This document shows positions 1-64,000 of a stretch of DNA of 64,000 bases, piece after piece (position 1 is the stretch's first letter; the number at the start of each line of letters is the position of its first letter). The position numbers were made by a program, and so were the translations under genes. Location: contig KE159818.1 in the NCBI GenBank assembly GCA_000403495.2, positions 62,001-126,000 on the forward strand, written 5' to 3'. This DNA is from Lachnospiraceae bacterium 10-1. GTDB taxonomy: Bacteria > Bacillota > Clostridia > Lachnospirales > Lachnospiraceae. The notes below the pieces were generated by a model. That model saw nothing but the letters and a program-made list of their open reading frames with translations, was not told the DNA's origin and did not search any database.

Positions 1-657
1 CGACTGTTTTAATTCCGGTGCATAGATAAACACTTCATCTAACGTCATCAATGTCACATTTTCCATAAATTTATCGTCTATATACATGACAGGAATGTCA
101 TTTGCATGATTGAAGTCCACCTGCTCCGTACAGGCAATGCCAATAATCTGATAATGAATCCCAAGATGCTCCTTTAAGTGTTTAAGCACATCTTCCAGCA
201 TTGCTTTTTGCGTGATCACCAGCACTTTAATTTTCGACAGCTCGGAGCTGTAGTGAATGTGCATTCCCTTTTTCACCAGCAGATGGATGAAAAGAGTTAA
301 AAAAACATTTATGACAGCAAAATACACCGTAACAATACGTGAAAAAACATCTGCCCATTTTAAAAAGGTCATGACCGTCTGCACTACAAGAATCATGATG
401 ACGTTATATTTAAAAATTTCATAGGTTTCCCTTTTAATGCTTCTTTTAATAAAATTTCTGTTCCAGTCAATAAAAAAAGTATAAATAGTACAACACAGCA
501 GATAAACCAGACACACTTGAAAATGTACTGCTTTATCTCCCATATCCCTGAAATTTCCAAACCGAATGTAAGTTGCCAGAATAAAGGACACAACGATTGT
601 CACCAGATCAGCAAACCACAGTCCGTATACTTCTACAATTTTATTTTTCTGGTTCAT
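1..657 (-). CDS. Initiating sugar transferase (polyprenyl glycosylphosphotransferase), N-terminal part only
   Basis: Only the N-terminal ~219 residues lie in the window; the C-terminal catalytic domain is beyond position 1. What is visible is four or five hydrophobic segments in the first ~130 residues, then a Rossmann-like segment (KIKVLVITQKAMLEDVL, about residues 142-158), as in WbaP/CpsE-type enzymes with a CoA-binding-like middle domain. Such enzymes move a sugar phosphate onto undecaprenyl phosphate at the inner membrane. Two in-frame ATGs exist: the one at 669 lies one base after AGGAG, the one at 657 lies 13 bases after it, so 657 is preferred. It is a second initiating transferase beside the small PglC-like one at 27337-27963. 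The family call is solid for the topology, but the catalytic domain is inferred. Confidence 0.75.
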   Translation of the reverse strand, partial: MNQKNKIVEVYGLWFADLVTIVVSFILATYIRFGNFRDMGDKAVHFQVCLVYLLCCTIYTFFIDWNRNFIKRSIKRETYEIFKYNVIMILVVQTVMTFLKWADVFSRIVTVYFAVINVFLTLFIHLLVKKGMHIHYSSELSKIKVLVITQKAMLEDVLKHLKEHLGIHYQIIGIACTEQVDFNHANDIPVMYIDDKFMENVTLMTLDEVFIYAPELKQS

Positions 658-727
658 CTTTTTATCCATACTCCTTTCAAAGCCGGAGGACTTTGTGCGC
701 AGTGCAGTCTGCGTTTTCCAGCATCTT

Positions 728-1672
728 TTACCGGCCTCTAAAAAAAATACGCTTTATCTTTCTCACCGCTTTTCGCACAAATCGCTTTATCTTCATGGCT
801 ATCCTGGTGTAAAGCTGTTTTCCCCATGAAACTGGAGGCATAATTAAATACCTGTATTCTTCTATATGAGAAAGCAGATATTCCGGATAGCTCTCATCAA
901 CTTCCACCCGTTTAAACCTTGCATCTCTTCCAAAAATATCCTGGCCTAAAATCAGCTTGTCCATTGCTTCCGCTAAGGTATCCGCATTGTTATATTCCTG
1001 ATGTGCCGCCGCAACCACCTTGGTTCCGATTCTTTTACCCACATCCCTTTCCTGTCTGCTGCCCATATAGCCAAAATGCCAGCCTCCGTCCTCAACTCTT
1101 ACCGCACCAGGCGCGGTGGTGGATGCCTCCCGCATTTCAATAATTCCGGCTTTGGGAATGCTCCTTTTTCCAAACACCTTGGTTCCAAGCCACATTTTCT
1201 TCTCTGCCCCGGGAAATTCTCCTGTTATGGAAAGCAGGCTGCCTGAGATCTCTTCCATGTTAATAAAGCAGTAAAACATTCTTTGAGCCAGATGATATAC
1301 TTTATCCGGATTAAACTCTGCAATTATCTTCTTAAGTACCTTGGGGTTGGGAATCTCATCCACATCGCTTAAAATAATTACATCCTCATCTGTAGCATCC
1401 TTAAGCCCCTTTATAAGGGCGTTTTTTTGAAATTTATCTCTTTCGTGGGTAGTTGCCTGTATAGGAGAATCATCCACTACCAAATAAGTAATTTTAGGCA
1501 GAAACTCCTGAAACATTGCCTTGTTTTTCTCGAAACAAAGCTCCTTTTTTTCTCCGGAAAAGGTTACTGTAGCCTCTTCAATTACAAACTGGTCCACAAT
1601 CGGATCTAATATATGAAGCCGAAGCTTTAAAATATCTAGTTCGTTAAAAAACGGAATACAATCATAAACCAT
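728..1672 (-). CDS. Glycosyltransferase family 17-like
   Basis: A 314-residue soluble protein resembling GT17, the family of eukaryotic bisecting beta-1,4-GlcNAc transferase (MGAT3) and its bacterial relatives. Visible hallmarks are the N-terminal YDCIPFFNELDILKLRL block, the EEATVTFSG segment and the acidic ISDVDEI-like motif (LSDVDEIPNP, residues ~101-110), which fits metal and nucleotide-sugar binding. The last ~25 residues are strongly basic and amphipathic, suggesting membrane-surface attachment. GAGG lies 7 bases before the ATG, overlapping the stop region of the DUF5672 gene, so it is co-transcribed. The acceptor and donor cannot be read from sequence; GlcNAc transfer is only a family-based guess. 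Confidence 0.8.
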   Translation of the reverse strand: MVYDCIPFFNELDILKLRLHILDPIVDQFVIEEATVTFSGEKKELCFEKNKAMFQEFLPKITYLVVDDSPIQATTHERDKFQKNALIKGLKDATDEDVIILSDVDEIPNPKVLKKIIAEFNPDKVYHLAQRMFYCFINMEEISGSLLSITGEFPGAEKKMWLGTKVFGKRSIPKAGIIEMREASTTAPGAVRVEDGGWHFGYMGSRQERDVGKRIGTKVVAAAHQEYNNADTLAEAMDKLILGQDIFGRDARFKRVEVDESYPEYLLSHIEEYRYLIMPPVSWGKQLYTRIAMKIKRFVRKAVRKIKRIFFRGR

Positions 1673-1682
1673 ATTTGCAACC

Positions 1683-2447
1683 TCATTTTTTCAAGTGTCT
1701 CCAAAACAAAAGCGGTCTTACCATGCTTTTAAATTTAAGCCATCCCCTGGTTAAGGGATTTTGAAATGCCGGATACCTGCTGTTTCTTCCCCACCACTTA
1801 TGAAACACAAAGGGAGCGTCCACCTCCATCACCTCCGGCACCGGATGTTCATGTCCGAACTGTGCCGCTACCTCTACAGGTGCATATTTCATTCCGGCCT
1901 CTTCAAATTTATGCTTATTCATGCAGCAAAGGAAAATATCTTCATTATAAAACCCTTCCTCATCCTTTTCCCACTTAAGGCCTGCCTGTTTTGGAAAATC
2001 CAAAAACCGCTTGCTCCGCAGTGATACACTGTTGCCAACCCTGCACAAATTTCCATAAATATCATGATAGCTATGCGCCTTCCCGGCAGATGGTACCGGC
2101 CAGGGAGATCCAATGTAATCATAATCTAAAAATTTTTCCTGCCATTTTTCAGGATGTACCACAAACCCATCATAATGAACAAGAAGCACATAATCTGTGG
2201 TAATATAATCTCCCAGCTCATAAGCAATTTTATAATTAAAGCAATCAATATCTGTCAGTTTACCAGTATGTTTATAGGTAATTGATTTTGGCAGCATAAA
2301 AGGCTTTCTGTGAGTGATTAAAACCACTTCTCCAAATTCAATGCCCCGCATACTGTATTCTAAAGCTTTAATGGTCTCATAAATTTTTACGCTGGTCATT
2401 GCCGCCAGTGTTACATTAGACAGTTTCAATTTCTTATCATAATTCAT
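1683..2447 (-). CDS. DUF5672-like putative glycosyltransferase
   Basis: A 254-residue soluble protein whose blocks match what I know of DUF5672: YVLLVHYDGFVVHP (~91-104), DYDYIGSPWP (~108-118), a conserved glycine/serine block (VGNSVSLRSKRFL), NEDIFLC (~168-174), FGHEHP and PFVFHKWWG near the end. The family looks like a GT-A-type transferase in polysaccharide loci, with the HYDG motif probably standing in for DxD, but no activity is proven to my knowledge. The start codon overlaps the stop of the upstream gene (ATGA, 2444-2447), a sign of translational coupling. Family membership is from memory. Confidence 0.7.
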   Translation of the reverse strand: MNYDKKLKLSNVTLAAMTSVKIYETIKALEYSMRGIEFGEVVLITHRKPFMLPKSITYKHTGKLTDIDCFNYKIAYELGDYITTDYVLLVHYDGFVVHPEKWQEKFLDYDYIGSPWPVPSAGKAHSYHDIYGNLCRVGNSVSLRSKRFLDFPKQAGLKWEKDEEGFYNEDIFLCCMNKHKFEEAGMKYAPVEVAAQFGHEHPVPEVMEVDAPFVFHKWWGRNSRYPAFQNPLTRGWLKFKSMVRPLLFWRHLKK

Positions 2448-3493
2448 TTATAATTCCCTGCTTTTCCCTTCAGCACCAGGTTGATCTTCCTTATGATGCC
2501 TCTCATTAACCTCAAACATCTATGCTTACTATAACGCCATCTGCTCTTTACCTGTTCTCCTAAAAGAACTACTCCTTCAGGTTTGACATTCAGTTTCTGA
2601 TATAAAGTTGATTTCTTTTTATATTCCTCCAGCTCTTTAAGACACTGTTCCCATGTGAAAACTCTGCCTTGTTTGTCCTGATAGTGCCAGCCTTCATATA
2701 TATTCTGTTCAGACGCCCAATACCCCTTTGATACATTATGTCTTGCCCAATACTTAGGAGCAAGAATATACTGCACCGTCTCGCTGGTAAATGCGGGAAA
2801 ATAAGCAAAGGAAGAATTGGATAACAACAAATACTTTGCGTTTTTAATAATGGAATAGTCCTTTGCAAGGTCAAAATTATATGCGGGAATTCCCGGCAGA
2901 ATTTTACCTGCTTCTTTTACGTCATTAGTAATAATCATAAATTCCATATCCGGATTTATTTTTTTCATATTTCTAATGCCGTCCTTCCAATATTTTTTTC
3001 TTAAATAAAGTTCTGGACAATCCAGATAGTCGCTGCACCTTAAATGAAGAATACACAAATTGTCTCTGCAATACTCCATGCAGTCATATTCGTCTTTTAC
3101 TTTAAGCCATTGTTTAATATCTTCCTTATATTTCATGTAATAGCGCTCTGCCTGCATATTACCATAAAGGAGGGTATAGTCTGCGGGATGTAAAAGTTTT
3201 TCGTCCACCCCTGTCACATAACACCCATGCGTCAGGTCATGTCTGGAGTTTCCGATAAAAATACGGTCTTCCTTTTCATTATAAACCTGTTTATAGTCTT
3301 CTTTGGCAGAAGGCATCCCATAATCCAGATCCATAAAATACATTCCGCAGCTGCTATGCATATTATTGGCCACTGTTTCACTTCCCAGTATACTGTATGG
3401 AAGCTGATTTTCCAAAGCAATACATCTTGTTGTAACATAACAGAAAAGCTGATTTCCCAGCCCCTGTCCTTTTAATAATTCTGTTCCCAGCAT
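2444..3493 (-). CDS. GT11-like (alpha-1,2-fucosyltransferase fold) glycosyltransferase, divergent
   Basis: A 349-residue protein with the layout of GT11: an N-terminal GQGLGNQLFCYV block (~9-20), an HxRxxDY motif (HLRCSDY, ~150-156) and an NSSFAYFPA block (~residue 226) equivalent to NSSFSWWGA. The GT11 HxRRxDY motif here has its second Arg replaced by Cys and the tail is ~60 residues longer than usual, so the donor may not be GDP-fucose. It lies between the ABC transporter (36-base gap) and DUF5672 (4-base overlap) in the promoter-proximal part of the 1-5305 unit. No GDP-fucose synthesis genes are present in the window. Confidence 0.65.
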   Translation of the reverse strand: MLGTELLKGQGLGNQLFCYVTTRCIALENQLPYSILGSETVANNMHSSCGMYFMDLDYGMPSAKEDYKQVYNEKEDRIFIGNSRHDLTHGCYVTGVDEKLLHPADYTLLYGNMQAERYYMKYKEDIKQWLKVKDEYDCMEYCRDNLCILHLRCSDYLDCPELYLRKKYWKDGIRNMKKINPDMEFMIITNDVKEAGKILPGIPAYNFDLAKDYSIIKNAKYLLLSNSSFAYFPAFTSETVQYILAPKYWARHNVSKGYWASEQNIYEGWHYQDKQGRVFTWEQCLKELEEYKKKSTLYQKLNVKPEGVVLLGEQVKSRWRYSKHRCLRLMRGIIRKINLVLKGKAGNYK

Positions 3494-3529
3494 TCTGTCG
3501 TCCTTTTCTTAACCATGCTTGATTTATAC

Positions 3530-5305
3530 TTATCCATGTGTATTTAAAGTAGTCTTCACCAGTTTTTCATTTTCTACCTTATAGATAATGTCGCACTTTT
3601 CAATGGTATTTAAACGGTGTGCAATGATCACCATTGTCTTTTTCCCATGAAAACTGTTTACCGCTTCCATTACTGCCGCCTCCGTATCATTATCAAGAGC
3701 TGAGGTAGCCTCGTCAAATACCAGAATTTCAGGATCATGATAAAGGGCTCTGGCAATTCCAATCCTCTGTCTCTGGCCTCCGGACAATCTGACACCCCTG
3801 TCACCTATTGTAGTGTCCAATCCTTCCGGCAGATCCTCCACAAATTCCTTAAGCTGGGCCTCTTCTAAGACCTCCCATATCCTCTTTTCATTAATTTTAT
3901 CCTCATCAATACCAAATGCAATGTTATCCCGGATTGATTCGTCAATCAAATAAATGGACTGGGGAATGTAACCGATCTGTGCAAGCCATGATTCATAATT
4001 TTTAAAAATGTTTACCCCATCGCAGGTAATTTCTCCCGCCTGCGCATGTAAAAGTCCTAAAAGCACATCCACGATAGTGGATTTCCCGGCGCCGGAAGCC
4101 CCGATAATTCCTACTGATTTTCCCCTTGGTACCTCCATATGAGCATTTGTAAAAATATTTTTTTCGGAATCAGGATAATGAAAGCTGATATGATTTAATT
4201 CAATCTTATCTTCAAGCTTTAACTTTTCTTTCTGGGCATTGGCTCTTCTCTCTGCCAGCATAGCATCTGTTTTCATTCCCTGCTGCAGGTTCGCATATAC
4301 AAAGTCAAGGCTGGGCTGAGTGTATGCAATTTCCGTAATATAAGTATTAATACGGTTTACACTGGGCAGTACTCTGATCGCTGCCGCTGCAAAAGCACCA
4401 ATAGCGTACATCATCACATTCATATCACCGCCGCCGCTAATATATACAGCGATAAAAGACAGCATACTCACAATAAATACTGTTTCGATCAGCAGCCTGG
4501 GCGTATTATTTAGCACCGCATAGTTTCTGGCTACATTGGCGCCAATTTTACCGCTTTCATAATAGTTTCTTACAAAAAATTCTTCCCTGTTCAGTACCTT
4601 TACATCCTTAAGACCATAAATTGCCTGTATCCGCCACTTGGCAATCCTAGACTGAATTCTTTGGTTTTCCCCGCCGATTTTATTTAACTTGGGCTTAAAC
4701 ACTTTAAAAATAAACAAGGTCAAAATACCAAATACACCAATAATAAATAGTGTCATGGCTGCGTTAATACACAAAAGCACTAAAAAAATCAAAAACGATA
4801 CCACCACCTCGGAGGCCAGATTCAACATGGCAAGTATCAAGGAAAAGGTCTGGGGAATATCACTGTCCGTAATACGGAATACGGTAGGAATATCTGCCCC
4901 AAGATACTGTTCATAGGGGCGGTTTAAAAACTCAGCCATTACCCGGCTGATCATTTTATTTCTGGTCTGAGTAATAAAAGTATTCTGCTTGTACGTAAGC
5001 AATAAAATATATAGATTTTTAATCACATAAATCGCCATAAGGCCAATTAACAGCGTCATGGTCATCTGTCCAACATCTTCAATATGGAGCGCACTGCAGA
5101 TATTTCCCAGGAACTGGTATTTATCTACATACTCCTGCAGCTTGTCCGGTGTAAGCAGCGCAGTTACTACCGGCATCATAGCCCCTACTCCCAGCGTTTC
5201 CAAAATACCGCCGATAAAAATCATAATACCAAGCATCAGCAATTGAAGTTTTTGTTTTCTATCAAAAATTGATCTGATTTTTCCAAATAAACTTATTTTT
5301 TCCAT
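3530..5305 (-). CDS. PglK-like ABC flippase (fused membrane and ATPase domains)
   Basis: A half-transporter of ~591 residues. About six hydrophobic segments fill residues ~20-330, followed by an ABC ATPase with Walker A GASGAGKST (~402-410), the Q-loop, signature LSGGQRQR (~507), Walker B ILVFDEATSALD (~527-538) and the H-loop (~563). It resembles PglK and MsbA-type exporters that flip undecaprenyl-diphosphate oligosaccharides. AAGGAG four bases before the ATG at 5305 decides the start; an earlier in-frame ATG at 5320 lacks a ribosome site. It is the first gene of a transcription unit with its own promoter at 5402-5430 and is paralogous to 43060-44817. Confidence 0.85.
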   Translation of the reverse strand: MEKISLFGKIRSIFDRKQKLQLLMLGIMIFIGGILETLGVGAMMPVVTALLTPDKLQEYVDKYQFLGNICSALHIEDVGQMTMTLLIGLMAIYVIKNLYILLLTYKQNTFITQTRNKMISRVMAEFLNRPYEQYLGADIPTVFRITDSDIPQTFSLILAMLNLASEVVVSFLIFLVLLCINAAMTLFIIGVFGILTLFIFKVFKPKLNKIGGENQRIQSRIAKWRIQAIYGLKDVKVLNREEFFVRNYYESGKIGANVARNYAVLNNTPRLLIETVFIVSMLSFIAVYISGGGDMNVMMYAIGAFAAAAIRVLPSVNRINTYITEIAYTQPSLDFVYANLQQGMKTDAMLAERRANAQKEKLKLEDKIELNHISFHYPDSEKNIFTNAHMEVPRGKSVGIIGASGAGKSTIVDVLLGLLHAQAGEITCDGVNIFKNYESWLAQIGYIPQSIYLIDESIRDNIAFGIDEDKINEKRIWEVLEEAQLKEFVEDLPEGLDTTIGDRGVRLSGGQRQRIGIARALYHDPEILVFDEATSALDNDTEAAVMEAVNSFHGKKTMVIIAHRLNTIEKCDIIYKVENEKLVKTTLNTHG

Positions 5306-5334
5306 GAAACTCCTTTTCATACAGCAGCCTGATC

Positions 5335-5380
5335 ATTCCCCCAGCAAGAACCAATTCTCCAGTACGGGAATCATAATTGG
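5335..5380 (-). promoter_or_regulatory. Structured 5' leader with two interleaved inverted repeats
   Basis: In the transcribed leader the order is CCAATT (5380-5375), ATTCCC (5371-5366), AATTGG (5356-5351), GGGAAT (5340-5335). Arms 1/3 and 2/4 are complementary, giving either a pseudoknot or two mutually exclusive hairpins. No known riboswitch class is recognised, and short arms like these can arise by chance. Confidence 0.35.
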
Positions 5381-5401
5381 CCTTTTTGCATAATTATTGA
5401 A

Positions 5402-5430
5402 ATTATATCACACATTGTTTCGGTAGGCAA
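5402..5430 (-). promoter_or_regulatory. Sigma-A-type promoter for the 1-5305 unit
   Basis: On the minus strand, TTGCCT (5430-5425), a 17-base spacer and a perfect TATAAT (5407-5402) are followed by a ~90-base leader before the ABC gene. It lies just downstream of a terminator-like hairpin, so the genes from 5305 to beyond position 1 probably form a separate unit. Confidence 0.7.
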
Positions 5431-5454
5431 ACTTTACCAGTGTTATATCATCCC

Positions 5455-5486
5455 AAAAAGAGCATATGAATTCTCATACGCCCTTT
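5455..5486 (-). terminator. Rho-independent-like terminator after the GT2 gene
   Basis: On the minus strand, GGGCGTATG pairs with CATATGCTC (two G-U wobbles) around the loop AGAATT, followed by TTTTT. It sits ~23 bases past the GT2 stop at 5509 and just before the promoter at 5402-5430, which marks it as the end of the long 44.8-5.5 kb unit. The T tract is short and then G-rich. Confidence 0.55.
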
Positions 5487-5508
5487 ACAGTAATTATTCT
5501 CCAAACAC

Positions 5509-6519
5509 TTATTTCAATCTTTGCCTTATTCTGTCATACACTTTCACAGTGCAATAAAACAAATCTGGATTTAACAAAAACAGTTTCATTCTGGCCTTAT
5601 CTCCTGCTGCCGCAAATTCCTTTTGATAAACTGCCTTTATTTTCTCTTTATCACTTTTAAGAATTTTGACTGCTTCCCTTGCGGAAGTCTTCATCTTTTT
5701 ATCTTTAAACTCCACAAAGTAAAACAGCATTCTCCGGCAAAAATGATAAAATGCCTTTTCAGATGCCTCTTCCATCCCAATCTCTCTTAAGTACGCAGTC
5801 TGCTCTTTCCAAAAGGGAATTTCATCATTAAACCTGCGCTCATGCAGCTTCTTATTCATAATGCTTCCGGCTCTGTCCAGCACATAATTATAATATGGTG
5901 CATCCAAAAAAACACAACAGTTTGTGTTAGCTAACGCTTTCGTTGTATACATAATATCCTCTGACTTTTTCCCTAAAGGAAACCGTATCCCCTCTATAAG
6001 GTCTTTTCTGAAAAGCTTGCTCCAAACTGAATTGTAGATATGAAAAGGCTTGTTATCACAAATATAAATATCAAGCGCCTCCTGTCTGGTTAAAACATAT
6101 TTTCTGCCTGAAAACTTTGTTTGTTCTATCTGCAGGTTCTCTTCTCTTATCTTCCTGTATGCACAGACTGCAATCTGGGCATTTTCTTCCTCGCAGGCCT
6201 CAAGCATTGCCTGATACATTTCAGGCTCAATCCAGTCGTCCCCATCCACATATCCAATATAATCCCCTTTTGCAATAGAAAGCCCTGTGTTTCTTGCACC
6301 TGAAAGTCCCTGATTTTCCTGATGAATTACCTGAATGCGGGAATCCCTTTGGGCATACTGGTCACAAATACTTCCCGTACAATCTTTAGAACCGTCATCC
6401 ACTACAATAATTTCAAGCCTCTGATAAGTTTGCATAAGCAGACTGTCCAGGCAGTGGGGCAAATATGCTTCTATGTTGTATGCTGCAACGATTACGGAAA
6501 TCAATTTAATATTCTGCAT
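5509..6519 (-). CDS. Family 2 glycosyltransferase (GT-A)
   Basis: A 336-residue protein with the classic GT2 N-terminus: ISVIVAAYNIEAYL (~8-21), VVDDGSKD (~39-46), GLSGARNTGLSIAKGDYIGYVDGDDW with DGDD at ~95. The C-terminal half is helical and EpsJ/CapB-like, without clear membrane segments, so it acts at the cytosolic face on lipid-linked intermediates. It follows the GT11 gene by 3 bases and is the last gene before the terminator. Donor and linkage are not readable. Confidence 0.85.
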   Translation of the reverse strand: MQNIKLISVIVAAYNIEAYLPHCLDSLLMQTYQRLEIIVVDDGSKDCTGSICDQYAQRDSRIQVIHQENQGLSGARNTGLSIAKGDYIGYVDGDDWIEPEMYQAMLEACEEENAQIAVCAYRKIREENLQIEQTKFSGRKYVLTRQEALDIYICDNKPFHIYNSVWSKLFRKDLIEGIRFPLGKKSEDIMYTTKALANTNCCVFLDAPYYNYVLDRAGSIMNKKLHERRFNDEIPFWKEQTAYLREIGMEEASEKAFYHFCRRMLFYFVEFKDKKMKTSAREAVKILKSDKEKIKAVYQKEFAAAGDKARMKLFLLNPDLFYCTVKVYDRIRQRLK

Positions 6520-6522
6520 CTA

Positions 6523-7434
6523 TTACCGCACCTCTCCTTTCGGAGAAATCTTAATCATTTCTCTTGTATATATATCTTTCATATCCTGATTGTTCACCCA
6601 TTTTGAAGGTGCAATTACTATTTTTTCCTGATCAGGATCAAGCCATGCGCCCCACCAGCTAAAACTGGAATTGGCGATAATGTGCGCCCTGCATTTACTC
6701 ATAAGAAAAAGATCCAGATACCCTGTATCCTCCGTTGTGCCTTCAATCACAATAAACCTGCTTTTTTCTTTGTAAAAATGGTCAATCCATTGTTTTGCCC
6801 ACCCCGTATCATTGCTGAAAATATAAAAAACTGTGTTGGGAAATTTCTCTTCCATCATTTCTATGGCTTTCCGATAATATGCATCCGTGCAAATCCCTCC
6901 GTAAGCTTCATCATTTTCCAGGTAATCCCCTCTGCGGATGTGTACGGAAACCGGCATCTGGCTTTTATTTTCTATTTTTGTCTGATACTCCCTGATGCGC
7001 TCCTCCAGCTCCTTAGAAACGCTTCCCCATATTTTACCTGAAAATTGAAAAGCTTTGCGAACCTGCTCTTTTACTTCCTCAAAGTACCGCTCACTTTGAA
7101 AATATCCGGTAAAATATGCCGGCTCCTTTTCCAGTATCTGCTGGTCAAAATTACAGCTTTTTTCCCGATATTCCTTAGATTTTCTTCCAAACAGCTTTCT
7201 CCGCAGCCTGTGGGAAAATTTCATAACTCCATCGGTAAGCTCATTCACTTCTTCTTCCCCTGCTGCCGGATAATCAATTCCAAAAGCCCATAGCAGAATC
7301 GGCCTTGCCTCTTCTCCTTTATATTCCGTCCGGTCATCAAATTTTACCTCTTTTCCCTGCGCTTTAAGTCTTAAAAATAAAGCATATTGGAACATTTGGT
7401 TCCCAAGGCCTCCGGTCATTCTGATTATATTCAT
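6523..7434 (-). CDS. GT11 alpha-1,2-fucosyltransferase-like enzyme
   Basis: A 303-residue protein with intact GT11 motifs: MTGGLGNQMFQYA (~6-18), HIRRGDY (~165-171, the GDP-binding HxRRxD motif) and NSSFSWWGAWL near the end. The family usually transfers L-fucose from GDP-fucose to O2 of galactose, as in histo-blood-group H-type structures. AAAGGA ~10 bases before the ATG at 7434 supports this start rather than one at 7455. It is a tandem paralogue of the next gene upstream (7483-8463). GDP-fucose synthesis (gmd, fcl) must be elsewhere in the genome, or the donor differs. Confidence 0.85.
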   Translation of the reverse strand: MNIIRMTGGLGNQMFQYALFLRLKAQGKEVKFDDRTEYKGEEARPILLWAFGIDYPAAGEEEVNELTDGVMKFSHRLRRKLFGRKSKEYREKSCNFDQQILEKEPAYFTGYFQSERYFEEVKEQVRKAFQFSGKIWGSVSKELEERIREYQTKIENKSQMPVSVHIRRGDYLENDEAYGGICTDAYYRKAIEMMEEKFPNTVFYIFSNDTGWAKQWIDHFYKEKSRFIVIEGTTEDTGYLDLFLMSKCRAHIIANSSFSWWGAWLDPDQEKIVIAPSKWVNNQDMKDIYTREMIKISPKGEVR

Positions 7435-7482
7435 ATTTATCCATTCCTTTCGCATAGAACAGCTTCATCCATTCCGCGTCTA

Positions 7483-8463
7483 TTACTTCACAGTTGAATT
7501 TTCATGAATGGTATAGTTAACCCTTCCCTTTTCATTTACAAGCGTCATACCTGTTGTATATATCTCATTCCCTTCCTTGTCACTGCTCCATCTATCCGGT
7601 GCAACTACCACCTTTTCCGGATGATCATTCATCCAGGCTGACCACCAGCTAAAGCTGGAATTGCTGATGATATTGTGTTTGCATTTGCTCATAAGCATCA
7701 TGTCAAGATAGCCGGTGTATTCAGTGTTTGCCTCTACCATAACAAACCGTTTTTCCATTTCTTTTACTTGGGAAGGACTCATCCCTTCCTGAATCTGGCT
7801 TTGAATTAAATCCACTACCCAGCCTCTCACCCATTTAGGTTCATTGCTGAATATGTAAAATTTTGCATCAGGAACCTTGTCCTGAATAAAGCGCACTGCC
7901 CCCTTATAGTAATTTCCCGTACAGATTCCGTCATACAGCTCTCCATCCACCCGGGAATCACTGCGGTACATGTGAAGGCCTACTGATTCACTGGATTCTA
8001 TCCCGTCCAGACAAGCTTTTGTAGCTTTATACAGCCTTTCAGGCAGACGCATGTCTTCTAATGTTGAAAATCGATACAGTTTTCTTACTTCCTCCTTAAT
8101 GTCCTGGAAATATTTTTCGCTCTGAAAATTTCCCCGAAGATACATAGAGTCAAAGTTAAGCACATTAGGATCATAGAAGCCCTGCTCCTCATATTCTATG
8201 GCTTTCCTGCCAAATATTTTTCTGCGGAGCCTTTTTAGCAAATCCATTGAACCATCGGTAAATGACGTAATCTCATCCCATGTTGCCCTTGGATACTCAA
8301 TGCCAAATACTGCCAGCATGATAGGACGCGCCTTCTCGCCGCGGTATTCATTAATATCATCAAATTTTACTTCTTTCCCCATAGACTTAAGCTTCAGATA
8401 TAATGCATACTGAAACATCTGGCTCCCAAGTCCTCCGGACATTCTGATTATATTCATGGTCAT
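7483..8463 (-). CDS. GT11-like glycosyltransferase with altered donor-binding motifs
   Basis: A 326-residue paralogue of the adjacent GT11 (shared TMNIIRMxGGLG start, EVKFDD block, NSSFSWWSAW block). Two key blocks differ: GGLGNQ is GGLGSQ, and the HxRRGDY motif is HMYRSD (~164-169), so the first Arg is Tyr. In family 11/23 fucosyltransferases that Arg is considered essential for GDP-fucose binding. The gene is otherwise intact, so it may have changed donor or be inactive. The ATG at 8463 is chosen because AAAGG lies 7 bases ahead; other in-frame ATGs lie at 8469 and 8457. Confidence 0.8.
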   Translation of the reverse strand: MTMNIIRMSGGLGSQMFQYALYLKLKSMGKEVKFDDINEYRGEKARPIMLAVFGIEYPRATWDEITSFTDGSMDLLKRLRRKIFGRKAIEYEEQGFYDPNVLNFDSMYLRGNFQSEKYFQDIKEEVRKLYRFSTLEDMRLPERLYKATKACLDGIESSESVGLHMYRSDSRVDGELYDGICTGNYYKGAVRFIQDKVPDAKFYIFSNEPKWVRGWVVDLIQSQIQEGMSPSQVKEMEKRFVMVEANTEYTGYLDMMLMSKCKHNIISNSSFSWWSAWMNDHPEKVVVAPDRWSSDKEGNEIYTTGMTLVNEKGRVNYTIHENSTVK

Positions 8464-8485
8464 CACCATGCCTTTCCAAACCACA

Positions 8486-10360
8486 CTAGTGTATCTGCGT
8501 TAACCATTGCTGAAACATTAAAATATACCAAATCTGTATCCGCCATTCCCCACGTGTAATAAAATCATCCCACATTTTTAAAACTACGTCCGGATCTAAT
8601 AGTCCCTGTTCTTTCAGCAGCTTTTTATCTATCAGTCCTTCCGCCCACATACGTATTTCCTTCTGACAGAGCCACTTATTTATAGGAATGGAAAAACCCT
8701 TTTTGGGACGCTCCATCATTTCCTTAGGTACGTAGCGGTAAAGCACTTCTCTAAGCACTTTTTTCCCCAGACCATCTCCACGCTTATAATCAATAGGCAG
8801 CCTCCAGGCAAATTCCACCACATCTTTATCCAGCATCGGCACTCTGGTTTCTAAAGATACTGCCATTGCAGTCCGGTCCACCTTCACCAATATATCATCA
8901 GGATGGTACATAAGCATATTCATTAACATAATATTATGGTTGGTCTCATCCAAAAAGCCTTCCTTGTATTCATTATGTTTGTATGGAATCTCCTTATGTG
9001 TAAGACAGATTTTTTGTGCCAAAGGTTCTGTTTCCATAGAAGATATATATAAGCTGACAGGTCCTTTCGCCCCTAAAAGTTTTCCCTTTACTTTATAGAT
9101 TGGATGCTTTGCAAGGGGGCTGTGAAGCACCAAACTGCTTGCCGGCTTACGGATAAAATAAGGCACTCCTTTCATTTTGTTCCAAATCCGTTCAACTGAA
9201 AAGTAAGAAGTATATCCGCAAAAAAGCTCATCTCCCCCATCTCCGCTTAAAGAGACCGTCACATGCTCTCTGGTCATTTTACTCACAAGATATGTGGGAA
9301 TCTGGGAAGAGTCAGCAAAGGGTTCCCCAAACATCTCTCCCAGCTTTGGAACCACTTCTCTGGCATCCTTATCAGTAATATAAAGCTCCGTATGCTCTGT
9401 ACCTAAATGCTGCGCTATTTCTTTGGCATAAACAGCCTCATTATAATCTTTTTCCTCCATACCAATAGTAAAGCTTTTTACTTTGCCTTTGTTTAACGAC
9501 TGCATCAGCGCCACAATCGTACTACTGTCAATGCCTGCGGAAAGAAAGGCACCTACCGGCACATCTGCCACCATCTGCCCCGAAATAGACTCCTTTAAAA
9601 GCCTCTCCAATTCATCTGCGGCCTCCTGAAAACTTCCCTTAAATAAATCCTTTTGTCCCTTATATGCGGCTTCTTTCATAGACCAATAAGTTATAGTTTC
9701 CCATTTATTAAATGGATATTTAATTTTTAGTATTGTTCCTGGTTCAAGTTTATAAATCCCTTCATAAATAGAATAAGGGGCCGGAATGTAACCATGCACA
9801 AAGTACAAATCAAGCACTTCCCGGCAGATAGAATTATGGAATCCATCCATTACCGCAATACAGCCTACATCTGAAGCAAATACAAAGCTTTCTCCACACA
9901 TTCCGTAATACAGAGGTTTTTCTCCCACCCTGTCACGAAGCAGATACAAAGTTTTCTCTTCTTTATCATATAAAGAAATGGCAAACATCCCTTTGCACAT
10001 AGCAATAGTCTTTTCAACCCCATAAGCTTCAAAGGCCTCTAACAACACTTCCGTATCGGATGTTCCTCTGAATACTGCTATCTTTTTTTCTTCAATCAGC
10101 TTATCCGCCAGCTTTTTATAATTATAAATTTCCCCGTTATAGGCAATTACAAAACGCTTGCTGTGAGAAGTCATAGGCTGTGCGCCATTTTCCGACAAGT
10201 CTACAATGGAAAGCCTTCTATGTCCAAGAACCACCTGTCCGTCTTCAGAAATATAAGTTCCTCCTGCGTCCGGACCTCTATGATGCATCCGTTCTTTCAT
10301 GCGCTCAATATTTGCCTGCCTGTCTCCTGTAAAATTGCAAAATCCGGCTATTCCACACAT
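8486..10360 (-). CDS. Asparagine-synthetase-like glutamine amidotransferase
   Basis: A 624-residue AsnB-type enzyme. An N-terminal class II glutaminase domain starts MCGIAGF (Cys2 nucleophile) and includes RGPD (~28-31), YNGEIYN (~74-80) and GTSDTE. A C-terminal AMP-forming domain carries the pyrophosphate loop as SAGIDSS (~274-280), where the usual motif is SGGxDSS, and LSGDGGDELFCGY. In O-antigen and capsule loci such enzymes (WbpS-like) turn sugar uronic acids into uronamides using glutamine and ATP. A TviB-type dehydrogenase at 22797-24113 could provide the carboxylate. A second copy lies at 12599-14491. True asparagine synthesis is possible but less likely here. Confidence 0.85.
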   Translation of the reverse strand: MCGIAGFCNFTGDRQANIERMKERMHHRGPDAGGTYISEDGQVVLGHRRLSIVDLSENGAQPMTSHSKRFVIAYNGEIYNYKKLADKLIEEKKIAVFRGTSDTEVLLEAFEAYGVEKTIAMCKGMFAISLYDKEEKTLYLLRDRVGEKPLYYGMCGESFVFASDVGCIAVMDGFHNSICREVLDLYFVHGYIPAPYSIYEGIYKLEPGTILKIKYPFNKWETITYWSMKEAAYKGQKDLFKGSFQEAADELERLLKESISGQMVADVPVGAFLSAGIDSSTIVALMQSLNKGKVKSFTIGMEEKDYNEAVYAKEIAQHLGTEHTELYITDKDAREVVPKLGEMFGEPFADSSQIPTYLVSKMTREHVTVSLSGDGGDELFCGYTSYFSVERIWNKMKGVPYFIRKPASSLVLHSPLAKHPIYKVKGKLLGAKGPVSLYISSMETEPLAQKICLTHKEIPYKHNEYKEGFLDETNHNIMLMNMLMYHPDDILVKVDRTAMAVSLETRVPMLDKDVVEFAWRLPIDYKRGDGLGKKVLREVLYRYVPKEMMERPKKGFSIPINKWLCQKEIRMWAEGLIDKKLLKEQGLLDPDVVLKMWDDFITRGEWRIQIWYILMFQQWLTQIH

Positions 10361-10392
10361 AGGTCTTCTCCTCTCTTACCTCTTCGCACATC

Positions 10393-11463
10393 TTACTTTT
10401 GGGCAAAATCCTTGTTTTCAATGCGTTCATAAATAGCAGCAAGAGCCTGTTCTTTTTTTTCCAGATACAGCTCATATGCCTGCTCCCAGGATTCATACCC
10501 TTCTTCCTCCCGTTTATCCCCTATATGAAACTGTTCCAAAAGCTTTCCAAGATATGTCGTGCACTTTTCCGCTCCCAGAGTATTTACATGACCGCCATAA
10601 TCATAATAATCCGTTGTAAAATCAATTCCAATTTCTTCATAAAATTCATTCATATTTACAAAGTCATAACCGTATGATTCAATGATCGGTCTCATGTAAT
10701 TATACATTTCCTGTTCCTTTGGCTCAATTCTGTAAGGTGAAACAATAAACAACGCCTGCTGGTTTTGTTCTTTTAAATAATCAAGCAGCTCATAAAGGCG
10801 TTCTTCCTGTTCTGCGGGTATCGGTGTTTTACCTGTAAGATCTGTGCAGTCAGGTATCCGCTCTTCTTCTAAAGGACCTACTTCATCCTTAATCACAAAA
10901 CCCATTAAAGGATGAGGTTTTTCGTACTTAAAACATGCAATCTGATCCGGTAACACTATGGTTTTCCAATTAGAATGGTATTTAAATATATCAAAATAAT
11001 AAGTATATCTTTCAGAAACATCCGAAACCAGACGGTTGATGGCATAAATGCGGTTCAGGGAATATTTCATATTATCCGTCACCCCCCTGGCGTATGCCAT
11101 ATTGTTTTCCATATCTCCGTCTTCCATGGTATACATACGCATTTCAAATACCACTACCTCCGGTTTTTGCGTCTTATAGGCTTCCTTAAGTAAAGGCAGC
11201 GCCGCACTGGGACGCTGTACATGGCTTGACAGCGGATAACAGGTAATTCCCTGTTCTCCCCAAAGCTTTGGTGCACTGTAAAACGGATATACCGGACTGG
11301 AACCTATCATAATCACGTCCAGGGTATTCTCTTCCTGAGCATAAAATCCGTTAAACAGATCCTTTACCTCTCCATTGGTCCTTATCACGTAAGTGAGAGT
11401 AGTTAAGATTAAAATAAAAATGCTTATGAAAATAATTGTTTTTAATGCCTGCCTTTTCGTCAT
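10393..11463 (-). CDS. Membrane-anchored SGNH/AlgX-like protein
   Basis: A ~356-residue protein with one N-terminal membrane segment (~8-26, IIFISIFILILTTLTYV) and an extracytoplasmic domain. IMIGSSPVYPFY (~50-61) looks like the block I nucleophile serine of SGNH/DltD/AlgX-type domains, and YDYGGHVN near residue 290 like the Asp/His block. Such proteins O-acetylate or de-esterify exported glycans; the exact reaction is unknown. GGAGG before the ATG at 11463 decides the start, which overlaps the upstream GT4 stop by four bases (ATGA), so the two are translationally coupled. Confidence 0.6.
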   Translation of the reverse strand: MTKRQALKTIIFISIFILILTTLTYVIRTNGEVKDLFNGFYAQEENTLDVIMIGSSPVYPFYSAPKLWGEQGITCYPLSSHVQRPSAALPLLKEAYKTQKPEVVVFEMRMYTMEDGDMENNMAYARGVTDNMKYSLNRIYAINRLVSDVSERYTYYFDIFKYHSNWKTIVLPDQIACFKYEKPHPLMGFVIKDEVGPLEEERIPDCTDLTGKTPIPAEQEERLYELLDYLKEQNQQALFIVSPYRIEPKEQEMYNYMRPIIESYGYDFVNMNEFYEEIGIDFTTDYYDYGGHVNTLGAEKCTTYLGKLLEQFHIGDKREEEGYESWEQAYELYLEKKEQALAAIYERIENKDFAQK

Positions 11464-12575
11464 GCTTTCCTCCGAAGGGGCAGTGAGCCTAAGTAGGCTT
11501 CCCACTCTTTGTAAACTCTTTCAGGTAAATAAATATCACTTGTTCTTAACGCTTTCATTCCAAGCTCATTTGAATATTGCAAGTTATTTAATACTTTTTG
11601 CAGGTTATCTTTCATCTGTTCAACGTTTCCAACCTGGGTTAAAAGTCCGTTAGTTCCATGTTCAATTAAGTCCGCTGGCCCGCCGCAGGGACAGTCTGTA
11701 GCGATAACTGTAAGCCCAAGTATCATGGCTTCAATTAATGTATTAGGCACGCCTTCCGTGTTAGAGGGAAGTACAAAAACACCGGCCTTGTAAATTGCTT
11801 CCTGCACATTTGAAATTGCTCCGGGAAAAGAAATTCTTCCTTCCATTCCAAGACCAGCTGTAAGCTCTTTCAGCTTTTCTTTAAGCTCTCCCTCTCCATA
11901 AATGATCAATTGATATTCAGGATATTTTTCAGCTATCCCCGTAAAAGCTCTTATTAACAGCTCATGATTTTTATTTTCATCCATTCTTCCTACCGCTACA
12001 ATGGTTTTTTCTCTCTCACCTTCATATCTGGGAATAAAAAAAGCAGGATTAATTGGATTTTTGAGAATAATAGCCTTTTTTCTGACTGCCTTTGGAAAAA
12101 AATCAAAGCTTTGCTTCGTCTGGAGAATTACACCGTCTGCAAGCCGAAACAATATTTTTGCTGCCAGACGCATCCATCCCAAATAGTATTCCATCATGGG
12201 ATCTCCACGGACAGCCACCGCCACAGGAATTTTTAAAAAACGGGATGTTAAAATTGCCATCATATTATTTTTTCCGATAAAAGACAAAATTACATCCGGA
12301 CGCTCTTTCTTCCAAATTTTTCTAAGTTTACTGAAACGTCTGATAAAATTAAGAATCCGGCTTTCTGAGCATTCTTCTTTGGTAAGATCTGAAATAATCC
12401 GCTTTGCTTTGGGATGTAGTGGATATTCATTCTCTTTTTGGTATTGTGTTACTACAGTGACCTGAAATCCTTTTCCAATCAGGTAGTCCGATAAATTAAC
12501 CAAAACACGTTCCGTACCGCCCTTGCCCAGCGCCCCAATCAGCATGGCAACATGCAATCGCTTTTTTTTCATCAT
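11460..12575 (-). CDS. Family 4 glycosyltransferase
   Basis: A ~371-residue GT-B enzyme. The N-terminal acceptor domain has the glycine-rich GALGKGGTERVLVNLS block, and the C-terminal donor domain has VGRMDENKNHELLI and the EGVPNTLIEAM (EX7E) motif followed by TDCPCGGPADLI. These are standard GT4 features, so it should be a retaining enzyme using a nucleotide sugar on a lipid-linked acceptor at the inner face of the membrane. It is paralogous to 14540-15631 (the CPCGGPA block is shared). GGAAAGG 8 bases before the ATG at 12575 supports the start. Confidence 0.85.
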   Translation of the reverse strand: MMKKKRLHVAMLIGALGKGGTERVLVNLSDYLIGKGFQVTVVTQYQKENEYPLHPKAKRIISDLTKEECSESRILNFIRRFSKLRKIWKKERPDVILSFIGKNNMMAILTSRFLKIPVAVAVRGDPMMEYYLGWMRLAAKILFRLADGVILQTKQSFDFFPKAVRKKAIILKNPINPAFFIPRYEGEREKTIVAVGRMDENKNHELLIRAFTGIAEKYPEYQLIIYGEGELKEKLKELTAGLGMEGRISFPGAISNVQEAIYKAGVFVLPSNTEGVPNTLIEAMILGLTVIATDCPCGGPADLIEHGTNGLLTQVGNVEQMKDNLQKVLNNLQYSNELGMKALRTSDIYLPERVYKEWEAYLGSLPLRRKA

Positions 12576-12598
12576 TATCCCGGCCTTTCCAATGATTT

Positions 12599-14491
12599 CT
12601 ACATACTTAAACTGCCGCAATAGCTTTGATACCATTGCTGAAATACAAAGAAGGACCAGATCAGTCTGGAATAGTTCGCCCCTGTTGACGGACCTCCATC
12701 TCTTGTCCGAAGGTAGTTTTCTATAAGATTTTTTACAAAATCAGGCTGAAACAGTCCCTGTCGGCGGAGATATACACTATCACTTACCGCCAAAAGCGGT
12801 TCCTTTAAAGCTCCACGAAGCCACTCATCAAGGGGAACGCTGAAACCTTTTTTAGGACGCTCTAACATCTGCCTTGGAATATAGTCAAAGGCAATTTCCT
12901 TTAAAATGTATTTTTTAATTCCATTTTTATATTTTAAATCATGAGACAGCCGGAATGAATATTCCATTACATCCTTATCCAAAATAGGGCATCTTGCTTC
13001 TAATGAATATTTCATGGAAGCCCTGTCCACTTTGCACAAAATATCTCCCGGCAGGTAAGTATCCATATCCAGAAGCATTCTTCGTATCTGCCAGTTTTCC
13101 ACCTGATAGCTGCTCTCAGATGCATAGTAACAGGAAATCCCCTCTTCTGTAGTCATTTTTTCCGCTAAACTCATGTAATTACTTGATGTAAACTGGGTTT
13201 TGGCTTCCTTTACTCTGTTTCCGGCAATCACCCTCACCTTAAAGGGGAGCTTTTCTTCTATCCTGCCCTGCCTTACTATAGGAAGATTACATATTCCATG
13301 AATCATTCCTCCAAGGACATCCAGTTTTTGTGCCTTACGCACATTTTCATATATATTATAACCACAAAAAAACTCATCTCCTCCATCACCTGAAAGAGCT
13401 ACGGTAACATTGCTTTTAGCAAGTTTAGATACCAGCATGGTAGGAATTTGGGAAGAATCAGCAAAGGGCTCATCATAAAACTCAGGAATGCTTTCTACCA
13501 AATCAAGCATCTCCTTTTCCCCAATGTATAATTCCGTATGTCTGGTTCCCAAATATTCCGCTATTTCTTTTGCGTACTTTGCTTCATTATACCGCTCATC
13601 ACTAAACCCAATGGAAAATGTTTTAACAGGTTCTGCTGAATGTTCCTGTGCAATTGCCGTCATCAGGGAAGAATCATAGCCGCCGCTTAAAAAAGTCCCC
13701 AATGGAACGTCTGCTATCATACGGGAAGTAACTGCTTTATTTAAAAGCGTCTTAAGTTCTTCTTTTCCCTGCTCAAAATCTGTAACAGGAAACTCCTGCA
13801 TTTTTTGATAAACAGCCTTAATATCCCAATATTTCCAGAGCGTGGTTTTCCCTTGATGAAACTTCAAAATTCCCCCCGGCTCCAGTTTATATACATGCTC
13901 AAAAATGCTCTCCGGTGCATTGATATATTGTTGAAACAAATATCTTGACAACAGTTTTGAACAAATCTTGCCTGAAAACCCCGGTCTTGCTACAATTGGC
14001 TTTAATTCTGAGGCAAAAATAAGATTTTCTCCTTCCAGCTCATAATAAAGAGGTTTTTTACCGATTCTGTCACGAATCAAATACAAATCTGACGTTTTTC
14101 TGTCATAAATGCAGATAGCAAACATTCCGTTAAACTTTTCCACACAGGAAATTCCCCATTTTAAATAGGCCGCAAGAATCACTTCTGTATCACAGTTTGA
14201 GCAAAAAGGATATTCAGAAAGCTCTTCCTTTAATTCCCTGTAATTATAAATTTCTCCATTATACACCACACTGATGCGTCCGTCAGCAGAATGCATGGGC
14301 TGATGCCCCAGCACTGACAAGTCTAAAATGGAAAGCCTTCTTTGTGCCAGTCCTACCGTATAGCCATGGGCTGCTTCATAAATTTCCACACCACTGTCAT
14401 CCGGGCCTCTGTGGATCATGGTATCATTCATCAATTTTAACGTATCTGTTGTTATTCTCTGTCTGCTGTAAAAACCGCTGATTCCACACAT
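12599..14491 (-). CDS. Asparagine-synthetase-like glutamine amidotransferase (second copy)
   Basis: A 630-residue enzyme with Cys2 (MCGISGF), RGPDD (~28-32), YNGEIYNY, the canonical pyrophosphate loop SGGYDSS (~269-275) and LSGDGGDEFFCGY. Full length and both domains are intact. Its role should match that of 8486-10360: ATP- and glutamine-dependent amidation of a sugar carboxylate, possibly of a different uronic acid or position. It sits between two paralogous GT4 genes. The pattern AsnB-GT4-AsnB-GT4 suggests an ancestral duplication of a two-gene module. Confidence 0.85.
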   Translation of the reverse strand: MCGISGFYSRQRITTDTLKLMNDTMIHRGPDDSGVEIYEAAHGYTVGLAQRRLSILDLSVLGHQPMHSADGRISVVYNGEIYNYRELKEELSEYPFCSNCDTEVILAAYLKWGISCVEKFNGMFAICIYDRKTSDLYLIRDRIGKKPLYYELEGENLIFASELKPIVARPGFSGKICSKLLSRYLFQQYINAPESIFEHVYKLEPGGILKFHQGKTTLWKYWDIKAVYQKMQEFPVTDFEQGKEELKTLLNKAVTSRMIADVPLGTFLSGGYDSSLMTAIAQEHSAEPVKTFSIGFSDERYNEAKYAKEIAEYLGTRHTELYIGEKEMLDLVESIPEFYDEPFADSSQIPTMLVSKLAKSNVTVALSGDGGDEFFCGYNIYENVRKAQKLDVLGGMIHGICNLPIVRQGRIEEKLPFKVRVIAGNRVKEAKTQFTSSNYMSLAEKMTTEEGISCYYASESSYQVENWQIRRMLLDMDTYLPGDILCKVDRASMKYSLEARCPILDKDVMEYSFRLSHDLKYKNGIKKYILKEIAFDYIPRQMLERPKKGFSVPLDEWLRGALKEPLLAVSDSVYLRRQGLFQPDFVKNLIENYLRTRDGGPSTGANYSRLIWSFFVFQQWYQSYCGSLSM

Positions 14492-14539
14492 ACTAGTCCG
14501 TCATTCCTTCCATTATCCTGCAAAACTTTAGGGCGTCAT

Positions 14540-15631
14540 TTATAAGGATTCCAGATAATTTTTCCACTGCATAAAAACAGCCTGTCCATTGGCTGTTTCA
14601 CTGATTTTCCTTGCATTTTCCCCCAGACGTTCCGCTAAATTCCTGTCCTCAATTAAAAGACATATTTTCTCTGTAAGAGCATCTTCATCCCGAATGGGAA
14701 CCAAAAGTCCGTTTTCTCCATCACAGATTACTGTAGCAGGTCCTCCACAGGGGCAGTCTGTTGCCACCACTGGCAGCCCCATTGCCATTGCTTCCATAAC
14801 TCCATTGGGAAGCCCTTCCCAGTCAGAGCTAAAAGCATATACGGAAGCTTTAGGCAGAAGTTTCTCTAATTCATCACTTCCTCCCATCAGCTTCACATAG
14901 TCCTGTGCTTTAAGTTCCTTAATACATTGCTCCGCCTTTTCCCATGTACCATCCCCGGAATCCGGCCCATAGCACTTCAATACGTAATCAGGATGTTTTT
15001 GGTGTACCCTTGCAAACGCATGGATTAAAAGTTCATGATTTTTAAAGTCAACAATCCTTCCTGAGTGAACTACTTCCTTTTCCCGAACTTCCGGCCTTGG
15101 AAGTCCAATATATTTAGGGTTGAGAGGATTTAAAATAATCACCGACTTTTTCCTTGCAAACTCAGGAAAAAAGTCCCTCTGTCCTTTGGTTTGAAACACA
15201 TAACCTGCCGCTCTTGGAAACAGCATTCTGGTTTGAATCCGTTCTGCAAGACCATCATAATGTCCTGCCGGATCTGTACGAACACAAACTACCACCTTCT
15301 GCTTCATTCCTATGGTTGAAAGGAGGGAACGGTAATTAGCCTTTTTCCCAAAAGCAATCAGTACATCCGGTTTTTCCTTTTTTGCAAACTGACGCAGTCT
15401 CTGAAAACGGAGAAGCATTTTGGAAATCCGTCCTTTTCCTTCCTCATCTTTTTCAAGACCTACCGATACCCGGCGCACTTTTTTATCAGGAACATATTCA
15501 TTTTCTTCCTGCCACTCCGTAGCAATCACTACTTCATAGCCTTCTGACACAAACTGTGCTGCCAGATTAGTGACTACCCGCTCTGCGCCTCCAATTGCCA
15601 GAGAATTAATATGAAATGCTATTTTTTTCAA
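14540..15631 (-). CDS. Family 4 glycosyltransferase
   Basis: A 363-residue GT-B enzyme with IGGAERVVTNLA (~13-24), HSGRIVDFKNHELLIHAF, and EGLPNGVMEAM followed by TDCPCGGPATVI. Related to 11460-12575. It probably adds one hexose or amino-hexose to the growing lipid-linked unit; donor and linkage are unknown. The neighbouring amidotransferase suggests the modules act on the same residues, but this is inference. Confidence 0.85.
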   Translation of the reverse strand: MKKIAFHINSLAIGGAERVVTNLAAQFVSEGYEVVIATEWQEENEYVPDKKVRRVSVGLEKDEEGKGRISKMLLRFQRLRQFAKKEKPDVLIAFGKKANYRSLLSTIGMKQKVVVCVRTDPAGHYDGLAERIQTRMLFPRAAGYVFQTKGQRDFFPEFARKKSVIILNPLNPKYIGLPRPEVREKEVVHSGRIVDFKNHELLIHAFARVHQKHPDYVLKCYGPDSGDGTWEKAEQCIKELKAQDYVKLMGGSDELEKLLPKASVYAFSSDWEGLPNGVMEAMAMGLPVVATDCPCGGPATVICDGENGLLVPIRDEDALTEKICLLIEDRNLAERLGENARKISETANGQAVFMQWKNYLESL

Positions 15632-15678
15632 AATTCAGACCATTCCTTTCCTGCATAACCTCAGCCGGCACGGATAAT

Positions 15679-16461
15679 TTACTTTTTATTCTTTCCTGAT
15701 TCCTGTACCAGTTCTGCTTCCAGAAACTCATCCTTAAATTCACAGAAGTCCTTACACTCATGGTTAATACTTTCAACCAATTCCTTATATTTTTCCTGAA
15801 TCAACACTGCATAATTGTCCCGATTATCATATCCCTTCTTGCTCCATGCAAAAGGATGCGTCAAAATCTGTACTTTATCATAACCGGTAATATTTTTTTT
15901 ATCAGGATAGCCATATCGCCAAATGTGGTTTGCATCTGACATATATTTCACTTTCAATTGAGTTTCTCCTGTAATCTTTTCTGCAAAGGTAAAAAAATCA
16001 TCCTGATAAGCATTTAAAATTCCCGGAATCTTAATATTTTCCCGCAGTACATCCGCTGAAGGACGATGAATGGAAAACTGGGAAATCTCGAACCCAAACA
16101 TTTCCGAAAGGATGTTCATTTCTTTTTTAATCTGTCTGCGCACCTGCCGCATATCTTCCATCCCGTTTAATGCAAAATGCAGGCCAATCTGGTGCCCCCG
16201 TTCATACATGTCCCTTATCATATCCTTATTACGCTTGGATAAAATATTATATGTATTGTTTGTCCACTGGAAAAACCAGGCAGAAGTAAAGTCCATTCTA
16301 CTCTCCACCTTTGCCAACGCATAGGCCCTGTCAACACTATATTCCACATCATGCCGCATAATCACGAATGAATCTTTCTTTACTGCCTCTGCATATCCCG
16401 CCTGTCTTCCAGTAGACTGGATAATACTGATAATTTCTTTATATTCATTATAAGAAAACAT
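15679..16461 (-). CDS. Cytosolic NodB-like polysaccharide deacetylase-related protein
   Basis: A 260-residue protein without signal peptide or membrane segment. MRHDVEYSVDRA (~34-45) carries the HD pair typical of carbohydrate esterase 4-like barrels, GHQIGLHFAL (~89-98) a later metal or substrate histidine, and ILTHPFAW (~200) a third His block. It resembles the WbmS-like proteins of O-antigen loci. A deacetylase acting on a nucleotide or lipid-linked amino sugar in the cytosol would fit its lack of export signal. The reaction is not established. Confidence 0.55.
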   Translation of the reverse strand: MFSYNEYKEIISIIQSTGRQAGYAEAVKKDSFVIMRHDVEYSVDRAYALAKVESRMDFTSAWFFQWTNNTYNILSKRNKDMIRDMYERGHQIGLHFALNGMEDMRQVRRQIKKEMNILSEMFGFEISQFSIHRPSADVLRENIKIPGILNAYQDDFFTFAEKITGETQLKVKYMSDANHIWRYGYPDKKNITGYDKVQILTHPFAWSKKGYDNRDNYAVLIQEKYKELVESINHECKDFCEFKDEFLEAELVQESGKNKK

Positions 16462-16526
16462 TGACTTTTCTCCCTAAATATTAAAATTGACTTATCCATA
16501 TGAACTATTGTATGAAATTCCTTCCA

Positions 16527-17720
16527 TCATGTCAAATCTAAAAACTGCTCAACATACTTCTCATAGGAAAAACATTGTGCCCTTTCCCTTGCCGCTTTCT
16601 GATATCTTTCCAGCTTATTTTCATCCTGCATCAAATCTATAATAATATCTGCCATATTCTTTTCTTCTTCTAAAATGCATCCGGCATTTAAATCTTTCCC
16701 TCTGCTCATAGGAGGCACTAAAATCCCATATTTCCCATAAATAACATTTTCTTTTTTATTTTCCGGTTTCCTATGCCAGCCTGCATTAGCTTGCCCCAGC
16801 AATATTTCTGCCGGTCCGGTCAAACAATCTGTGCTTACTGCCGCAAGTCCTAAGCACATTCCTTCCACCAATGCATTAGGAAAACCCTCATTCAGGGAAG
16901 TAAGCAGATACACCTCACCCTTCTTTAAATATTTATATGGTTCACTCTGCCTGCCTGCAAAACAGACAAATTTTAAAATACCCAGATTTTCCGCCAGCTT
17001 TTTATATTCTTCAAAGCTTCCTTCCCCTACCAGAATCAGCCTCGCTTCAGGTATTCTTTTTTGGACAAGTGAAAAAATCTTAAGCATATGCCAAAATCCT
17101 TTCACATCATCTTCTCTGCCCATAGATAAAAGACAGCGCATTTTTTTCCCCCGTTCATCCATATCCTGCCAAGGCAGTTCAGGTTCTTTTTCCTGCGCTT
17201 CCTTTTTAATTGCCTCCACATCATACAAATTATACAATGTAGTTATTTTATTAAATTTATATTTAACTTTAAGCTCTTTCTCAATCACCTTAGAACAGCA
17301 TATGATCAGATCAGCAAACCTTGTAAACAGTTTTAATTTTACCGGCTCTCCCATGTCCATATAACTTCTGATTCCCAGCCAGACTTTCGTATTTTTGGTT
17401 TTTGAAAATGAATTTACCATGTTTGCCGTCGGTCCAAAACTATATGCAATATCAGGCTTCATTTCTTTTTTCAGGGTTCGAAGTCTTCTGCTGCGCTTAA
17501 TGATATTTAAGATTTTCTTTATTTTTCCCCTCTGTACTCCTAAATTCAAATCAATAATATGCAGCCCTTCAATATCATATCCAATATTTGAAGAATCAAA
17601 AATAACAATCGTTATGTCAAAGTAAGGTTCCAGAAGTCTGGCAGTTGTAATACAGACTCTTTCAAATCCACCCTGATGAAGCATAGGGGAAATTAACATT
17701 AATTTTCTTTTTTTCTCCAT
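16527..17720 (-). CDS. Family 4 glycosyltransferase
   Basis: A ~397-residue GT-B protein: ISPMLHQGGFERVCITTA near the N-terminus, SMGREDDVKGFWHML (~200-214) and the EX7E-type NEGFPNALVEGM followed by TDCLTGPAEIL. An insertion of ~30 residues after that block (NKKENVIYGKYGILVPPMSRGKDL region) is longer than in the other GT4s here. GGAG 7 bases before the ATG at 17720 supports this start over 17738. It probably adds one sugar to the lipid-linked repeat. Confidence 0.85.
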   Translation of the reverse strand: MEKKRKLMLISPMLHQGGFERVCITTARLLEPYFDITIVIFDSSNIGYDIEGLHIIDLNLGVQRGKIKKILNIIKRSRRLRTLKKEMKPDIAYSFGPTANMVNSFSKTKNTKVWLGIRSYMDMGEPVKLKLFTRFADLIICCSKVIEKELKVKYKFNKITTLYNLYDVEAIKKEAQEKEPELPWQDMDERGKKMRCLLSMGREDDVKGFWHMLKIFSLVQKRIPEARLILVGEGSFEEYKKLAENLGILKFVCFAGRQSEPYKYLKKGEVYLLTSLNEGFPNALVEGMCLGLAAVSTDCLTGPAEILLGQANAGWHRKPENKKENVIYGKYGILVPPMSRGKDLNAGCILEEEKNMADIIIDLMQDENKLERYQKAARERAQCFSYEKYVEQFLDLT

Positions 17721-17772
17721 AGAAACACTCCATTCCATAAATTCTGTAAACGACTCATATATTAATTCAAAT

Positions 17773-18942
17773 TTAACCCATCTCCTGCCTTAATCCGGTA
17801 GTATAAAATTTCTCCATCCTCTCCGCCTGTGCACATACATCAAATCCTGCCTTCTGCATTTCCTGCACCCGGTCCCGTCTATCATACTTCATTGTTTTAG
17901 CAATATAGTCTGCCCATTTATCCGGATTTTCTTCGATACTCATAGTATGTACCAAATCCGTCACTGCCACCTCTTCACAAATGGTATCGGACATGACACA
18001 TTTAAGACCGCTGCACTGAGCCTCCACTATCGTTCCCGGAAGTCCTTCAAACCTGGATGGATAAACAAAATAATCCATTGCCTGATAATAATCAGATACA
18101 TTGCCCTGATTTCCAAGGAAATAAACTTTATCTTCTATTCCAAGTTCTCCGGCCAGTGTCTTTGCTGCCTGCATTCCACCGCCTTCCCCAAGCAGCAAAA
18201 GAACAAATCCTTTGCAGGCTTCATCTATTTTTCTGCTCTCTTTACATAATGCTGTAAAGATTCGAAGCAGATATTCATGATTTTTCGCATAATGAAACCG
18301 CCCCACATGACCGATTACGTATTGATCTGCTATTCCCAGCTTTTCTCTCACTTTTTTTCTTGTACTTTCATTATACTCAAACTCCTTACAGTCGATTGCA
18401 TTAGGAACAAAAAGGGTTTTTCCCTGTTCTACCGCTTTTTTTCCAAATACCGAAACACCTGCAATCTTAGAACAGGTAAACAAAAAATCTGCTTTTTTCC
18501 AGAGATTCTTCCGAAGAATCCTTGTGGCTATCCCCTTAATCCCTTTATCCACTCCTGCGCTTCTTGCATGGGCGATGGTAACAGGTATGCCGGCATTTTT
18601 TGCAGCCGGCAGATAAATGGATGCCGTGCTTGTCATATGTCCATGTATTACCTGATATTCCCTATGCGCTTGAAAAAAAGCCTTTACAGCCTTTTTATAG
18701 GTAAAATAATTGTATAATCGAAAACGGGGAACACGATAAATTCGTCCTCCCAGTTCCTTAATTTCCTTATCAAAATAACCTTCCCTGCCTGTGTGTACCA
18801 GAAAATCAAATTGTACCTTATTCCTGTCTATATGGCGGTACAAATCCATAATCCGGCTCTCTGCACCCCCTAAATTTGTTCCCCCAAGCACATGTAAAAC
18901 ACTAACAGGCTGTGCCATATTTCCATTCATATTCTCATCCAT
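17773..18942 (-). CDS. Family 4 glycosyltransferase
   Basis: A ~389-residue GT-B protein. LGGTNLGGAESRIMDLY is the N-terminal glycine-rich loop, HVGRFHYAKNHEYLLRIF the donor-domain start, and SRFEGLPGTIVEAQCSGL the EX7E motif. EpsF/CapH-like. The start is uncertain: AAAGG lies only three bases before the ATG at 18942, and further in-frame ATGs follow at 18930 and 18918. A modest 67-base gap separates it from the upstream deacetylase gene. Confidence 0.8.
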   Translation of the reverse strand: MDENMNGNMAQPVSVLHVLGGTNLGGAESRIMDLYRHIDRNKVQFDFLVHTGREGYFDKEIKELGGRIYRVPRFRLYNYFTYKKAVKAFFQAHREYQVIHGHMTSTASIYLPAAKNAGIPVTIAHARSAGVDKGIKGIATRILRKNLWKKADFLFTCSKIAGVSVFGKKAVEQGKTLFVPNAIDCKEFEYNESTRKKVREKLGIADQYVIGHVGRFHYAKNHEYLLRIFTALCKESRKIDEACKGFVLLLLGEGGGMQAAKTLAGELGIEDKVYFLGNQGNVSDYYQAMDYFVYPSRFEGLPGTIVEAQCSGLKCVMSDTICEEVAVTDLVHTMSIEENPDKWADYIAKTMKYDRRDRVQEMQKAGFDVCAQAERMEKFYTTGLRQEMG

Positions 18943-19009
18943 AATCCTTTCAAAAATTGAAGACCTGGTATATAACATAAATCCACTGATTGAAAATTTG
19001 TTTATTTCT

Positions 19010-19765
19010 TTACCGGAGCTTTATCAGCAGATGCTTTCCCTTTGCCATAAAAAACTCCTTTCCTCTGCCAAAAAAACTGCACTTTACCGGCTCCTGCATT
19101 AAATACTCCTTATAAGAAATCCATTCTGCATTTGGTTTCATGAAATAACTTTCATACCGCTCCAAATCCTCATCAGAAACCGTATCCGTATGAACCACCA
19201 TAGTGGAATAACCATTTTTTTTCTTAAATACTCTACTTAACTGAAAAGATATGGGATAAAATTTCATCTCCTTCCATTCATATGGCAAATCTCCAAATCC
19301 ATCTGTCAGTATATTAAATCCTGTTTCCTTAAGCGCCTTTAGTGTTTTTTTATCGTAAGAGTGGGCAGGAGCCATAAAAATATCCGTTTCAATTCCCTTT
19401 TGAGTAAGTACCTTCTTTCCCTCTGTCAGCATTTCCTTTTGTCGTTCAAAAGAAATTCCTGCAAATTCTGAAAAATTGTTTAAAGGAAAAATTCCTCCTT
19501 TTTTGGTGGAATACACATGCTGATACCCATGCATGGCAACCACCCATCCTTCCCCTTGCAAGTGTTTCACATATTTCCAAAAGTCTTCCGGGATTTCTTT
19601 TTCTACCTTATCCTGCTTGATTTTTACAAGATTTTCATCTCTGTTATCCGGAACCACTCCAATAAGCGGCTTCACCTGATACCGGTCTAAAAGCGCTTTA
19701 AATTTAAAGAACCGCTCCCAATCCATATCAGGTGTTATGTCATCAAGTCTTACTGCTATTTTCAT
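19010..19765 (-). CDS. DUF2334-like polysaccharide deacetylase-related protein
   Basis: A 251-residue protein without signal peptide. VRLDDITPDMDW (~4-15) provides the acidic DD block, VAMHGYQH (~77-84) the HxxxH-like metal site, and MAPAHSYDKKTL (~131-142) the AP.HSYD block of the DUF2334/CE4-like barrel. It probably removes an acetyl or related group from an amino-sugar intermediate inside the cell. It is the second such enzyme in the locus (see 15679-16461) but not closely similar to it. Confidence 0.65.
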   Translation of the reverse strand: MKIAVRLDDITPDMDWERFFKFKALLDRYQVKPLIGVVPDNRDENLVKIKQDKVEKEIPEDFWKYVKHLQGEGWVVAMHGYQHVYSTKKGGIFPLNNFSEFAGISFERQKEMLTEGKKVLTQKGIETDIFMAPAHSYDKKTLKALKETGFNILTDGFGDLPYEWKEMKFYPISFQLSRVFKKKNGYSTMVVHTDTVSDEDLERYESYFMKPNAEWISYKEYLMQEPVKCSFFGRGKEFFMAKGKHLLIKLR

Positions 19766-19817
19766 TTATTCCTCACTTTTGCCTGTTCTGGCTTTTCCTT
19801 GCTGAACATACAAGCAC

Positions 19818-20801
19818 TTAATACAAAATATCTCCTGTCCTTATCTTACGCCGGCATTCATATTTGTCAATCAAAAGAGAACCATCTACTGTTCGAATCA
19901 CCAGCTTTTCATCAAATAAATCTATCACTTCTCCCGGTTCATATTCCGAAAAATCAATCATTTCATCAAAGGGATGGGCCTGCCAGATGATTATTTTATT
20001 CTCCTGAGCGGATTGACTTTCGCAGTTGTTCCTGTACCTGATTTCACTGTCATTTTCATTATTTTCCTTCACATAAGCGAATGCACCGGGAAAGGGCGCC
20101 GCCACACCTCTGATCAGATTATAGATTTCCCTGGTTCTTGCATGAAAATCCACTTTTCCATCTACTTCTGTGCGCTTGTTATACCAGGAATCAAAATCTT
20201 TTGACTGGGTTTTTATAGTAATTCTGTCCTCCTGATATGCCTTAAGCAGCTTTTTAATCAGGTTCTTGGAACAAATCATATTTTTATACTGTGCTGTGCG
20301 GATATCATCATGGGCAGTAATAGAAAACATTTCCGTGGCAAACACATTAGGACTGTCCGCCTTTTCATCATAGCGGAACAAATTCAAATTAAATCGGGTG
20401 TCTCCAAGAATAATAGACCAGTTTAAAGGCGACCGCCCACGTCCAAAGGGCAGATAACCGCAGTTTCCATGAAAACCATAAATACCAAGTTTAAACTTTT
20501 CCAACACAGAAGGGGGGATCAGCCGCTGCCAGCCCATAGAAATTCCTATGTCAAATTCGTTTTCATCAAGGAAGCCCTGTGTCTTTTCATCTGTTAAAAA
20601 ATAACTGTCAGCCTCGTGTACAGGAATTCCATACTTTTCGGTAAGCACAGACAATCCCTTATATCCGGAAACCTGATTTTTCTTCGTCACCTCCGGACTG
20701 ATGGTGATAACCAGATCTACCGGGCAGATTGTTTCCTGTATAAAACTTACAATATTTTCAGAAGTATCCTTTACTCCAAAGACCACCACTTTATATTTCA
20801 T
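19818..20801 (-). CDS. Sugar N-formyltransferase-like protein
   Basis: A ~327-residue member of the methionyl-tRNA formyltransferase superfamily. The N-terminal Rossmann part (YKVVVFGVKD) is followed by GFHGNCGYLPFGRGRSPLNW (~109-128) and an ADSPNVFATE block with the conserved Asp (~149); the C-terminal ~70 residues form an OB-like tail. Relatives such as VioF or the ArnA N-domain formylate amino groups of nucleotide-linked 4-amino sugars. His is kept, but the Asn of the usual NxH pair appears to be Gly. Substrates could come from the WecE-type or PglE-type aminotransferases here. An upstream in-frame ATG at 20846 also has a ribosome site. Confidence 0.7.
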   Translation of the reverse strand: MKYKVVVFGVKDTSENIVSFIQETICPVDLVITISPEVTKKNQVSGYKGLSVLTEKYGIPVHEADSYFLTDEKTQGFLDENEFDIGISMGWQRLIPPSVLEKFKLGIYGFHGNCGYLPFGRGRSPLNWSIILGDTRFNLNLFRYDEKADSPNVFATEMFSITAHDDIRTAQYKNMICSKNLIKKLLKAYQEDRITIKTQSKDFDSWYNKRTEVDGKVDFHARTREIYNLIRGVAAPFPGAFAYVKENNENDSEIRYRNNCESQSAQENKIIIWQAHPFDEMIDFSEYEPGEVIDLFDEKLVIRTVDGSLLIDKYECRRKIRTGDILY

Positions 20802-20826
20802 AGTCGTTTTATCCTTATTTACAAAA

Positions 20827-21744
20827 CTATTGTAAGAAATGTTCATACAAATAATCCTGCATGTTCACATATTCCTGCACTCTGTTATAATTATCTAAAA
20901 CTCCATCAAGTCTTGCTTCGTATTCTTCTTTCGTGCACTGCCTTATCGCCCCAAGCGCAACTTCCAAATCAGCATTTTTTAGCAAAATCATTCCTTCCGG
21001 ATTAAAGAACTGGGAAATCTTACGTGCTCCTAAATAGACCGGAATTGTCTGTGCCGCAAAACAGCTTGTCAAGCGCTCGGAAAAATAATAATCTGAAATA
21101 TCATTTTCAATAATAATTGAAAAACGGAAACGGTCAAGGCTTTCATCCACACTTTGAATATAAGAACCCCCGTCAAATTTTCCAAAGGTATGGGCAAGAC
21201 GGTCTTTTTTACATCTTCTGGCCAGTTCCAGGCGAAACTGGTGCAGAGTACACATAACTTTATCAGAGCATAGAATTGACAAATCTTCTTCTTTTTTCTT
21301 ATAAAGATCCTCTTTCATTTTCTGGTTCCAGATCCCTGCCGCAATAGGATAGAATCTGGCATTTTCAATCTCATTTAGTATTTTTTCATCATAAGTGAAA
21401 ATATAACGAAATTCTTTTTCCAGTCCCTTATGCTTATAAAACACTTCATAATCTTTAGGAGCAATCACTCTTGATTCCGTCAGCATTCCATACTTAACCA
21501 CAGGTTTTCCCAAGGTATGGGGCATCTCCCTGCCCCCATAAAAGTGCGTATCCAGTCCATAATTATATCTGTCCCAGAAAAAATATTTTCCCTCATGTCC
21601 AAAAGGAGCATGCTGGCTGTGTCTGTTGCGGATAAAATAAGTCTCAAGAAGCCTCCCATCCGCATTATAAATTTGGGGCATAGTATTGGTAATATGATAG
21701 TCTCTGGCAATCTGCAGCTTATATCTGCCAATCTTAAACTCCAT
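20827..21744 (-). CDS. GT10-like (alpha-1,3/4-fucosyltransferase family) protein
   Basis: A 305-residue protein. The C-terminal half has the GT10 signature region: FSIIIENDISDYYFSERL (~217-234) followed by TIPVYLGARKISQFFNPEGM (~243-262), matching the family pattern FxxAFENS...YVTEK...GTIPIYWG...FNP. GT10 enzymes transfer fucose to GlcNAc or glucose using GDP-fucose, as in Lewis-type antigens. With the GT11 genes this suggests fucose-like decoration. The N-terminal half is not recognisable. AAAGGAG 7 bases before the ATG. Confidence 0.7.
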   Translation of the reverse strand: MEFKIGRYKLQIARDYHITNTMPQIYNADGRLLETYFIRNRHSQHAPFGHEGKYFFWDRYNYGLDTHFYGGREMPHTLGKPVVKYGMLTESRVIAPKDYEVFYKHKGLEKEFRYIFTYDEKILNEIENARFYPIAAGIWNQKMKEDLYKKKEEDLSILCSDKVMCTLHQFRLELARRCKKDRLAHTFGKFDGGSYIQSVDESLDRFRFSIIIENDISDYYFSERLTSCFAAQTIPVYLGARKISQFFNPEGMILLKNADLEVALGAIRQCTKEEYEARLDGVLDNYNRVQEYVNMQDYLYEHFLQ

Positions 21745-21787
21745 GTGGACGCTCCTTTTTCTAAATCCGGCTCAATTCATCTGGTTC

Positions 21788-22765
21788 TTATGCCAGATTT
21801 TCCTTATACCAGTCGATTGCCAAATTAATTCCTTTTTCAAAATCATATTCAGGATCATATCCTAAAAGTTCTTTTGCCTTGCTAATGTCCGCATTTGAAT
21901 CTCTGATATCTCCTGCACGATTTGGTCCGAAATTAGGCTCTACCTCTTTTCCAAGAGCTTTGCAAAGATCATGATATACATCTATCAAATATTCTCTTCC
22001 ACCTGCACCGATATTAAAGGCTTCTCCTGCTGCCTCAGAAGGCGCCAGACATGCCTTTAAGTTTGCTTCGATTACATTGTCAATATAAGTAAAGTCTCTG
22101 GACTGTCTGCCATCCCCGTTAATGGTAGGCACCTCTCCATGCATCAGCTGCTTAATGAACTTAGGGATCACCGCTGCATACATTCCTTCAGGATCCTGTC
22201 GCCGCCCAAATACATTGAAATATCTCATTCCATAAGTATCCAGTCCATACAAAACCTTATAAAGCCTTCCATATTCCTCGTCCACTTTCTTGGTAAGCGC
22301 ATAGGGGGAGAGAACCTTTCCTTCTGCCCCTTCCTTTTTGGGGAGCACCGGATGATCTCCATACACGGAAGAGCTGGATGCATAGACAAACTTCTTCACT
22401 CCGTTTTGCCTGGATGCCTCCATCATATTCAGCGTACCCCGAATATTGATTTCCTCATAAAGAAGAGGCATTTCAATACTTCTGGGAACGCTTCCCCATG
22501 CAGCCTGATTCAGCACATAGCTTACGCCTTTCGCAGCTTCTAAGCAGGTATCAAGTTCCCTGATGTCTCCTTTTATAAATGTAAAATCAGGATTTGCTGT
22601 TAAAGGTTCAATATTTTCATATTTTCCGGTAGAAAGATTATCCAGGCACCGAACTTTATAGCCCATATCCAGAATTGCCTCACATAAATTAGAGCCAATA
22701 AATCCTGCGCCTCCCGTCACAAGAAATATACTGTTTTCATCAAATTTCAAATCTTTGTATCCCAT
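21788..22765 (-). CDS. UDP-N-acetylglucosamine 4-epimerase (WbpP/TviC type)
   Basis: A 325-residue extended SDR enzyme. VTGGAGFIGSNL (~16-27) is the NAD motif, SSSSVYGD (~129-136) and SPYALTKKVDEEY hold the catalytic Ser and YxxxK, and FNVFGRRQDPEGMYAAVIPKF with DGRQSRDFTYIDN are typical of the WbpP group acting on N-acetylated UDP-hexosamines. It interconverts UDP-GlcNAc and UDP-GalNAc, or the acid forms. It sits directly downstream of the UDP-sugar dehydrogenase gene, the pair seen in Vi and O6 antigen loci, so UDP-GalNAcA is a likely product. Confidence 0.88.
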   Translation of the reverse strand: MGYKDLKFDENSIFLVTGGAGFIGSNLCEAILDMGYKVRCLDNLSTGKYENIEPLTANPDFTFIKGDIRELDTCLEAAKGVSYVLNQAAWGSVPRSIEMPLLYEEINIRGTLNMMEASRQNGVKKFVYASSSSVYGDHPVLPKKEGAEGKVLSPYALTKKVDEEYGRLYKVLYGLDTYGMRYFNVFGRRQDPEGMYAAVIPKFIKQLMHGEVPTINGDGRQSRDFTYIDNVIEANLKACLAPSEAAGEAFNIGAGGREYLIDVYHDLCKALGKEVEPNFGPNRAGDIRDSNADISKAKELLGYDPEYDFEKGINLAIDWYKENLA

Positions 22766-22796
22766 TTGTCCGTCTCCTATATTTCCTTTTCAGTAT

Positions 22797-24113
22797 TTAC
22801 AGTCTCCAGTAAATATAATCCTCTGTCAGATATTCATTTCTGTCAAACAGCCCCTTAATATCCATGAATACTTTCTTTTTATGGGCAGGATTATAAAATC
22901 TGTTTATATCCTCTTTCTTCAATTCCAAAAATTGTGTATGCGCCACTGCCACAATCACAGCATCCACATCCTTTACCGCCTCCATGCCATCAAAGGTCAC
23001 ACCATACAGCCGCTTTGCCTCCTCTGCATCAGCAGCAGGATCTACTACTATGGGTGTAATTCCATACTCACCAAGCTCTTTATAAATATCAATCACCTTG
23101 GTATTTCTGGTATCAGGACAGTTTTCTTTAAAGGTAAACCCTAAAATTGCTACCTTGGCATGTTTTACCGGAATATCTGCCTTAATTAAGTTTTTCACCA
23201 TAGATTCGGCCACATATCTTCCCATGTCATCATTGATACGACGCCCGGAAAGTATAATCTGGGAGTGGTATCCAAGTTCCTCCGCCTTGTACGTCAGGTA
23301 GTATGGATCAACCCCAATGCAATGGCCTCCTACCAGGCCGGGATAAAACTTAAGGAAATTCCATTTGGTTCCTGCCGCCTCAAGCACAGATTTGGTGTCA
23401 ATGCCCATGCGGTTGAAAATAATAGATAATTCATTCATAAATGCAATGTTAATATCCCTCTGGCTGTTTTCAATTACCTTGGCCGCTTCCGCCACCTTAA
23501 TGGACTGGGCACGATAAACTCCCGCCTCTACCACAAGTTCATATACCTTAGCCACAGTATCCAAGGTTTCCTCATCCATACCGGAAACAATCTTTACAAT
23601 AGTTTCAAGGCGGTGTACCTTATCTCCGGGGTTAATTCTCTCCGGAGAATAACCAATCTTAAAATCCACACCACACTTAAGCCCTGATTCTTTTTCAAGG
23701 ATGGGTACGCAAATATCTTCTGTCACTCCCGGGTATACTGTAGACTCAAATACCACTACGGAACCTTTGGTAAGATTCTGACCTAATATCCTGCTTGCTC
23801 CCTCTACAGGGGTAAGATCCGGCGTGTGGTCATCATTTACCGGGGTGGGAACCGCAACAATGTGGAATTTTGCCTCTTTTAGTTTAGAAGGATCGGCTGT
23901 AAACTCCACTTTTGTATTTTTGATTACTTCATTTCCCACTTCATTGGTGGGATCGATTCCGTTTTTGTAAAGTTCTATCTTTTTCTCATTTAAATCAAAA
24001 CCCACTACTTTGATTTTTCTGGCAAAAGCTACTGCAATGGGCATTCCCACATACCCAAGTCCCACTAATGATAATTTCTCTTCCCCACTTAACAGTTTTT
24101 CATATAAATCCAT
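22797..24113 (-). CDS. UDP-N-acetylhexosamine 6-dehydrogenase (TviB/WbpO type)
   Basis: A ~438-residue nucleotide-sugar dehydrogenase. LSLVGLGYVGMPIAVAF (~15-31) binds NAD, KKIELYKNGIDPTNEV marks the TviB/WbpO subgroup, and VGGHCIGVDPYYL (~266-278) contains the catalytic Cys; a C-terminal UDP-binding domain starts near KVAILGFTFKENCPDTRN. Two NAD-dependent oxidations give UDP-HexNAc uronic acid. The product is a plausible substrate for the two amidotransferases downstream. The ATG at 24113 (AAGGA ten bases ahead) is preferred to 24134. Confidence 0.88.
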   Translation of the reverse strand: MDLYEKLLSGEEKLSLVGLGYVGMPIAVAFARKIKVVGFDLNEKKIELYKNGIDPTNEVGNEVIKNTKVEFTADPSKLKEAKFHIVAVPTPVNDDHTPDLTPVEGASRILGQNLTKGSVVVFESTVYPGVTEDICVPILEKESGLKCGVDFKIGYSPERINPGDKVHRLETIVKIVSGMDEETLDTVAKVYELVVEAGVYRAQSIKVAEAAKVIENSQRDINIAFMNELSIIFNRMGIDTKSVLEAAGTKWNFLKFYPGLVGGHCIGVDPYYLTYKAEELGYHSQIILSGRRINDDMGRYVAESMVKNLIKADIPVKHAKVAILGFTFKENCPDTRNTKVIDIYKELGEYGITPIVVDPAADAEEAKRLYGVTFDGMEAVKDVDAVIVAVAHTQFLELKKEDINRFYNPAHKKKVFMDIKGLFDRNEYLTEDYIYWRL

Positions 24114-24161
24114 GATCTTCCATTCCTTTCTCAAATAAATCTTTTATCTACCAGTAATATG

Positions 24162-25250
24162 TCAACTACTATGAAGCATAGCCTGTATTTCTTCCATATA
24201 ATCCAATACCACCTTTTTCCGGTCAAATTCCTTTTCCATCTTTTCTCTGGCTCTTTGTCCCATTTTAGCTCTTTCTTCTTGGGAAAGCTTTAGAAATTCC
24301 TTTAATGCCCTAATCAGATCTTCACTGCTTTTCGGCTTACACCCAAATCCTGTAACACCTTCTTCAAAAATCTCCCTGCATCCACTGACATTGGTAGCTA
24401 TCACAGGTCTTCCCGCAGCAGATGCCTCCATCAGCACATTACTCATTCCCTCATGGTAAGTGGGGAGTACCAGTGCAGAACAGTTTTTAAGGTATTCATG
24501 TACATCAGGATCAAATCCAAGCAGCCTGATCACCCCTCGTTTTTCAAATTCGTCCAGCTTGTCCTGATAATCTTCGTCACAATATCCAAGCAGTTCAAAT
24601 AATACTTTAGGACCTGCCAGTTGTTCCGCCGCTTCTAACAGCTCCTCAATGCCTTTTTCCCTCATCATTCTTCCCACAAAGAGAAAATGCACTTCATCCC
24701 TTTCGGGATAAGCCTCAAAAGAGTGGCGTTCCAGATTCACCCCCGAACCTTTTACAAGGCGGCTGCTTTTTCCTTTAATATGATATAAATCAAAAATTTT
24801 CCAGTTTTCTTGGTTTTGAAAAAAAACACAGGTACATTTTTTTAATCCCATACGGTACATACTGACAATTACTTTAAGGAGAATCCCCTTTTTTTGAAAG
24901 GTGCTTCCAAGCCCTGTCACAGTGGAAATATAGGGTACTTTCATATATCCGCAGCAAAATCCACCATATATATTGGGTTTGATGGTATAAGTCAGAACCA
25001 GATCAGGCTTTTCAGCTTTTAACAGCTTTCGGTAGGCTTTTATCAGCTTCATATCCTCTATGGGATTGACTCCTCTTCTATTGATGGGAGTATCCACTAC
25101 TTTACAGCCTTCTTCCGACAACTCTTTTGTACGCACCTGATCAGGAATACTTACCGTCACCTGATATTCTTCCAAAAGCTTTTTGATTAGTTCATTTCGA
25201 AAATCATACAGCCCTCCGGAAGAATTTGAAAGAATCAATATCTTTTTCAT
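24162..25250 (-). CDS. Family 4 glycosyltransferase, PglA/CapM-like
   Basis: A 362-residue GT-B enzyme. ILSNSSGGLYDFRNELI (~5-21) at the N-terminus, FVGRMMREKGIEELLEAA (~191-208) and PTYHEGMSNVLMEASAAGRPVI (EX7E) are typical of PglA, which adds the second sugar to undecaprenyl-diphosphate-bacillosamine. Its place three bases after the ATP-grasp gene and near the PglC, PglE and PglF-like genes matches such a role. Donor probably UDP-HexNAc, by analogy only. Confidence 0.82.
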   Translation of the reverse strand: MKKILILSNSSGGLYDFRNELIKKLLEEYQVTVSIPDQVRTKELSEEGCKVVDTPINRRGVNPIEDMKLIKAYRKLLKAEKPDLVLTYTIKPNIYGGFCCGYMKVPYISTVTGLGSTFQKKGILLKVIVSMYRMGLKKCTCVFFQNQENWKIFDLYHIKGKSSRLVKGSGVNLERHSFEAYPERDEVHFLFVGRMMREKGIEELLEAAEQLAGPKVLFELLGYCDEDYQDKLDEFEKRGVIRLLGFDPDVHEYLKNCSALVLPTYHEGMSNVLMEASAAGRPVIATNVSGCREIFEEGVTGFGCKPKSSEDLIRALKEFLKLSQEERAKMGQRAREKMEKEFDRKKVVLDYMEEIQAMLHSS

Positions 25251-25253
25251 AGG

Positions 25254-26234
25254 TCAGATAATTTCCTCTTCTTTCAGATTCACAATACCTATCTCATTAT
25301 ATTTCATCATACATATCCCCTCAGGATACGCTCCAATGGAAACTGGATTAGCCTTTCCCGAAAGATTATTTAGTACCTGGGAAGGCATATCCACACCACT
25401 TTCATAAGCGTGGGGATATCCACCTCCAAATCGTGGATTTACTTCAGAAATATAATAAATTCCGTTTATCTTAAATATATCAATATCTATCATACCACAA
25501 AAGCCACATTTTTCCACAAAATTTTGCAGCATGGAAAAAAGCGCTTCATCTTTAAATGATACGGACTTATCTGTCTCTCCCGCCCGCATCTTAATCTTTT
25601 TTTTCACAAAAATACAGGTACATTTTCCGGATATCATGTCAATATAAACATCAGCCCCATATTCCTGTCCGTCCATATATTCCTGAATCATAAGATCATC
25701 ATATAAATCAAACAGCACATCTATTTCTGACATCGTTGTCACTTTATTAATATTAATGCTTGCGCTCCCCTTTACCGGCTTTGCAAATACGGGAAAAGAA
25801 ATCTCTCCTTTTTCAAGTGCTTCCTTAAATGCATTCTTTTCCACAAAACAATTTGCAGTAGGAATTCCCATTTCACACAGCATCTGATACATTTTGTATT
25901 TGTCAAAACAAGTTTCCACCAATTCATAGGGGGAAATAACAGGCGTTGTCCCTACTGCCAGAAACTTTTCTTTTTCTTTGGCAAGCAGGGAAAGCTCCGG
26001 ATCGATCAAAGAAAAGGCACCATCTATTTTTTCCTTCTTACAAATGTCTAAAATCACATCCAGATACTCTGGCGCATTGATTCTTGGCACCAGATAAAAC
26101 TTGTCAGCGTCATAAACCGCAGGTGCTAAATTAGAACAATCTGTTGCAATCACTCTGCCGGTATCTCCCACTGCCTTTTTAAAATACTGCACCACCTTAT
26201 TTCTGGTTCCCGCACTTAAAATTAAAATGTTCAT
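25254..26234 (-). CDS. ATP-grasp ligase of the glycan locus
   Basis: A 326-residue ATP-grasp protein. N-terminal ILSAGTRNKVVQYF preATP-grasp fold, FPVFAKPVKGSASINI (~147-162) as the phosphate-binding loop, MIQEYMDGQEYGADVYID (~181-198) and FKINGIYYISEVNPRFGGGYP (~258-278) with the Mg-binding Glu and Asn. Often mis-annotated as carbamoyl-phosphate synthase because of similarity to that fold. Such ligases join a carboxylate to an amine through an acyl phosphate. It lies between a PLP enzyme and the PglA-like GT4, so an amino-acyl or similar modification of a 4-amino sugar is a reasonable but unproven role. Confidence 0.75.
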   Translation of the reverse strand: MNILILSAGTRNKVVQYFKKAVGDTGRVIATDCSNLAPAVYDADKFYLVPRINAPEYLDVILDICKKEKIDGAFSLIDPELSLLAKEKEKFLAVGTTPVISPYELVETCFDKYKMYQMLCEMGIPTANCFVEKNAFKEALEKGEISFPVFAKPVKGSASININKVTTMSEIDVLFDLYDDLMIQEYMDGQEYGADVYIDMISGKCTCIFVKKKIKMRAGETDKSVSFKDEALFSMLQNFVEKCGFCGMIDIDIFKINGIYYISEVNPRFGGGYPHAYESGVDMPSQVLNNLSGKANPVSIGAYPEGICMMKYNEIGIVNLKEEEII

Positions 26235-26247
26235 TCATATACCCATC

Positions 26248-26265
26248 TGCGCGTTGCGGCGCGCA
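26248..26265 (-). repeat. GC-rich hairpin in the gap before the ATP-grasp gene
   Basis: Perfect 6-base arms TGCGCG/CGCGCA around a 6-base loop, in a 63-base gap of otherwise AT-rich sequence. No T-run follows on either strand, so it is not an obvious terminator. It could modulate translation of the gene starting at 26234, which has a weak ribosome site. Confidence 0.5.
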
Positions 26266-26297
26266 CTTAAATCAATAGGTTAAATACGCCTTTTTAT

Positions 26298-27335
26298 TCA
26301 ACCCTGTATCTTCAAATTATCAAAAAAAAGCGGTGTGCCTCCTGTATGGATAAAAAGCACTTTCTTTCCTTCCACCCGTTTATCTTCAAGAAACTTACGC
26401 ATTCCCCAAAAAGCTTTTCCCACATAGGTGGTATCCATTGGTATTCCATCCTGTAACATAATGTTATCTATAACAGACTTTACTTCATTGTTATATTGTC
26501 CATATCCCCCCAGCCGGTACCTGTCAGTGAATACTAAGGCTTCTTCCTTGTAAAGGGTATCAAATTTTTCGCCTAAATAGTCCCTGATGCTGTCTTTTAC
26601 CACTTCCCTGCCTCTATTTTCTTCCCTTGCAATACTGATTCCTACAATCTGTGTTCTGGCATTTTTATCCGCTCTCTCCCCTTTTTTGCTTGAAAAGACC
26701 GCTTTCTTCTCTATCGATGCTGTCTGAATTTCTTCGCGATTCAGTAAAGAGAGGAGCTGGCCGCAAACCAGACCTGCCTGAGTTGCCCCTGTTCCGGAAG
26801 CGTGAAAAATATAGTCAAAGTAAATTCCATTTTCTTTTTCCCAGCTTTCTATTTCCTGATAAGCCTTTACATAGCTCTCCGTACCCGGATTACCATGTCC
26901 TCCGCCTGTGATAAAGTATGGATTTTTTCCTTCTATTTCATATGCCCGTATCCGGCTTTCTATGGTTTCTGAAACCTTGTTTACCGGGCAGGTTTCTATC
27001 ACTGCACCAAACTGTTCCACCAATTTTGTATTATAAAGAATTTCCCTGTTTTCCTGAGGAGAAATAATATGGCAGGAAAGCCCCATTGCCGCCGCCATAT
27101 TGGCGATAATCCGGCAATGATTGGAACTATTGCTGCCATAAGTCATAATCACATCCGTATCCGAATTTTTAATTTCCTTGTAAAATTCCGCTGCTTTTCT
27201 GGCTTTGTTTCCGCCAAAACTAAAAGGAATTAAATCATCCCTTTTTATATAAAAGCAGTTATTCCCATAGCTCCCTGACAATGGCACAAGAGGAGTTTCT
27301 TCAAGAGGTTTTTCAAACAAAGCAATTCTTTTCAT
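26298..27335 (-). CDS. PLP-dependent enzyme, ACC deaminase/D-cysteine desulfhydrase family
   Basis: A ~345-residue fold-type II PLP enzyme. FSFGGNKARKAAEF (~38-51) contains the likely PLP lysine, TYGSNSSNHCRIIANMAAAMG (~65-85) the Asn/Ser phosphate-contact and SxxNH block, HASGTGATQAGLV (~178-190) a glycine-rich cofactor loop and FIHTGGTPLFF the C-terminal end. The family deaminates ACC or D-cysteine or acts on related amino acids. It starts one base after the PglC-like stop, with GGAAAAGG six bases before the ATG, so it is tightly coupled to the Pgl-like genes. Such an enzyme is unusual in a glycan operon; it may form or racemise an amino acid used by the ATP-grasp ligase. Confidence 0.75.
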   Translation of the reverse strand: MKRIALFEKPLEETPLVPLSGSYGNNCFYIKRDDLIPFSFGGNKARKAAEFYKEIKNSDTDVIMTYGSNSSNHCRIIANMAAAMGLSCHIISPQENREILYNTKLVEQFGAVIETCPVNKVSETIESRIRAYEIEGKNPYFITGGGHGNPGTESYVKAYQEIESWEKENGIYFDYIFHASGTGATQAGLVCGQLLSLLNREEIQTASIEKKAVFSSKKGERADKNARTQIVGISIAREENRGREVVKDSIRDYLGEKFDTLYKEEALVFTDRYRLGGYGQYNNEVKSVIDNIMLQDGIPMDTTYVGKAFWGMRKFLEDKRVEGKKVLFIHTGGTPLFFDNLKIQG

Positions 27336-27336
27336 C

Positions 27337-27963
27337 TCAGCCTTTTTCCTTTCCTGCTTTCCGGTATACATCAAAGTCAGCCACTGTCTGATCCGCACCA
27401 GAAAGAGTTCCTGTTCTTTTCAAAACCTTTCCCACTGTCATCCCAAGAACCTTTAAGTCCATAAGCAGGCTGCATTTTTCCACATACTCCAAATCATATG
27501 CAAAGCGGTCCTCCCAGCCTAAAGCATTGCGCCCGTTTACTTGTGCAAGTCCCGTAAGCCCCGGTCTTACATCATGCCTGTGCCTTTCTTCTTCCGTATA
27601 ATAAGGCAGATACTTAACCAGCAGCGGTCTTGGCCCAATCAGACTCATATCTCCTTTTAAAATATTAAAAAGCTCAGGCAGTTCATCCAGGCTGGTAGAG
27701 CGAAGCAGCTTCCCAAACCGGGTAAGTCTTACCTCATCAGGGAGAAGCTGTCCATTTTCATCTCTTTCATCCGTCATGCTGCGGAACTTATAAAGTTTAA
27801 AAATCTTTTCCTTTTTTCCGGGGCGCTCCTGGGTAAACAAAACCGGCTTTCCCAGCTTGCACCGGATCAGCACCCATAAAACAAGATAAACTGGTGAAAG
27901 AACAATAATTCCACATAGAGATAATGCCATATCAAGCATTCGTTTTGCACCATTTTTATACAT
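27337..27963 (-). CDS. PglC/EpsL-like initiating phosphoglycosyl transferase
   Basis: A ~208-residue monotopic phosphoglycosyl transferase. One re-entrant hydrophobic segment (~10-30), VLFTQERPGKKEKIFKLYKFRSM, then the catalytic acidic pair in LDELPELFN (~91-99) and GDMSLIGPRPLL (~102-113), with VRPGLTGLAQVNGRN later. It moves a phospho-amino-sugar, in the family usually UDP-diNAcBac or a related sugar, to undecaprenyl phosphate. GGAAGGG 8 bases before the ATG at 27963 decides the start. It follows the PglE-like gene by 24 bases. Confidence 0.88.
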   Translation of the reverse strand: MYKNGAKRMLDMALSLCGIIVLSPVYLVLWVLIRCKLGKPVLFTQERPGKKEKIFKLYKFRSMTDERDENGQLLPDEVRLTRFGKLLRSTSLDELPELFNILKGDMSLIGPRPLLVKYLPYYTEEERHRHDVRPGLTGLAQVNGRNALGWEDRFAYDLEYVEKCSLLMDLKVLGMTVGKVLKRTGTLSGADQTVADFDVYRKAGKEKG

Positions 27964-27987
27964 TGCCCTATCCCTTCCCGTGAACAC

Positions 27988-29139
27988 TTATCTTCCAAAA
28001 CATCCCCGTATAATCCTAATAATCAGCTCCATATCTTCTTTTGTGTTTTTGATGTCGCTGGGCAGGCAGAGTCCTCTGTTAAATACATCTGCTGCAACAT
28101 CTGCTCCCTGATTTCCTTTTCCCTTGCTTCCCTTTGCGGTAACGAAGTCGCATTCTGCAAACACTGGCTGCAAATGCATTGGTTTCCAGACAGGGCGGGA
28201 CTCAATGTTATGGTCTGCCAATGCATCCATAATGTTATCAGGGGTTACCGGACATCCTTCTTTTATGATCATGCCGGTGAGCCAGCAATTTGCATCTCCA
28301 TCTTTATTTAAAGGATTTAGTCCGATTTCGGGAATATCTGCAAAAGCTTCCTTATACTGTTTGTAAATTTCCTTCTTAAGGGCCTTATGCTCCTCTAAAT
28401 GGAGCAACTGTCCCCGGCCGATTCCGGCAGTAATATTGCTCATTCTGTAATTATATCCGATTTGGGAATGTTGATAATGCCGGGCTGCATCCCTTGCCTG
28501 CGTGGCCAGAAAAGTAGCTTTTTGTGTGATTTCCTCTTCTTTGGAAACCAGCATTCCACCGCCTGAAGTGGTAATAATCTTATTTCCATTAAAAGAATAA
28601 ATTCCTATTTTTCCAAAAGTGCCTGTATGTTTTCCTTTATATGTGCTGCTTAAGGATTCTGCCGCATCCTCAATCAGCGGAACTCCGTGCTCATCGCAAA
28701 TTTCAATAATTTCATCAAGCTTTGCAGGCGTTCCATATAAGTGAACCACGATCACAGCCTTGGGGTTAGGGTAGATTTCAAAGCCCCTTTTGAGCGCTTC
28801 CGGATCCATATTCCAGGTATCTGTCTCCGAATCAATAAATACTGGAGTTGCTTTTTCATATACCACCGGATTACAGGTGGCGCTAAAGGTTAACGAAGGA
28901 ACAAATACCACGTCCCCTTCCCCTATTCCCAAGACGCGGAGGGCAAGATGTATTGCCGCTGTTCCGGCACTTAATGCAGATGCATGGGCAATTCCCACAT
29001 AATCTGCCAGCTCCTTCTCAAATGCATTTACATTAGGACCAAGAGGCGCCACCCAGTTGGTGTCAAATGCCTCCCTGATAAACTCCTGTTCTTCTCCATG
29101 CATGGTAGGGGAAGATAAATAAATTTTTTTGTCTGCCAT
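27988..29139 (-). CDS. PglE-like UDP-4-keto-sugar aminotransferase
   Basis: A 383-residue DegT/DnrJ family enzyme. SAGTAAIHLALRVLGI (~57-72), the PLP N1-binding EDAAES (~157-162) and SFNGNKIITTSGGGML (~182-197) with the PLP lysine are canonical. The N-terminal DTNWVAPLGPNVNAFE block is typical of PglE and EpsN, which put an amino group on C4 of UDP-4-keto-6-deoxy-GlcNAc. It lies between the PglF-like and PglC-like genes. Confidence 0.88.
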   Translation of the reverse strand: MADKKIYLSSPTMHGEEQEFIREAFDTNWVAPLGPNVNAFEKELADYVGIAHASALSAGTAAIHLALRVLGIGEGDVVFVPSLTFSATCNPVVYEKATPVFIDSETDTWNMDPEALKRGFEIYPNPKAVIVVHLYGTPAKLDEIIEICDEHGVPLIEDAAESLSSTYKGKHTGTFGKIGIYSFNGNKIITTSGGGMLVSKEEEITQKATFLATQARDAARHYQHSQIGYNYRMSNITAGIGRGQLLHLEEHKALKKEIYKQYKEAFADIPEIGLNPLNKDGDANCWLTGMIIKEGCPVTPDNIMDALADHNIESRPVWKPMHLQPVFAECDFVTAKGSKGKGNQGADVAADVFNRGLCLPSDIKNTKEDMELIIRIIRGCFGR

Positions 29140-29154
29140 TTCTTTGCTCCTCCA

Positions 29155-31047
29155 TTACTCTTCATTGTAATGATAAGTAGATACAATTTCTCTGATCAAA
29201 GGTCTGATATCATTACTTTCATTTTTTGATTCTTCCTTCAATGCCTTAAGCTGAACAAAAAATCTGCTTTCATCTATCTCAATAGGTTTCCCGATATGGA
29301 TCAGTTTATTTGCCGTCTCCGTCATTCCCTCTTCCGCCATCAAAAGCTCCTCATAAAGCTTTTCTCCGGGACGCAGGCCGGTAAACTCAATCTTAATATC
29401 TTCACCTACACGATAGCCGGACAACCGAATCAGATTTTTAGCCAGATCCAGTATCTTTACCGGTTTTCCCATGTCCAAAACAAATATCTCACCGCCTTTT
29501 GCATAGGCACCCGCCTGCAGCACTAAAGATACTGCTTCCGGTATGGTCATAAAATATCTGATAATATCAGGGTGGGTTACTGTCACCGGTCCGCCTGCCA
29601 TGATCTGCTTTTTAAATAAGGGAATCACACTTCCGTTACTGCCCAGCACATTTCCAAACCTGACAGCCACAAATTCCGTATCATAATGCTTATTAAATGT
29701 CTGAATAATCATTTCACAAATCCGCTTGCTGGCTCCCATAATATTGGTAGGGTTCACTGCCTTATCGGTAGAGATCATAACAAATCTCTGTACGCCATTC
29801 ATGGCAGCTGCCTGAGCAGTTTTCCATGTGCCGAATACATTATTTTTAACTGCCTCATTGGGACTTGCTTCCATTAAAGGTACATGCTTATGAGCCGCCG
29901 CATGGTACACAATATCAGGCTTATAGCTTTCAAATATCCAGTTCATCCGGTTGGTATTTCTGACAGAAGCAATCAGCACCACTAAAGAAAGTTCAGGATA
30001 TTTGGTAATCAGCTCCTGCTGTACATCATAAACACTGTTTTCATAAATATCCAGTATAATAAGCTGAGCCGGTCTATGGCTTGCAATCTGCCGGCATAAC
30101 TCGCTTCCAATAGAACCGCCGCCGCCTGTGACCAGCACTTTTTTCCCTTTAACATAACCAAGAATTGAATCCAAATCCACCTCAATGGGTTCTCTTCCTA
30201 ATAAATCCTCCACTTCCACATCCCGCAGCTTGCTGACGCTGACTTCACCATTAACCAGCTGATACATCCCTGGCAGGGAACGGAGTTTGCAGCTTGTCTC
30301 TTTACAGATGTCTAAAATTTCAGAAAGCTCACTTCTTGTAATAGAAGGCATTGCTACAATAATTTCATCAATTCCAAAAATATCGGCACATTCAATAATT
30401 TTATCCCTGCCGCCGACAACCTTGATCCCCTGAATAAATCTTCCCCATTTTCCCTTGTCATCATCAATAATACAGCGAATGACCATAGTGGAAAAATTAC
30501 TGTTTACAATCTCTTTTATAATGATATTTGCAGCTTCTCCCGCCCCAATTACCATAACGGAAATGTTATTATTTTTATTTTGCTGCTTATGCTTTAAGCT
30601 CCTGAAAAACCGGTAGGAAAACCGGCTGACAAAAATAAAGCTGATCAGCATAAATACATAAAGAAAATAGTAACTGCCTGGAACTGCCTGCTGTCCCTGG
30701 GTTTTGAAAAACTGAATGCCTATGCTGTAGCAAACTGCAGAAATCACACTGGAAATCACCAGATTCTGCAGTTCCGTTTCACCAGCAAATGCCCAAAGAC
30801 TATGGTACATCCTGAAAATATAAAGCACAATTAATGTGATTAAAATATTCACAGGCAGAAACCGGTTGATCGGGCCGATAAAGTACGGGGGTATTTCCGA
30901 CATATCAAAGCTGTAACGCATAAGCAGCGCTAAATAGCTTGCTGCAATTACACTGATAATATCGTAAATAATCAGTGCGGTTCTTCTGTATAATAGTTTT
31001 ACATTAAATACTTTTTTTTCTCTTTTTTCTACTTTGCTCATGGCCAA
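29155..31047 (-). CDS. PglF/CapD-like membrane UDP-GlcNAc 4,6-dehydratase
   Basis: A 630-residue protein with four N-terminal membrane segments (~25-150), a first Rossmann domain (VMVIGAGEAANIII, ~164) and a C-terminal SDR domain: VLVTGGGGSIGSEL (~308-321), YHAAAHKHVPLME, ISTDKAVNPTNIMGASKR (~418-435) with the Met-x3-Lys variant of YxxxK seen in this group. Converts UDP-GlcNAc to UDP-4-keto-6-deoxy-GlcNAc with retention at C5, feeding the PglE-like enzyme. It is not PseB, which is a small soluble C5-inverting dehydratase. Confidence 0.88.
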   Translation of the reverse strand: MAMSKVEKREKKVFNVKLLYRRTALIIYDIISVIAASYLALLMRYSFDMSEIPPYFIGPINRFLPVNILITLIVLYIFRMYHSLWAFAGETELQNLVISSVISAVCYSIGIQFFKTQGQQAVPGSYYFLYVFMLISFIFVSRFSYRFFRSLKHKQQNKNNNISVMVIGAGEAANIIIKEIVNSNFSTMVIRCIIDDDKGKWGRFIQGIKVVGGRDKIIECADIFGIDEIIVAMPSITRSELSEILDICKETSCKLRSLPGMYQLVNGEVSVSKLRDVEVEDLLGREPIEVDLDSILGYVKGKKVLVTGGGGSIGSELCRQIASHRPAQLIILDIYENSVYDVQQELITKYPELSLVVLIASVRNTNRMNWIFESYKPDIVYHAAAHKHVPLMEASPNEAVKNNVFGTWKTAQAAAMNGVQRFVMISTDKAVNPTNIMGASKRICEMIIQTFNKHYDTEFVAVRFGNVLGSNGSVIPLFKKQIMAGGPVTVTHPDIIRYFMTIPEAVSLVLQAGAYAKGGEIFVLDMGKPVKILDLAKNLIRLSGYRVGEDIKIEFTGLRPGEKLYEELLMAEEGMTETANKLIHIGKPIEIDESRFFVQLKALKEESKNESNDIRPLIREIVSTYHYNEE

Positions 31048-31050
31048 CCT

Positions 31051-33615
31051 TTACTTTTCATCCTTAAACAGTAATGGCGTAATCACCAGCATCAGTACAA
31101 ATCCACAGGGATTACACAAATGGAATATCCATTCCACCATTCCTGCCACCGCCACTGCCACAGTTACCACCACCGGCATTGCCGCATAAGTTATTTTGTC
31201 CTTTTTTCTATTGTAATACAATAAAGAAACGATAAAAGTTCCAACTCCTACCAATACAAATAAGATTCCTACCGGAATTCCATGATCGTATGCCGCCTGC
31301 AGATAAATATTATGGGCATGTGTTGCAACCGCGCCATCCTTAAGAATTGCCCCCATTTCCTCATGGCCGGTCATATTAAGCTGCTCAATATAAGAACGGA
31401 AAATATCAATCCGCCCGTTGGTGTAATCCTCTTTTTGCGGATCTTCATCTCTTGGATCGGTTACCTCAGAATCAGTCCCTTCCAAAGCAGTTTCCGTCAA
31501 GCTTGTTTCACCAGAATCTTCTACACCGGAAACTTCTCCATTAAAATCTTCCGCCTCACCGTTTTCCCCCATCATTTCAAGTTCCGATATCTCAATTCCA
31601 TTAATATGGGTTCTTTCATATTCGGCTATTTCTCCATAAATATCGAAGGTTCCTTCCGGTATGCTGAAGATTTTTTCTGCAAACACATCTATAAAACGTC
31701 CTACACGCATAAACTCTGCCGAATCAAGTTTTCTGCCCCTTAATGCTTCGTCTACATAGGATTCTATCTCATAAACATAGGGATCACTTACAAGCACCGG
31801 AATCGTGCGCTGCATGGTAAATGTTACCGGCAGGCAGACCACCACCGAAAGAGCCATTACTCCAAGAGAACTTCCTATGCTTTTCAGTTTTTCCTTTTTC
31901 CTTCCTGCCGCCATCACAATCACTGCAAAAAGCAATGTTACACCTACCGCAAAGAAAGCGGTTCTGGACATGGTAAAGAGCATGTAGGAGGATACTACAC
32001 CAAACAAAACGGCTTCTTTCCAAAAATCTTTTAATTTTCTACTCTTTGACAACTTGGAAAGCAAAATAACAATCGCTGCACATTCTACAATCGTTAAGTA
32101 AGTTGCCGTAATCGTCACCGTATGGAAAATATGGGTATATCTGGCCGTTCTGAAAGTTAAATAAGGTCGGTGAAACAGCGCATACCCTGTTGTCAGCATA
32201 AATTGCAATATAATTCCCCGGCACACATTAACCAGCAGCCTGTCCTTGTGCTCCCACATTCCATAAGTGAGATACAAAAGGCCAAAGCCTGCTGCCATAG
32301 CAACCGTCCACCATCTTCCGTTTCTAAAGAGAATTACAGATGCAAAAAAGAGTAATATCAATCCAGCATAAGAAATTTTAGGGCGGGCAAGTTTTCTTTT
32401 TGCCAATCCGATTACTGTGCGAATCAAAATCAGTCCCAGCAAAATTCCAATCAGCGTAGTATGGCGGATCACCTGTATGTTCCAGGGAATTTCCGCCTCC
32501 TTAATGGCCTGCCCTGCTAAAAGTTCCACCTGATTTTGATAATAAAAACAGCCTGCAATCCCTGCTGCTATCAAATAAATCAGGTTATATAAATTAAAAA
32601 TTTCCTTCCATTTAAACATGACAATAATGGCAAGTGCAAAATAAAGCATTTCCTTGCGCACTGCCATCTTATGATGAATGTCATAAAGACCTGCCATATA
32701 TTCGCAGCAGCCGCTGACTGCCCCTGCAATGAAAACAGACTGAAGCAGATCTGGAAAATGTCCTTTTATATATTCCAAAGTAATAACCGGTTCCTGACCG
32801 TCTCTGTTATGATTGATGCCATAAAACAATATTGCTGAAAGGAGAAGAACACTTAAGAAAAAGAAGCTGTTATCCAACAAATAATTTCCACAGGCTCCCA
32901 TACATACTGCAATAAGAGCGCCAACCGTACCTGCCGCTACAATTGGATTAAGTAATGTCTTCAAGGTTCTCTCAACGGTGATCAGCTTATCCTCCCGATT
33001 CCGGTAAAACAGCCGCACCGCACCAATCAAAATAATAGCAGTCAATGCAAGGAGTCCGCCAAAAAGAAAGACCTTTCCCTTTCTTAAAGGCACACTGTAG
33101 TGATATTCTGCAACCAGATTTACTCCCTCTACTGTACTGCTGTTATAGTACATGGCTCCCGCATAGGGCATTTCTGCCAGGGAAACATTCTCACATCCTA
33201 AAAATACCGCCGACTGATTCCCCTGAACAATCAGGTGGTACATTTTTCCCACTTCCATGTCCACATCAATCATTACTTCACAGTAACCGGGAAGCTGTTC
33301 CGGCTTAATTTCCACTTCTTCTTCCGCAATAATTGTCTGACCTTCATTTAAAAGCCGGACAAAAAAGCTCTCCCCTTCCGTCCCGTCTCCAAGATACAAT
33401 GATATGGCATCCATATGATCATACTGTGCCACAAAGCTCTGCAGGATCGTATATTCATCATTTATCACATCAGTCATGGCTCCCGTATTTTGGGGAATAG
33501 ACTCCGTAATGGTCTCATTCCAAATGCGAAACGGCCACAAAGACAGTAGAAGAACCGCTGCCGCAAGAAGTATTACCGCCTGTATTGCCTGACTTTTATA
33601 TACTATCTTTTTCAT
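31051..33615 (-). CDS. O-antigen ligase/polymerase-like (WaaL/PglL/Wzy) membrane protein
   Basis: A ~854-residue polytopic protein. After TM1 (~9-26) comes a ~160-residue extracytoplasmic stretch (~30-190), then about a dozen membrane segments. The HAHNIYLQAAYDHGIP block (~766-781) is the loop motif of the Wzy_C/WaaL family. Just before it lies an unusually long acidic loop (~680-737, rich in Glu, Asp, Ser, Thr). Such enzymes polymerise repeat units or transfer lipid-linked glycans to an acceptor such as protein; sequence cannot separate these. Its promoter (33706-33734) and hairpin leader suggest it also starts a subunit of the operon. GGGGG before the ATG at 33615 decides the start. Confidence 0.75.
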   Translation of the reverse strand: MKKIVYKSQAIQAVILLAAAVLLLSLWPFRIWNETITESIPQNTGAMTDVINDEYTILQSFVAQYDHMDAISLYLGDGTEGESFFVRLLNEGQTIIAEEEVEIKPEQLPGYCEVMIDVDMEVGKMYHLIVQGNQSAVFLGCENVSLAEMPYAGAMYYNSSTVEGVNLVAEYHYSVPLRKGKVFLFGGLLALTAIILIGAVRLFYRNREDKLITVERTLKTLLNPIVAAGTVGALIAVCMGACGNYLLDNSFFFLSVLLLSAILFYGINHNRDGQEPVITLEYIKGHFPDLLQSVFIAGAVSGCCEYMAGLYDIHHKMAVRKEMLYFALAIIVMFKWKEIFNLYNLIYLIAAGIAGCFYYQNQVELLAGQAIKEAEIPWNIQVIRHTTLIGILLGLILIRTVIGLAKRKLARPKISYAGLILLFFASVILFRNGRWWTVAMAAGFGLLYLTYGMWEHKDRLLVNVCRGIILQFMLTTGYALFHRPYLTFRTARYTHIFHTVTITATYLTIVECAAIVILLSKLSKSRKLKDFWKEAVLFGVVSSYMLFTMSRTAFFAVGVTLLFAVIVMAAGRKKEKLKSIGSSLGVMALSVVVCLPVTFTMQRTIPVLVSDPYVYEIESYVDEALRGRKLDSAEFMRVGRFIDVFAEKIFSIPEGTFDIYGEIAEYERTHINGIEISELEMMGENGEAEDFNGEVSGVEDSGETSLTETALEGTDSEVTDPRDEDPQKEDYTNGRIDIFRSYIEQLNMTGHEEMGAILKDGAVATHAHNIYLQAAYDHGIPVGILFVLVGVGTFIVSLLYYNRKKDKITYAAMPVVVTVAVAVAGMVEWIFHLCNPCGFVLMLVITPLLFKDEK

Positions 33616-33630
33616 AATTAACCCCCATAT

Positions 33631-33655
33631 TGCCGCAGCCTGCAAATTTGCGGCA
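33631..33655 (-). promoter_or_regulatory. Hairpin in the leader of the O-antigen-ligase-like gene
   Basis: Perfect 7-base arms TGCCGCA/TGCGGCA with an 11-base loop, ending ~9 bases before the GGGGG ribosome site. It overlaps a GCAAATTTGC palindrome. No T-run follows, so it is more likely a translation or stability element than a terminator. Confidence 0.5.
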
Positions 33656-33705
33656 GCACAAACTTGTCAAGTGAAACACATCCACTCTTTTTTAAACGCA
33701 TGGGT

Positions 33706-33734
33706 AGTATAACACAGTTATTTCCAATTATCAA
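33706..33734 (-). promoter_or_regulatory. Internal sigma-A-type promoter before the O-antigen-ligase-like gene
   Basis: On the minus strand TTGATA (33734-33729), 17 bases, then TATACT (33711-33706). It overlaps the last codons of the DUF6020-like gene and precedes a ~90-base leader. It could drive the O-antigen-ligase-like gene and the PglF-E-C set independently. Confidence 0.6.
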
Positions 33735-35556
33735 ATTTCACTTCCCACAAAAGCAGGGGAACCACCACCCATAAAAATACCACATATCTTACCAGACAGG
33801 TAGGTCCTAAAATCACTGTCAGCCAACACAAAAAAGGCAGCACAAAGGGCAGCACCCTTTTAATCTCTTTTAAGTAACATAAATACCCTAAAAGAAAAAG
33901 CATCATCCAGAAAAAAAAGCCGGGTGAAAACAACATAGACACTACTGGAAGCTTCTGCTGGGCAATTTCCAGAGACATTTTCCGGTACAGTTCATCAAGC
34001 CAGGGTATCTTGCTTTCCCTGATTCCAGGTTCCTCCACTTCATAACCAAAGTAAGAGCTGTCCTCATAAGTAAAGGTAAATACCGTGTTTCCCCGATAAA
34101 CATCAATTATCGTATCCGGATACCAAAACCCGTAAGAAGTCATGAACCATGCATTCAAATAGGTAAAAGGGTGACTGGCTCCCCATTTTGCCCATAGTTT
34201 AAAAAAACTTCCTTTATCCGCTGCAAACGCTTCATTGTTGAAATGAATTTTCACCCCATCTGATACCTTAGGTGTATAATGCGCAAGCGCTTCATCTGAA
34301 AGATACTGATATAGAACTTCTTTATCCTTTGCCGGAAGAGTATCCTTTTCATCTGCATATACTCTGGCCATTTGGGAGATAGGAACCGTAAGCATCTCCT
34401 GATTTTCCTCGTGATCCGCATGAAAAACCCCTGTCAGTACAGCATTGCATAACATATATATTAAAATAACGCCAACAGGATAAATCAGTGCTTTTTTTAT
34501 CTCTTTTCTAAGGTAAAAAGTTAAAAGCAGCGCAAACACACAAAATGCATAAAATCCATTATGGCGAAGCAGCATCATCCCAAGGGTTGATACTGACAGA
34601 AATGTCATCTTTCTCCAATTTTTAAAAAAAGCCCCAGGCTCCTTACAAAGTTCCTGCAACAGGATCACCATAACCAAAAGCAGCCCCGTAAACAGTCCGT
34701 CCTTGGCAGAACACAGAGAAAACATAACCAAAACAGGACACACCCCAAAATATAAAGTAAGAAGTATCCTGCTTATCTTTCCTAAGCCGCGAAGTTTTAA
34801 TTTTTCCACACACCATGCAAAAATTACTGACATGACTGTCATTTGCAATATGGTATAGCAGGCAATCCCTAAATTAACACTGCCGCTCAGTTTATAAACC
34901 AATTGGATAATACCACCCAGCAAAAGTACATGAATAAGAGGATGGTGGGTAGTAAAATTTCTGGTCACCACCTGGAGATACTCCTCCTGTGCATCATAAA
35001 CAAAAAAACCCGGATAAACCGCCAGAAAGACCGGAAGAAAGCAAAGAAAAATCACTGCCGCCCTGATTCCCATGCAGCGCAAGTCTATCCTTTGGCCTAA
35101 ATCTTCAAAACCACTGTTTGAAATGCACTTTTGTTTTCTTCCTGCCATCACTTCCCACGAATACCGTATGATTAAGGCAAAAAGGACAGCTGAAATAAAT
35201 ATGCTGATCCACAGCCTTCCCTCTTTAAAGGGAACACTCCCTTTCAAATCAAGCTGTGAGCCAAATACCATACACAGGGAAAATAAAGCCCCTGTAATTC
35301 CAGGGTAAAACCATCCCCGTCCTGTCCCGGCATAGTCCATTTCCAGCGCTTTCTTTAAAAAGAAATAAAGACCTAGAAATAAAAAAACCGATAAAATGCT
35401 GTTGGTGTACTCCAAAAAGTCCCCACTGACAGAGATCAGGCAGGGGAAAGCCCATGTACCGCCCAAAGCAAGAAAAGCCGCCACTATTGTCCGCATTCCG
35501 GGCACATAGGAAAAATATGCAGTTTGTTCCGTTTTCTTATTATTTTTCCTTTTCAT
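33718..35556 (-). CDS. DUF6020-like polytopic membrane protein (GT-C-like)
   Basis: A 612-residue membrane protein with about twelve hydrophobic segments. YPGFFVYDAQEEY (~183-195), THHPLIHVLLLGG (~202-214), CSAKDGLFTG (~283-292) and LLRHNGFYAF (~336-345) are blocks I associate with DUF6020. The early extracytoplasmic acidic motif (YDAQEE) resembles the first-loop acid of GT-C glycosyltransferases that use polyprenyl-phosphate sugars. That agrees with the GtrB-like GT2 immediately upstream (17-base overlap), which could make such a donor. Activity is unproven. Confidence 0.65.
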   Translation of the reverse strand: MKRKNNKKTEQTAYFSYVPGMRTIVAAFLALGGTWAFPCLISVSGDFLEYTNSILSVFLFLGLYFFLKKALEMDYAGTGRGWFYPGITGALFSLCMVFGSQLDLKGSVPFKEGRLWISIFISAVLFALIIRYSWEVMAGRKQKCISNSGFEDLGQRIDLRCMGIRAAVIFLCFLPVFLAVYPGFFVYDAQEEYLQVVTRNFTTHHPLIHVLLLGGIIQLVYKLSGSVNLGIACYTILQMTVMSVIFAWCVEKLKLRGLGKISRILLTLYFGVCPVLVMFSLCSAKDGLFTGLLLVMVILLQELCKEPGAFFKNWRKMTFLSVSTLGMMLLRHNGFYAFCVFALLLTFYLRKEIKKALIYPVGVILIYMLCNAVLTGVFHADHEENQEMLTVPISQMARVYADEKDTLPAKDKEVLYQYLSDEALAHYTPKVSDGVKIHFNNEAFAADKGSFFKLWAKWGASHPFTYLNAWFMTSYGFWYPDTIIDVYRGNTVFTFTYEDSSYFGYEVEEPGIRESKIPWLDELYRKMSLEIAQQKLPVVSMLFSPGFFFWMMLFLLGYLCYLKEIKRVLPFVLPFLCWLTVILGPTCLVRYVVFLWVVVPLLLWEVKFDNWK

Positions 35557-36508
35557 TTTCCTTGTTTTCCACTGGTTTACCTGCCATTTCCCGGATCACA
35601 TACTGGGGGGATCTATTCATTGAAATATACATTCTTCCCATATATTCTCCAACCAGCCCCATCATCAGCATCATCATTCCGCCGATAAATACCATTACAG
35701 ACATAAGAGCACTAAATCCGGTAACCAGTCCTGGGGGGTTAATAAATATTTTTTTAATGATAGTATAAATTCCATACAAGAATCCTGCCAATGCACAGAC
35801 TGCTCCGGTTACGGTTGCTATCCTTAATGGCTTGACGCTAAAAGCTGTAAATCCATTAAACCAAAGGGTGAAAAGTTTTCCTATAGTATAGCCGGAAGTC
35901 CCTTCTATCCGGTCCCGGTGCTCTACCTCAGCATTAACAATATTCTTTGTGCTGCGCAGAACCAGCCCAATTACATAAGGATAGGCATAGGTATATCTTT
36001 TCATCTCTTCTACTATAAATTTTCTGGCAGCAAAATAACTGGAAATATATAGTTCTTTGGGTTTTCCAAGCATCACCCGCGTCATTAGCTCATTTACATG
36101 GCTTCCCCAGTTCCTGAAACCGGAGTGATGCTTATGATTATACTTGGCATACACAACATCTGCACCCTGTTCTATTCTCTCAATCAGCTTGCCAGCCTCA
36201 TCTGCCGGCGTCTGCCCGTCATCATCTAAGCAGATCACAATATCTCCCTTTACATAATGGAAACCTGCCATAAGCGCACTGTGCTGCCCAAAGTTTTTTG
36301 CAAGATTAATTCCGGTGATATTGTCATTTTCTTTACACAGTCCCTTAATAATCTCAAAGGTATCATCAGGGGAACAGTCGTTGATTAATACCACCTCATA
36401 ATCATATGCATTTAATTTTTTCATCGTTCCCTTAATTTCATCAATTACACCCGGCAGCGTGTGTGCTGAGCGGTAGCAGGGAATTACAAAACTTACCAAT
36501 GTTTTCAC
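35540..36508 (-). CDS. GtrB/ArnC-like polyprenyl-phosphate sugar transferase (GT2)
   Basis: A 322-residue protein with an N-terminal GT2 domain (FVIPCYRSAHTL, ~7-18; LINDCSPDDTF; CLDDDGQTP, ~93-101) and two C-terminal membrane helices (~230-260, ~265-295), the layout of GtrB, ArnC and dolichol-phosphate-mannose synthases. These make undecaprenyl-phosphate-sugar donors for GT-C enzymes, several of which lie next to it. The start is GTG at 36508, with GGAGG 6 bases ahead. Confidence 0.85.
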   Translation of the reverse strand: MKTLVSFVIPCYRSAHTLPGVIDEIKGTMKKLNAYDYEVVLINDCSPDDTFEIIKGLCKENDNITGINLAKNFGQHSALMAGFHYVKGDIVICLDDDGQTPADEAGKLIERIEQGADVVYAKYNHKHHSGFRNWGSHVNELMTRVMLGKPKELYISSYFAARKFIVEEMKRYTYAYPYVIGLVLRSTKNIVNAEVEHRDRIEGTSGYTIGKLFTLWFNGFTAFSVKPLRIATVTGAVCALAGFLYGIYTIIKKIFINPPGLVTGFSALMSVMVFIGGMMMLMMGLVGEYMGRMYISMNRSPQYVIREMAGKPVENKENEKEK

Positions 36509-36564
36509 CCAAAACCTCCATTAATAATAACTCCTGTAAAGCCTGAATTTTTTCCTTCCTGCCT

Positions 36565-37107
36565 TCACAATTTTTGATTAATTACCGCCATATAAATTAC
36601 ATCTTTATAAGTCCCTTCAAGATATACTTCATCCTTTAAATAAGCTTCCTGAACAAATCCTGCCTTTTCATAACTTTTATAGGCCTGTTTATTATCGGCC
36701 AGCAGCCGGAGCATCAACTTATGAAGCCCTAACTGTTCAAACGCATAATGAATAATAATGCGGGCTGCCTGAGTTCCATATCCTTTCCCCAGGGCATCCT
36801 TTTCTCCTATAAAAATTCCATATTCCGCTTTTTTATGAACCCTGTCTATATCTCTAAGGTAAACACTTCCTATAGGATGTCCGCCTTTGGCAGATATGAT
36901 AAACTGAACCGCCTTTCCGGTATCTATCATGTTCTTTTTCCACTGTTGGTGGCCTTCTTTAGAAAAGGATTTTTGGTAAATAAAATTCCTGCGCACAAAA
37001 TCACTGTTCCGCCATCTTATAATATTTTCCGTATCCTCCTCATTCATCAGGCGGAGAGTAATATTCTCTCCCTCCAAAACCGGATTTTTTTCACTCATAT
37101 TTTCCAT
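36565..37107 (-). CDS. GNAT N-acetyltransferase, PseH/WecD-like candidate
   Basis: A ~180-residue GNAT protein. ITLRLMNEEDTENIIRWRNS (~15-34) is the RimJ/PseH-like start with the WRN block, and GKGYGTQAARIIIHYAF (~108-124) is the acetyl-CoA pyrophosphate loop. It ends with a typical NKQAYKSYEKAGF. In glycan loci these acetylate the 4-amino group of UDP- or dTDP-linked 4-amino sugars. It lies two genes from the WecE-type aminotransferase, so it may act on dTDP-Fuc4N (WecD role) or be the missing PseH of the pseudaminate path. AGGAG before the ATG at 37107 sets the start. Confidence 0.75.
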   Translation of the reverse strand: MENMSEKNPVLEGENITLRLMNEEDTENIIRWRNSDFVRRNFIYQKSFSKEGHQQWKKNMIDTGKAVQFIISAKGGHPIGSVYLRDIDRVHKKAEYGIFIGEKDALGKGYGTQAARIIIHYAFEQLGLHKLMLRLLADNKQAYKSYEKAGFVQEAYLKDEVYLEGTYKDVIYMAVINQKL

Positions 37108-37130
37108 AAGCACTCCTAAATGTCTGCCGG

Positions 37131-38942
37131 TTATAAGCTGCGCACTTCATATACCTCAAAAGCACCGGCCACCTTGTCCACCAAAGTAATTTTCACCGGC
37201 GTATCATGGCCTTCATAATAATCGGAAAGCCACTCCATGTCCTCACTTATTTTTCGTACAAAGTAAACATTGTTCTGATCTTTAAGAGCCTGCTCCATAT
37301 TCCCAATGCCAAAAGACTCCAGCTTTTTCCTCTGTATGGGGCTTTTACATGCCCATCCTCCCATAATATCATAATTATCCAGGGAATTATCAACATTTTC
37401 AAACATTTTTTCCGAATACTCCACTGTGGAATATACATCTATCAGATAAAAATTATCTGCATTTTGTTCCCTCGCAAAGTACTGATACAGCTCTATATAA
37501 GGCGCATTTATTTCTTCCCTTACCTTCTGCTGCATTCCTGTCAGCTTTATGCTTGAAGGCAGAATCACAACTGCCAGCACCCCAAATACTGCTGCCAAGA
37601 GAAATCCCGACAATCTTTTCGTTTTCCGGAACATAAGTATTTTCCAGTGGGTAAACGCCATAGCCGCTAAGATACAAAGTTCCATCAAATATAAGGAATG
37701 GGTAATCCGCTCCGGATCACGCCCCCGCATTAAAATATACATCCAAAGAAGCGTTCTGACTGCAAAAAGAAAAATCAGCTTCCATAAAACTTCCAATCCG
37801 TTTTTTACATATCCTTTTTTTCCTTCTTCCTGAGGAACGCCGCATTTTATCCTTCTGGGCAGTGCCAGTAAAAATACCGCAAAATATCCTGCAATCACCG
37901 CATAGTTCCATGGATAATCGCTTCCTGTATCTAATGGACCGTGGGTAAAACGATAAACATAAAATTTAAGACTTTCAGAAACTCTTTGCATAAAAGGATC
38001 TTGGGCACTTTTATGCATCCCTGCATATTCTGCAATCTGTCCAACTAATTTTTCGTCAATTTCCTCATCCATGCCGAAATTATAATTATCAAAGAGAATT
38101 TTTTCGCTGCCGCTTAATCCAATTTCCTCATAAAAATCCTGATTTTCCTCATAGGGCGGAATTTCCTGAAAATCATAAAGCTCTGTTCTGTTGTTGAAAA
38201 AAGTGGTAAATGTTTTCCATTCTTCAGAGCCATAGGCAATCATGTGTGTTGCTTGTCCTATCAATATTCCTGCCAGTATCAAGCCGATCACAGTAAGATA
38301 TTTTATCCCATGTTCTTTGGTAAATATCTTTTTTTCACTTCCCCATTTAGCCACACCAGCCACACAGATCATGGGAAGAACCAAAAGCAGCATTTCAGAA
38401 CGAATCAAATAAGCAGCAAATACCAGAAAGACTGCCGGAATATTTTTCTTAATAAATGCTCTGGCGGAAAGTGTAATATCTGTTGTGTAAAACATAAATG
38501 CGGCTGTGGCGCCTAACAGGGTACAGGTCACCGTATACTGGACAAAAATTAAATGCTCAAGAAATAATCCGCCAAAAAGCAAAACTTCCGTCAGGGCAAT
38601 AAAAATCTTTCCACAAAAGGTTTCCACAAATGAAAGGCTTCTTTGCAAAATCAGAAAAAGGCAGCCAAAGTGGCATGCACACAGAAAAATTCCATACCAG
38701 GGGAGGCTTCCGGCAATCCTGTATAACAAACTGATCCCTGCACTGACAAGCCACAGCATCTGAATATTATGACCTTCCGGTGTTCCGGTGTAGGCTCCTG
38801 CCAAAATATCCTTCATCAGCACATCATCATTTAAATCATAATAATAGTCAAAATTAATTCCTGCGAAAATCCCCAATAAAGCCACAGTCAAAAGCGCAAT
38901 TATCCAGTTTTCGTTTTTTTTAAGGATACTTTTAAATTCCAT
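37131..38942 (-). CDS. Polytopic membrane protein, possible GT-C-type enzyme
   Basis: A 603-residue protein with ~11-12 hydrophobic segments in the first ~460 residues and a ~130-residue soluble C-terminal part. The first extracytoplasmic loop has acid clusters (FDYYYDLNDDVLMKDI, ~31-46), like the catalytic acids of GT-C glycosyltransferases. I do not recognise a named family. Its start overlaps the WecE-type stop by 11 bases, so translation is coupled. It may be a glycosyltransferase or another envelope glycan-modifying protein. Confidence 0.55.
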   Translation of the reverse strand: MEFKSILKKNENWIIALLTVALLGIFAGINFDYYYDLNDDVLMKDILAGAYTGTPEGHNIQMLWLVSAGISLLYRIAGSLPWYGIFLCACHFGCLFLILQRSLSFVETFCGKIFIALTEVLLFGGLFLEHLIFVQYTVTCTLLGATAAFMFYTTDITLSARAFIKKNIPAVFLVFAAYLIRSEMLLLVLPMICVAGVAKWGSEKKIFTKEHGIKYLTVIGLILAGILIGQATHMIAYGSEEWKTFTTFFNNRTELYDFQEIPPYEENQDFYEEIGLSGSEKILFDNYNFGMDEEIDEKLVGQIAEYAGMHKSAQDPFMQRVSESLKFYVYRFTHGPLDTGSDYPWNYAVIAGYFAVFLLALPRRIKCGVPQEEGKKGYVKNGLEVLWKLIFLFAVRTLLWMYILMRGRDPERITHSLYLMELCILAAMAFTHWKILMFRKTKRLSGFLLAAVFGVLAVVILPSSIKLTGMQQKVREEINAPYIELYQYFAREQNADNFYLIDVYSTVEYSEKMFENVDNSLDNYDIMGGWACKSPIQRKKLESFGIGNMEQALKDQNNVYFVRKISEDMEWLSDYYEGHDTPVKITLVDKVAGAFEVYEVRSL

Positions 38943-40062
38943 AAAATTCCTTTACTTTTCCTGCAATATACTCTGTTTGTTCTTCCGTAAGCTGATAAAA
39001 CATCGGCAGACGCAAAAGCCGCTCACTTTCCTTTGTGGTATATTTGTCCTCTCCATGAAACCGGCCGAATTTTATTCCCGCCGGTGCGGAATGCAGAGGA
39101 ACATAGTGAAACACAGCAAGAATGTCATTTTTCTTAAGAAAATCTATCAGCCGGCTTCTCTCCTCCAAATCCTTTGTCTTAAAATAAAACATATGTGCAT
39201 TGTGTACACAGCCATCCGGCACATATGGAAGCTCTATCTTTCCTGTCTTGGCAAGGGGTGTTAAAAGTTCATAGTACTGACTCCACCTGGCAAGACGAGA
39301 ATGATTAATCTCATCTGCCGCATCAAACTGAGCGGAAAGATATGCCGCATTGATCTCACTGGGAAGATAAGAAGATCCGAAATTCATCCAGCGGTACTTG
39401 TCCACCTGGCCCCTGAAATATTTACTTCTGTCAGTTCCTTTTTCTCTTAATATCTCCGCATCTTCAATGTACTTAGAATCACGGATTAAAAGGGCACCAC
39501 CCTCGCCCATACTGAAATTCTTAGTCTCATGAAAGCTGTAGCATCCAAAATCACCAATGGTTCCCAGCGGCCTGCCTTTATAAGTGCACATAATTGCCTG
39601 TGCGGCGTCCTCCACCACCATAAGGTGATGTCTGTCTGCAATTTCCATAATTTTATCCATCTCACAAGCCACGCCTGCATAGTGTACCACAAAGATTGCC
39701 TTTGTTTTTTCCGTAACCGCATCCTCAATCAGATTTTCATCAAGATTCATAGTGTCCGGTCTGATATCAACAAACACTGCTTTTGCCCCTCTTAGCACAA
39801 ACGCATCGGCGGTAGATACAAATGTATAAGAAGGAAGAATTACCTCATCCCCCTCCTTCAAATCACACAAAAGCGCCGCCATTTCAAGTGCATGGGTGCA
39901 GGAGGTGGTGAGAAGGCATTTTGTCGTGCCGGTGGTTCTCTCCAGATATTCACTGCACTTTTTGGTAAATTCTCCGTCCCCGCAGATATGCATGTTTTCT
40001 ATTGCTTTTTCTACATTTTTTATTTCTCCTCCTACGTAAGGAGGTACATTAAATCTGATCAT
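38932..40062 (-). CDS. wecE: WecE/RffA-type dTDP-4-keto-6-deoxyglucose aminotransferase
   Basis: A ~376-residue DegT family enzyme very like WecE: SYTFVSTADAFVLRGAKAVFVDIRPDTMN (~78-106), HYAGVACEMD (~126-135), EDAAQ, SFHETKNFSMGEGGALL (~176-192, PLP lysine in ETKN), REKGTDRS and FRGQVDKYRWMNFGSSYLPSE. WecE makes dTDP-4-amino-4,6-dideoxy-D-galactose (Fuc4N). The dTDP-glucose genes rmlA and rmlB are not in the window. The product could be acetylated by the GNAT at 36565-37107 or formylated by 19818-20801. GAAAGGTG before the ATG at 40062 sets the start. Confidence 0.85.
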   Translation of the reverse strand: MIRFNVPPYVGGEIKNVEKAIENMHICGDGEFTKKCSEYLERTTGTTKCLLTTSCTHALEMAALLCDLKEGDEVILPSYTFVSTADAFVLRGAKAVFVDIRPDTMNLDENLIEDAVTEKTKAIFVVHYAGVACEMDKIMEIADRHHLMVVEDAAQAIMCTYKGRPLGTIGDFGCYSFHETKNFSMGEGGALLIRDSKYIEDAEILREKGTDRSKYFRGQVDKYRWMNFGSSYLPSEINAAYLSAQFDAADEINHSRLARWSQYYELLTPLAKTGKIELPYVPDGCVHNAHMFYFKTKDLEERSRLIDFLKKNDILAVFHYVPLHSAPAGIKFGRFHGEDKYTTKESERLLRLPMFYQLTEEQTEYIAGKVKEFYGI

Positions 40063-40083
40063 ATGATCCCACACCTTTCACTA

Positions 40084-41901
40084 TCATTGGTAAATTACAA
40101 AAGCCTCATTGGCAAATACCTGCTCATAAGCGCCTTTTTGCATAAAGTTCCAAATGGCCTTTAATTTTTCATCTCTATCATAACTTTCCTTATCCACTCC
40201 CCACCACTGCATATGCGTCTCATCTCCTGAAAGGTAAGATGCAATCTGCGGCGTAAATATCACCAAAGGTCTGGCAGAAATTTCCTCCAGTTCTTGCGTA
40301 AGCCGGCTTACCGGATAGGTATTTAAATCCGCCCATGTAGTGTCAATTGCCGGCGGCTTATCAAGATAATAAGAAATCCCCGGAATATTTCCGTAGAGAA
40401 TCAGTTCTTTCCCTGCATACTGAGCACTATTTTCCGTCATGAAAATGGAAATTTCCTCTAAAGTTTCCGAATTCAGTTCACTGGTATACATTCCCTTCAG
40501 TACATGGTTTTCTGTGACTTTGTAAATTCGCTCTTCTCCCATTTCTCCATCACGAAATACATAAAAGCATCCTATCCCCACCGTCTGAATAAAAAAAGCA
40601 ATCAATATGCCGGACATCATTGCCTTTACAGGAAACAAAGGCACTTTTTCCGTAATATCCATATAAGTCCTGCCCCATCTTGCCAGGCGGTAGACCATCC
40701 AGAAAACAATAGGGGTAATAAAAAACAAATTATTTAAAACCGGCCAGATATGATTATTGCTCCCAAGCGGTCCGATCAAAATAAGGACAAGTCCGATGCA
40801 GCCAATCAACCGCCATTCATCATCCAGCATTCTGGTAAAAAGCATCCAGGTTAATTCCGCCAATGCCAAAAGGAGAAATACCGCCCCCCACTGCAAGGCT
40901 GATTCTTTCTGATAATATCTGAAATTATACATTCCCCATTTTCCAAGCACCCAGAACAAAACAGGAATGCATACACAATAAATCACTTTCCTTATCTTTA
41001 AAAACCGCTGCCCGTTTATCACCAAAAAAGGAATCCCCGGCAGTACGCACAAAATCATATAAAGCATCCATTGGAATCCACGAAAATACGCATCAAAAAT
41101 TGTCAGAAGCATTTCCCCTAATGTATAATCGGAGGCACTGCCTGCCATTCCAAAAACGCCTGCTATCATTTCTCCAAAAGTTTCTGTCCCATAAGAGATG
41201 GACAAAATGCCAATCATTACAAGAAACGCTGCCAGATAACCGGCCGCACATAGCCCTGTTTCCCTTGCTATCGTTTTTAAATCCTTCCTTTTCAACGCCC
41301 CATAATACCAAACTGCCACAATCAATGCTATCTCTAATATGTTATTGGGAAAGCGCACAAACCCATTCAGTCCTAAAAGGATTCCTGCAAGGAAAAGGCA
41401 GGGCGGACGGCATCCTGCAAGGCCGCGGAACAATAAAACCGCTCCTGCCAAAAGCAGCAGGTAAGTAAGATAATTATACAAAATCACCGTAGGGCACCAG
41501 GAAAAACCAATGGCAGCAATTTCCCCCAAAAATGCCAGCCAGGGAGGCATTTTTGTTTTAAAAAAACGGTACCCCAGCAAAGCAAGAAGGCTTACTGCCA
41601 GGGAGGTGTAAATTTTCATTCCCAGCATAGTATGCCCCATTGGAAGCTTTGTCAGCCAAAAACCGGTTACATTTGAAAGATAAGTAAGAAATGTCCACAC
41701 ACCGCCTGTCTCACCAAAAAAGCGGTAGTTTCCAAGGCTGTAGCCTGTATCTGTCAGATCAATCCCCTGATCAGCCTTCAGCAATGGAAAAATCAGAAGT
41801 ATAAGCGGAAACAAAAGATCAGCCGCCAGCCTGCCAGCTTTCTGAAAGCTTTCTGTTTCAACCACTGTCCTTACTTTTGTATAAAAACGGCCTGTGCTCA
41901 T
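40084..41901 (-). CDS. Polytopic membrane protein with GT-C-like first loop
   Basis: A 605-residue protein with ~12 membrane segments across residues ~25-460 and a ~140-residue soluble C-terminal domain. The first loop reads KADQGIDLTDTGYSLGNY (~43-60), an acid-rich DxxDTGY motif like the catalytic acid of GT-C enzymes; I have seen this layout in Lachnospiraceae envelope loci but know no proven function. It starts one base after the acyltransferase stop, so it belongs to the promoter-proximal part of the operon. Confidence 0.55.
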   Translation of the reverse strand: MSTGRFYTKVRTVVETESFQKAGRLAADLLFPLILLIFPLLKADQGIDLTDTGYSLGNYRFFGETGGVWTFLTYLSNVTGFWLTKLPMGHTMLGMKIYTSLAVSLLALLGYRFFKTKMPPWLAFLGEIAAIGFSWCPTVILYNYLTYLLLLAGAVLLFRGLAGCRPPCLFLAGILLGLNGFVRFPNNILEIALIVAVWYYGALKRKDLKTIARETGLCAAGYLAAFLVMIGILSISYGTETFGEMIAGVFGMAGSASDYTLGEMLLTIFDAYFRGFQWMLYMILCVLPGIPFLVINGQRFLKIRKVIYCVCIPVLFWVLGKWGMYNFRYYQKESALQWGAVFLLLALAELTWMLFTRMLDDEWRLIGCIGLVLILIGPLGSNNHIWPVLNNLFFITPIVFWMVYRLARWGRTYMDITEKVPLFPVKAMMSGILIAFFIQTVGIGCFYVFRDGEMGEERIYKVTENHVLKGMYTSELNSETLEEISIFMTENSAQYAGKELILYGNIPGISYYLDKPPAIDTTWADLNTYPVSRLTQELEEISARPLVIFTPQIASYLSGDETHMQWWGVDKESYDRDEKLKAIWNFMQKGAYEQVFANEAFVIYQ

Positions 41902-41902
41902 C

Positions 41903-43027
41903 CTATGTTCTCCCTTCTTCGTCCAGTTTCTTTAATTTTTGCCCTATTGGGGTTTTCCTAAGAACATTTGCTGCTACCGCGAACAACATGCTTCTCATAA
42001 AGTCTATGAATATCCCTGCCCCGAAAAGAATAAAAAGGCAGAAAAACAATTCTGCAAAGAAATAAAGCAGTCCCTGGTTTCTGCCGGGATTGACTATTCT
42101 GCCAAGAAACTCATACCAAATGCGGCGCAAATCAATATGTTCATGTAAAAGATAAATACCAAAACTTAGTGTTCCCAATTTTCGTATGATCTGCGCCATA
42201 CGTCCTTCTTTTATTTTGATTTGAAGAAAACCGTAAAACAAGCCAATTGTACCTGTAAAACACAAAATAAAATTGTAATGAAAAGGAACCGTAAAATAAT
42301 ATGCAAAACTGCTGCTTTTCTGGCAGACTACCCATAAAAGAAGCTGTATTAAAAAACTGGCCGTTGCACTTAATGCATAAACCATCCAGCCCTTTTTTTC
42401 AAAAAACTTTGATCCATAAAGGCTAAAGTATGCCGCAGCAAGATACACACAGATAAACCATGCAAAATCATACCCATATTTATCAACCACAAATTCTATA
42501 GGACTGATGCTCTTTATAAAGCTAAACAGGATAAGCAGACCTCCTAATGTAATCTCCAGTCTCCTTTTTGACATATTTTTTACTGCTGTTCCCAGCACCG
42601 GCGTCAATAAGTACAGCATAAAATAAGCAGTTGCAAACCAATAATGCTCCGTTTCTATAGGAAAAAAGTAGGATACAAGACCATAAATATTTAATCTTCC
42701 ATCCGCATACCCAAGCGTCGGCATCCCTAAAGCAAGAAGCACCAGAAAAATCAGGATAGAATAAAACCAGATCTGGCAAAGAAGCGCCACCGCCCTGCCT
42801 GGCTTAAAGCAGCTTTTTACCCCAAAATAACCGCTGATAAACACATAAGTATTTACAGCCACAAGGCAGAAAGCCTCTATCAATGTTCCAATAATTCTCA
42901 CACTGCTTAAAGAGCTCCCCACTTCCATAAGGCTGCCTGAATAATACAAAAAGTGCATCACAACCACCATGATCATTGCAAGAATTCTCAGCAGTTCAAT
43001 ATTTGTCATGCGCCTGTTTTTCTCCAT
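41903..43027 (-). CDS. Acyltransferase 3 family membrane protein (OafA/NolL-like)
   Basis: A 374-residue protein with ~10 membrane segments. ELLRILAMIMVVVMHF (~11-26) carries the conserved R-x10-H signature of acyltransferase 3, and FSGYFG-like VFISGYFGVK (~62-71) follows. These enzymes add acetyl or other acyl groups to glycan hydroxyls across the membrane. The C-terminal ~20 residues are charged and cytosolic. It follows the ABC flippase by 32 bases. Confidence 0.85.
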   Translation of the reverse strand: MEKNRRMTNIELLRILAMIMVVVMHFLYYSGSLMEVGSSLSSVRIIGTLIEAFCLVAVNTYVFISGYFGVKSCFKPGRAVALLCQIWFYSILIFLVLLALGMPTLGYADGRLNIYGLVSYFFPIETEHYWFATAYFMLYLLTPVLGTAVKNMSKRRLEITLGGLLILFSFIKSISPIEFVVDKYGYDFAWFICVYLAAAYFSLYGSKFFEKKGWMVYALSATASFLIQLLLWVVCQKSSSFAYYFTVPFHYNFILCFTGTIGLFYGFLQIKIKEGRMAQIIRKLGTLSFGIYLLHEHIDLRRIWYEFLGRIVNPGRNQGLLYFFAELFFCLFILFGAGIFIDFMRSMLFAVAANVLRKTPIGQKLKKLDEEGRT

Positions 43028-43059
43028 GACACAGCCTTCCTTTCCCTTGTTTTCAAATC

Positions 43060-44817
43060 TTACCGTTCTCTGGATATCTTACCCTCCTCCACCCTGTAAA
43101 CCATATCACATTTTTCAATAGTCTGAAGTCTGTGTGCAATAATAATAAGCGTTTTTTTGCCATGAAGCCGGTTAATGGAATCCATAATCGCCGCCTCGGT
43201 TTCGTTGTCCAGTGCCGATGTTGCCTCATCCAGCACCAGCACCTCGGGATCTTCAAACAATGCTCTTGCAATCCCGATTCTCTGCCTCTGCCCACCTGAA
43301 ATACGAATGCCTCTTTCCCCAATACTTGTATCAAGTCCTTCCGGCAGTCCCTTTACAAATTCATCAAGCTGCGCCTCTTCAAGGGCACGCCAAACCTTAT
43401 TATCATCAATTTCTTCCTCTGCACAGCCGAAAGCCACATTTTTACGGATAGACGAATCTATCATAAAAATCGTCTGGGGAATATAACCGATATTTTTCAG
43501 CCAGGACTGATAATGCTTCCTGACCTCCACCCCATCTGCCAGAATCTGCCCGCTTTGGAGCCTTAATAATCCAAGGAGAATATCCACAATTGTAGTCTTT
43601 CCCGCACCGGAAGTTCCCACAATCCCTACTGCCTGTCCAATAGGAATTTCCATATCTGCATGATCAAAAATCAGAGTTTCCGTATTAGGATATTTATAAA
43701 CAATATCCTTAAGCACAATTTTATCCTTAATTTCCAGTTTTTCAACTTCTATTTTCTTTTTGTAAGCTTCTTCGTCATAATTAATTGTCTCGTCCCGTAT
43801 TTCCTCCTGCAGGTTATCGCTGACGCCCATAAAGAAGGGCTCAAAATAAGAAATGGAAGTAAGGTAATTATTAATTCTGTTTGCACAGGGAATAAGCCGC
43901 ATAGCAGCCACCGCAAGAAGGGATATCTGAGGCATAATATCATTCACCGATGCACCGCTTAAAAGACTGATCATCAAATACAGAATCATGCCTGCAATAG
44001 CAATGGTTTCAATCAAAAGTCTGGGAGTTGCATTAAATAAATTATATCTCTGCACTGCATTCACATAGCCTGCACCGCACTTGGCATACTCATTGATAAA
44101 ATAATTTTCCTTATTGGCAATCTTAATTTCCTTAATTCCCATAACAGACTGGTCAATCCACTTATACAATCCACTGTAATAATCCTGATTTTCTTCTCCG
44201 GCCTTGCGCATAATCGGTTTTAAAATGCACTTGATCACCAACAGCACTATGATCAAAAGAGATGCTACCGTAATGGTCATCCATATATCCGTCACAAGGC
44301 TGACTATCACAAGGCTCACAAACACGATCAATTCGCTGGTTAATTGCAGCAGTGACAAGATAAGGCCATACATATTATTTACATCAGAAGTAATGCTTCT
44401 TTGAATCACGGAAGTATCTGCATTTAAATAATATTCATAAGGACGCTGCATAAAATTAATCATCATTCTTCTTGATGTGGCAAACTGATTGGTATAGACA
44501 AACTTAAGCTGTACCTTCTGCTGAAAAAACAGGAAAATGTTTTTCAGTGCAAAAATGCCAATCAGCCCCGACATAACCACAATCATCAGCCCTTTTGTAT
44601 CACTGTATGCAATTTGAAAAGTATCGCAAAATATCTGCAGATACCAGCTTTTTTCCACTGCATTTTCTTCCATTACCACCTTCACCACAGGATAAATCAT
44701 GGATACCCCCAGGGTTTCTAATATGGCGCCAATCAGCATAAGGAAAATAAGCACAATCATCTTCCTTTTCTGCTTTTTGTCCAGTAATATCATCAATTTC
44801 TTAAATATTTTTTTCAT
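43060..44817 (-). CDS. PglK-like ABC flippase (second copy)
   Basis: A 585-residue half-transporter paralogous to 3530-5305: hydrophobic segments over ~20-310, Walker A GTSGAGKTT (~401-409), LSGGQ-type ISGGQRQRIGIARALF (~505-520), Walker B VLVLDEATSALD and IIIAHRLQT. It probably flips a lipid-linked glycan to the outer face, as PglK does. It is the first gene of the long minus-strand operon, with a promoter-like element at 44861-44890. No Wzx-type flippase is in the window, so these two ABC proteins probably take that role. Confidence 0.85.
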   Translation of the reverse strand: MKKIFKKLMILLDKKQKRKMIVLIFLMLIGAILETLGVSMIYPVVKVVMEENAVEKSWYLQIFCDTFQIAYSDTKGLMIVVMSGLIGIFALKNIFLFFQQKVQLKFVYTNQFATSRRMMINFMQRPYEYYLNADTSVIQRSITSDVNNMYGLILSLLQLTSELIVFVSLVIVSLVTDIWMTITVASLLIIVLLVIKCILKPIMRKAGEENQDYYSGLYKWIDQSVMGIKEIKIANKENYFINEYAKCGAGYVNAVQRYNLFNATPRLLIETIAIAGMILYLMISLLSGASVNDIMPQISLLAVAAMRLIPCANRINNYLTSISYFEPFFMGVSDNLQEEIRDETINYDEEAYKKKIEVEKLEIKDKIVLKDIVYKYPNTETLIFDHADMEIPIGQAVGIVGTSGAGKTTIVDILLGLLRLQSGQILADGVEVRKHYQSWLKNIGYIPQTIFMIDSSIRKNVAFGCAEEEIDDNKVWRALEEAQLDEFVKGLPEGLDTSIGERGIRISGGQRQRIGIARALFEDPEVLVLDEATSALDNETEAAIMDSINRLHGKKTLIIIAHRLQTIEKCDMVYRVEEGKISRER

Positions 44818-44860
44818 TTAAATTTTCCAATTCTTTCATTTACTTAAAAAATATCATTAT

Positions 44861-44890
44861 ATTTTATCACAGGAGCAGTAAACACGTCAA
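44861..44890 (-). promoter_or_regulatory. Promoter of the long minus-strand glycan operon
   Basis: On the minus strand TTGACG (44890-44885), an 18-base spacer and TAAAAT (44866-44861) precede the ABC gene at 44817. A TATAAT at 44861-44856 would need a 23-base spacer and is less likely. It faces away from the plus-strand promoter at 44925-44953. Confidence 0.5.
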
Positions 44891-44924
44891 ATTTTACCAA
44901 CTTCCCCTCTTCAAATTTCTTCAC

Positions 44925-44953
44925 TTTCTTATACATTTATAGTGTGCTATAAT
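44925..44953 (+). promoter_or_regulatory. Promoter of the nonulosonate (pse) operon
   Basis: An extended minus-10, TGCTATAAT (TATAAT at 44948-44953), with a weak minus-35 (TTTCTT, 44925-44930, 17-base spacer). The start codon at 44998 follows with GGAGG 6 bases ahead. An extended minus-10 can make up for a poor minus-35. Confidence 0.6.
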
Positions 44954-44997
44954 AGCCGCAAAGAGTTTAAATAATGTAAAACTTACGGAGGCTTAAA

Positions 44998-46020
44998 TTG
45001 AAGTTAAGTATTATTGTACCTGTATACAATATGGCAGCAGAGGGAAAACTTGCATACTGCCTGAATTCTCTGGTAAGCCAGACAATAAAAGATTATGAAA
45101 TCATTGCGGTGGACGATGCCTCCACTGACAATTCACTTGAAATACTAAAAGACTTTGAGCGGCGTTTTCCTGACCGCTTTCATGCCATTTGCTCAGAAGT
45201 GAACAGGCATCAGGGAGGAGCAAAAAACATTGGTCTGAAACTTGCCAAAGGAGACTGGATCGGCTTTATTGACAGCGACGACTGGATCACCCCTGACATG
45301 TATGAGCGGCTGATCGGCAAGGCAGAAGAAACCGGTGCGGATCTGGTGGGCTGTGATTACTCCCTGGTCAGCGAACATTCTATGGAAGTGGGACAAGTGG
45401 TTCCCAACAACAAAAAAGAACAATGCGGGCTTTTAAATAAAGAAAAACGAAAGAGCCTTATTTTAGATGGCGGAAGTCTTGTAGTTAAAATTTTCCGCCG
45501 CTCCATGATTCTGGAAAATAAGCTTTGGTTTCCGGAGGATATTTTTTATGAGGACAATGCACTGGGCAATTCTTACCTTATTTTAGCCAGACAGTTTGAA
45601 TATATCGAAGAGCCCTTATACTATTACTATCAGCATAGCGCCTCTACCGTCCACACCATCTCCCCAAAAAGATGTGAAGACCGCATGACTGCCGGCCGGT
45701 TAATGTTAAGAGAGGCAAAAAGACACAATTTTTATGAAGAATTTAAACCGGAACTTGAGTATAGTTTTACCCTGCTTTTTTACATTAACACACTATTCAC
45801 CTACATGGCAGGCGTGGAAAAAACCAAATACAGCTTTGTGAAGGCAATGGGAAAGGAAATGAAGCAAACCTTTCCTGATTTTGAAACCAATCCTTATTAT
45901 CAGGAAAGAACCCATACGGAAGAAAAAAAACTGATTGGGATACAGCAAAAATCCACGTTTCTTTTCATGCTCTACTATAAACTTCTGTGGGCTTACAGGA
46001 AATGGCGAAAAGCACACTGA
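44998..46020 (+). CDS. Family 2 glycosyltransferase (GT-A)
   Basis: A 340-residue GT2 protein starting at TTG (44998) with GGAGG 6 bases ahead. SIIVPVYNMAAEGKLAYCL (~4-22), VDDASTDNSLEIL (~40-52), GGAKNIGLKLAKGDWIGFID and DSDDW (~92-96) are canonical. The C-terminal part is helical with no clear membrane segment. It opens the nonulosonate operon; it may add the sugar to which the pseudaminate-type residue is attached, though that is inference. The stop lies 19 bases before the next gene. Confidence 0.85.
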   Translation: MKLSIIVPVYNMAAEGKLAYCLNSLVSQTIKDYEIIAVDDASTDNSLEILKDFERRFPDRFHAICSEVNRHQGGAKNIGLKLAKGDWIGFIDSDDWITPDMYERLIGKAEETGADLVGCDYSLVSEHSMEVGQVVPNNKKEQCGLLNKEKRKSLILDGGSLVVKIFRRSMILENKLWFPEDIFYEDNALGNSYLILARQFEYIEEPLYYYYQHSASTVHTISPKRCEDRMTAGRLMLREAKRHNFYEEFKPELEYSFTLLFYINTLFTYMAGVEKTKYSFVKAMGKEMKQTFPDFETNPYYQERTHTEEKKLIGIQQKSTFLFMLYYKLLWAYRKWRKAH

Positions 46021-46039
46021 CCAAAAGAAAGGCATTTTC

Positions 46040-48259
46040 ATGGAAATCGGAAGCATTTATGAAATTGATCCTAATACTTTTTCTGATGCCGCCGCATATG
46101 ATGCGTCGGTCTTTACACTTAAAGAAATTAAAAAATATAATAAAATCCACACTGCTTTTACCGGTTCCGGCAGAGAGGCAATTGCGCTGGCACTAAAAGC
46201 TATTACAAAAAACAGGCCCAATATCAGAAAAACCGCCCTTCTTCCCGCATACATGTGCGATTCCGTTTTTTGGCCTTTTGAGCGGGGAGGCTGGGAGCTT
46301 CATTTTTATCATGTTGACAAACAGCTGGAAGCAGAAAAGGAAAACCTTTTTGTACAAATAGAAAACTTAAATCCAGGACTTCTTTTTATCCACCCTTACT
46401 ACGGATCAGACACATGGAAACCCTTACGTCCCATGCTGAAAACCTGGCAGTCTGAAGGAATCTGTATTATGGAAGATGTCACCCAGTCCTATTATTTAGC
46501 TGATACAGAATGGAATGCAGACTATATTATTGGAAGTCTGCGAAAGTGGTACCCTGTACCGGACGGCGGATTTGCAGTTTCCAATGAGCCTTTCCCCGAA
46601 GAATTTTGTGCAGGAAACAGAAGCTTCATTGAAACCAAGCTTGATCTTCTCACAAAAAAATGGAACTATTTTCATACTTCCTGTTCTCCGGAAGAAAAAC
46701 AGGAGCAAAAAAAGGCTTTTATGGCTAAAAACCGGGAAATGGAAGAATGGCTGGATCATTATGAAGAAATCAGTCCTTTATCAAAAGAATCCATGCAGAT
46801 TCTATCCGGTCTAAAAGAAGATCAGTATAAAAACAGGCGCAATGAAAATTGCCGTTACTTATTGCAACAGACAATAGGAAAAACAAAATTTTCTCCTGTT
46901 TTTGCAAAGGAGAATACGATTGAATCTGTAAACGCTCCTTTATATTTTCCTGTCTATGCTGAAAATCGGGACGACCTGCAAAAATTTTTAGTCAGCCAGG
47001 GCATTTATGCACCGGTGCTTTGGCCTGTGGGAAAAGAAAATGAAAAACTCCTTACCCAAGCAGAGCAGAAAATTTATCAGCAGATTCTTGCCCTTCCCAT
47101 AGACCAGCGTTATGGATTATCCGAAATGCAGTATATCGCCCAGGCACTTATCGAATATGAGGGAGTAAAATCCCCCTGTTCTGACGTGCCCTGCCCATTG
47201 CCGCAAATACAGGATACAAAAAGCGAAGTTATCGCCATCAGGGCAGATGCCAACGCTGACGTTGCCACAGGACATATCATGCGCTGCATTACAATTGCAA
47301 AGCAGCTGCAGAAAAAGGGAAAAAAGGTTTTATTTTTCACCGCTGACGAGTATCCTTTTGAATTGTTGACCAAAAATGGCATGGAATACGTATGTCTTCA
47401 CACTCCCTGGAATCAAATGGAAGAAGAACTTCCAATTCTTTGCAGGGAACTAAAAAAGCATGGCTGCTGGAAGCTGCTTGCAGACTCCTACCAGGTAACC
47501 GTAAATTATTTTGACTGCCTGAGAAAGGTCTGTAAGATCATTTATATAGACGACTGCTTCACAGCCCTGTACCCTGTGGATCTGATTGTAAATTATAACG
47601 CCTATCACCTTCGCTTTCCCTATGAAAAAGCATATAAAGGAAAAGCCAGGCTGCTGCTGGGAACCTCCTATGTTCCTTTAAGAGAAGAATTTCAGTTATC
47701 TGCCTGTCCTTCTTATAAGACCACCGGTACCCTTAAGCATGTGCTTATCAGCTGCGGCGGCGGAGATGTTTATAATGCCCTTTATGGCATTCTTATAAAG
47801 GCTGTGGAAAATCGGGAACTCTCCTCCTGCATTTTTCATGTAATTATTGGAAGTTTCAATAAAAATGCAGCCAAATTAGAAGCCTTAGCAAAAGAACACC
47901 CTGATATTATGCTCCATTACAATGTAAGTAACATGGCCGAATTGATGGGGCAATGCCAAATTGCAGTGTCTGCTGCCGGCACCATGTTATTTGAACTGTG
48001 TGCTATGCAGGTTCCCACTGTCTTCTACGTCTGTGCGGATAACCAGCAGTATGACAGTGATTTTTTTGCAAATGAAAACAGAATGCTTTTTTCCGGCGAT
48101 ATCCGCCAAAATCGGGAAGCATGTATTGACAAGATTTTAACAAACATCATTCTGTTGTTAAATGATGAAAATATGCAGCAGCAAATGAAGCGAAAACTAC
48201 ATGAAGTGACTGACGGCAAAGGCGCTGAACGTATTGCAGAAGAAATAGTAAACCTATAA
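46040..48259 (+). CDS. DegT-like aminotransferase domain fused to PseG (UDP-sugar hydrolase)
   Basis: A ~739-residue two-domain protein. Residues ~1-375 have a DegT-like fold: AFTGSGREAIALALKAI (~39-55), LLPAYMCDS, MEDVTQS with the PLP-binding Asp (~146), and SLRKWYPVPDGG with the candidate PLP lysine (~169). Residues ~395-739 match PseG: IRADANADVATGHIMRCITIA (~400-420, catalytic His ~412), SCGGGDVYNA, VSAAGTMLFELCAM. PseG removes UDP from UDP-2,4-diacetamido-2,4,6-trideoxy-altrose in pseudaminate synthesis. AAAGG 7 bases before the ATG at 46040 decides the start. The first domain's substrate is unknown. Confidence 0.8.
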   Translation: MEIGSIYEIDPNTFSDAAAYDASVFTLKEIKKYNKIHTAFTGSGREAIALALKAITKNRPNIRKTALLPAYMCDSVFWPFERGGWELHFYHVDKQLEAEKENLFVQIENLNPGLLFIHPYYGSDTWKPLRPMLKTWQSEGICIMEDVTQSYYLADTEWNADYIIGSLRKWYPVPDGGFAVSNEPFPEEFCAGNRSFIETKLDLLTKKWNYFHTSCSPEEKQEQKKAFMAKNREMEEWLDHYEEISPLSKESMQILSGLKEDQYKNRRNENCRYLLQQTIGKTKFSPVFAKENTIESVNAPLYFPVYAENRDDLQKFLVSQGIYAPVLWPVGKENEKLLTQAEQKIYQQILALPIDQRYGLSEMQYIAQALIEYEGVKSPCSDVPCPLPQIQDTKSEVIAIRADANADVATGHIMRCITIAKQLQKKGKKVLFFTADEYPFELLTKNGMEYVCLHTPWNQMEEELPILCRELKKHGCWKLLADSYQVTVNYFDCLRKVCKIIYIDDCFTALYPVDLIVNYNAYHLRFPYEKAYKGKARLLLGTSYVPLREEFQLSACPSYKTTGTLKHVLISCGGGDVYNALYGILIKAVENRELSSCIFHVIIGSFNKNAAKLEALAKEHPDIMLHYNVSNMAELMGQCQIAVSAAGTMLFELCAMQVPTVFYVCADNQQYDSDFFANENRMLFSGDIRQNREACIDKILTNIILLLNDENMQQQMKRKLHEVTDGKGAERIAEEIVNL

Positions 48260-48274
48260 AATTTGAACCCCAGA

Positions 48275-48293
48275 GCCGAATCTGATATTCGGC
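48275..48293 (+). repeat. Intergenic hairpin between the PseG fusion and pseF
   Basis: Perfect 7-base arms GCCGAAT/ATTCGGC around the loop CTGAT, in a 76-base gap. No T-run follows, so it is more likely an mRNA-stability element than a terminator. Confidence 0.5.
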
Positions 48294-48335
48294 CCGCATG
48301 CCTGCGTAAAAAATGTTTTGACATGGAGGATTAAT

Positions 48336-49025
48336 ATGAATGCCATATGTATTATTACTGCACGGGGAGGCAGCAAGCGTATCCCCGGAAAAAACAAAAA
48401 ACTATTTTTAGGAAAGCCAATTATCTGTTATTCCATAGAAGCTGCTATCTCTTCCGGCATCTTTGAAGAGGTCATGGTATCCACTGATGATGAGGAAATT
48501 GCTGAAATTTCCAAAAAAGCAGGCGCAAAGGTTCCCTTTATGAGAAGCATGGAGACTTCAAATGACTTTGCTACCACAGATGATGTGTTGATGGAAGTGC
48601 TTGCTACCTATGAAAAAATAGGGAAAACCTTTGAATACACGGCCTGCATTTACCCCACAGCTCCCTTTGTGACTGCTGAAAAATTAAAAAATGCCCTACA
48701 GATTTTGATAGAAAATAAAGCTTCCGGCGTAATGCCTGTGGTCAGCTTTTCTTTTCCTCCTCAACGTGGAATGATTGTCAAAAACGGAAAGTTACAATAT
48801 TGTTATCCCGAAAATGCCATGAAACGTTCTCAGGATCTTGAGGTTGTGTTTCATGACTGCGGACAGTTTTACTTTTATCAAACAGACAAATACCTGGCTT
48901 GCAAAGGTGATCTTCCGGATGGCTATGTCCCCCTTATCATGCCCGAGACACAGGTTCAGGATATTGACAACGCTTCCGATTGGGAGCTTGCGGAATTAAA
49001 ATATAAAATCATGATGCAAGGCTAA
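48336..49025 (+). CDS. pseF: PseF-type CMP-nonulosonate cytidylyltransferase
   Basis: A ~229-residue NeuA/KdsB-fold enzyme. ICIITARGGSKRIPGKNKKLF (~4-24) is the CTP-binding loop of PseF/NeuA, STDDEEIAEIS (~51-61), YPTAPFVTAE and DIDNASDW at the end are typical. It activates the nonulosonic acid as CMP-sugar. GGAGG before the ATG at 48336 sets the start. It lies between PseG-fusion and PseI genes, which makes pseudaminate rather than N-acetylneuraminate the likely substrate. Confidence 0.88.
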   Translation: MNAICIITARGGSKRIPGKNKKLFLGKPIICYSIEAAISSGIFEEVMVSTDDEEIAEISKKAGAKVPFMRSMETSNDFATTDDVLMEVLATYEKIGKTFEYTACIYPTAPFVTAEKLKNALQILIENKASGVMPVVSFSFPPQRGMIVKNGKLQYCYPENAMKRSQDLEVVFHDCGQFYFYQTDKYLACKGDLPDGYVPLIMPETQVQDIDNASDWELAELKYKIMMQG

Positions 49026-49040
49026 AATGGAGGATTCTTA

Positions 49041-50093
49041 ATGGAAAAGAAAATTAAAATAGGAAACAGTTTAATTGGCGATGGCGGGAAAACCTATCTT
49101 GTGGCAGAGGTATCTGCAAATCATCTGCAGGACTATCACAGAGCGGAAGCAATTATAAAGGCTGCAAAGGATGCAGGTGCAGATGCAGTTAAATTGCAGA
49201 CTTACCTTCCCGACACCATTACCTTAGACTGCGACAACGACTATTTCCAAATTACGCAAGGCACCATCTGGGATGGAACCACCCTTCACAAGCTTTATGA
49301 AACCGCATATACCCCCTGGGAATGGCAGCCTAAACTGATGAAGCTGGCCAATGAACTGGGGATGGAATGCTTTTCTTCCCCCTTTGATGAAACCGCAGTG
49401 GATTTCATGGAAGAAATGGATATGCCAGCCTATAAAATAGCTTCCTTCGAAATCAACGACATTCCTTTGATCCGCAAAATTGCCAAAATAGGAAAGCCTG
49501 TGATCATTGCTACAGGAATTGCCTATCTGGAAGACATTGAAAGAGCTGTCAAAGCATGCCGGGAAGAAGGAAATGAGCAGATTATACTTTTAAAATGTAC
49601 CTCCACATACCCCTCCCCTTACGAAGACATGAACCTTAAAGTTATTCCCAATATGGCACAGGTTTTTAACTGCATTACCGGACTTTCCGACCACAGCATG
49701 GGCAGCACTGCCGCAGTAGCCAGTGTTGCTTTAGGTGCAAAAATGATCGAAAAGCACCTTACCTTATCCCGGGCGGACGGAGGTCCTGACGCTGCATTTT
49801 CAATGGAGCCCCAGGAATTCAAAAAAATGGCGGAAGAAGTCCGTATTGCCGAAAAAGCTCTTGGCCGGATAACCTATGAATTAACCGAAAAACAAAAAAA
49901 GAGCAGAGAAGACGGGCGGTCTTTATTTGTTGTAAAGGATATAAAAGCCGGAGATACCTTTACAAAAGAAAACGTCCGCTCCATTCGTCCTGCCTTCGGC
50001 CTGCACACCATGTACTATGACCAGATATTAGGTCAAAAGGCAAAAACGGATCTCCCAAAGGGAACTCCTTTAAATTGGAAATATATTGACTAA
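49041..50093 (+). CDS. pseI: PseI-type pseudaminate synthase (NeuB family)
   Basis: A 350-residue NeuB-family enzyme. VAEVSANHLQDYHRAEAII (~21-39), KLQTYLPDTITLD (~51-63), GTIWDGTTLHKLYETAYTPWEW (~74-95), FSSPFDETAVDF, KCTSTYPSPYED, GLSDHSMG and EKHLTLSRADGGPDAAFS are the PseI pattern; the C-terminal ~65 residues (from RSLFVVKDIKAGDTF) are an SAF antifreeze-like domain. It condenses phosphoenolpyruvate with the 6-carbon sugar released by PseG. It starts 15 bases after pseF. Confidence 0.9.
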   Translation: MEKKIKIGNSLIGDGGKTYLVAEVSANHLQDYHRAEAIIKAAKDAGADAVKLQTYLPDTITLDCDNDYFQITQGTIWDGTTLHKLYETAYTPWEWQPKLMKLANELGMECFSSPFDETAVDFMEEMDMPAYKIASFEINDIPLIRKIAKIGKPVIIATGIAYLEDIERAVKACREEGNEQIILLKCTSTYPSPYEDMNLKVIPNMAQVFNCITGLSDHSMGSTAAVASVALGAKMIEKHLTLSRADGGPDAAFSMEPQEFKKMAEEVRIAEKALGRITYELTEKQKKSREDGRSLFVVKDIKAGDTFTKENVRSIRPAFGLHTMYYDQILGQKAKTDLPKGTPLNWKYID

Positions 50094-50165
50094 AATTTCC
50101 TCCAGCATTTACCAAAAGCCATCCCTGTACAAAGTGCTTCCAAGCAAAAGAAAGGCCAAATAATA

Positions 50166-51368
50166 ATGCAGAAAAAAATAATGATATTAGGTGCCAGTGC
50201 ACTTCAGGTACCGGCAATAAAAAAAGCAAAAGAACTTGGCTATCAGGTTATACTGGTAGATTATGACGCAAATGCCGTAGGATTTTCTCTTGCTGACATC
50301 AAACTGGTAGTCAGCACACTGGATCAGGAGGAAGTATACCGTCAGGCTCTGATCTATCAGCCTGACGTAGTAATCACTTCCACAAGTGACGGGCCTGTCA
50401 GAACCGCTGCCTATGTAAATGAAAAGCTGGGAAAGCAGCCGGACTTATCCTATAAAGATTCCCTTTGTGCTACCATTAAAAGCTGCATGCGCGACCGGCT
50501 TAGAGAAAATCATCTTCCCATTCCGAAATATTACACAGTAAGTAATTTTGACGAATTTTTAAGTGCAGTCAAAAATTTAAAGGGATGCTGTATTATAAAA
50601 CCGGCAGATAATGCCGGAAGCCGGGGCGTGGTTCTTATAAACGGTTCTGCCCTGCCATCAAATGATCAGTTGCTAAAAACCTACGAATACAGCAAAGAAA
50701 ACTCAAGAGGCGGAATCGTCATGGTTGAAGAATACATGACAGGACCTGAAGTAAGCGTTGAGGCAATGACAATAAACGGAGAAACCACCATTGTAACCAT
50801 AACAGACAAATTTATTACCCCGCCGCCTTATTTTGTTGAGATCGCCCACAGCGAACCAAGTATGCTGGATGAAAAAACAAAAGATAAAATCTGCCAGATC
50901 ACCAAAAAAGCACTGAAAGCAATCGGCCTTATTAATGCCCCTTCCCATACGGAAATCAAGGTAACTACGGAAGGACCAAAAATAGTAGAACTGGCAGCCC
51001 GTTTAGGAGGAGATTTTATCACTTCTAAGCTTGTGCCTTTATCTACGGGAGTGGATATGGTAGGAAATTCCGTACTTCTGGCCACCGGCAGTACCGTTAA
51101 CTTAACTAAAACCCGCCAGAATGGCTCTGCCATTCACTTTATCCAAGGTAAGGAAGGCGTCCTGAAAAACATCTCCGTAGATGAAGCAGTTTACTCCTTA
51201 GAAGGAATAGAGGAAGTGATTCTTTATAAAAAAACCGGTGACGTCGTACACAGCACCAGATCCAGCAATGACCGGCTTGGACATATAATCACCACCGGAA
51301 AAACCCCAGACGAAGCGTTGGCATGTGGCAAAAAAGCCCTTTCCTATGTCCACATTTCTTATGAGTAA
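50166..51368 (+). CDS. ATP-grasp ligase of the nonulosonate operon
   Basis: A 400-residue ATP-grasp protein. IMILGASALQVPAIKKAKELG (~5-25) preATP-grasp start, CIIKPADNAGSRGVVLI (~140-156) ATP loop, MVEEYMTGPEVSVEAM (~183-198), HTEIKVTTEGPKIVELAARLGGDF (~260-283) with the metal-binding Glu and Asn/Asp region, and a ~90-residue C-terminal extension. Such proteins ligate an amine to a carboxylate. In this operon it could attach an amino acid or other acyl group to an amino function of the nonulosonate, or amidate its carboxylate. It is different from the ATP-grasp at 25254-26234. Confidence 0.7.
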   Translation: MQKKIMILGASALQVPAIKKAKELGYQVILVDYDANAVGFSLADIKLVVSTLDQEEVYRQALIYQPDVVITSTSDGPVRTAAYVNEKLGKQPDLSYKDSLCATIKSCMRDRLRENHLPIPKYYTVSNFDEFLSAVKNLKGCCIIKPADNAGSRGVVLINGSALPSNDQLLKTYEYSKENSRGGIVMVEEYMTGPEVSVEAMTINGETTIVTITDKFITPPPYFVEIAHSEPSMLDEKTKDKICQITKKALKAIGLINAPSHTEIKVTTEGPKIVELAARLGGDFITSKLVPLSTGVDMVGNSVLLATGSTVNLTKTRQNGSAIHFIQGKEGVLKNISVDEAVYSLEGIEEVILYKKTGDVVHSTRSSNDRLGHIITTGKTPDEALACGKKALSYVHISYE

Positions 51369-51379
51369 ACTTATGCATA

Positions 51380-51436
51380 TAATTGTGAAACCAATAAATA
51401 GTCCGAGTATTCACACCATATTATCTTTCACAATTA
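51380..51436 (+). repeat. 11-base inverted repeat before the sialyltransferase-like gene
   Basis: TAATTGTGAAA (51380-51390) and TTTCACAATTA (51426-51436) are perfect complements separated by 35 bases, ending just before the AGAAAGG ribosome site of the gene at 51449. It could be an mRNA hairpin, a regulator site or a small invertible element; only the symmetry is seen. Confidence 0.6.
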
Positions 51437-51448
51437 GAAAGGAATCCC

Positions 51449-52525
51449 ATGAAAAACCGAGTTTATGTCTGCCACACCTATTATCATGTATATGTAGCCT
51501 GCTTAAAAGAGCTGAATCTCCCTGCTTCCCAGCGGAAAAATGCTGATCTTATTTTAAGTACTATGTCAAATGATTTCGGGGATTTAGCTGCCAGAGCTGA
51601 AAATTGCGGGCTGTTTGAAAATGTTTATATGTTTGATGAGAAAGAAGATATTACTTTCCCCCAGGTTATGAAATACCATAAAAATCATGGAAATCTGATT
51701 TTAAACCTGATTGCCAGAATGAAATATACTAAGCTTTTGGGCAAAATGCAAACGGATTATGTCCCAGTTAATTTTAAAGACTATAAAGATGTTTATGTAT
51801 TTTGTGATTCTGATCCAATTGGATATTATCTTAGTTATAAAAGAATACCATATCATGCTTTGGAAGACGGACTGGACTGCATCAGCACTTATGATACGGC
51901 CAGATATGACAATAGGGGACATTTTAAGCTGAAAGCTTTTCTTGCCTCACTAAACCTTATTTTCATACAAAATGGCTGGGCAAAATATTGTATAGATATG
52001 GAAGTTAATAATATTTCCGTATTGCCATACCCCTGCCCCAAATATATTGAAAAACCACGCAGCGAACTGGTAGATGGTTTAGATGACGACGCCAAAAATT
52101 TGCTGATCCATCTGTTTATTGCCGATATGGACGAAATTAGCCAAAAAATAAACACCAGCAAAGATAAAAACAAGGTTCTGCTGTTAACAGAACCCTTATG
52201 TTCCCTGGATGTACGGGAAAAAATATTCCGTGACTGCATTGAGCAGTTTGGAACCATCCCAGGAGAAGAATCTATCATAATGATAAAACCACACCCAAGA
52301 GATCTTTTAAATTACCATGATATATTTTCCGAATATATTATACTGGATGGCAAATTTCCTATGGAAGTTCTTAATTTCATCCCAAACCTTATGTTTCGCC
52401 GCGTAATATCTGTTTTTACTGTGGTTCATTCTATCAAGTTTGCAGAAGAAATCGTATATCTGGGAGAAGACTTTATGGATAACTATGAGCCTCCTGAAAT
52501 GCACCGCCAGAACGAAGCGATTTAA
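51449..52525 (+). CDS. Sialyltransferase-like protein (GT52/GT38-type motifs)
   Basis: A 358-residue protein. VYVCHTYYHVYVACL (~4-18) at the N-terminus, YHALEDGLDC (~131-140), with ALEDG equal to the E/D-D/E-G motif, and IMIKPHPRD (~275-283), the HP motif, are the marks of bacterial sialyltransferase families that use CMP-sugars (GT38, GT52 and relatives). A CMP-pseudaminate-type donor from pseF and pseI would fit. The serine/serine-type C-terminal motif I would expect may be VVHSIKFAEE (~326-335). The stop lies 13 bases from the convergent pseC stop, with no terminator between. Confidence 0.7.
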   Translation: MKNRVYVCHTYYHVYVACLKELNLPASQRKNADLILSTMSNDFGDLAARAENCGLFENVYMFDEKEDITFPQVMKYHKNHGNLILNLIARMKYTKLLGKMQTDYVPVNFKDYKDVYVFCDSDPIGYYLSYKRIPYHALEDGLDCISTYDTARYDNRGHFKLKAFLASLNLIFIQNGWAKYCIDMEVNNISVLPYPCPKYIEKPRSELVDGLDDDAKNLLIHLFIADMDEISQKINTSKDKNKVLLLTEPLCSLDVREKIFRDCIEQFGTIPGEESIIMIKPHPRDLLNYHDIFSEYIILDGKFPMEVLNFIPNLMFRRVISVFTVVHSIKFAEEIVYLGEDFMDNYEPPEMHRQNEAI

Positions 52526-52538
52526 GCTTGGCTTTCAC

Positions 52539-53741
52539 TTAAGGCTCGTCCACTGCGTAATATGCTGCAATTTTGGTAACCGCTTTAATCACATCCTGCA
52601 CATCCTGATCTGTCATTGCATAATAAAGAGGCAGGCTGATGATCTCCTCATACAGCTTTTCCGCTTTAGGGCAAAGTCCTTTTTTGTAGCCCAGTTTTTC
52701 GTAATAAGGAAAATAATAAACAGGAATGTAATGTACGTTACAGCAGATATTCTCTGCTCCCAGTGCTTCAAAAAACTGTTTTCTCCCAATTTTAAGTTTA
52801 GACAAATTAAGTCTTAAAATGTATAAATGCCTTGTGGTATCCGACTCCGGGATTTCCTTCTGCAATATCACCTGCGGAAGCTTTCCAAAGGCGTCGTCGT
52901 AAGCTTTTACAATCTCTTTTCTACGCTTTGAAAATGTAAAAAGTTTATTTAGCTGACTGATCACAAGCGCTGCCTGCATATCCGTCATACGGTAATTCAT
53001 CCCAAGGGCCACCTGTTCATAGTACCAGGAACCGTCTATTTCATGTTCCATCAATTCCGGATCTCTGGTAATTCCGTGGGTACGGTATAAAAGCAGCTTT
53101 TGATAATACTCTTTATTGTCTGTCAAAACCGCTCCGCCTTCACCGCCGGTTACCGTCTTAACCGGATGGAAGCTTAATGTAGTCATGTCCGAAATTGATC
53201 CGTTCCATTTTCCATTATATCTTGTCCCAATCACATGAGCGCCATCTTCAATTAATACCAGTCCATGTTTATGACAATGGGAAAGCAGACGGTCAAGCTC
53301 TGCAGACTGTCCTGTAAAATCCACAGCCACCACTGCCTTTGTTTTCTCTCCTGTAAGCATCTCTACACTCTCAGGATTAATATTAAAAGTCTCCTCATTA
53401 ATATCTGCAAAGACAGGCCTTGCGCCGCAGTAAAGAGCGCAGTTAGCAGATGCTGCAAAAGTAATGGGGGTTGTAATCACTTCATCCCCCTTCTGAACCC
53501 CTGCCGCCATACATGCCAAATGCAAAGCGGCTGTGCCATTACTACAGGCTACCGCATATTTTGCACCGGTAAGCTGACAAAGCTTTTCTTCCAGCTCATC
53601 GATCTTGGGGCCGCATGTGAGATAGTCGCTTTTCAGCACTTCTACCACTGCCTGTATATCCGCATCATCAATATATTGATGCCCATAATATATTTTTGTT
53701 TCCCTGACAGGTTTTCCTCCACATATTGCCGGTTTTTCCAT
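52539..53741 (-). CDS. pseC: PseC-type UDP-4-amino-altrosamine transaminase
   Basis: A 400-residue DegT enzyme matching PseC: YGHQYIDDADIQAVVEVLKSDYLTCGPKIDELE (~19-51), SNGTAALHLACMAAGV, TTPITFAASANCALYCGARPVFADIN, EDGAHVIG (~176-183), SFHPVKTVTGGEGG (~200-213, PLP lysine) and NYRMTDMQAALVISQL. It aminates C4 of UDP-2-acetamido-2,6-dideoxy-arabino-hexos-4-ulose, the product of PseB. It is on the opposite strand to the other nonulosonate genes and follows a Spo0A-like regulator by 41 bases, so its expression may be separate. Confidence 0.9.
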   Translation of the reverse strand: MEKPAICGGKPVRETKIYYGHQYIDDADIQAVVEVLKSDYLTCGPKIDELEEKLCQLTGAKYAVACSNGTAALHLACMAAGVQKGDEVITTPITFAASANCALYCGARPVFADINEETFNINPESVEMLTGEKTKAVVAVDFTGQSAELDRLLSHCHKHGLVLIEDGAHVIGTRYNGKWNGSISDMTTLSFHPVKTVTGGEGGAVLTDNKEYYQKLLLYRTHGITRDPELMEHEIDGSWYYEQVALGMNYRMTDMQAALVISQLNKLFTFSKRRKEIVKAYDDAFGKLPQVILQKEIPESDTTRHLYILRLNLSKLKIGRKQFFEALGAENICCNVHYIPVYYFPYYEKLGYKKGLCPKAEKLYEEIISLPLYYAMTDQDVQDVIKAVTKIAAYYAVDEP

Positions 53742-53782
53742 TTCTTATCTCCCATGCCTTTCCCTTTGGTATTTCTTTTAAT

Positions 53783-54154
53783 TTAAGAACAACTCATCTG
53801 TATTCTGATGGTATCTGCAATTGCCGCTATGTATTCACTGTTCGTCGGTCTGCCCTGACCGCTTTTAACACAATATCCAAACAACCGCTCAAAGGTTTCC
53901 TTATTTCCTCTTTCCCATGAAATTTCAATCGCATTTCGTATTGCTCTTTCTACCTTGCAGTCAGTAGTATTATACTGCTTGGCTATCTCAGGGTAAAGCA
54001 ATTTTGTAACGCTTCCCACTACCTTCATGTCTTCCTCGGCAATCAGCACCGCACTGCGCACATATCTGTATCCCTTTAAATGAGCAGGAACTCCCATGTC
54101 CAGCATCATATGCGATACCATTTGTTCAACCTTTTTGCCAGTTTCATTATGCAT
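53783..54154 (-). CDS. Receiver-less Spo0A C-terminal (DNA-binding) domain protein
   Basis: A 123-residue protein that matches only the effector domain of Spo0A: LDMGVPAHLKGYRYVRSAV (~17-35), LYPEIAKQYNTT (~52-63), KVERAIRNAIEISWERG (~66-82, recognition helix region) and GRPTNSEYIAAIAD (~99-112). The phosphorylated receiver domain is absent. In Spo0A this domain binds 0A boxes and contacts RNA polymerase. Without a receiver it may bind DNA constitutively or compete with Spo0A. AAAGGAG lies 9 bases before the ATG, and a promoter lies at 54201-54229. pseC follows 41 bases downstream and may be co-transcribed. Confidence 0.85.
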   Translation of the reverse strand: MHNETGKKVEQMVSHMMLDMGVPAHLKGYRYVRSAVLIAEEDMKVVGSVTKLLYPEIAKQYNTTDCKVERAIRNAIEISWERGNKETFERLFGYCVKSGQGRPTNSEYIAAIADTIRIQMSCS

Positions 54155-54200
54155 ACCCGAAATCTCCTTTTCAATTAAGTTTCTTATAATTTGAGTATAA

Positions 54201-54229
54201 ATTATAGAAATGTCTGTGAAAAGTTGTAA
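54201..54229 (-). promoter_or_regulatory. Promoter of the Spo0A-domain gene
   Basis: On the minus strand TTACAA (54229-54224), 17 bases, then a perfect TATAAT (54206-54201). The start codon at 54154 is ~45 bases beyond. No clear 0A box (TGTCGAA) was found beside it. Confidence 0.6.
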
Positions 54230-54250
54230 TTCATCGCGTTTTCCCGAATT

Positions 54251-54904
54251 TTAACATTTTATTTCATATTTTTTGAAAAAATTACAAAAAAAGCACTTAA
54301 ATCCATTCTCTGATACCAGATTATCCTGTGAATTCTCTTCCATATCATAAAAATACTGCTTTGTTTCCTTATCAAGAGAAATGCTGTCAAGAGGAAACCC
54401 TGATACCCTTTTTTGGTGAGGTACATCTGTAAGCAAAAACTCTTTTCCCCATAAATTTTCCATCATGCTTTCTTCTCTGATCTCCTCGTTCCAAATCAGA
54501 CAAATGGCATTTTTATATCTGGCTTGAATCAAACCATATTTTTTTACTAAATTTATATAATGAACTAATAGTTCATCATCACTTAGCCTGCCGCTTCCTC
54601 TTCCTCTCACATGAATTCCCGGCTGCTCACTTTCTGGAAGCGCCTCCCCTGTAGAAAAATTCCAAAGATACAGGCCGCTGTCACAGGAAAATACAGGGCT
54701 TTTAAAAAGACGGAAATAACTTTCCGCCTTCAGTCTGGCATTTTCAAGCTGATCTTTCCCTGTTTCTTCAACACAGGAAAGAAATATCCCCATCTTATCT
54801 GCTGCTGTCCCTGCTCCTGTTATTCTGATCGGGATCCCCTCAAGTGTCCTCTCCATATATGCTATTTTTCCTAAATTTTCTGTTCCGTAAATTATTTCCT
54901 TCAT
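54251..54904 (-). CDS. Ham1/RdgB-like non-canonical purine NTP pyrophosphatase
   Basis: A 217-residue protein of the Ham1/RdgB (ITPase) fold: YGTENLGKIAYMERTL (~6-21) as the TxNxxK-like phosphate loop, EETGKDQLENARLKAESY (~46-63), FSCDSGLYL (~72-80), and GIHVRGRGSGRLSDDELL (~96-113). It should hydrolyse deaminated or oxidised purine nucleotides such as (d)ITP and XTP. It differs from standard RdgB (SHR replaced by other residues near the end), so it is a divergent form. It starts 12 bases before... downstream of the glycosylase stop at 54917, consistent with a small nucleotide-repair operon. Confidence 0.75.
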   Translation of the reverse strand: MKEIIYGTENLGKIAYMERTLEGIPIRITGAGTAADKMGIFLSCVEETGKDQLENARLKAESYFRLFKSPVFSCDSGLYLWNFSTGEALPESEQPGIHVRGRGSGRLSDDELLVHYINLVKKYGLIQARYKNAICLIWNEEIREESMMENLWGKEFLLTDVPHQKRVSGFPLDSISLDKETKQYFYDMEENSQDNLVSENGFKCFFCNFFKKYEIKC

Positions 54905-54916
54905 TTGGCACCCCTC

Positions 54917-55450
54917 TTATTTTGCAGGCTTATATCTGCCATCATCCACAATAAAGCGCCATAAAATATCTCTGTATTCTTCTGTTGCGTAATCAATTCC
55001 CACTCTTTTTGCTGTCACATATAAAGGCCGGCATCCGTCATCCTCCAGCCAAAGCTCTCTTGAGCCTGCCATATCTTCTCCATTTAAAGACCTGTCTATC
55101 TTCATGGCACGCGTCAGCTTGCCCGGCCCATTATACCCAGTCACCCCGCGAATCAATACTGCCTCCGGGTGTCCTTCTTTTCCGCTGACCACATTAAAAA
55201 GGCAATGCATCCCATAACAAAGATACACATAAGAGGTTCCTCCCTTTTCATATAGAACCTTAGTGCGCTGGGTTTTCCCTTTGCTGGCATGGCAGGCAGT
55301 ATCCTCCTCGCCATAATAGCATTCTGTTTCCATAATTCTGTATTTTAATATGCCCTGCCCGGTTCTTCTGCACAAAAGCTTACCCAGCAGCTGCGGCGCC
55401 AGTATAACTGCCGGCTGGCTCAAGATTCTTCGTCCCAGTCTCTTTGCCAT
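54917..55450 (-). CDS. 3-methyladenine DNA glycosylase (Mpg/AAG family)
   Basis: A ~177-residue protein of the AAG fold: PAVILAPQLLGKLLCRRT (~13-30), METECYYGEEDTACHASKG (~40-58) with the catalytic Glu, SYVYLCYGMHCLFNVVSG (~73-90) and AVLIRGVTGYNGPGKL (~98-113). It excises alkylated purines and hypoxanthine in base-excision repair. AAAGGAG before the ATG at 55450 decides the start. Its pairing with a Ham1-like NTPase suggests joint removal of damaged purines, from the pool and from DNA. Confidence 0.88.
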   Translation of the reverse strand: MAKRLGRRILSQPAVILAPQLLGKLLCRRTGQGILKYRIMETECYYGEEDTACHASKGKTQRTKVLYEKGGTSYVYLCYGMHCLFNVVSGKEGHPEAVLIRGVTGYNGPGKLTRAMKIDRSLNGEDMAGSRELWLEDDGCRPLYVTAKRVGIDYATEEYRDILWRFIVDDGRYKPAK

Positions 55451-55519
55451 ATACGCTCCTTTATTCCCGGCAGAAGGCACAAACCGGCATATAATTACCA
55501 TTTACACACGAATTTGCTG

Positions 55520-55621
55520 CTACACGCTTATATACTCCAGATAATCTTCTTCGCTGGCAAACAGCATATAGCTTCCTTCTACCATTCCCATATATCCATT
55601 ATTAACAACATATCCTTTCAT
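55520..55621 (-). CDS. Small 33-residue conserved-looking protein
   Basis: ATG at 55621 with AGGAGG 7 bases ahead, stop at 55520. The peptide starts MKGYVVNNGYMGMVEG and ends YLEYISV; it is tyrosine- and acid-rich, with no signal peptide or membrane segment. A motif of the GYMG...YMLFASEEDYLEY kind recalls a small uncharacterised protein I believe recurs in Clostridia, from memory only. It sits between the Na/Pi cotransporter and DNA-repair genes, on their strand. Function unknown. Confidence 0.65.
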   Translation of the reverse strand: MKGYVVNNGYMGMVEGSYMLFASEEDYLEYISV

Positions 55622-55694
55622 AATACTGCCTCCTGTTATTCTAATTTATTTTCTATCATCAGAATAGCATTACAGCAGTCCTATAAAACGGACT

Positions 55695-57467
55695 TTATGG
55701 CAATTGATATTGCTCGCTTAAATGATTTACCTGTGCAATGAACTCAACGTTATTTTTCTTGGTCAAGTTGTACTGGTACTCATGGGTGTCAAAGTTCTCT
55801 TCGTTTAACTGCAGCAGGCAAAGTGCAATATTGGAACAATGATCCGACACTCTTTCATAATTAGTGGTGATATCTGAAAGAATAAAGCCCATTTCAATGG
55901 TACATTTTCCTTTTCTAAGCCTCTTTATGTGGCGTTTTTTCATTTCTGAATTTAAATAATCAATCACTTCTTCCAAAGGCTCTACCATACCGGCCAGTTT
56001 CAAGTCTTCTTCCTGAAAAATTCGTACGGAAGTGTTTACAATATCCTTAATTGCCCCTGTGAAAATAACCAGCTCTTCCTGTGCCTTCTTAGAAAAAGCA
56101 AGCTTTTTCTCATACATTTCCCTTGCAGACTCCATAATATTTATGGCATGATCTGAAATTCTTTCAAAATCTCCAATACAATGAAGAAGCACGGAAAGCT
56201 CCTGACTGTCTTTTTCTGAAAGATGCTTGCTGCTTAATTTAACCAAATATGAACCCAGTTCGTCCTCATAGTAGTCCACCAGTTCTTCCAGCTCTATTAC
56301 CTTTTCCGACTCTTTCTGATCAAATTTATCAATCAGCTCCATTGCCAGAAACAGAGCGTCTCTTGCATGGTTTGCCATGTCAATGGCTACATTTCTGCAT
56401 TGCTCCAGTGCAAAACCCGGCGTGCTTAAAAATCTGGCATCCAAAAGATGAATTTCTTTCCTTCCTTCTTCCCCTTCCTTCTTTTCTTCTTCTGTTTCAG
56501 GAATTGTCAGATACACAAGTCTTTCCAAAAGAGAAGTAAAAGGATATATGATAATAACTGCTGCCACATTAAATGCACTATGTATCACCGCAACCCCCAC
56601 CGCACTGGCCGCCTGTCCTAAAAATTCAAAATGAACAAATGCATTAATGGCATAGAAGACTGCCATAAATGTTACTGTTTTTAATATGTTATAGTAAAGA
56701 TGAATCAGTGCCGCCCTTTTTGCCCCCTTGTTCCCTCCGGCACCGGAAAGAAGCGTAGGCATACATGCCCCTACATTTTCTCCCATGATAATAGGAATTG
56801 CAGTAGCATAGCTGACTGCTCCCGACGCACATAATGCCTGAAGGATACCTACGGATGCGGAGGAAGACTGAATAACCGCTGTCAGAATAAGACCTGCCAG
56901 CATCCCCAGAACAGGATTGGAAAACATCAAAAGGGTATCAGAAAATTCAGGACTCTGCGCAAAAGGCGTCACTGAATTGGACATGGTGTCCATACCAAAC
57001 ATCAGGACTGCAAATCCCACCATAATCGTACCAACATTTTTATGGATCTCCTTTTTTCCTCTATGAAGAATGCATATTCCAATAATTGCAAGGATAGGTG
57101 AAAAAGATGAGGGCTTTAAAAACTGAAAAAACAGACTGGAACCTTTTACATCTGATAAACTCAAAATCCATGCTGTTACGGTAGTCCCCACATTTGCGCC
57201 AAGAATAACGCCTACTGCCCGGGACAGCTTCATAATTCCCGAATTAACAAAACCTACTACCATAACAGTTGTAGCCGAAGAAGATTGAATTACTGCAGTT
57301 ACGCCTGCCCCCAGCAAAATTGCCATTAATTTGTTGGAGGTCAGTTTCTCCAGAATAATTTCCAGCTTGCCGCCAGATGCCTTTTTAAGACCGTCTCCAA
57401 GCACCTCCATTCCATATAAAAAAAGTGCAAGACCGCCTATCATCGTCAGTATACTAAAAATATCCAT
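55695..57467 (-). CDS. Na/Pi cotransporter family protein with PhoU-like domains
   Basis: A 590-residue protein. The membrane part (~1-310) has two inverted repeats with the QSSSATT motif (VIQSSSATTVMVVGF, ~59-73) and QSSSASV (~202-208), the mark of NptA/PF02690 sodium-phosphate symporters. A soluble C-terminal part (~340-555) contains two PhoU-like helical bundles (e.g. LLHCIGDFERISDHAINIME and ITTNYERVSDHCSNIAL, with E/D-R-x-x-DH metal motifs). It probably imports phosphate or sets phosphate sensing. It follows AraC by 83 bases on the same strand. Confidence 0.88.
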   Translation of the reverse strand: MDIFSILTMIGGLALFLYGMEVLGDGLKKASGGKLEIILEKLTSNKLMAILLGAGVTAVIQSSSATTVMVVGFVNSGIMKLSRAVGVILGANVGTTVTAWILSLSDVKGSSLFFQFLKPSSFSPILAIIGICILHRGKKEIHKNVGTIMVGFAVLMFGMDTMSNSVTPFAQSPEFSDTLLMFSNPVLGMLAGLILTAVIQSSSASVGILQALCASGAVSYATAIPIIMGENVGACMPTLLSGAGGNKGAKRAALIHLYYNILKTVTFMAVFYAINAFVHFEFLGQAASAVGVAVIHSAFNVAAVIIIYPFTSLLERLVYLTIPETEEEKKEGEEGRKEIHLLDARFLSTPGFALEQCRNVAIDMANHARDALFLAMELIDKFDQKESEKVIELEELVDYYEDELGSYLVKLSSKHLSEKDSQELSVLLHCIGDFERISDHAINIMESAREMYEKKLAFSKKAQEELVIFTGAIKDIVNTSVRIFQEEDLKLAGMVEPLEEVIDYLNSEMKKRHIKRLRKGKCTIEMGFILSDITTNYERVSDHCSNIALCLLQLNEENFDTHEYQYNLTKKNNVEFIAQVNHLSEQYQLP

Positions 57468-57550
57468 TTTTCCAATCCCTCCGGATGTATGTAAAAAGCT
57501 GATATATTTGTTATTCTACACTATTTCCCTCTTTTTGAATATAGGCATTT

Positions 57551-58426
57551 TTAATTTTCCTGCTTTTGCTTTCTGAATTCGCTTCTATGCTGAATCGGAG
57601 TTTTCCCTGTTGCCTTTTTAAAAGCCTGGGAAAAATAAGACTGGGAAGAAAAGCCAAGCATGGTAGAAATCTGGGCAATAGAACAAGTGGAAGTTTCCAG
57701 CAGCGACTTTCCTTCCTGTATTCTCTTTTGAAGAAGATAATTAATAGGAGAAAGACCTGTATATTTGGTAAAAGCATGGGCCATATAATATTTATTCATG
57801 TGCGTAAGGGATGCCAGCGTATCCAGCGTAATATTTTCCGCATAATTGGCATCCAGATAATTTTTAATCTGGGTACATTCCCTGTTTAAAACCTTATGGT
57901 TGTTCTGAACAATGGATAAATTGTCGTTTCTAAGCATACATACCAAAAGCACTTCCAGAAGATTCTGGCAGACCGTCTCATAGTTCTCCTCTTTACCGGT
58001 TATTTCCTCCAGCATAATATTTAGATAAGCATACACATTCGCATTCTGCGTGTTATATTTATAGACTGCTCCTGCAGGAGTCTGCATGTAAATGCCATCC
58101 TGGGCTGATGCAATATTTTCAAAAGAAAAAGAAAGCCCGTCTATTCCCAGTACAATATATTCCAGTGGTGATGTCCGCAAAGATTTTTCCGTATGCTGTA
58201 CATGAGGGTTAATAACAACCATGTCATTTTTTCCCACAGGAAATTCCGATCCTTCTGCCACAAAAGAACCACTGCCATTTACCACATAAAATAATTCGCT
58301 GAAAGGATGTGAATGAAAAATGCTCTGCCAGTCCCCTTCGTATTTCGAAGTTGAAACATATAAAAGCTTGGATCTTTCGAAATAAGTAGGTTTAATATTT
58401 TCTATTCTGTGTCTGGTATTTCCCAT
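57551..58426 (-). CDS. AraC-family transcriptional regulator (cupin plus HTH)
   Basis: A ~291-residue protein. The N-terminal cupin-like sensor region (FHSHPFSELFYVVNGSGSF, ~37-55, and VINPHVQHTEKS, ~72-83) is followed by two C-terminal HTH motifs (ITLDTLASLTHMNKYYMAHAF, ~199-219, and IAQISTMLGFSSQSYFSQAF, ~249-268). It is divergent from the sugar ABC operon and is its likely regulator, sensing a sugar or sugar phosphate. AAAGGA before the ATG at 58426 sets the start; an upstream in-frame ATG at 58453 is less supported. Confidence 0.85.
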   Translation of the reverse strand: MGNTRHRIENIKPTYFERSKLLYVSTSKYEGDWQSIFHSHPFSELFYVVNGSGSFVAEGSEFPVGKNDMVVINPHVQHTEKSLRTSPLEYIVLGIDGLSFSFENIASAQDGIYMQTPAGAVYKYNTQNANVYAYLNIMLEEITGKEENYETVCQNLLEVLLVCMLRNDNLSIVQNNHKVLNRECTQIKNYLDANYAENITLDTLASLTHMNKYYMAHAFTKYTGLSPINYLLQKRIQEGKSLLETSTCSIAQISTMLGFSSQSYFSQAFKKATGKTPIQHRSEFRKQKQEN

Positions 58427-58489
58427 TTTAGTTTCCTTTCCATAAATTGACATTAAGCATTTTTGCCATTTTTACCTAATATAGCAAAG

Positions 58490-58518
58490 TTTATATATTT
58501 TGTCTATGTATATTTCAA
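58490..58518 (-). promoter_or_regulatory. Promoter of the AraC-family gene
   Basis: On the minus strand TTGAAA (58518-58513), 17 bases, then TATAAA (58495-58490). A second overlapping TAGACA/TATATT pair lies slightly downstream. Confidence 0.5.
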
Positions 58519-58752
58519 TGCTAAAATATCTAAAATTTGCGAAAAAAATAGAAAAGCAAAATACAAACACAATATATAGAGAAAAGTAGTATAAATATTG
58601 TACTTGACTATTTTATTTTAACGATATGCATAAAAAAAAACATAATTATCCCTTTTTCATATATGGCTTGCACAAACGCAAAAACTAAATGTTTTAAATT
58701 TAAGTGAAAAATCCTAAAAGCAATATATATAAAATATCGAGCAATAATACAG

Positions 58753-58781
58753 TTGATTCTATATATACTTTTTTATATACT
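58753..58781 (+). promoter_or_regulatory. Promoter of the sugar ABC/GH112 operon
   Basis: TTGATT (58753-58758), 17 bases, then TATACT (58776-58781). The expected start of transcription is near 58788, about 64 bases before the first start codon. Confidence 0.6.
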
Positions 58782-58812
58782 AAAGATGCATTTTAAAAAT
58801 ATATAAAATGTC

Positions 58813-58828
58813 TGCACAATTTTGTGCA
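58813..58828 (+). promoter_or_regulatory. Palindromic operator-like or leader-hairpin element
   Basis: TGCACAA-TT-TTGTGCA, a perfect 7-base inverted repeat placed ~25 bases after the predicted transcription start and just before the ribosome site. It does not match a cre consensus. It may be a repressor or activator site or a short mRNA hairpin. Confidence 0.55.
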
Positions 58829-58851
58829 CAAATTTTAAGGAGGAATTTATT

Positions 58852-60261
58852 ATGAAATTGAAAAAAGTAATTTCAGCATTACTCGTAATGACCATGACTG
58901 CATCCTTATTTGCAGGATGCGGCAGCAAGACCGAAGATGCTCCGGCTGCTACGGAAGACACTTCCACAGAGGCAGCACAGACAGAAGAAGAAGCACCTGC
59001 TGCTGATGCAGAAGAAGAACCTGCACAGGTAGAAGAACAGGTATTAAAGGTTGCTGCTTTTGAAGGCGGTTACGGCGCTGATATGTGGTCTGAAGTAGCA
59101 GCAGCTTTTGAAGCTTCCCATCCTGGCGTTACCGTAGAGCTGACCATTGACAAAAAGCTTGAAGATGTAATCAGCCCCAGCATGAAAGCCGGCGATTATC
59201 CTGACGTTGTACATCTTGCAACAGGACGTGAAGCAGCCCTTACAGAAACACTTACTAAGGAAAACGCACTTCTTCCTTTAACAGATGTTCTTGAAATGAC
59301 AGTTCCTGGTGAAGATGTTAAAGTAAAAGACAAAATCATTCCTGGTTTCCTTGATACTTTAGCTACAAATCCTTATGGCGACGGCGTAACCTACTACGCT
59401 CCCATGTTCTACAGTCCTTGCGGTTTGTTCTACAACGCAGGCCTTCTTAAGGAAAAAGGCTGGGAAGTTCCTACTACCTGGGAAGAAATGTGGGCATTAG
59501 GCGACACAGCAGCAGCAGAAGGTATCGCACTGTTTACATATCCTACAACCGGATACTTTGATGCATTTACATATGCAGCTTTAGCTTCAGCAGGCGGTTC
59601 CGATTTCTTTAACAAATGTATGACATATGAAGACGGTATCTGGGAAAGCGCAGATGCAACCAAAGTATTCGAATTAGTTGCTGAACTTGCAAAATACACA
59701 GAAAGCACTACCGTTGCAAACGCAAACAACGACAACTTTACAAAGAATCAGCAGTTGATTCTTGACAACAAAGCAATCTTCTGTCCTAACGGAACATGGC
59801 TTCCTGGCGAAATGGCAGAAGCTCCCAGAGCAGACGGATTTGAATGGGGCTTTATGGCAATCCCTGCTGTTAATGCAGGTGGTTCTGGATGTTCCTTCTG
59901 CTGGTTCGAGCAGATGTGGATTCCTGCAGCAGCAGAAAATCAGGATATGGCAAAAGAATTCGTAGCTTATATGTACTCTGATGAAGCAGCTCAGATCTTT
60001 GCAAAATCTACAGCAATTCAGCCTATCGCTGGTGTAAGTGATTACCTTGAAGGTGATAACAAAATGTTCTACAGCATTTATGACAACGGTGCAACCGCAG
60101 TTATGGGTGGATTCGCAGCAACAGCACCTGTAGAAGGCGTTAACATGTTAGATACTTTATGCGGAACAGTTAATAGTATCGTAAGTGGTGACAAGACAGT
60201 TGCTGAATGGCAGGCAGCAGTAGAAGAAGCTAGTGATAAATTAAGAGCAGCAATGGAATAA
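58852..60261 (+). CDS. Sugar ABC transporter substrate-binding lipoprotein
   Basis: A 469-residue protein with a lipoprotein signal peptide: basic start MKLKK, hydrophobic stretch and lipobox LFAGC with the lipidated Cys at 23. An acid- and alanine-rich linker (~27-66) tethers the binding domain, which starts near VLKVAAFEGGYGADMW (~67-82). The fold is the carbohydrate uptake-1 (CUT1) type. With the GH112 enzyme downstream, the substrate is probably galacto-N-biose, lacto-N-biose or another disaccharide of mucin or milk glycans. GGAGG lies 8 bases before the ATG. Confidence 0.85.
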   Translation: MKLKKVISALLVMTMTASLFAGCGSKTEDAPAATEDTSTEAAQTEEEAPAADAEEEPAQVEEQVLKVAAFEGGYGADMWSEVAAAFEASHPGVTVELTIDKKLEDVISPSMKAGDYPDVVHLATGREAALTETLTKENALLPLTDVLEMTVPGEDVKVKDKIIPGFLDTLATNPYGDGVTYYAPMFYSPCGLFYNAGLLKEKGWEVPTTWEEMWALGDTAAAEGIALFTYPTTGYFDAFTYAALASAGGSDFFNKCMTYEDGIWESADATKVFELVAELAKYTESTTVANANNDNFTKNQQLILDNKAIFCPNGTWLPGEMAEAPRADGFEWGFMAIPAVNAGGSGCSFCWFEQMWIPAAAENQDMAKEFVAYMYSDEAAQIFAKSTAIQPIAGVSDYLEGDNKMFYSIYDNGATAVMGGFAATAPVEGVNMLDTLCGTVNSIVSGDKTVAEWQAAVEEASDKLRAAME

Positions 60262-60272
60262 TCGTTTAAGGG

Positions 60273-60308
60273 GTGCTCCGAAGGTCTACGCCTTTGGAGC
60301 ACTTTTTT
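60273..60308 (+). terminator. Rho-independent terminator after the binding-protein gene
   Basis: GTGCTCCGAAGG and CCTTTGGAGCAC form a 12-base stem (one G-U) around TCTACG, followed by six T. It lies 12 bases past the stop codon but within the operon, so partial read-through would give much more binding protein than permease. Confidence 0.85.
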
Positions 60309-60365
60309 ACAATCAAGTGCAGCGTTTGTGCAGCATGCAAAGTGTTTGAAAACGGAGGTATGGAT

Positions 60366-61259
60366 GTGAAAAAGGGCAAAGCAAGAAGCGTTTTTATCGG
60401 GGTATGTGTGGCACCGGCAGTCATATTATTTATTATCTTTATGCTGATTCCCACCTTTAATGTATTTAAAATGTCACTGTATAAATGGGGAGGCTACTCC
60501 AATAACAAGGAATTTGTAGGACTAAATAATTTTAAGATTCTGATAGAAGATATGAACTTTTTCCGTTCCTTCCAGAACACAGTCCTGTTGATTACCTGTG
60601 TGACAATTGTAACAATGGCACTTTCTTTAATTTTTGCAGCAATTTTATCCAGAGAAAAAATTAAAGGACAAAATTTCTACAGAATTATATTTTACATACC
60701 TAACATTTTATCAGTTGTAGTTATCTCAGCAATTTTTTCAGCGATTTATGATCCTAACAATGGTCTTTTAAACAGTATTATTGGAATTTTCAGAGGCAGC
60801 GACAAGCCTCCCATCCTCTGGTTAGGAGATCAAAAGCTTGTAATCTACAGTCTTGTAATTGCTATGATCTGGCAGGCTATTGGTTACTATATGGTTATGT
60901 ATATGGCCAGTATGGCTAGTGTTCCTGAAAGTCTTTATGAATCAGCAAACTTAGAGGGAGCAGGAAGAATACAGCAGTTTTTCTCCATCACTCTGCCACT
61001 TATCTGGACCAACGTAAGAACCACTTTGACATTCTTTGTTATCAGCTCTATCAACTTAAGCTTCCTGTTTGTAAAAGCACTTACAAGCGGTGGACCGGAT
61101 GGCGCTACAGAAGTGTTCTTAAGTTATATGTATAAACAGGCTTACACCAATTCCTCTTACGGATATGGTATGGCAATCGGCGTTGTAGTATTTTTATTCT
61201 CCTTTGGCTTATCGGCAATCGTTAACCTTGCCACCAAGAGAGAGCCTTTGGAATTTTAA
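60366..61259 (+). CDS. Sugar ABC transporter permease (MalF type)
   Basis: A ~297-residue CUT1 permease with six membrane segments and the EAA loop (ESANLEGAGRIQQFFSITLPL, ~194-214). GGAGG lies one base before an ATG at 60360 but 7 bases before GTG at 60366, so the GTG is chosen. It pairs with the next gene to form the translocation pore; no ATPase is encoded, so a shared MsiK-type ATPase is probably used. A short TTTGTGCA half-site of the leader palindrome occurs at 60325-60332, before this gene. Confidence 0.87.
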   Translation: MKKGKARSVFIGVCVAPAVILFIIFMLIPTFNVFKMSLYKWGGYSNNKEFVGLNNFKILIEDMNFFRSFQNTVLLITCVTIVTMALSLIFAAILSREKIKGQNFYRIIFYIPNILSVVVISAIFSAIYDPNNGLLNSIIGIFRGSDKPPILWLGDQKLVIYSLVIAMIWQAIGYYMVMYMASMASVPESLYESANLEGAGRIQQFFSITLPLIWTNVRTTLTFFVISSINLSFLFVKALTSGGPDGATEVFLSYMYKQAYTNSSYGYGMAIGVVVFLFSFGLSAIVNLATKREPLEF

Positions 61260-61270
61260 GGAGGGGGACA

Positions 61271-62152
61271 ATGAAAAAGAGAAAAGAAATGAGCTTCGAT
61301 ACCTTATACAAGCTTTTTATATATGTTGCCCTGCTGACACTTGCTATCAGCATTATTGTGCCGGTGGGCTGGGTATTTCTTGCATCCATTAAGGAAAATT
61401 CCGAATTTTATGGAAATCCCTGGACCATGCCGAAAGGCATTTACTTCCAAAACTTCATTGACGCTTTTGAAAAAGCAAAAATGGGTGAATACTTTTTGAA
61501 TTCCGTATTGGTAACCGCATTAGCTCTTGCTATTTTACTTATTGTGGCACTTCCTGCCGCATATGTGCTTGCCAGATACCGTTTCAGAGGCAGTAAATTA
61601 ATTAATGTAATGTTTATGGGAGGTTTGTTCATCAATGTGAACTATATTGTTGTTCCCATCTTCCTTATGTTTGTAGATGCAGATAAGTTTTTAAAAGGAC
61701 TTGGAGGCGATGGATTTTTCTTAAATAATCTTTTCATCGTAGCTCTTGTATATGCATCCACTGCTCTTCCATTTACAATTTATCTGTTATCCGGCTTTTT
61801 TGTCACTATACCAAAGGATTATGAGGAAGCAGCATATGTGGATGGCAGCGGTTATTTCAGAACAATGGTTAAAATCATGATGCCTATGGCATTGCCAAGT
61901 ATTATTACAGTTATTCTTTTTAATTTCTTGTCTTTCTGGAATGAATATATTATTTCCATGACGCTGCTTACCAAGGATTCTAAAACACTTCCGGTAGGCC
62001 TGATGCAGTTGATGCAGGCGCAAAAAGCTGCAGCCAATTATGGACAGCTTTATGCAGGACTGGTAATTGTAATGCTTCCTACTCTAATTTTATATATTAT
62101 GGTTCAGAAAAAACTAACACAGGGCATGAGCCTTGGTGGATTAAAGGGTTAA
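61271..62152 (+). CDS. Sugar ABC transporter permease (MalG type)
   Basis: A 293-residue CUT1 permease with six membrane segments and the EAA loop (YEEAAYVDGSGYFRTMVKIMMP, ~180-201). It starts 11 bases after the first permease with GGAGGGGG ahead of the ATG. The C-terminal residues (LTQGMSLGGLKG) are typical of MalG-like proteins. Same substrate assignment as its partner. Confidence 0.88.
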   Translation: MKKRKEMSFDTLYKLFIYVALLTLAISIIVPVGWVFLASIKENSEFYGNPWTMPKGIYFQNFIDAFEKAKMGEYFLNSVLVTALALAILLIVALPAAYVLARYRFRGSKLINVMFMGGLFINVNYIVVPIFLMFVDADKFLKGLGGDGFFLNNLFIVALVYASTALPFTIYLLSGFFVTIPKDYEEAAYVDGSGYFRTMVKIMMPMALPSIITVILFNFLSFWNEYIISMTLLTKDSKTLPVGLMQLMQAQKAAANYGQLYAGLVIVMLPTLILYIMVQKKLTQGMSLGGLKG

Positions 62153-62165
62153 TAGGAGGACCGTT

Positions 62166-62330
62166 ATGAAGTGGTTTATCAGATTTTTATATTTACTTAT
62201 TTTTCTTATCAGTATGGTATTGATCACAACCGGCCAGCGCGACATAGGTCCTATCGGCCTGATCGTAATGTTAATTGGTCTTGCAGGAATTCTGCTTCTC
62301 CTTTACTTATACAATAAGAAATATCAGTAA
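62166..62330 (+). CDS. Small 54-residue membrane protein
   Basis: ATG at 62166 with AGGAGG 8 bases ahead, stop at 62328-62330. Two predicted membrane helices (about residues 5-22 and 29-48) separated by a short polar turn (GQRDIGP), ending in a basic tail (NKKYQ). It is co-transcribed between the permease and the phosphorylase. I associate it with a small uncharacterised Firmicutes family (possibly DUF6903), from memory. It could assist transporter assembly; nothing is proven. Confidence 0.75.
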   Translation: MKWFIRFLYLLIFLISMVLITTGQRDIGPIGLIVMLIGLAGILLLLYLYNKKYQ

Positions 62331-62363
62331 TAAGCAAATCAAAGGAAAGGTATTTAAAAAGAT

Positions 62364-64000
62364 ATGGATATAAAAAATACAGGCAGATTGACACTGCCAA
62401 CAGACGTTGACATGGTGGAGGAAACAATCTACTTAAAAAACCTTCTTGGCGCAGATGCTTTAAGAGACTGCGACGGAACCACTATGCCAGAGGCTCTTTT
62501 AAGCCAAAACGCCAAAATATATGCTACTTATTACACCACCAGAAAAGATAATGCATGGGCAGAAAAAAATCCCGAAGAAATACAACAGGAATATCTTATC
62601 ACTGATTACATAACTGCCAAGGGAACCAGTTTAAGTATAGAACTAATGAAAGGCTTTCATACACAGCAGTTTAAAGTCAATACCATTGATTCACCCAAGC
62701 GCTGGTGGGAAGTAATAGACCGAACCACCGGTGAGGTAGTTCCTGTTGATAAATGGGAATATCATGAAGCTTCCGACGAAGTTGTTATTGAGTCAATCCC
62801 TTATCATCAGTACACTGTCAGCTTTTTGGTATTTTTAATCTGGGATCCGGTACATATGTACAATTATATTACAAATGACTGGAAGGATGCACCTCATCAG
62901 TTAACTTATGATGTAAGACAGCCCAAAACACAAGTATATGTGAAGGAAAAACTTAAAAAATGGTGCGAGGAAAATCCTGATATAGATGTAGTTCGCTTTA
63001 CTACCTTTTTCCACCAGTTTACTCTCACCTTTGACAACCAGAAAAGGGAGAAATTTGTTGAATGGTTTGGCTACAGCGCCAGTGTCAGCCCCTATATTTT
63101 AGAGCAGTTTGAAAAGTGGGCAGGTTATAAATTCCGTCCGGAATTCATTGTAGATCAGGGCTATCATAATTCCACTTTCAGAGTGCCCTCTAAAGAATTT
63201 AAAGATTTTATAGAATTTCAGCAGATAGAAGTCAGCAAGCTGGCAAAAGAACTGGTTGACATTGTTCACAGTTACGGCAAAGAAGCCATGATGTTTCTTG
63301 GAGATCACTGGATTGGAACAGAGCCCTTTGGAAAATATTTTGATAGCATCGGCTTAGATGCCGTAGTGGGTTCCGTGGGAGATGGAGTTACTCTCCGCAT
63401 GATCTCAGACATAAAAGGGGTAAAATACACAGAAGGACGCCTGCTTCCTTATTTCTTCCCTGATGTATTTACTGAGGGAGGAGATCCCATTGGGGAAGCT
63501 CAGGACAACTGGATGAAGGCAAGAAGAGCTATTTTGCGTTCCCCTTTAGATCGAATTGGATATGGCGGTTATTTAAAGCTTGCCAATGAATGGCCAGGAT
63601 TTATTGACCAAATCAGCAAGGTAGTAAGTGAGTTCAGGCAGATACACGAACATATGCAGGGAACCAAGGCATATACTGCTCCTTTTAAAGTAGGTATTTT
63701 AAATTGTTGGGGAAATCTTAGAAGATGGATGTCCAATCAGGTACACCATGCACTTTGGTACCGGGAAATCTATTCTTACGTAGGCGTAATTGAATGCTTA
63801 AGCGGTATGCCGATAGATGTGGAATTTATCACTTTTGATCAGATAAAAGAAGGTATTGATCCTGAAATCAAAGTTATCATCAATGCAGGAGATGCATATA
63901 CTTCCTGGAGCGGGGCTGAAAACTGGAAAGACGAAAAAATCGTATGTTCTATCCGCAAATTTGTGGATGAAGGCGGCGGATTTATCGGAGTAGGCGAACC
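62364..64000 (+). CDS. GH112 phosphorylase (galacto-N-biose/lacto-N-biose type), 3' end beyond window
   Basis: The first ~545 residues of a protein that in this family is ~720 long. MDIKNTGRLTLPTD starts it; LTYDVRQPKTQVYVKEKL (~180-197), FTTFFHQFTLTFDNQ (~212-226), FLGDHWIGTEPFG (~311-323, Asp ~314, matching the catalytic Asp313 of the Bifidobacterium enzyme) and YGGYLKLANEWPGFID match GH112. It cleaves Gal-beta-1,3-HexNAc with phosphate to galactose 1-phosphate and HexNAc. Some GH112 enzymes act on galactosyl-rhamnose instead, and this cannot be excluded here. The context (binding protein plus two permeases) supports disaccharide import followed by intracellular phosphorolysis. Confidence 0.88.
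   Translation, partial: MDIKNTGRLTLPTDVDMVEETIYLKNLLGADALRDCDGTTMPEALLSQNAKIYATYYTTRKDNAWAEKNPEEIQQEYLITDYITAKGTSLSIELMKGFHTQQFKVNTIDSPKRWWEVIDRTTGEVVPVDKWEYHEASDEVVIESIPYHQYTVSFLVFLIWDPVHMYNYITNDWKDAPHQLTYDVRQPKTQVYVKEKLKKWCEENPDIDVVRFTTFFHQFTLTFDNQKREKFVEWFGYSASVSPYILEQFEKWAGYKFRPEFIVDQGYHNSTFRVPSKEFKDFIEFQQIEVSKLAKELVDIVHSYGKEAMMFLGDHWIGTEPFGKYFDSIGLDAVVGSVGDGVTLRMISDIKGVKYTEGRLLPYFFPDVFTEGGDPIGEAQDNWMKARRAILRSPLDRIGYGGYLKLANEWPGFIDQISKVVSEFRQIHEHMQGTKAYTAPFKVGILNCWGNLRRWMSNQVHHALWYREIYSYVGVIECLSGMPIDVEFITFDQIKEGIDPEIKVIINAGDAYTSWSGAENWKDEKIVCSIRKFVDEGGGFIGVGE

Follow-up and report, generated by a model that had tools for sequence, protein, structure and literature searches.

A cluster of six genes in the window (the whole stretch of 64,000 nucleotides analysed here) appears, from its gene content, to decorate the first sugar of a glycan with an unusual group that may resemble an amino acid; related clusters put an acetyl group there. 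It contains an ATP-grasp ligase and a PLP enzyme (PALP) in the place of the acetyltransferase PglD. The explanation that fits best as a whole, to which we give a probability of roughly 0.55, is that PglF and PglE make a 4-amino sugar, the ATP-grasp ligase acylates its 4-amino group with an acid from PALP, and PglC and a GT4 glycosyltransferase then act on the product. It draws on gene order, homology, conservation of catalytic residues, recurrence, the exclusion of PglD from its slot and gene fusion in relatives, all of which are read from sequence.

Organization of the gene cluster

The cluster lies entirely on the minus strand, in the order pglF, pglE, pglC, PALP, ATP-grasp, GT4. The first gene (29155..31047) encodes a PglF-like membrane UDP-GlcNAc 4,6-dehydratase with Polysacc_synt_2 and CoA_binding_3 domains. 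It is followed by a PglE/LegC-type DegT aminotransferase (27988..29139), which is presumed to produce the UDP-4-amino sugar and scores 377.7 bits against TIGR04181, below the curated line of 420, and by a PglC-like phosphoglycosyl transferase (27337..27987, 213 bits against PF02397). The Pfam families of diNAcBac-type first steps are matched by all three proteins, while the NCBIfam curated cut-offs are missed by the dehydratase and the aminotransferase. PALP (26298..27335, in an open reading frame spanning 26298-27398) probably starts at the ATG at 27335, 1 base after the pglC stop. The ATP-grasp ligase (25254..26234) is of the PRK12767 type and has a class A loop (KMRAGETDKSVSF), and the GT4 glycosyltransferase (24162..25250), in the position of PglA, presumably adds the second sugar. 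A sequence-only reading of this DNA had described this order, with two genes inserted between the PglC-like and PglA-like genes; profile matches bear it out, as do the gaps computed from the coordinates: 15 bases between pglF and pglE, 0 between pglE and pglC, then 1, 63 and 3 bases around the two inserted genes.

Other sugar genes surround the cluster, those given with single coordinates again on the minus strand. A TviB-like nucleotide sugar dehydrogenase for a uronic acid (22797..24134; 495.9 bits against the TviB model, cut-off 592, but over the cut-off for NDP-sugDHase) is accompanied by a TviC-like SDR epimerase (21788..22765; best model TviC, 275 bits, cut-off 760). An ArnA-type sugar formyltransferase (19818..20846, below the NCBIfam cut-offs) may possibly cap the amine of the sugar made by PglE or of the WecE sugar. 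On the other side are a GNAT of the PseH type (36565..37113), a WecE-type aminotransferase of a second 4-amino sugar pathway (38932..40074; 618.3 bits, cut-off 434.85) and a pseudaminic acid gene set including PseC, PseF, PseG and PseI (45935-53741). WecE is also carried by two related loci, L022 and L024.

A hexapeptide acetyltransferase of the PglD type had been reported missing from the window, and profile searches agree. The Hexapep profile PF00132, at E up to 1, matches at 37 places in the genome, none of them inside C19:62001-126000, which is the window; the PglD profile PF17836, searched genome-wide, matches at two places only, both on contig C11. Another PglD homologue in the genome, required for the glycan, had been named as evidence against the proposal; of this, the presence of homologues holds. 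The two found are in a legionaminic-like locus, where the genes around both resemble, by eye, a set for legionaminic acid next to a flagellin-like open reading frame.

The position 3' of pglC

Which genes follow pglC was counted in loci with pglE and pglC that had not been selected for PALP, taking the 4.5 kb 3' of pglC as the slot. Among 67 loci, the window (itself the source of the queries) included, the slot contains PglD only in 29, ATP-grasp only in 22, both in 1 and neither in 15, a mutual exclusion with a Fisher p of 5e-7; with one locus per genus, p is 2e-5 to 5e-4. These loci remain from 92 after removal of 21 without a nearby pglC and four with less than 1.2 kb 3' of it. All locus counts come from tblastn or HMM scans with HMMs partly built from the scanned loci, and some loci are present twice under two names (L016/L055, L017/L057, L065/L185, L073/L209 and partly L080/L189), while L192 and L204 come from a single genome and overlap. 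An example of the exchange is L171, which reads pglE-pglC-PglD-GT4-UGDH-SDR where the window has pglE-pglC-PALP-ATP-grasp-GT4-UGDH-SDR. The locus with both is L181. L186 was scored as having neither, its ATP-grasp and HAD genes being 5' of pglC, and some loci have PglD-like genes 5' of pglC, for example L192, whose slot holds an ATP-grasp. HAD-linked ATP-grasps are found in the same slot. Among 80 loci selected as relatives of the window's PALP, none has PglD in the slot, and PglD-like matches outside it occur in three (L073, L074, L104).

Because PglD and ATP-grasp exclude each other in the slot, the most likely role of the ATP-grasp ligase is to take over from PglD in acylating the 4-amino group. 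The earlier proposal, that this or a neighbouring group receives an amino-acid-type acyl made by the PLP enzyme and joined by the ligase, thus stands as far as the place of the pair is concerned; an amino-acid acyl group originating from PALP is plausible.

Recurrence of the pair

Of the PALP-selected loci, 75 extend at least 1.5 kb upstream of PALP, and 73 of these have pglC within that distance; of the 78 that extend at least 1 kb downstream, 75 have an ATP-grasp within 3 kb. The pglC-PALP-ATP-grasp order exceeds chance, and the search in other genomes that had been suggested finds it again and again; judged by homology, the PALP/ATP-grasp cassette recurs in many Firmicutes. In three of ten family loci (L022, L024, L025) the two genes form a single open reading frame, and in L022 both halves are named. 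The distance correlation of PALP is 0.76 with the ATP-grasp (partial 0.52) and 0.71 with pglC (partial 0.42), a slight difference that we do not count as support.

By its sequence, the loop class of the ATP-grasp tracks the partner gene: class A is found in 76 of 79 ATP-grasps of the PALP-selected loci (74 of 77 without two doubly fetched loci) and in none of seven unselected HAD-linked ones. That PALP always accompanies this class was rejected, since six of nine unselected class A ATP-grasps have no adjacent PALP. The genome of one of these six (G263) has a PALP elsewhere; in two others of the six, G467 (L166) and G428 (L182), the search turned up no member of this PALP clade. A gene for a GNAT, FemAB-like protein or formyltransferase lies between pglC and PALP in 26 of the 80 PALP loci and could encode the true 4-N-acyltransferase there, which weakens the view that the pair always replaces an acyltransferase.

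The ligase and the PLP enzyme

The ATP-grasp ligase scores 505.9 bits against NF009406 (PRK12767.1-5), above the curated cut-off of 271. Its closest solved structure is a PRK12767 ATP-grasp from Exiguobacterium (PDB entry 2pn1; TM-score 0.88/0.94, 44% identity), titled as a carbamoylphosphate synthase large subunit, with its substrate unstated. Biotin and pyruvate carboxylases make up the majority of the 50 listed fold matches; PylC and RizA, two amino-acid ligases, are also among the fold neighbours.

PALP belongs to the D-cysteine desulfhydrase / ACC deaminase superfamily. All 81 of 81 sequences share residues K44, S71, Y278, Y304 and T331, and the catalytic residues of D-cysteine desulfhydrase that were checked are kept (the PLP lysine, SN, GYG, Y-x-GKA and HTGG). 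The YEGKS and HLGG motifs of ACC deaminase (as in PDB entry 1rqx), positions that we take to decide ACC deaminase activity, are not matched; PALP has TYVGKA and HTGG. In terms of motifs, it carries the signature of D-cysteine desulfhydrase and not that of ACC deaminase. PALP scores 102 to 160 bits, far under the cut-off in each of the eight NCBIfam models matched, including those for D-cysteine desulfhydrase (118, 115 and 102 bits, cut-offs 429, 469 and 610) and subfamily TIGR01275 (155 bits, cut-off 289). It shares the family match and catalytic residues with the D-cysteine desulfhydrase / D-cysteate sulfo-lyase family but differs in these low scores and in the adjoining pglC of 73 of 75 relatives; within the superfamily it is placed in a distant subfamily. 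The predicted model has a mean pLDDT of 81. A viral origin was rejected, with no relative in the phage records or viral contigs searched.

Proposed pathway and alternatives

In the proposed pathway, PglF and PglE would produce UDP-2-acetamido-4-amino-2,4,6-trideoxyhexose. The ATP-grasp ligase would activate a carboxylic acid with ATP and join it to the 4-amino group, performing PglD's step with another acyl group. The acid would come from PALP; most likely it is a non-standard amino acid, and it may have the D configuration and be formed by racemisation or beta-replacement. Undecaprenyl phosphate would then receive the acylated sugar phosphate through PglC, and the product would be extended by GT4. 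What we infer from the evidence above is that the 4-amino group is the acceptor, that acylation comes before transfer, that the acyl group is of an amino-acid kind, and which reaction PALP catalyses.

A broader version, which we put forward tentatively, considers the D-cysteine-desulfhydrase-fold PALP a biosynthetic racemase or amino-acid synthase, which would supply the partnered, sometimes fused ATP-grasp with a non-standard amino acid, perhaps in the D form. The resulting aminoacyl-4-amino sugars would sometimes be capped (acetyl, formyl or FemAB-added), and the position 3' of pglC would be an exchangeable acyl cassette across Bacillota, filled by PglD, by ATP-grasp on its own or together with PALP or HAD, or by FemAB.

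The strongest competitor, though an improbable one, keeps slot and acceptor and makes the acyl group a hydroxy acid, comparable to the glycerate of Neisseria PglB2, with PALP as a keto-acid-making lyase or in another role. What is described of PglB2 sets a precedent for the acceptor and the ATP-grasp, C-S lyases are among PALP's best-scoring families, and HAD-linked ATP-grasps also take the slot. Against it, no reductase able to convert a keto acid to a hydroxy acid was noticed, in passing, in the slot. Furthermore, amine-acylating partners (GNAT, FemAB-like or formyltransferase) occupy the slot in the 26 PALP loci mentioned, and they adjoin three of nine unselected class A ATP-grasps versus none of 14 others, a weak difference (p 0.06, computed for 3/9 versus 0/12). 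Such partners would fit, if weakly, an acyl group that carries a free amine.

Slightly less probable is acylation of the 4-amino group by the GNAT (36565-37113) or the formyltransferase (19818-20846), with PALP and ATP-grasp modifying something else. The GNAT had been suggested as a PglD substitute; it exceeds the PseH cut-off (TIGR03585, 103.3 versus 93.1), and among the 80 PALP loci, 22 carry another GNAT in the interval from pglC to PALP and one (L064) carries a formyltransferase there. However, the window's GNAT adjoins an ArnC-like GT2, a neighbourhood common in relatives, and the pseudaminic acid set gives it another home, PseC, PseF, PseG and PseI being genes of a pathway that uses a PseH. 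In L017 the F-E-C-PALP-ATP-grasp order is kept, and its 20 kb contain no match to a GNAT or a formyltransferase. The suggestion is therefore retained as a weaker alternative.

It is unlikely that PALP makes an amine which the ATP-grasp joins as an amide to the carboxyl of a uronic acid, on the pattern of the Campylobacter jejuni HS:2 capsule, where the TupA-like ATP-grasp Cj1438C amidates GlcA (PMC11800379). The window does have a TviB/TviC-like pair. UGDH, however, is present in just 32 of 52 PALP loci with at least 8 kb on both sides, counts that weaken this reading, compared with 52 of 52 for pglC and 46 of 52 for pglE (over 300 bits). It does not track slot type (8 of 19 ATP-grasp loci versus 6 of 22 PglD loci, p 0.35), the TupA-like Pfam domain has no match at E 0.001, and the exclusion of PglD is left unexplained. 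Least probable of all is a free 4-amino group, as in the AATGal of zwitterionic polysaccharides, made by pathways of the WbgX/WbgY kind with dehydratase, aminotransferase and phosphoglycosyl transferase and no PglD, the pair acting on another residue: it predicts mostly empty slots, while both families are absent from just 15 of 67, and ATP-grasp occurs there almost as regularly as PglD.

The acyl group of the first sugar can affect the antigenicity of a surface glycan and the specificity of enzymes acting on it. If the proposed pathway is correct, genomes would predict which commensal Firmicutes carry aminoacyl-type and which acetylated bacillosamine-like sugars, glycan synthesis would gain a new pairing of amide ligase with PLP enzyme, and ATP-grasp genes that NCBIfam names just 'carbamoyl phosphate synthase-like' would gain a function in such loci. 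No description of a PALP and ATP-grasp sugar cassette came up in searches of open-licence PMC papers, which does not prove its absence.

Comparison with known systems

The pgl locus of Campylobacter jejuni, with PglF, E, D, C and A, makes di-N-acetylbacillosamine. The window has the same types of dehydratase, aminotransferase, phosphoglycosyl transferase and GT4, but lacks PglD and has PALP and ATP-grasp instead. The C. jejuni HS:2 capsule pathway also includes PLP enzymes, together with a HAD phosphatase, judging from titles cited in PMC11800379, and resembles our cluster in having an ATP-grasp that decorates a surface sugar. Its ligase is TupA-like and acts on a uronic acid carboxyl, whereas the window's is of the PRK12767 type and goes with a pathway for a 4-amino sugar.

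An ATP-grasp standing in for an acetyltransferase is already known from Neisseria PglB2, described in PMC11130364 and PMC6959607 as a phosphoglycosyl transferase fused to an ATP-grasp. It acts on UDP-2-acetamido-4-amino-2,4,6-trideoxyhexose and gives GATDH, with a glyceramide at the 4-amino group; the ATP-grasp form is mutually exclusive with the acetyltransferase form. The window's ATP-grasp likewise lies beside a phosphoglycosyl transferase, in the acetyltransferase's place by the 67-locus count, a likeness in gene position. In contrast to PglB2, ATP-grasp and PglC-like protein are separate open reading frames and a PLP enzyme is the partner. New with respect to PglB2 are this PLP partner and the stand-alone cassette.

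Gene organization

Six genes, identified from open reading frames and family matches, lie on the reverse strand with intergenic gaps of 0 to 63 bases: pglF (29155–31047), pglE (27988–29139), pglC (27337–27987), a PLP enzyme of the PF00291 family (PALP; ORF 26298–27398, likely start 27335), an ATP-grasp protein (25254–26234) and a GT4 glycosyltransferase (24162–25250). This is the order proposed from the sequence alone, which is confirmed. The stretch 5′ of pglF (31051–40074) contains a GNAT gene, an ArnC-like GT2 gene (35540–36508) and two large membrane ORFs, an arrangement common to many relatives; WecE (38932–40074) lies beyond this recurrent stretch, at or past the flank available for relatives. 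In one relative (L016), a small VOC-family-like ORF, named by eye, is located between pglF and pglE (6450–6905). A pseudaminic acid set (PseG, PseF, PseI and PseC; 45935–53741), in which PseG is part of a 774-residue ORF with an extra amino-terminal part, is adjoined by a second ATP-grasp gene of a different subfamily (50166–51368). Two asparagine-synthase-like ORFs, named by eye (8486–10360 and 12599–14491), are possible uronamide makers.

Neither PglD_N nor Hexapep is matched within the 64-kb window, so the reported absence of a PglD-kind hexapeptide acetyltransferase holds there. The sequence-only reading had regarded a PglD homologue elsewhere in the genome, if required for the glycan, as evidence against it; as to presence, two genes of the PglD type are found in the genome (4.57 Mb in 24 contigs), both on contig C11 amid a legionaminic-acid-like set near a flagellin-like ORF (PF17836 and PF00132 being the families scanned there, with the other genes named by eye). 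Between this set and the flagellin-like ORF, four tandem LicD-like ORFs, also named by eye, are present (locus L259, 12989–17141).

The two inserted proteins

The ATP-grasp protein matches PRK12767.1-5 with 505.9 bits, against a cut-off of 271. Its predicted structure is confident (mean pLDDT 94) and has 2pn1 as best solved match. Most of the other matches listed are biotin or pyruvate carboxylases; two amino-acid ligases, PylC and RizA, appear at ranks 5 and 15.

PALP is a member of the D-cysteine desulfhydrase/ACC deaminase superfamily but scores far under the cut-off of each of the eight NCBIfam models matched. Five positions do not vary across the 81 clade members considered (the window and the best 80 of 395 relatives): the PLP lysine, the serine of SN, the threonine of HTGG and two tyrosines. 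Where ACC deaminase 1rqx reads YEGKS and HLGG, PALP reads TYVGKA and HTGG, as do D-cysteine desulfhydrases. The clade stands apart: among 299 genomes sampled across the phylum, it scores at least about 394 bits in three, the window's own included, and every further match scores at most 212.5 bits. The window's PALP (26298–27335) has an insertion of around 26 residues (about residues 197–226) that is absent from the ten other rows of the alignment and has a pLDDT below 50 over most of its length.

Recurrence of the gene order

The sequence-only reading had suggested looking for the same order in other genomes, and it recurs. Among the best 80 of 395 PALP relatives from one scan of named genomes, whose hosts include Lachnospiraceae, Halobacillus, Virgibacillus, Oceanobacillus, Planococcus and Peribacillus, loci with enough flank have pglC at most 1.5 kb upstream of PALP in 73 of 75 cases and an ATP-grasp gene at most 3 kb downstream in 75 of 78, with pglE within 6 kb in 55/62 and pglF within 9 kb in 49/59. 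The closest of the named relatives belong to Lachnospiraceae, which makes this the probable family of the window. In the family sample, PALP is found at E 1e-30 in 11 of 299 genomes, counting the window's own, and not in the single other genome sampled from the window's genus.

In three of ten family-sample loci fetched, ATP-grasp and PALP form one ORF of about 700 residues (L022, 8634–10742; L024, 8710–10821; L025, 9343–11514), which suggests that the two enzymes may serve one product. The ATP-grasp halves of these fusions resemble subfamilies other than the window's. A WecE-type aminotransferase, representing another way to make a 4-amino sugar, is located near the pairs of L022, L023 and L024.

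The position of PglD

To obtain loci not chosen on PALP, pglE was searched, with matches in 42 of 295 genomes (order sample) and 50 of 398 (phylum sample). With the window this gave 92 loci, 71 with pglC near pglE and 67 with at least 1.2 kb 3′ of pglC, the slot where related clusters carry PglD. Within 4.5 kb 3′ of pglC, these 67 contain PglD only (29), ATP-grasp only (22), both (1, L181) or neither (15), an exclusion with a one-sided Fisher p of 5e-7, or 2e-5 to 5e-4 when one locus per genus is drawn (53 genera, 500 draws). One locus, L171, shares the arrangement of the window, pglE-pglC-X-GT4-UGDH-SDR, with PglD occupying position X. In some loci PglD-like genes also occur outside the slot, for example in L192, on the 5′ side of pglC and with an ATP-grasp gene in the slot itself, and in three of the 80 PALP loci (L073, L074 and L104).

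Among the 71 loci, ATP-grasp is found alone in 10, with a HAD phosphatase in 6, with PALP in 2, and once each with GNAT and PALP, with GNAT, with three FemAB-like genes and with PglD; a second type, ATPg2, is found once alone and once with FemAB. FemAB-like genes lack another partner in 4. Those in the slot, alone or with ATP-grasp (L168, L227, L249, L256 and L230, the last with three in tandem), could possibly perform tRNA-dependent aminoacylation of a sugar.

PglD, GNAT and FemAB enzymes acylate amines, as does the ATP-grasp enzyme in Neisseria PglB2, which makes the 4-amino group the probable acceptor. Of the acylation proposed earlier, the part in which the ATP-grasp protein would act on this group in PglD's stead thus has good comparative support; the acyl group may be of amino-acid nature, with PALP having a role in it.

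Ligase classes and partner genes

The loop RxGETDK (class A) is present in 76 of 79 ATP-grasp proteins from PALP-selected loci, or 74 of 77 without two loci counted twice; of the other three, one reads RxGETEK, a second is truncated at the end of its contig and the third is an additional ATP-grasp protein. Of 23 unselected ATP-grasps, nine are class A and five, without partner, read GGANK. All seven linked to HAD (near pglC in L167, L205, L225, L233, L248, L252 and L186) fall outside class A, and these pairs may form a glycerate route like that of PglB2. Ligase type thus follows the partner gene, which is what one would predict were the acid made by that partner. Six of the nine class A ligases lack an adjoining PALP; in one of the genomes concerned (G263) a PALP gene is present at another place, and searches of G467 and G428 found none. 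PALP is therefore an addition to class A, not a condition for it.

An extra gene lies between pglC and PALP in 26 of the 80 PALP loci (GNAT 22, FemAB-like 3, formyltransferase 1), and could itself acylate the 4-amino group, the PALP/ATP-grasp pair acting elsewhere. In the window no such gene is inserted there, its GNAT and formyltransferase being farther off. Amine-acylating partners are seen beside unselected ligases of class A (3/9) and not of other classes (0/14; p 0.06, computed on 3/9 versus 0/12), which slightly favours their capping the amine of a previously attached amino acid.

Comparison with known systems

Amidation of a uronic acid, as described for the ATP-grasp domain acting on glucuronic acid in Campylobacter jejuni HS:2 (PMC11800379), fits worse than acylation of the 4-amino group, because, of 52 well-flanked PALP loci, all have pglC and only 32 have UGDH. 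In a Shewanella flagellin-modification operon, the last gene encodes an ATP-grasp protein, which the study describing the operon interprets as possibly a carboxylate-amine ligase (PMC3765264). Neisseria PglB, with an acetyltransferase, is described as leading to diNAcBac, and PglB2, an 'ATP grasp/phosphorglycosyl-transferase', as responsible for a glyceramido sugar, with pglB and pglB2 mutually exclusive (PMC11130364, PMC6959607, PMC4569582). The exchange of an acetyltransferase for an ATP-grasp protein is thus of a known kind, and the window's system is a variant of it.
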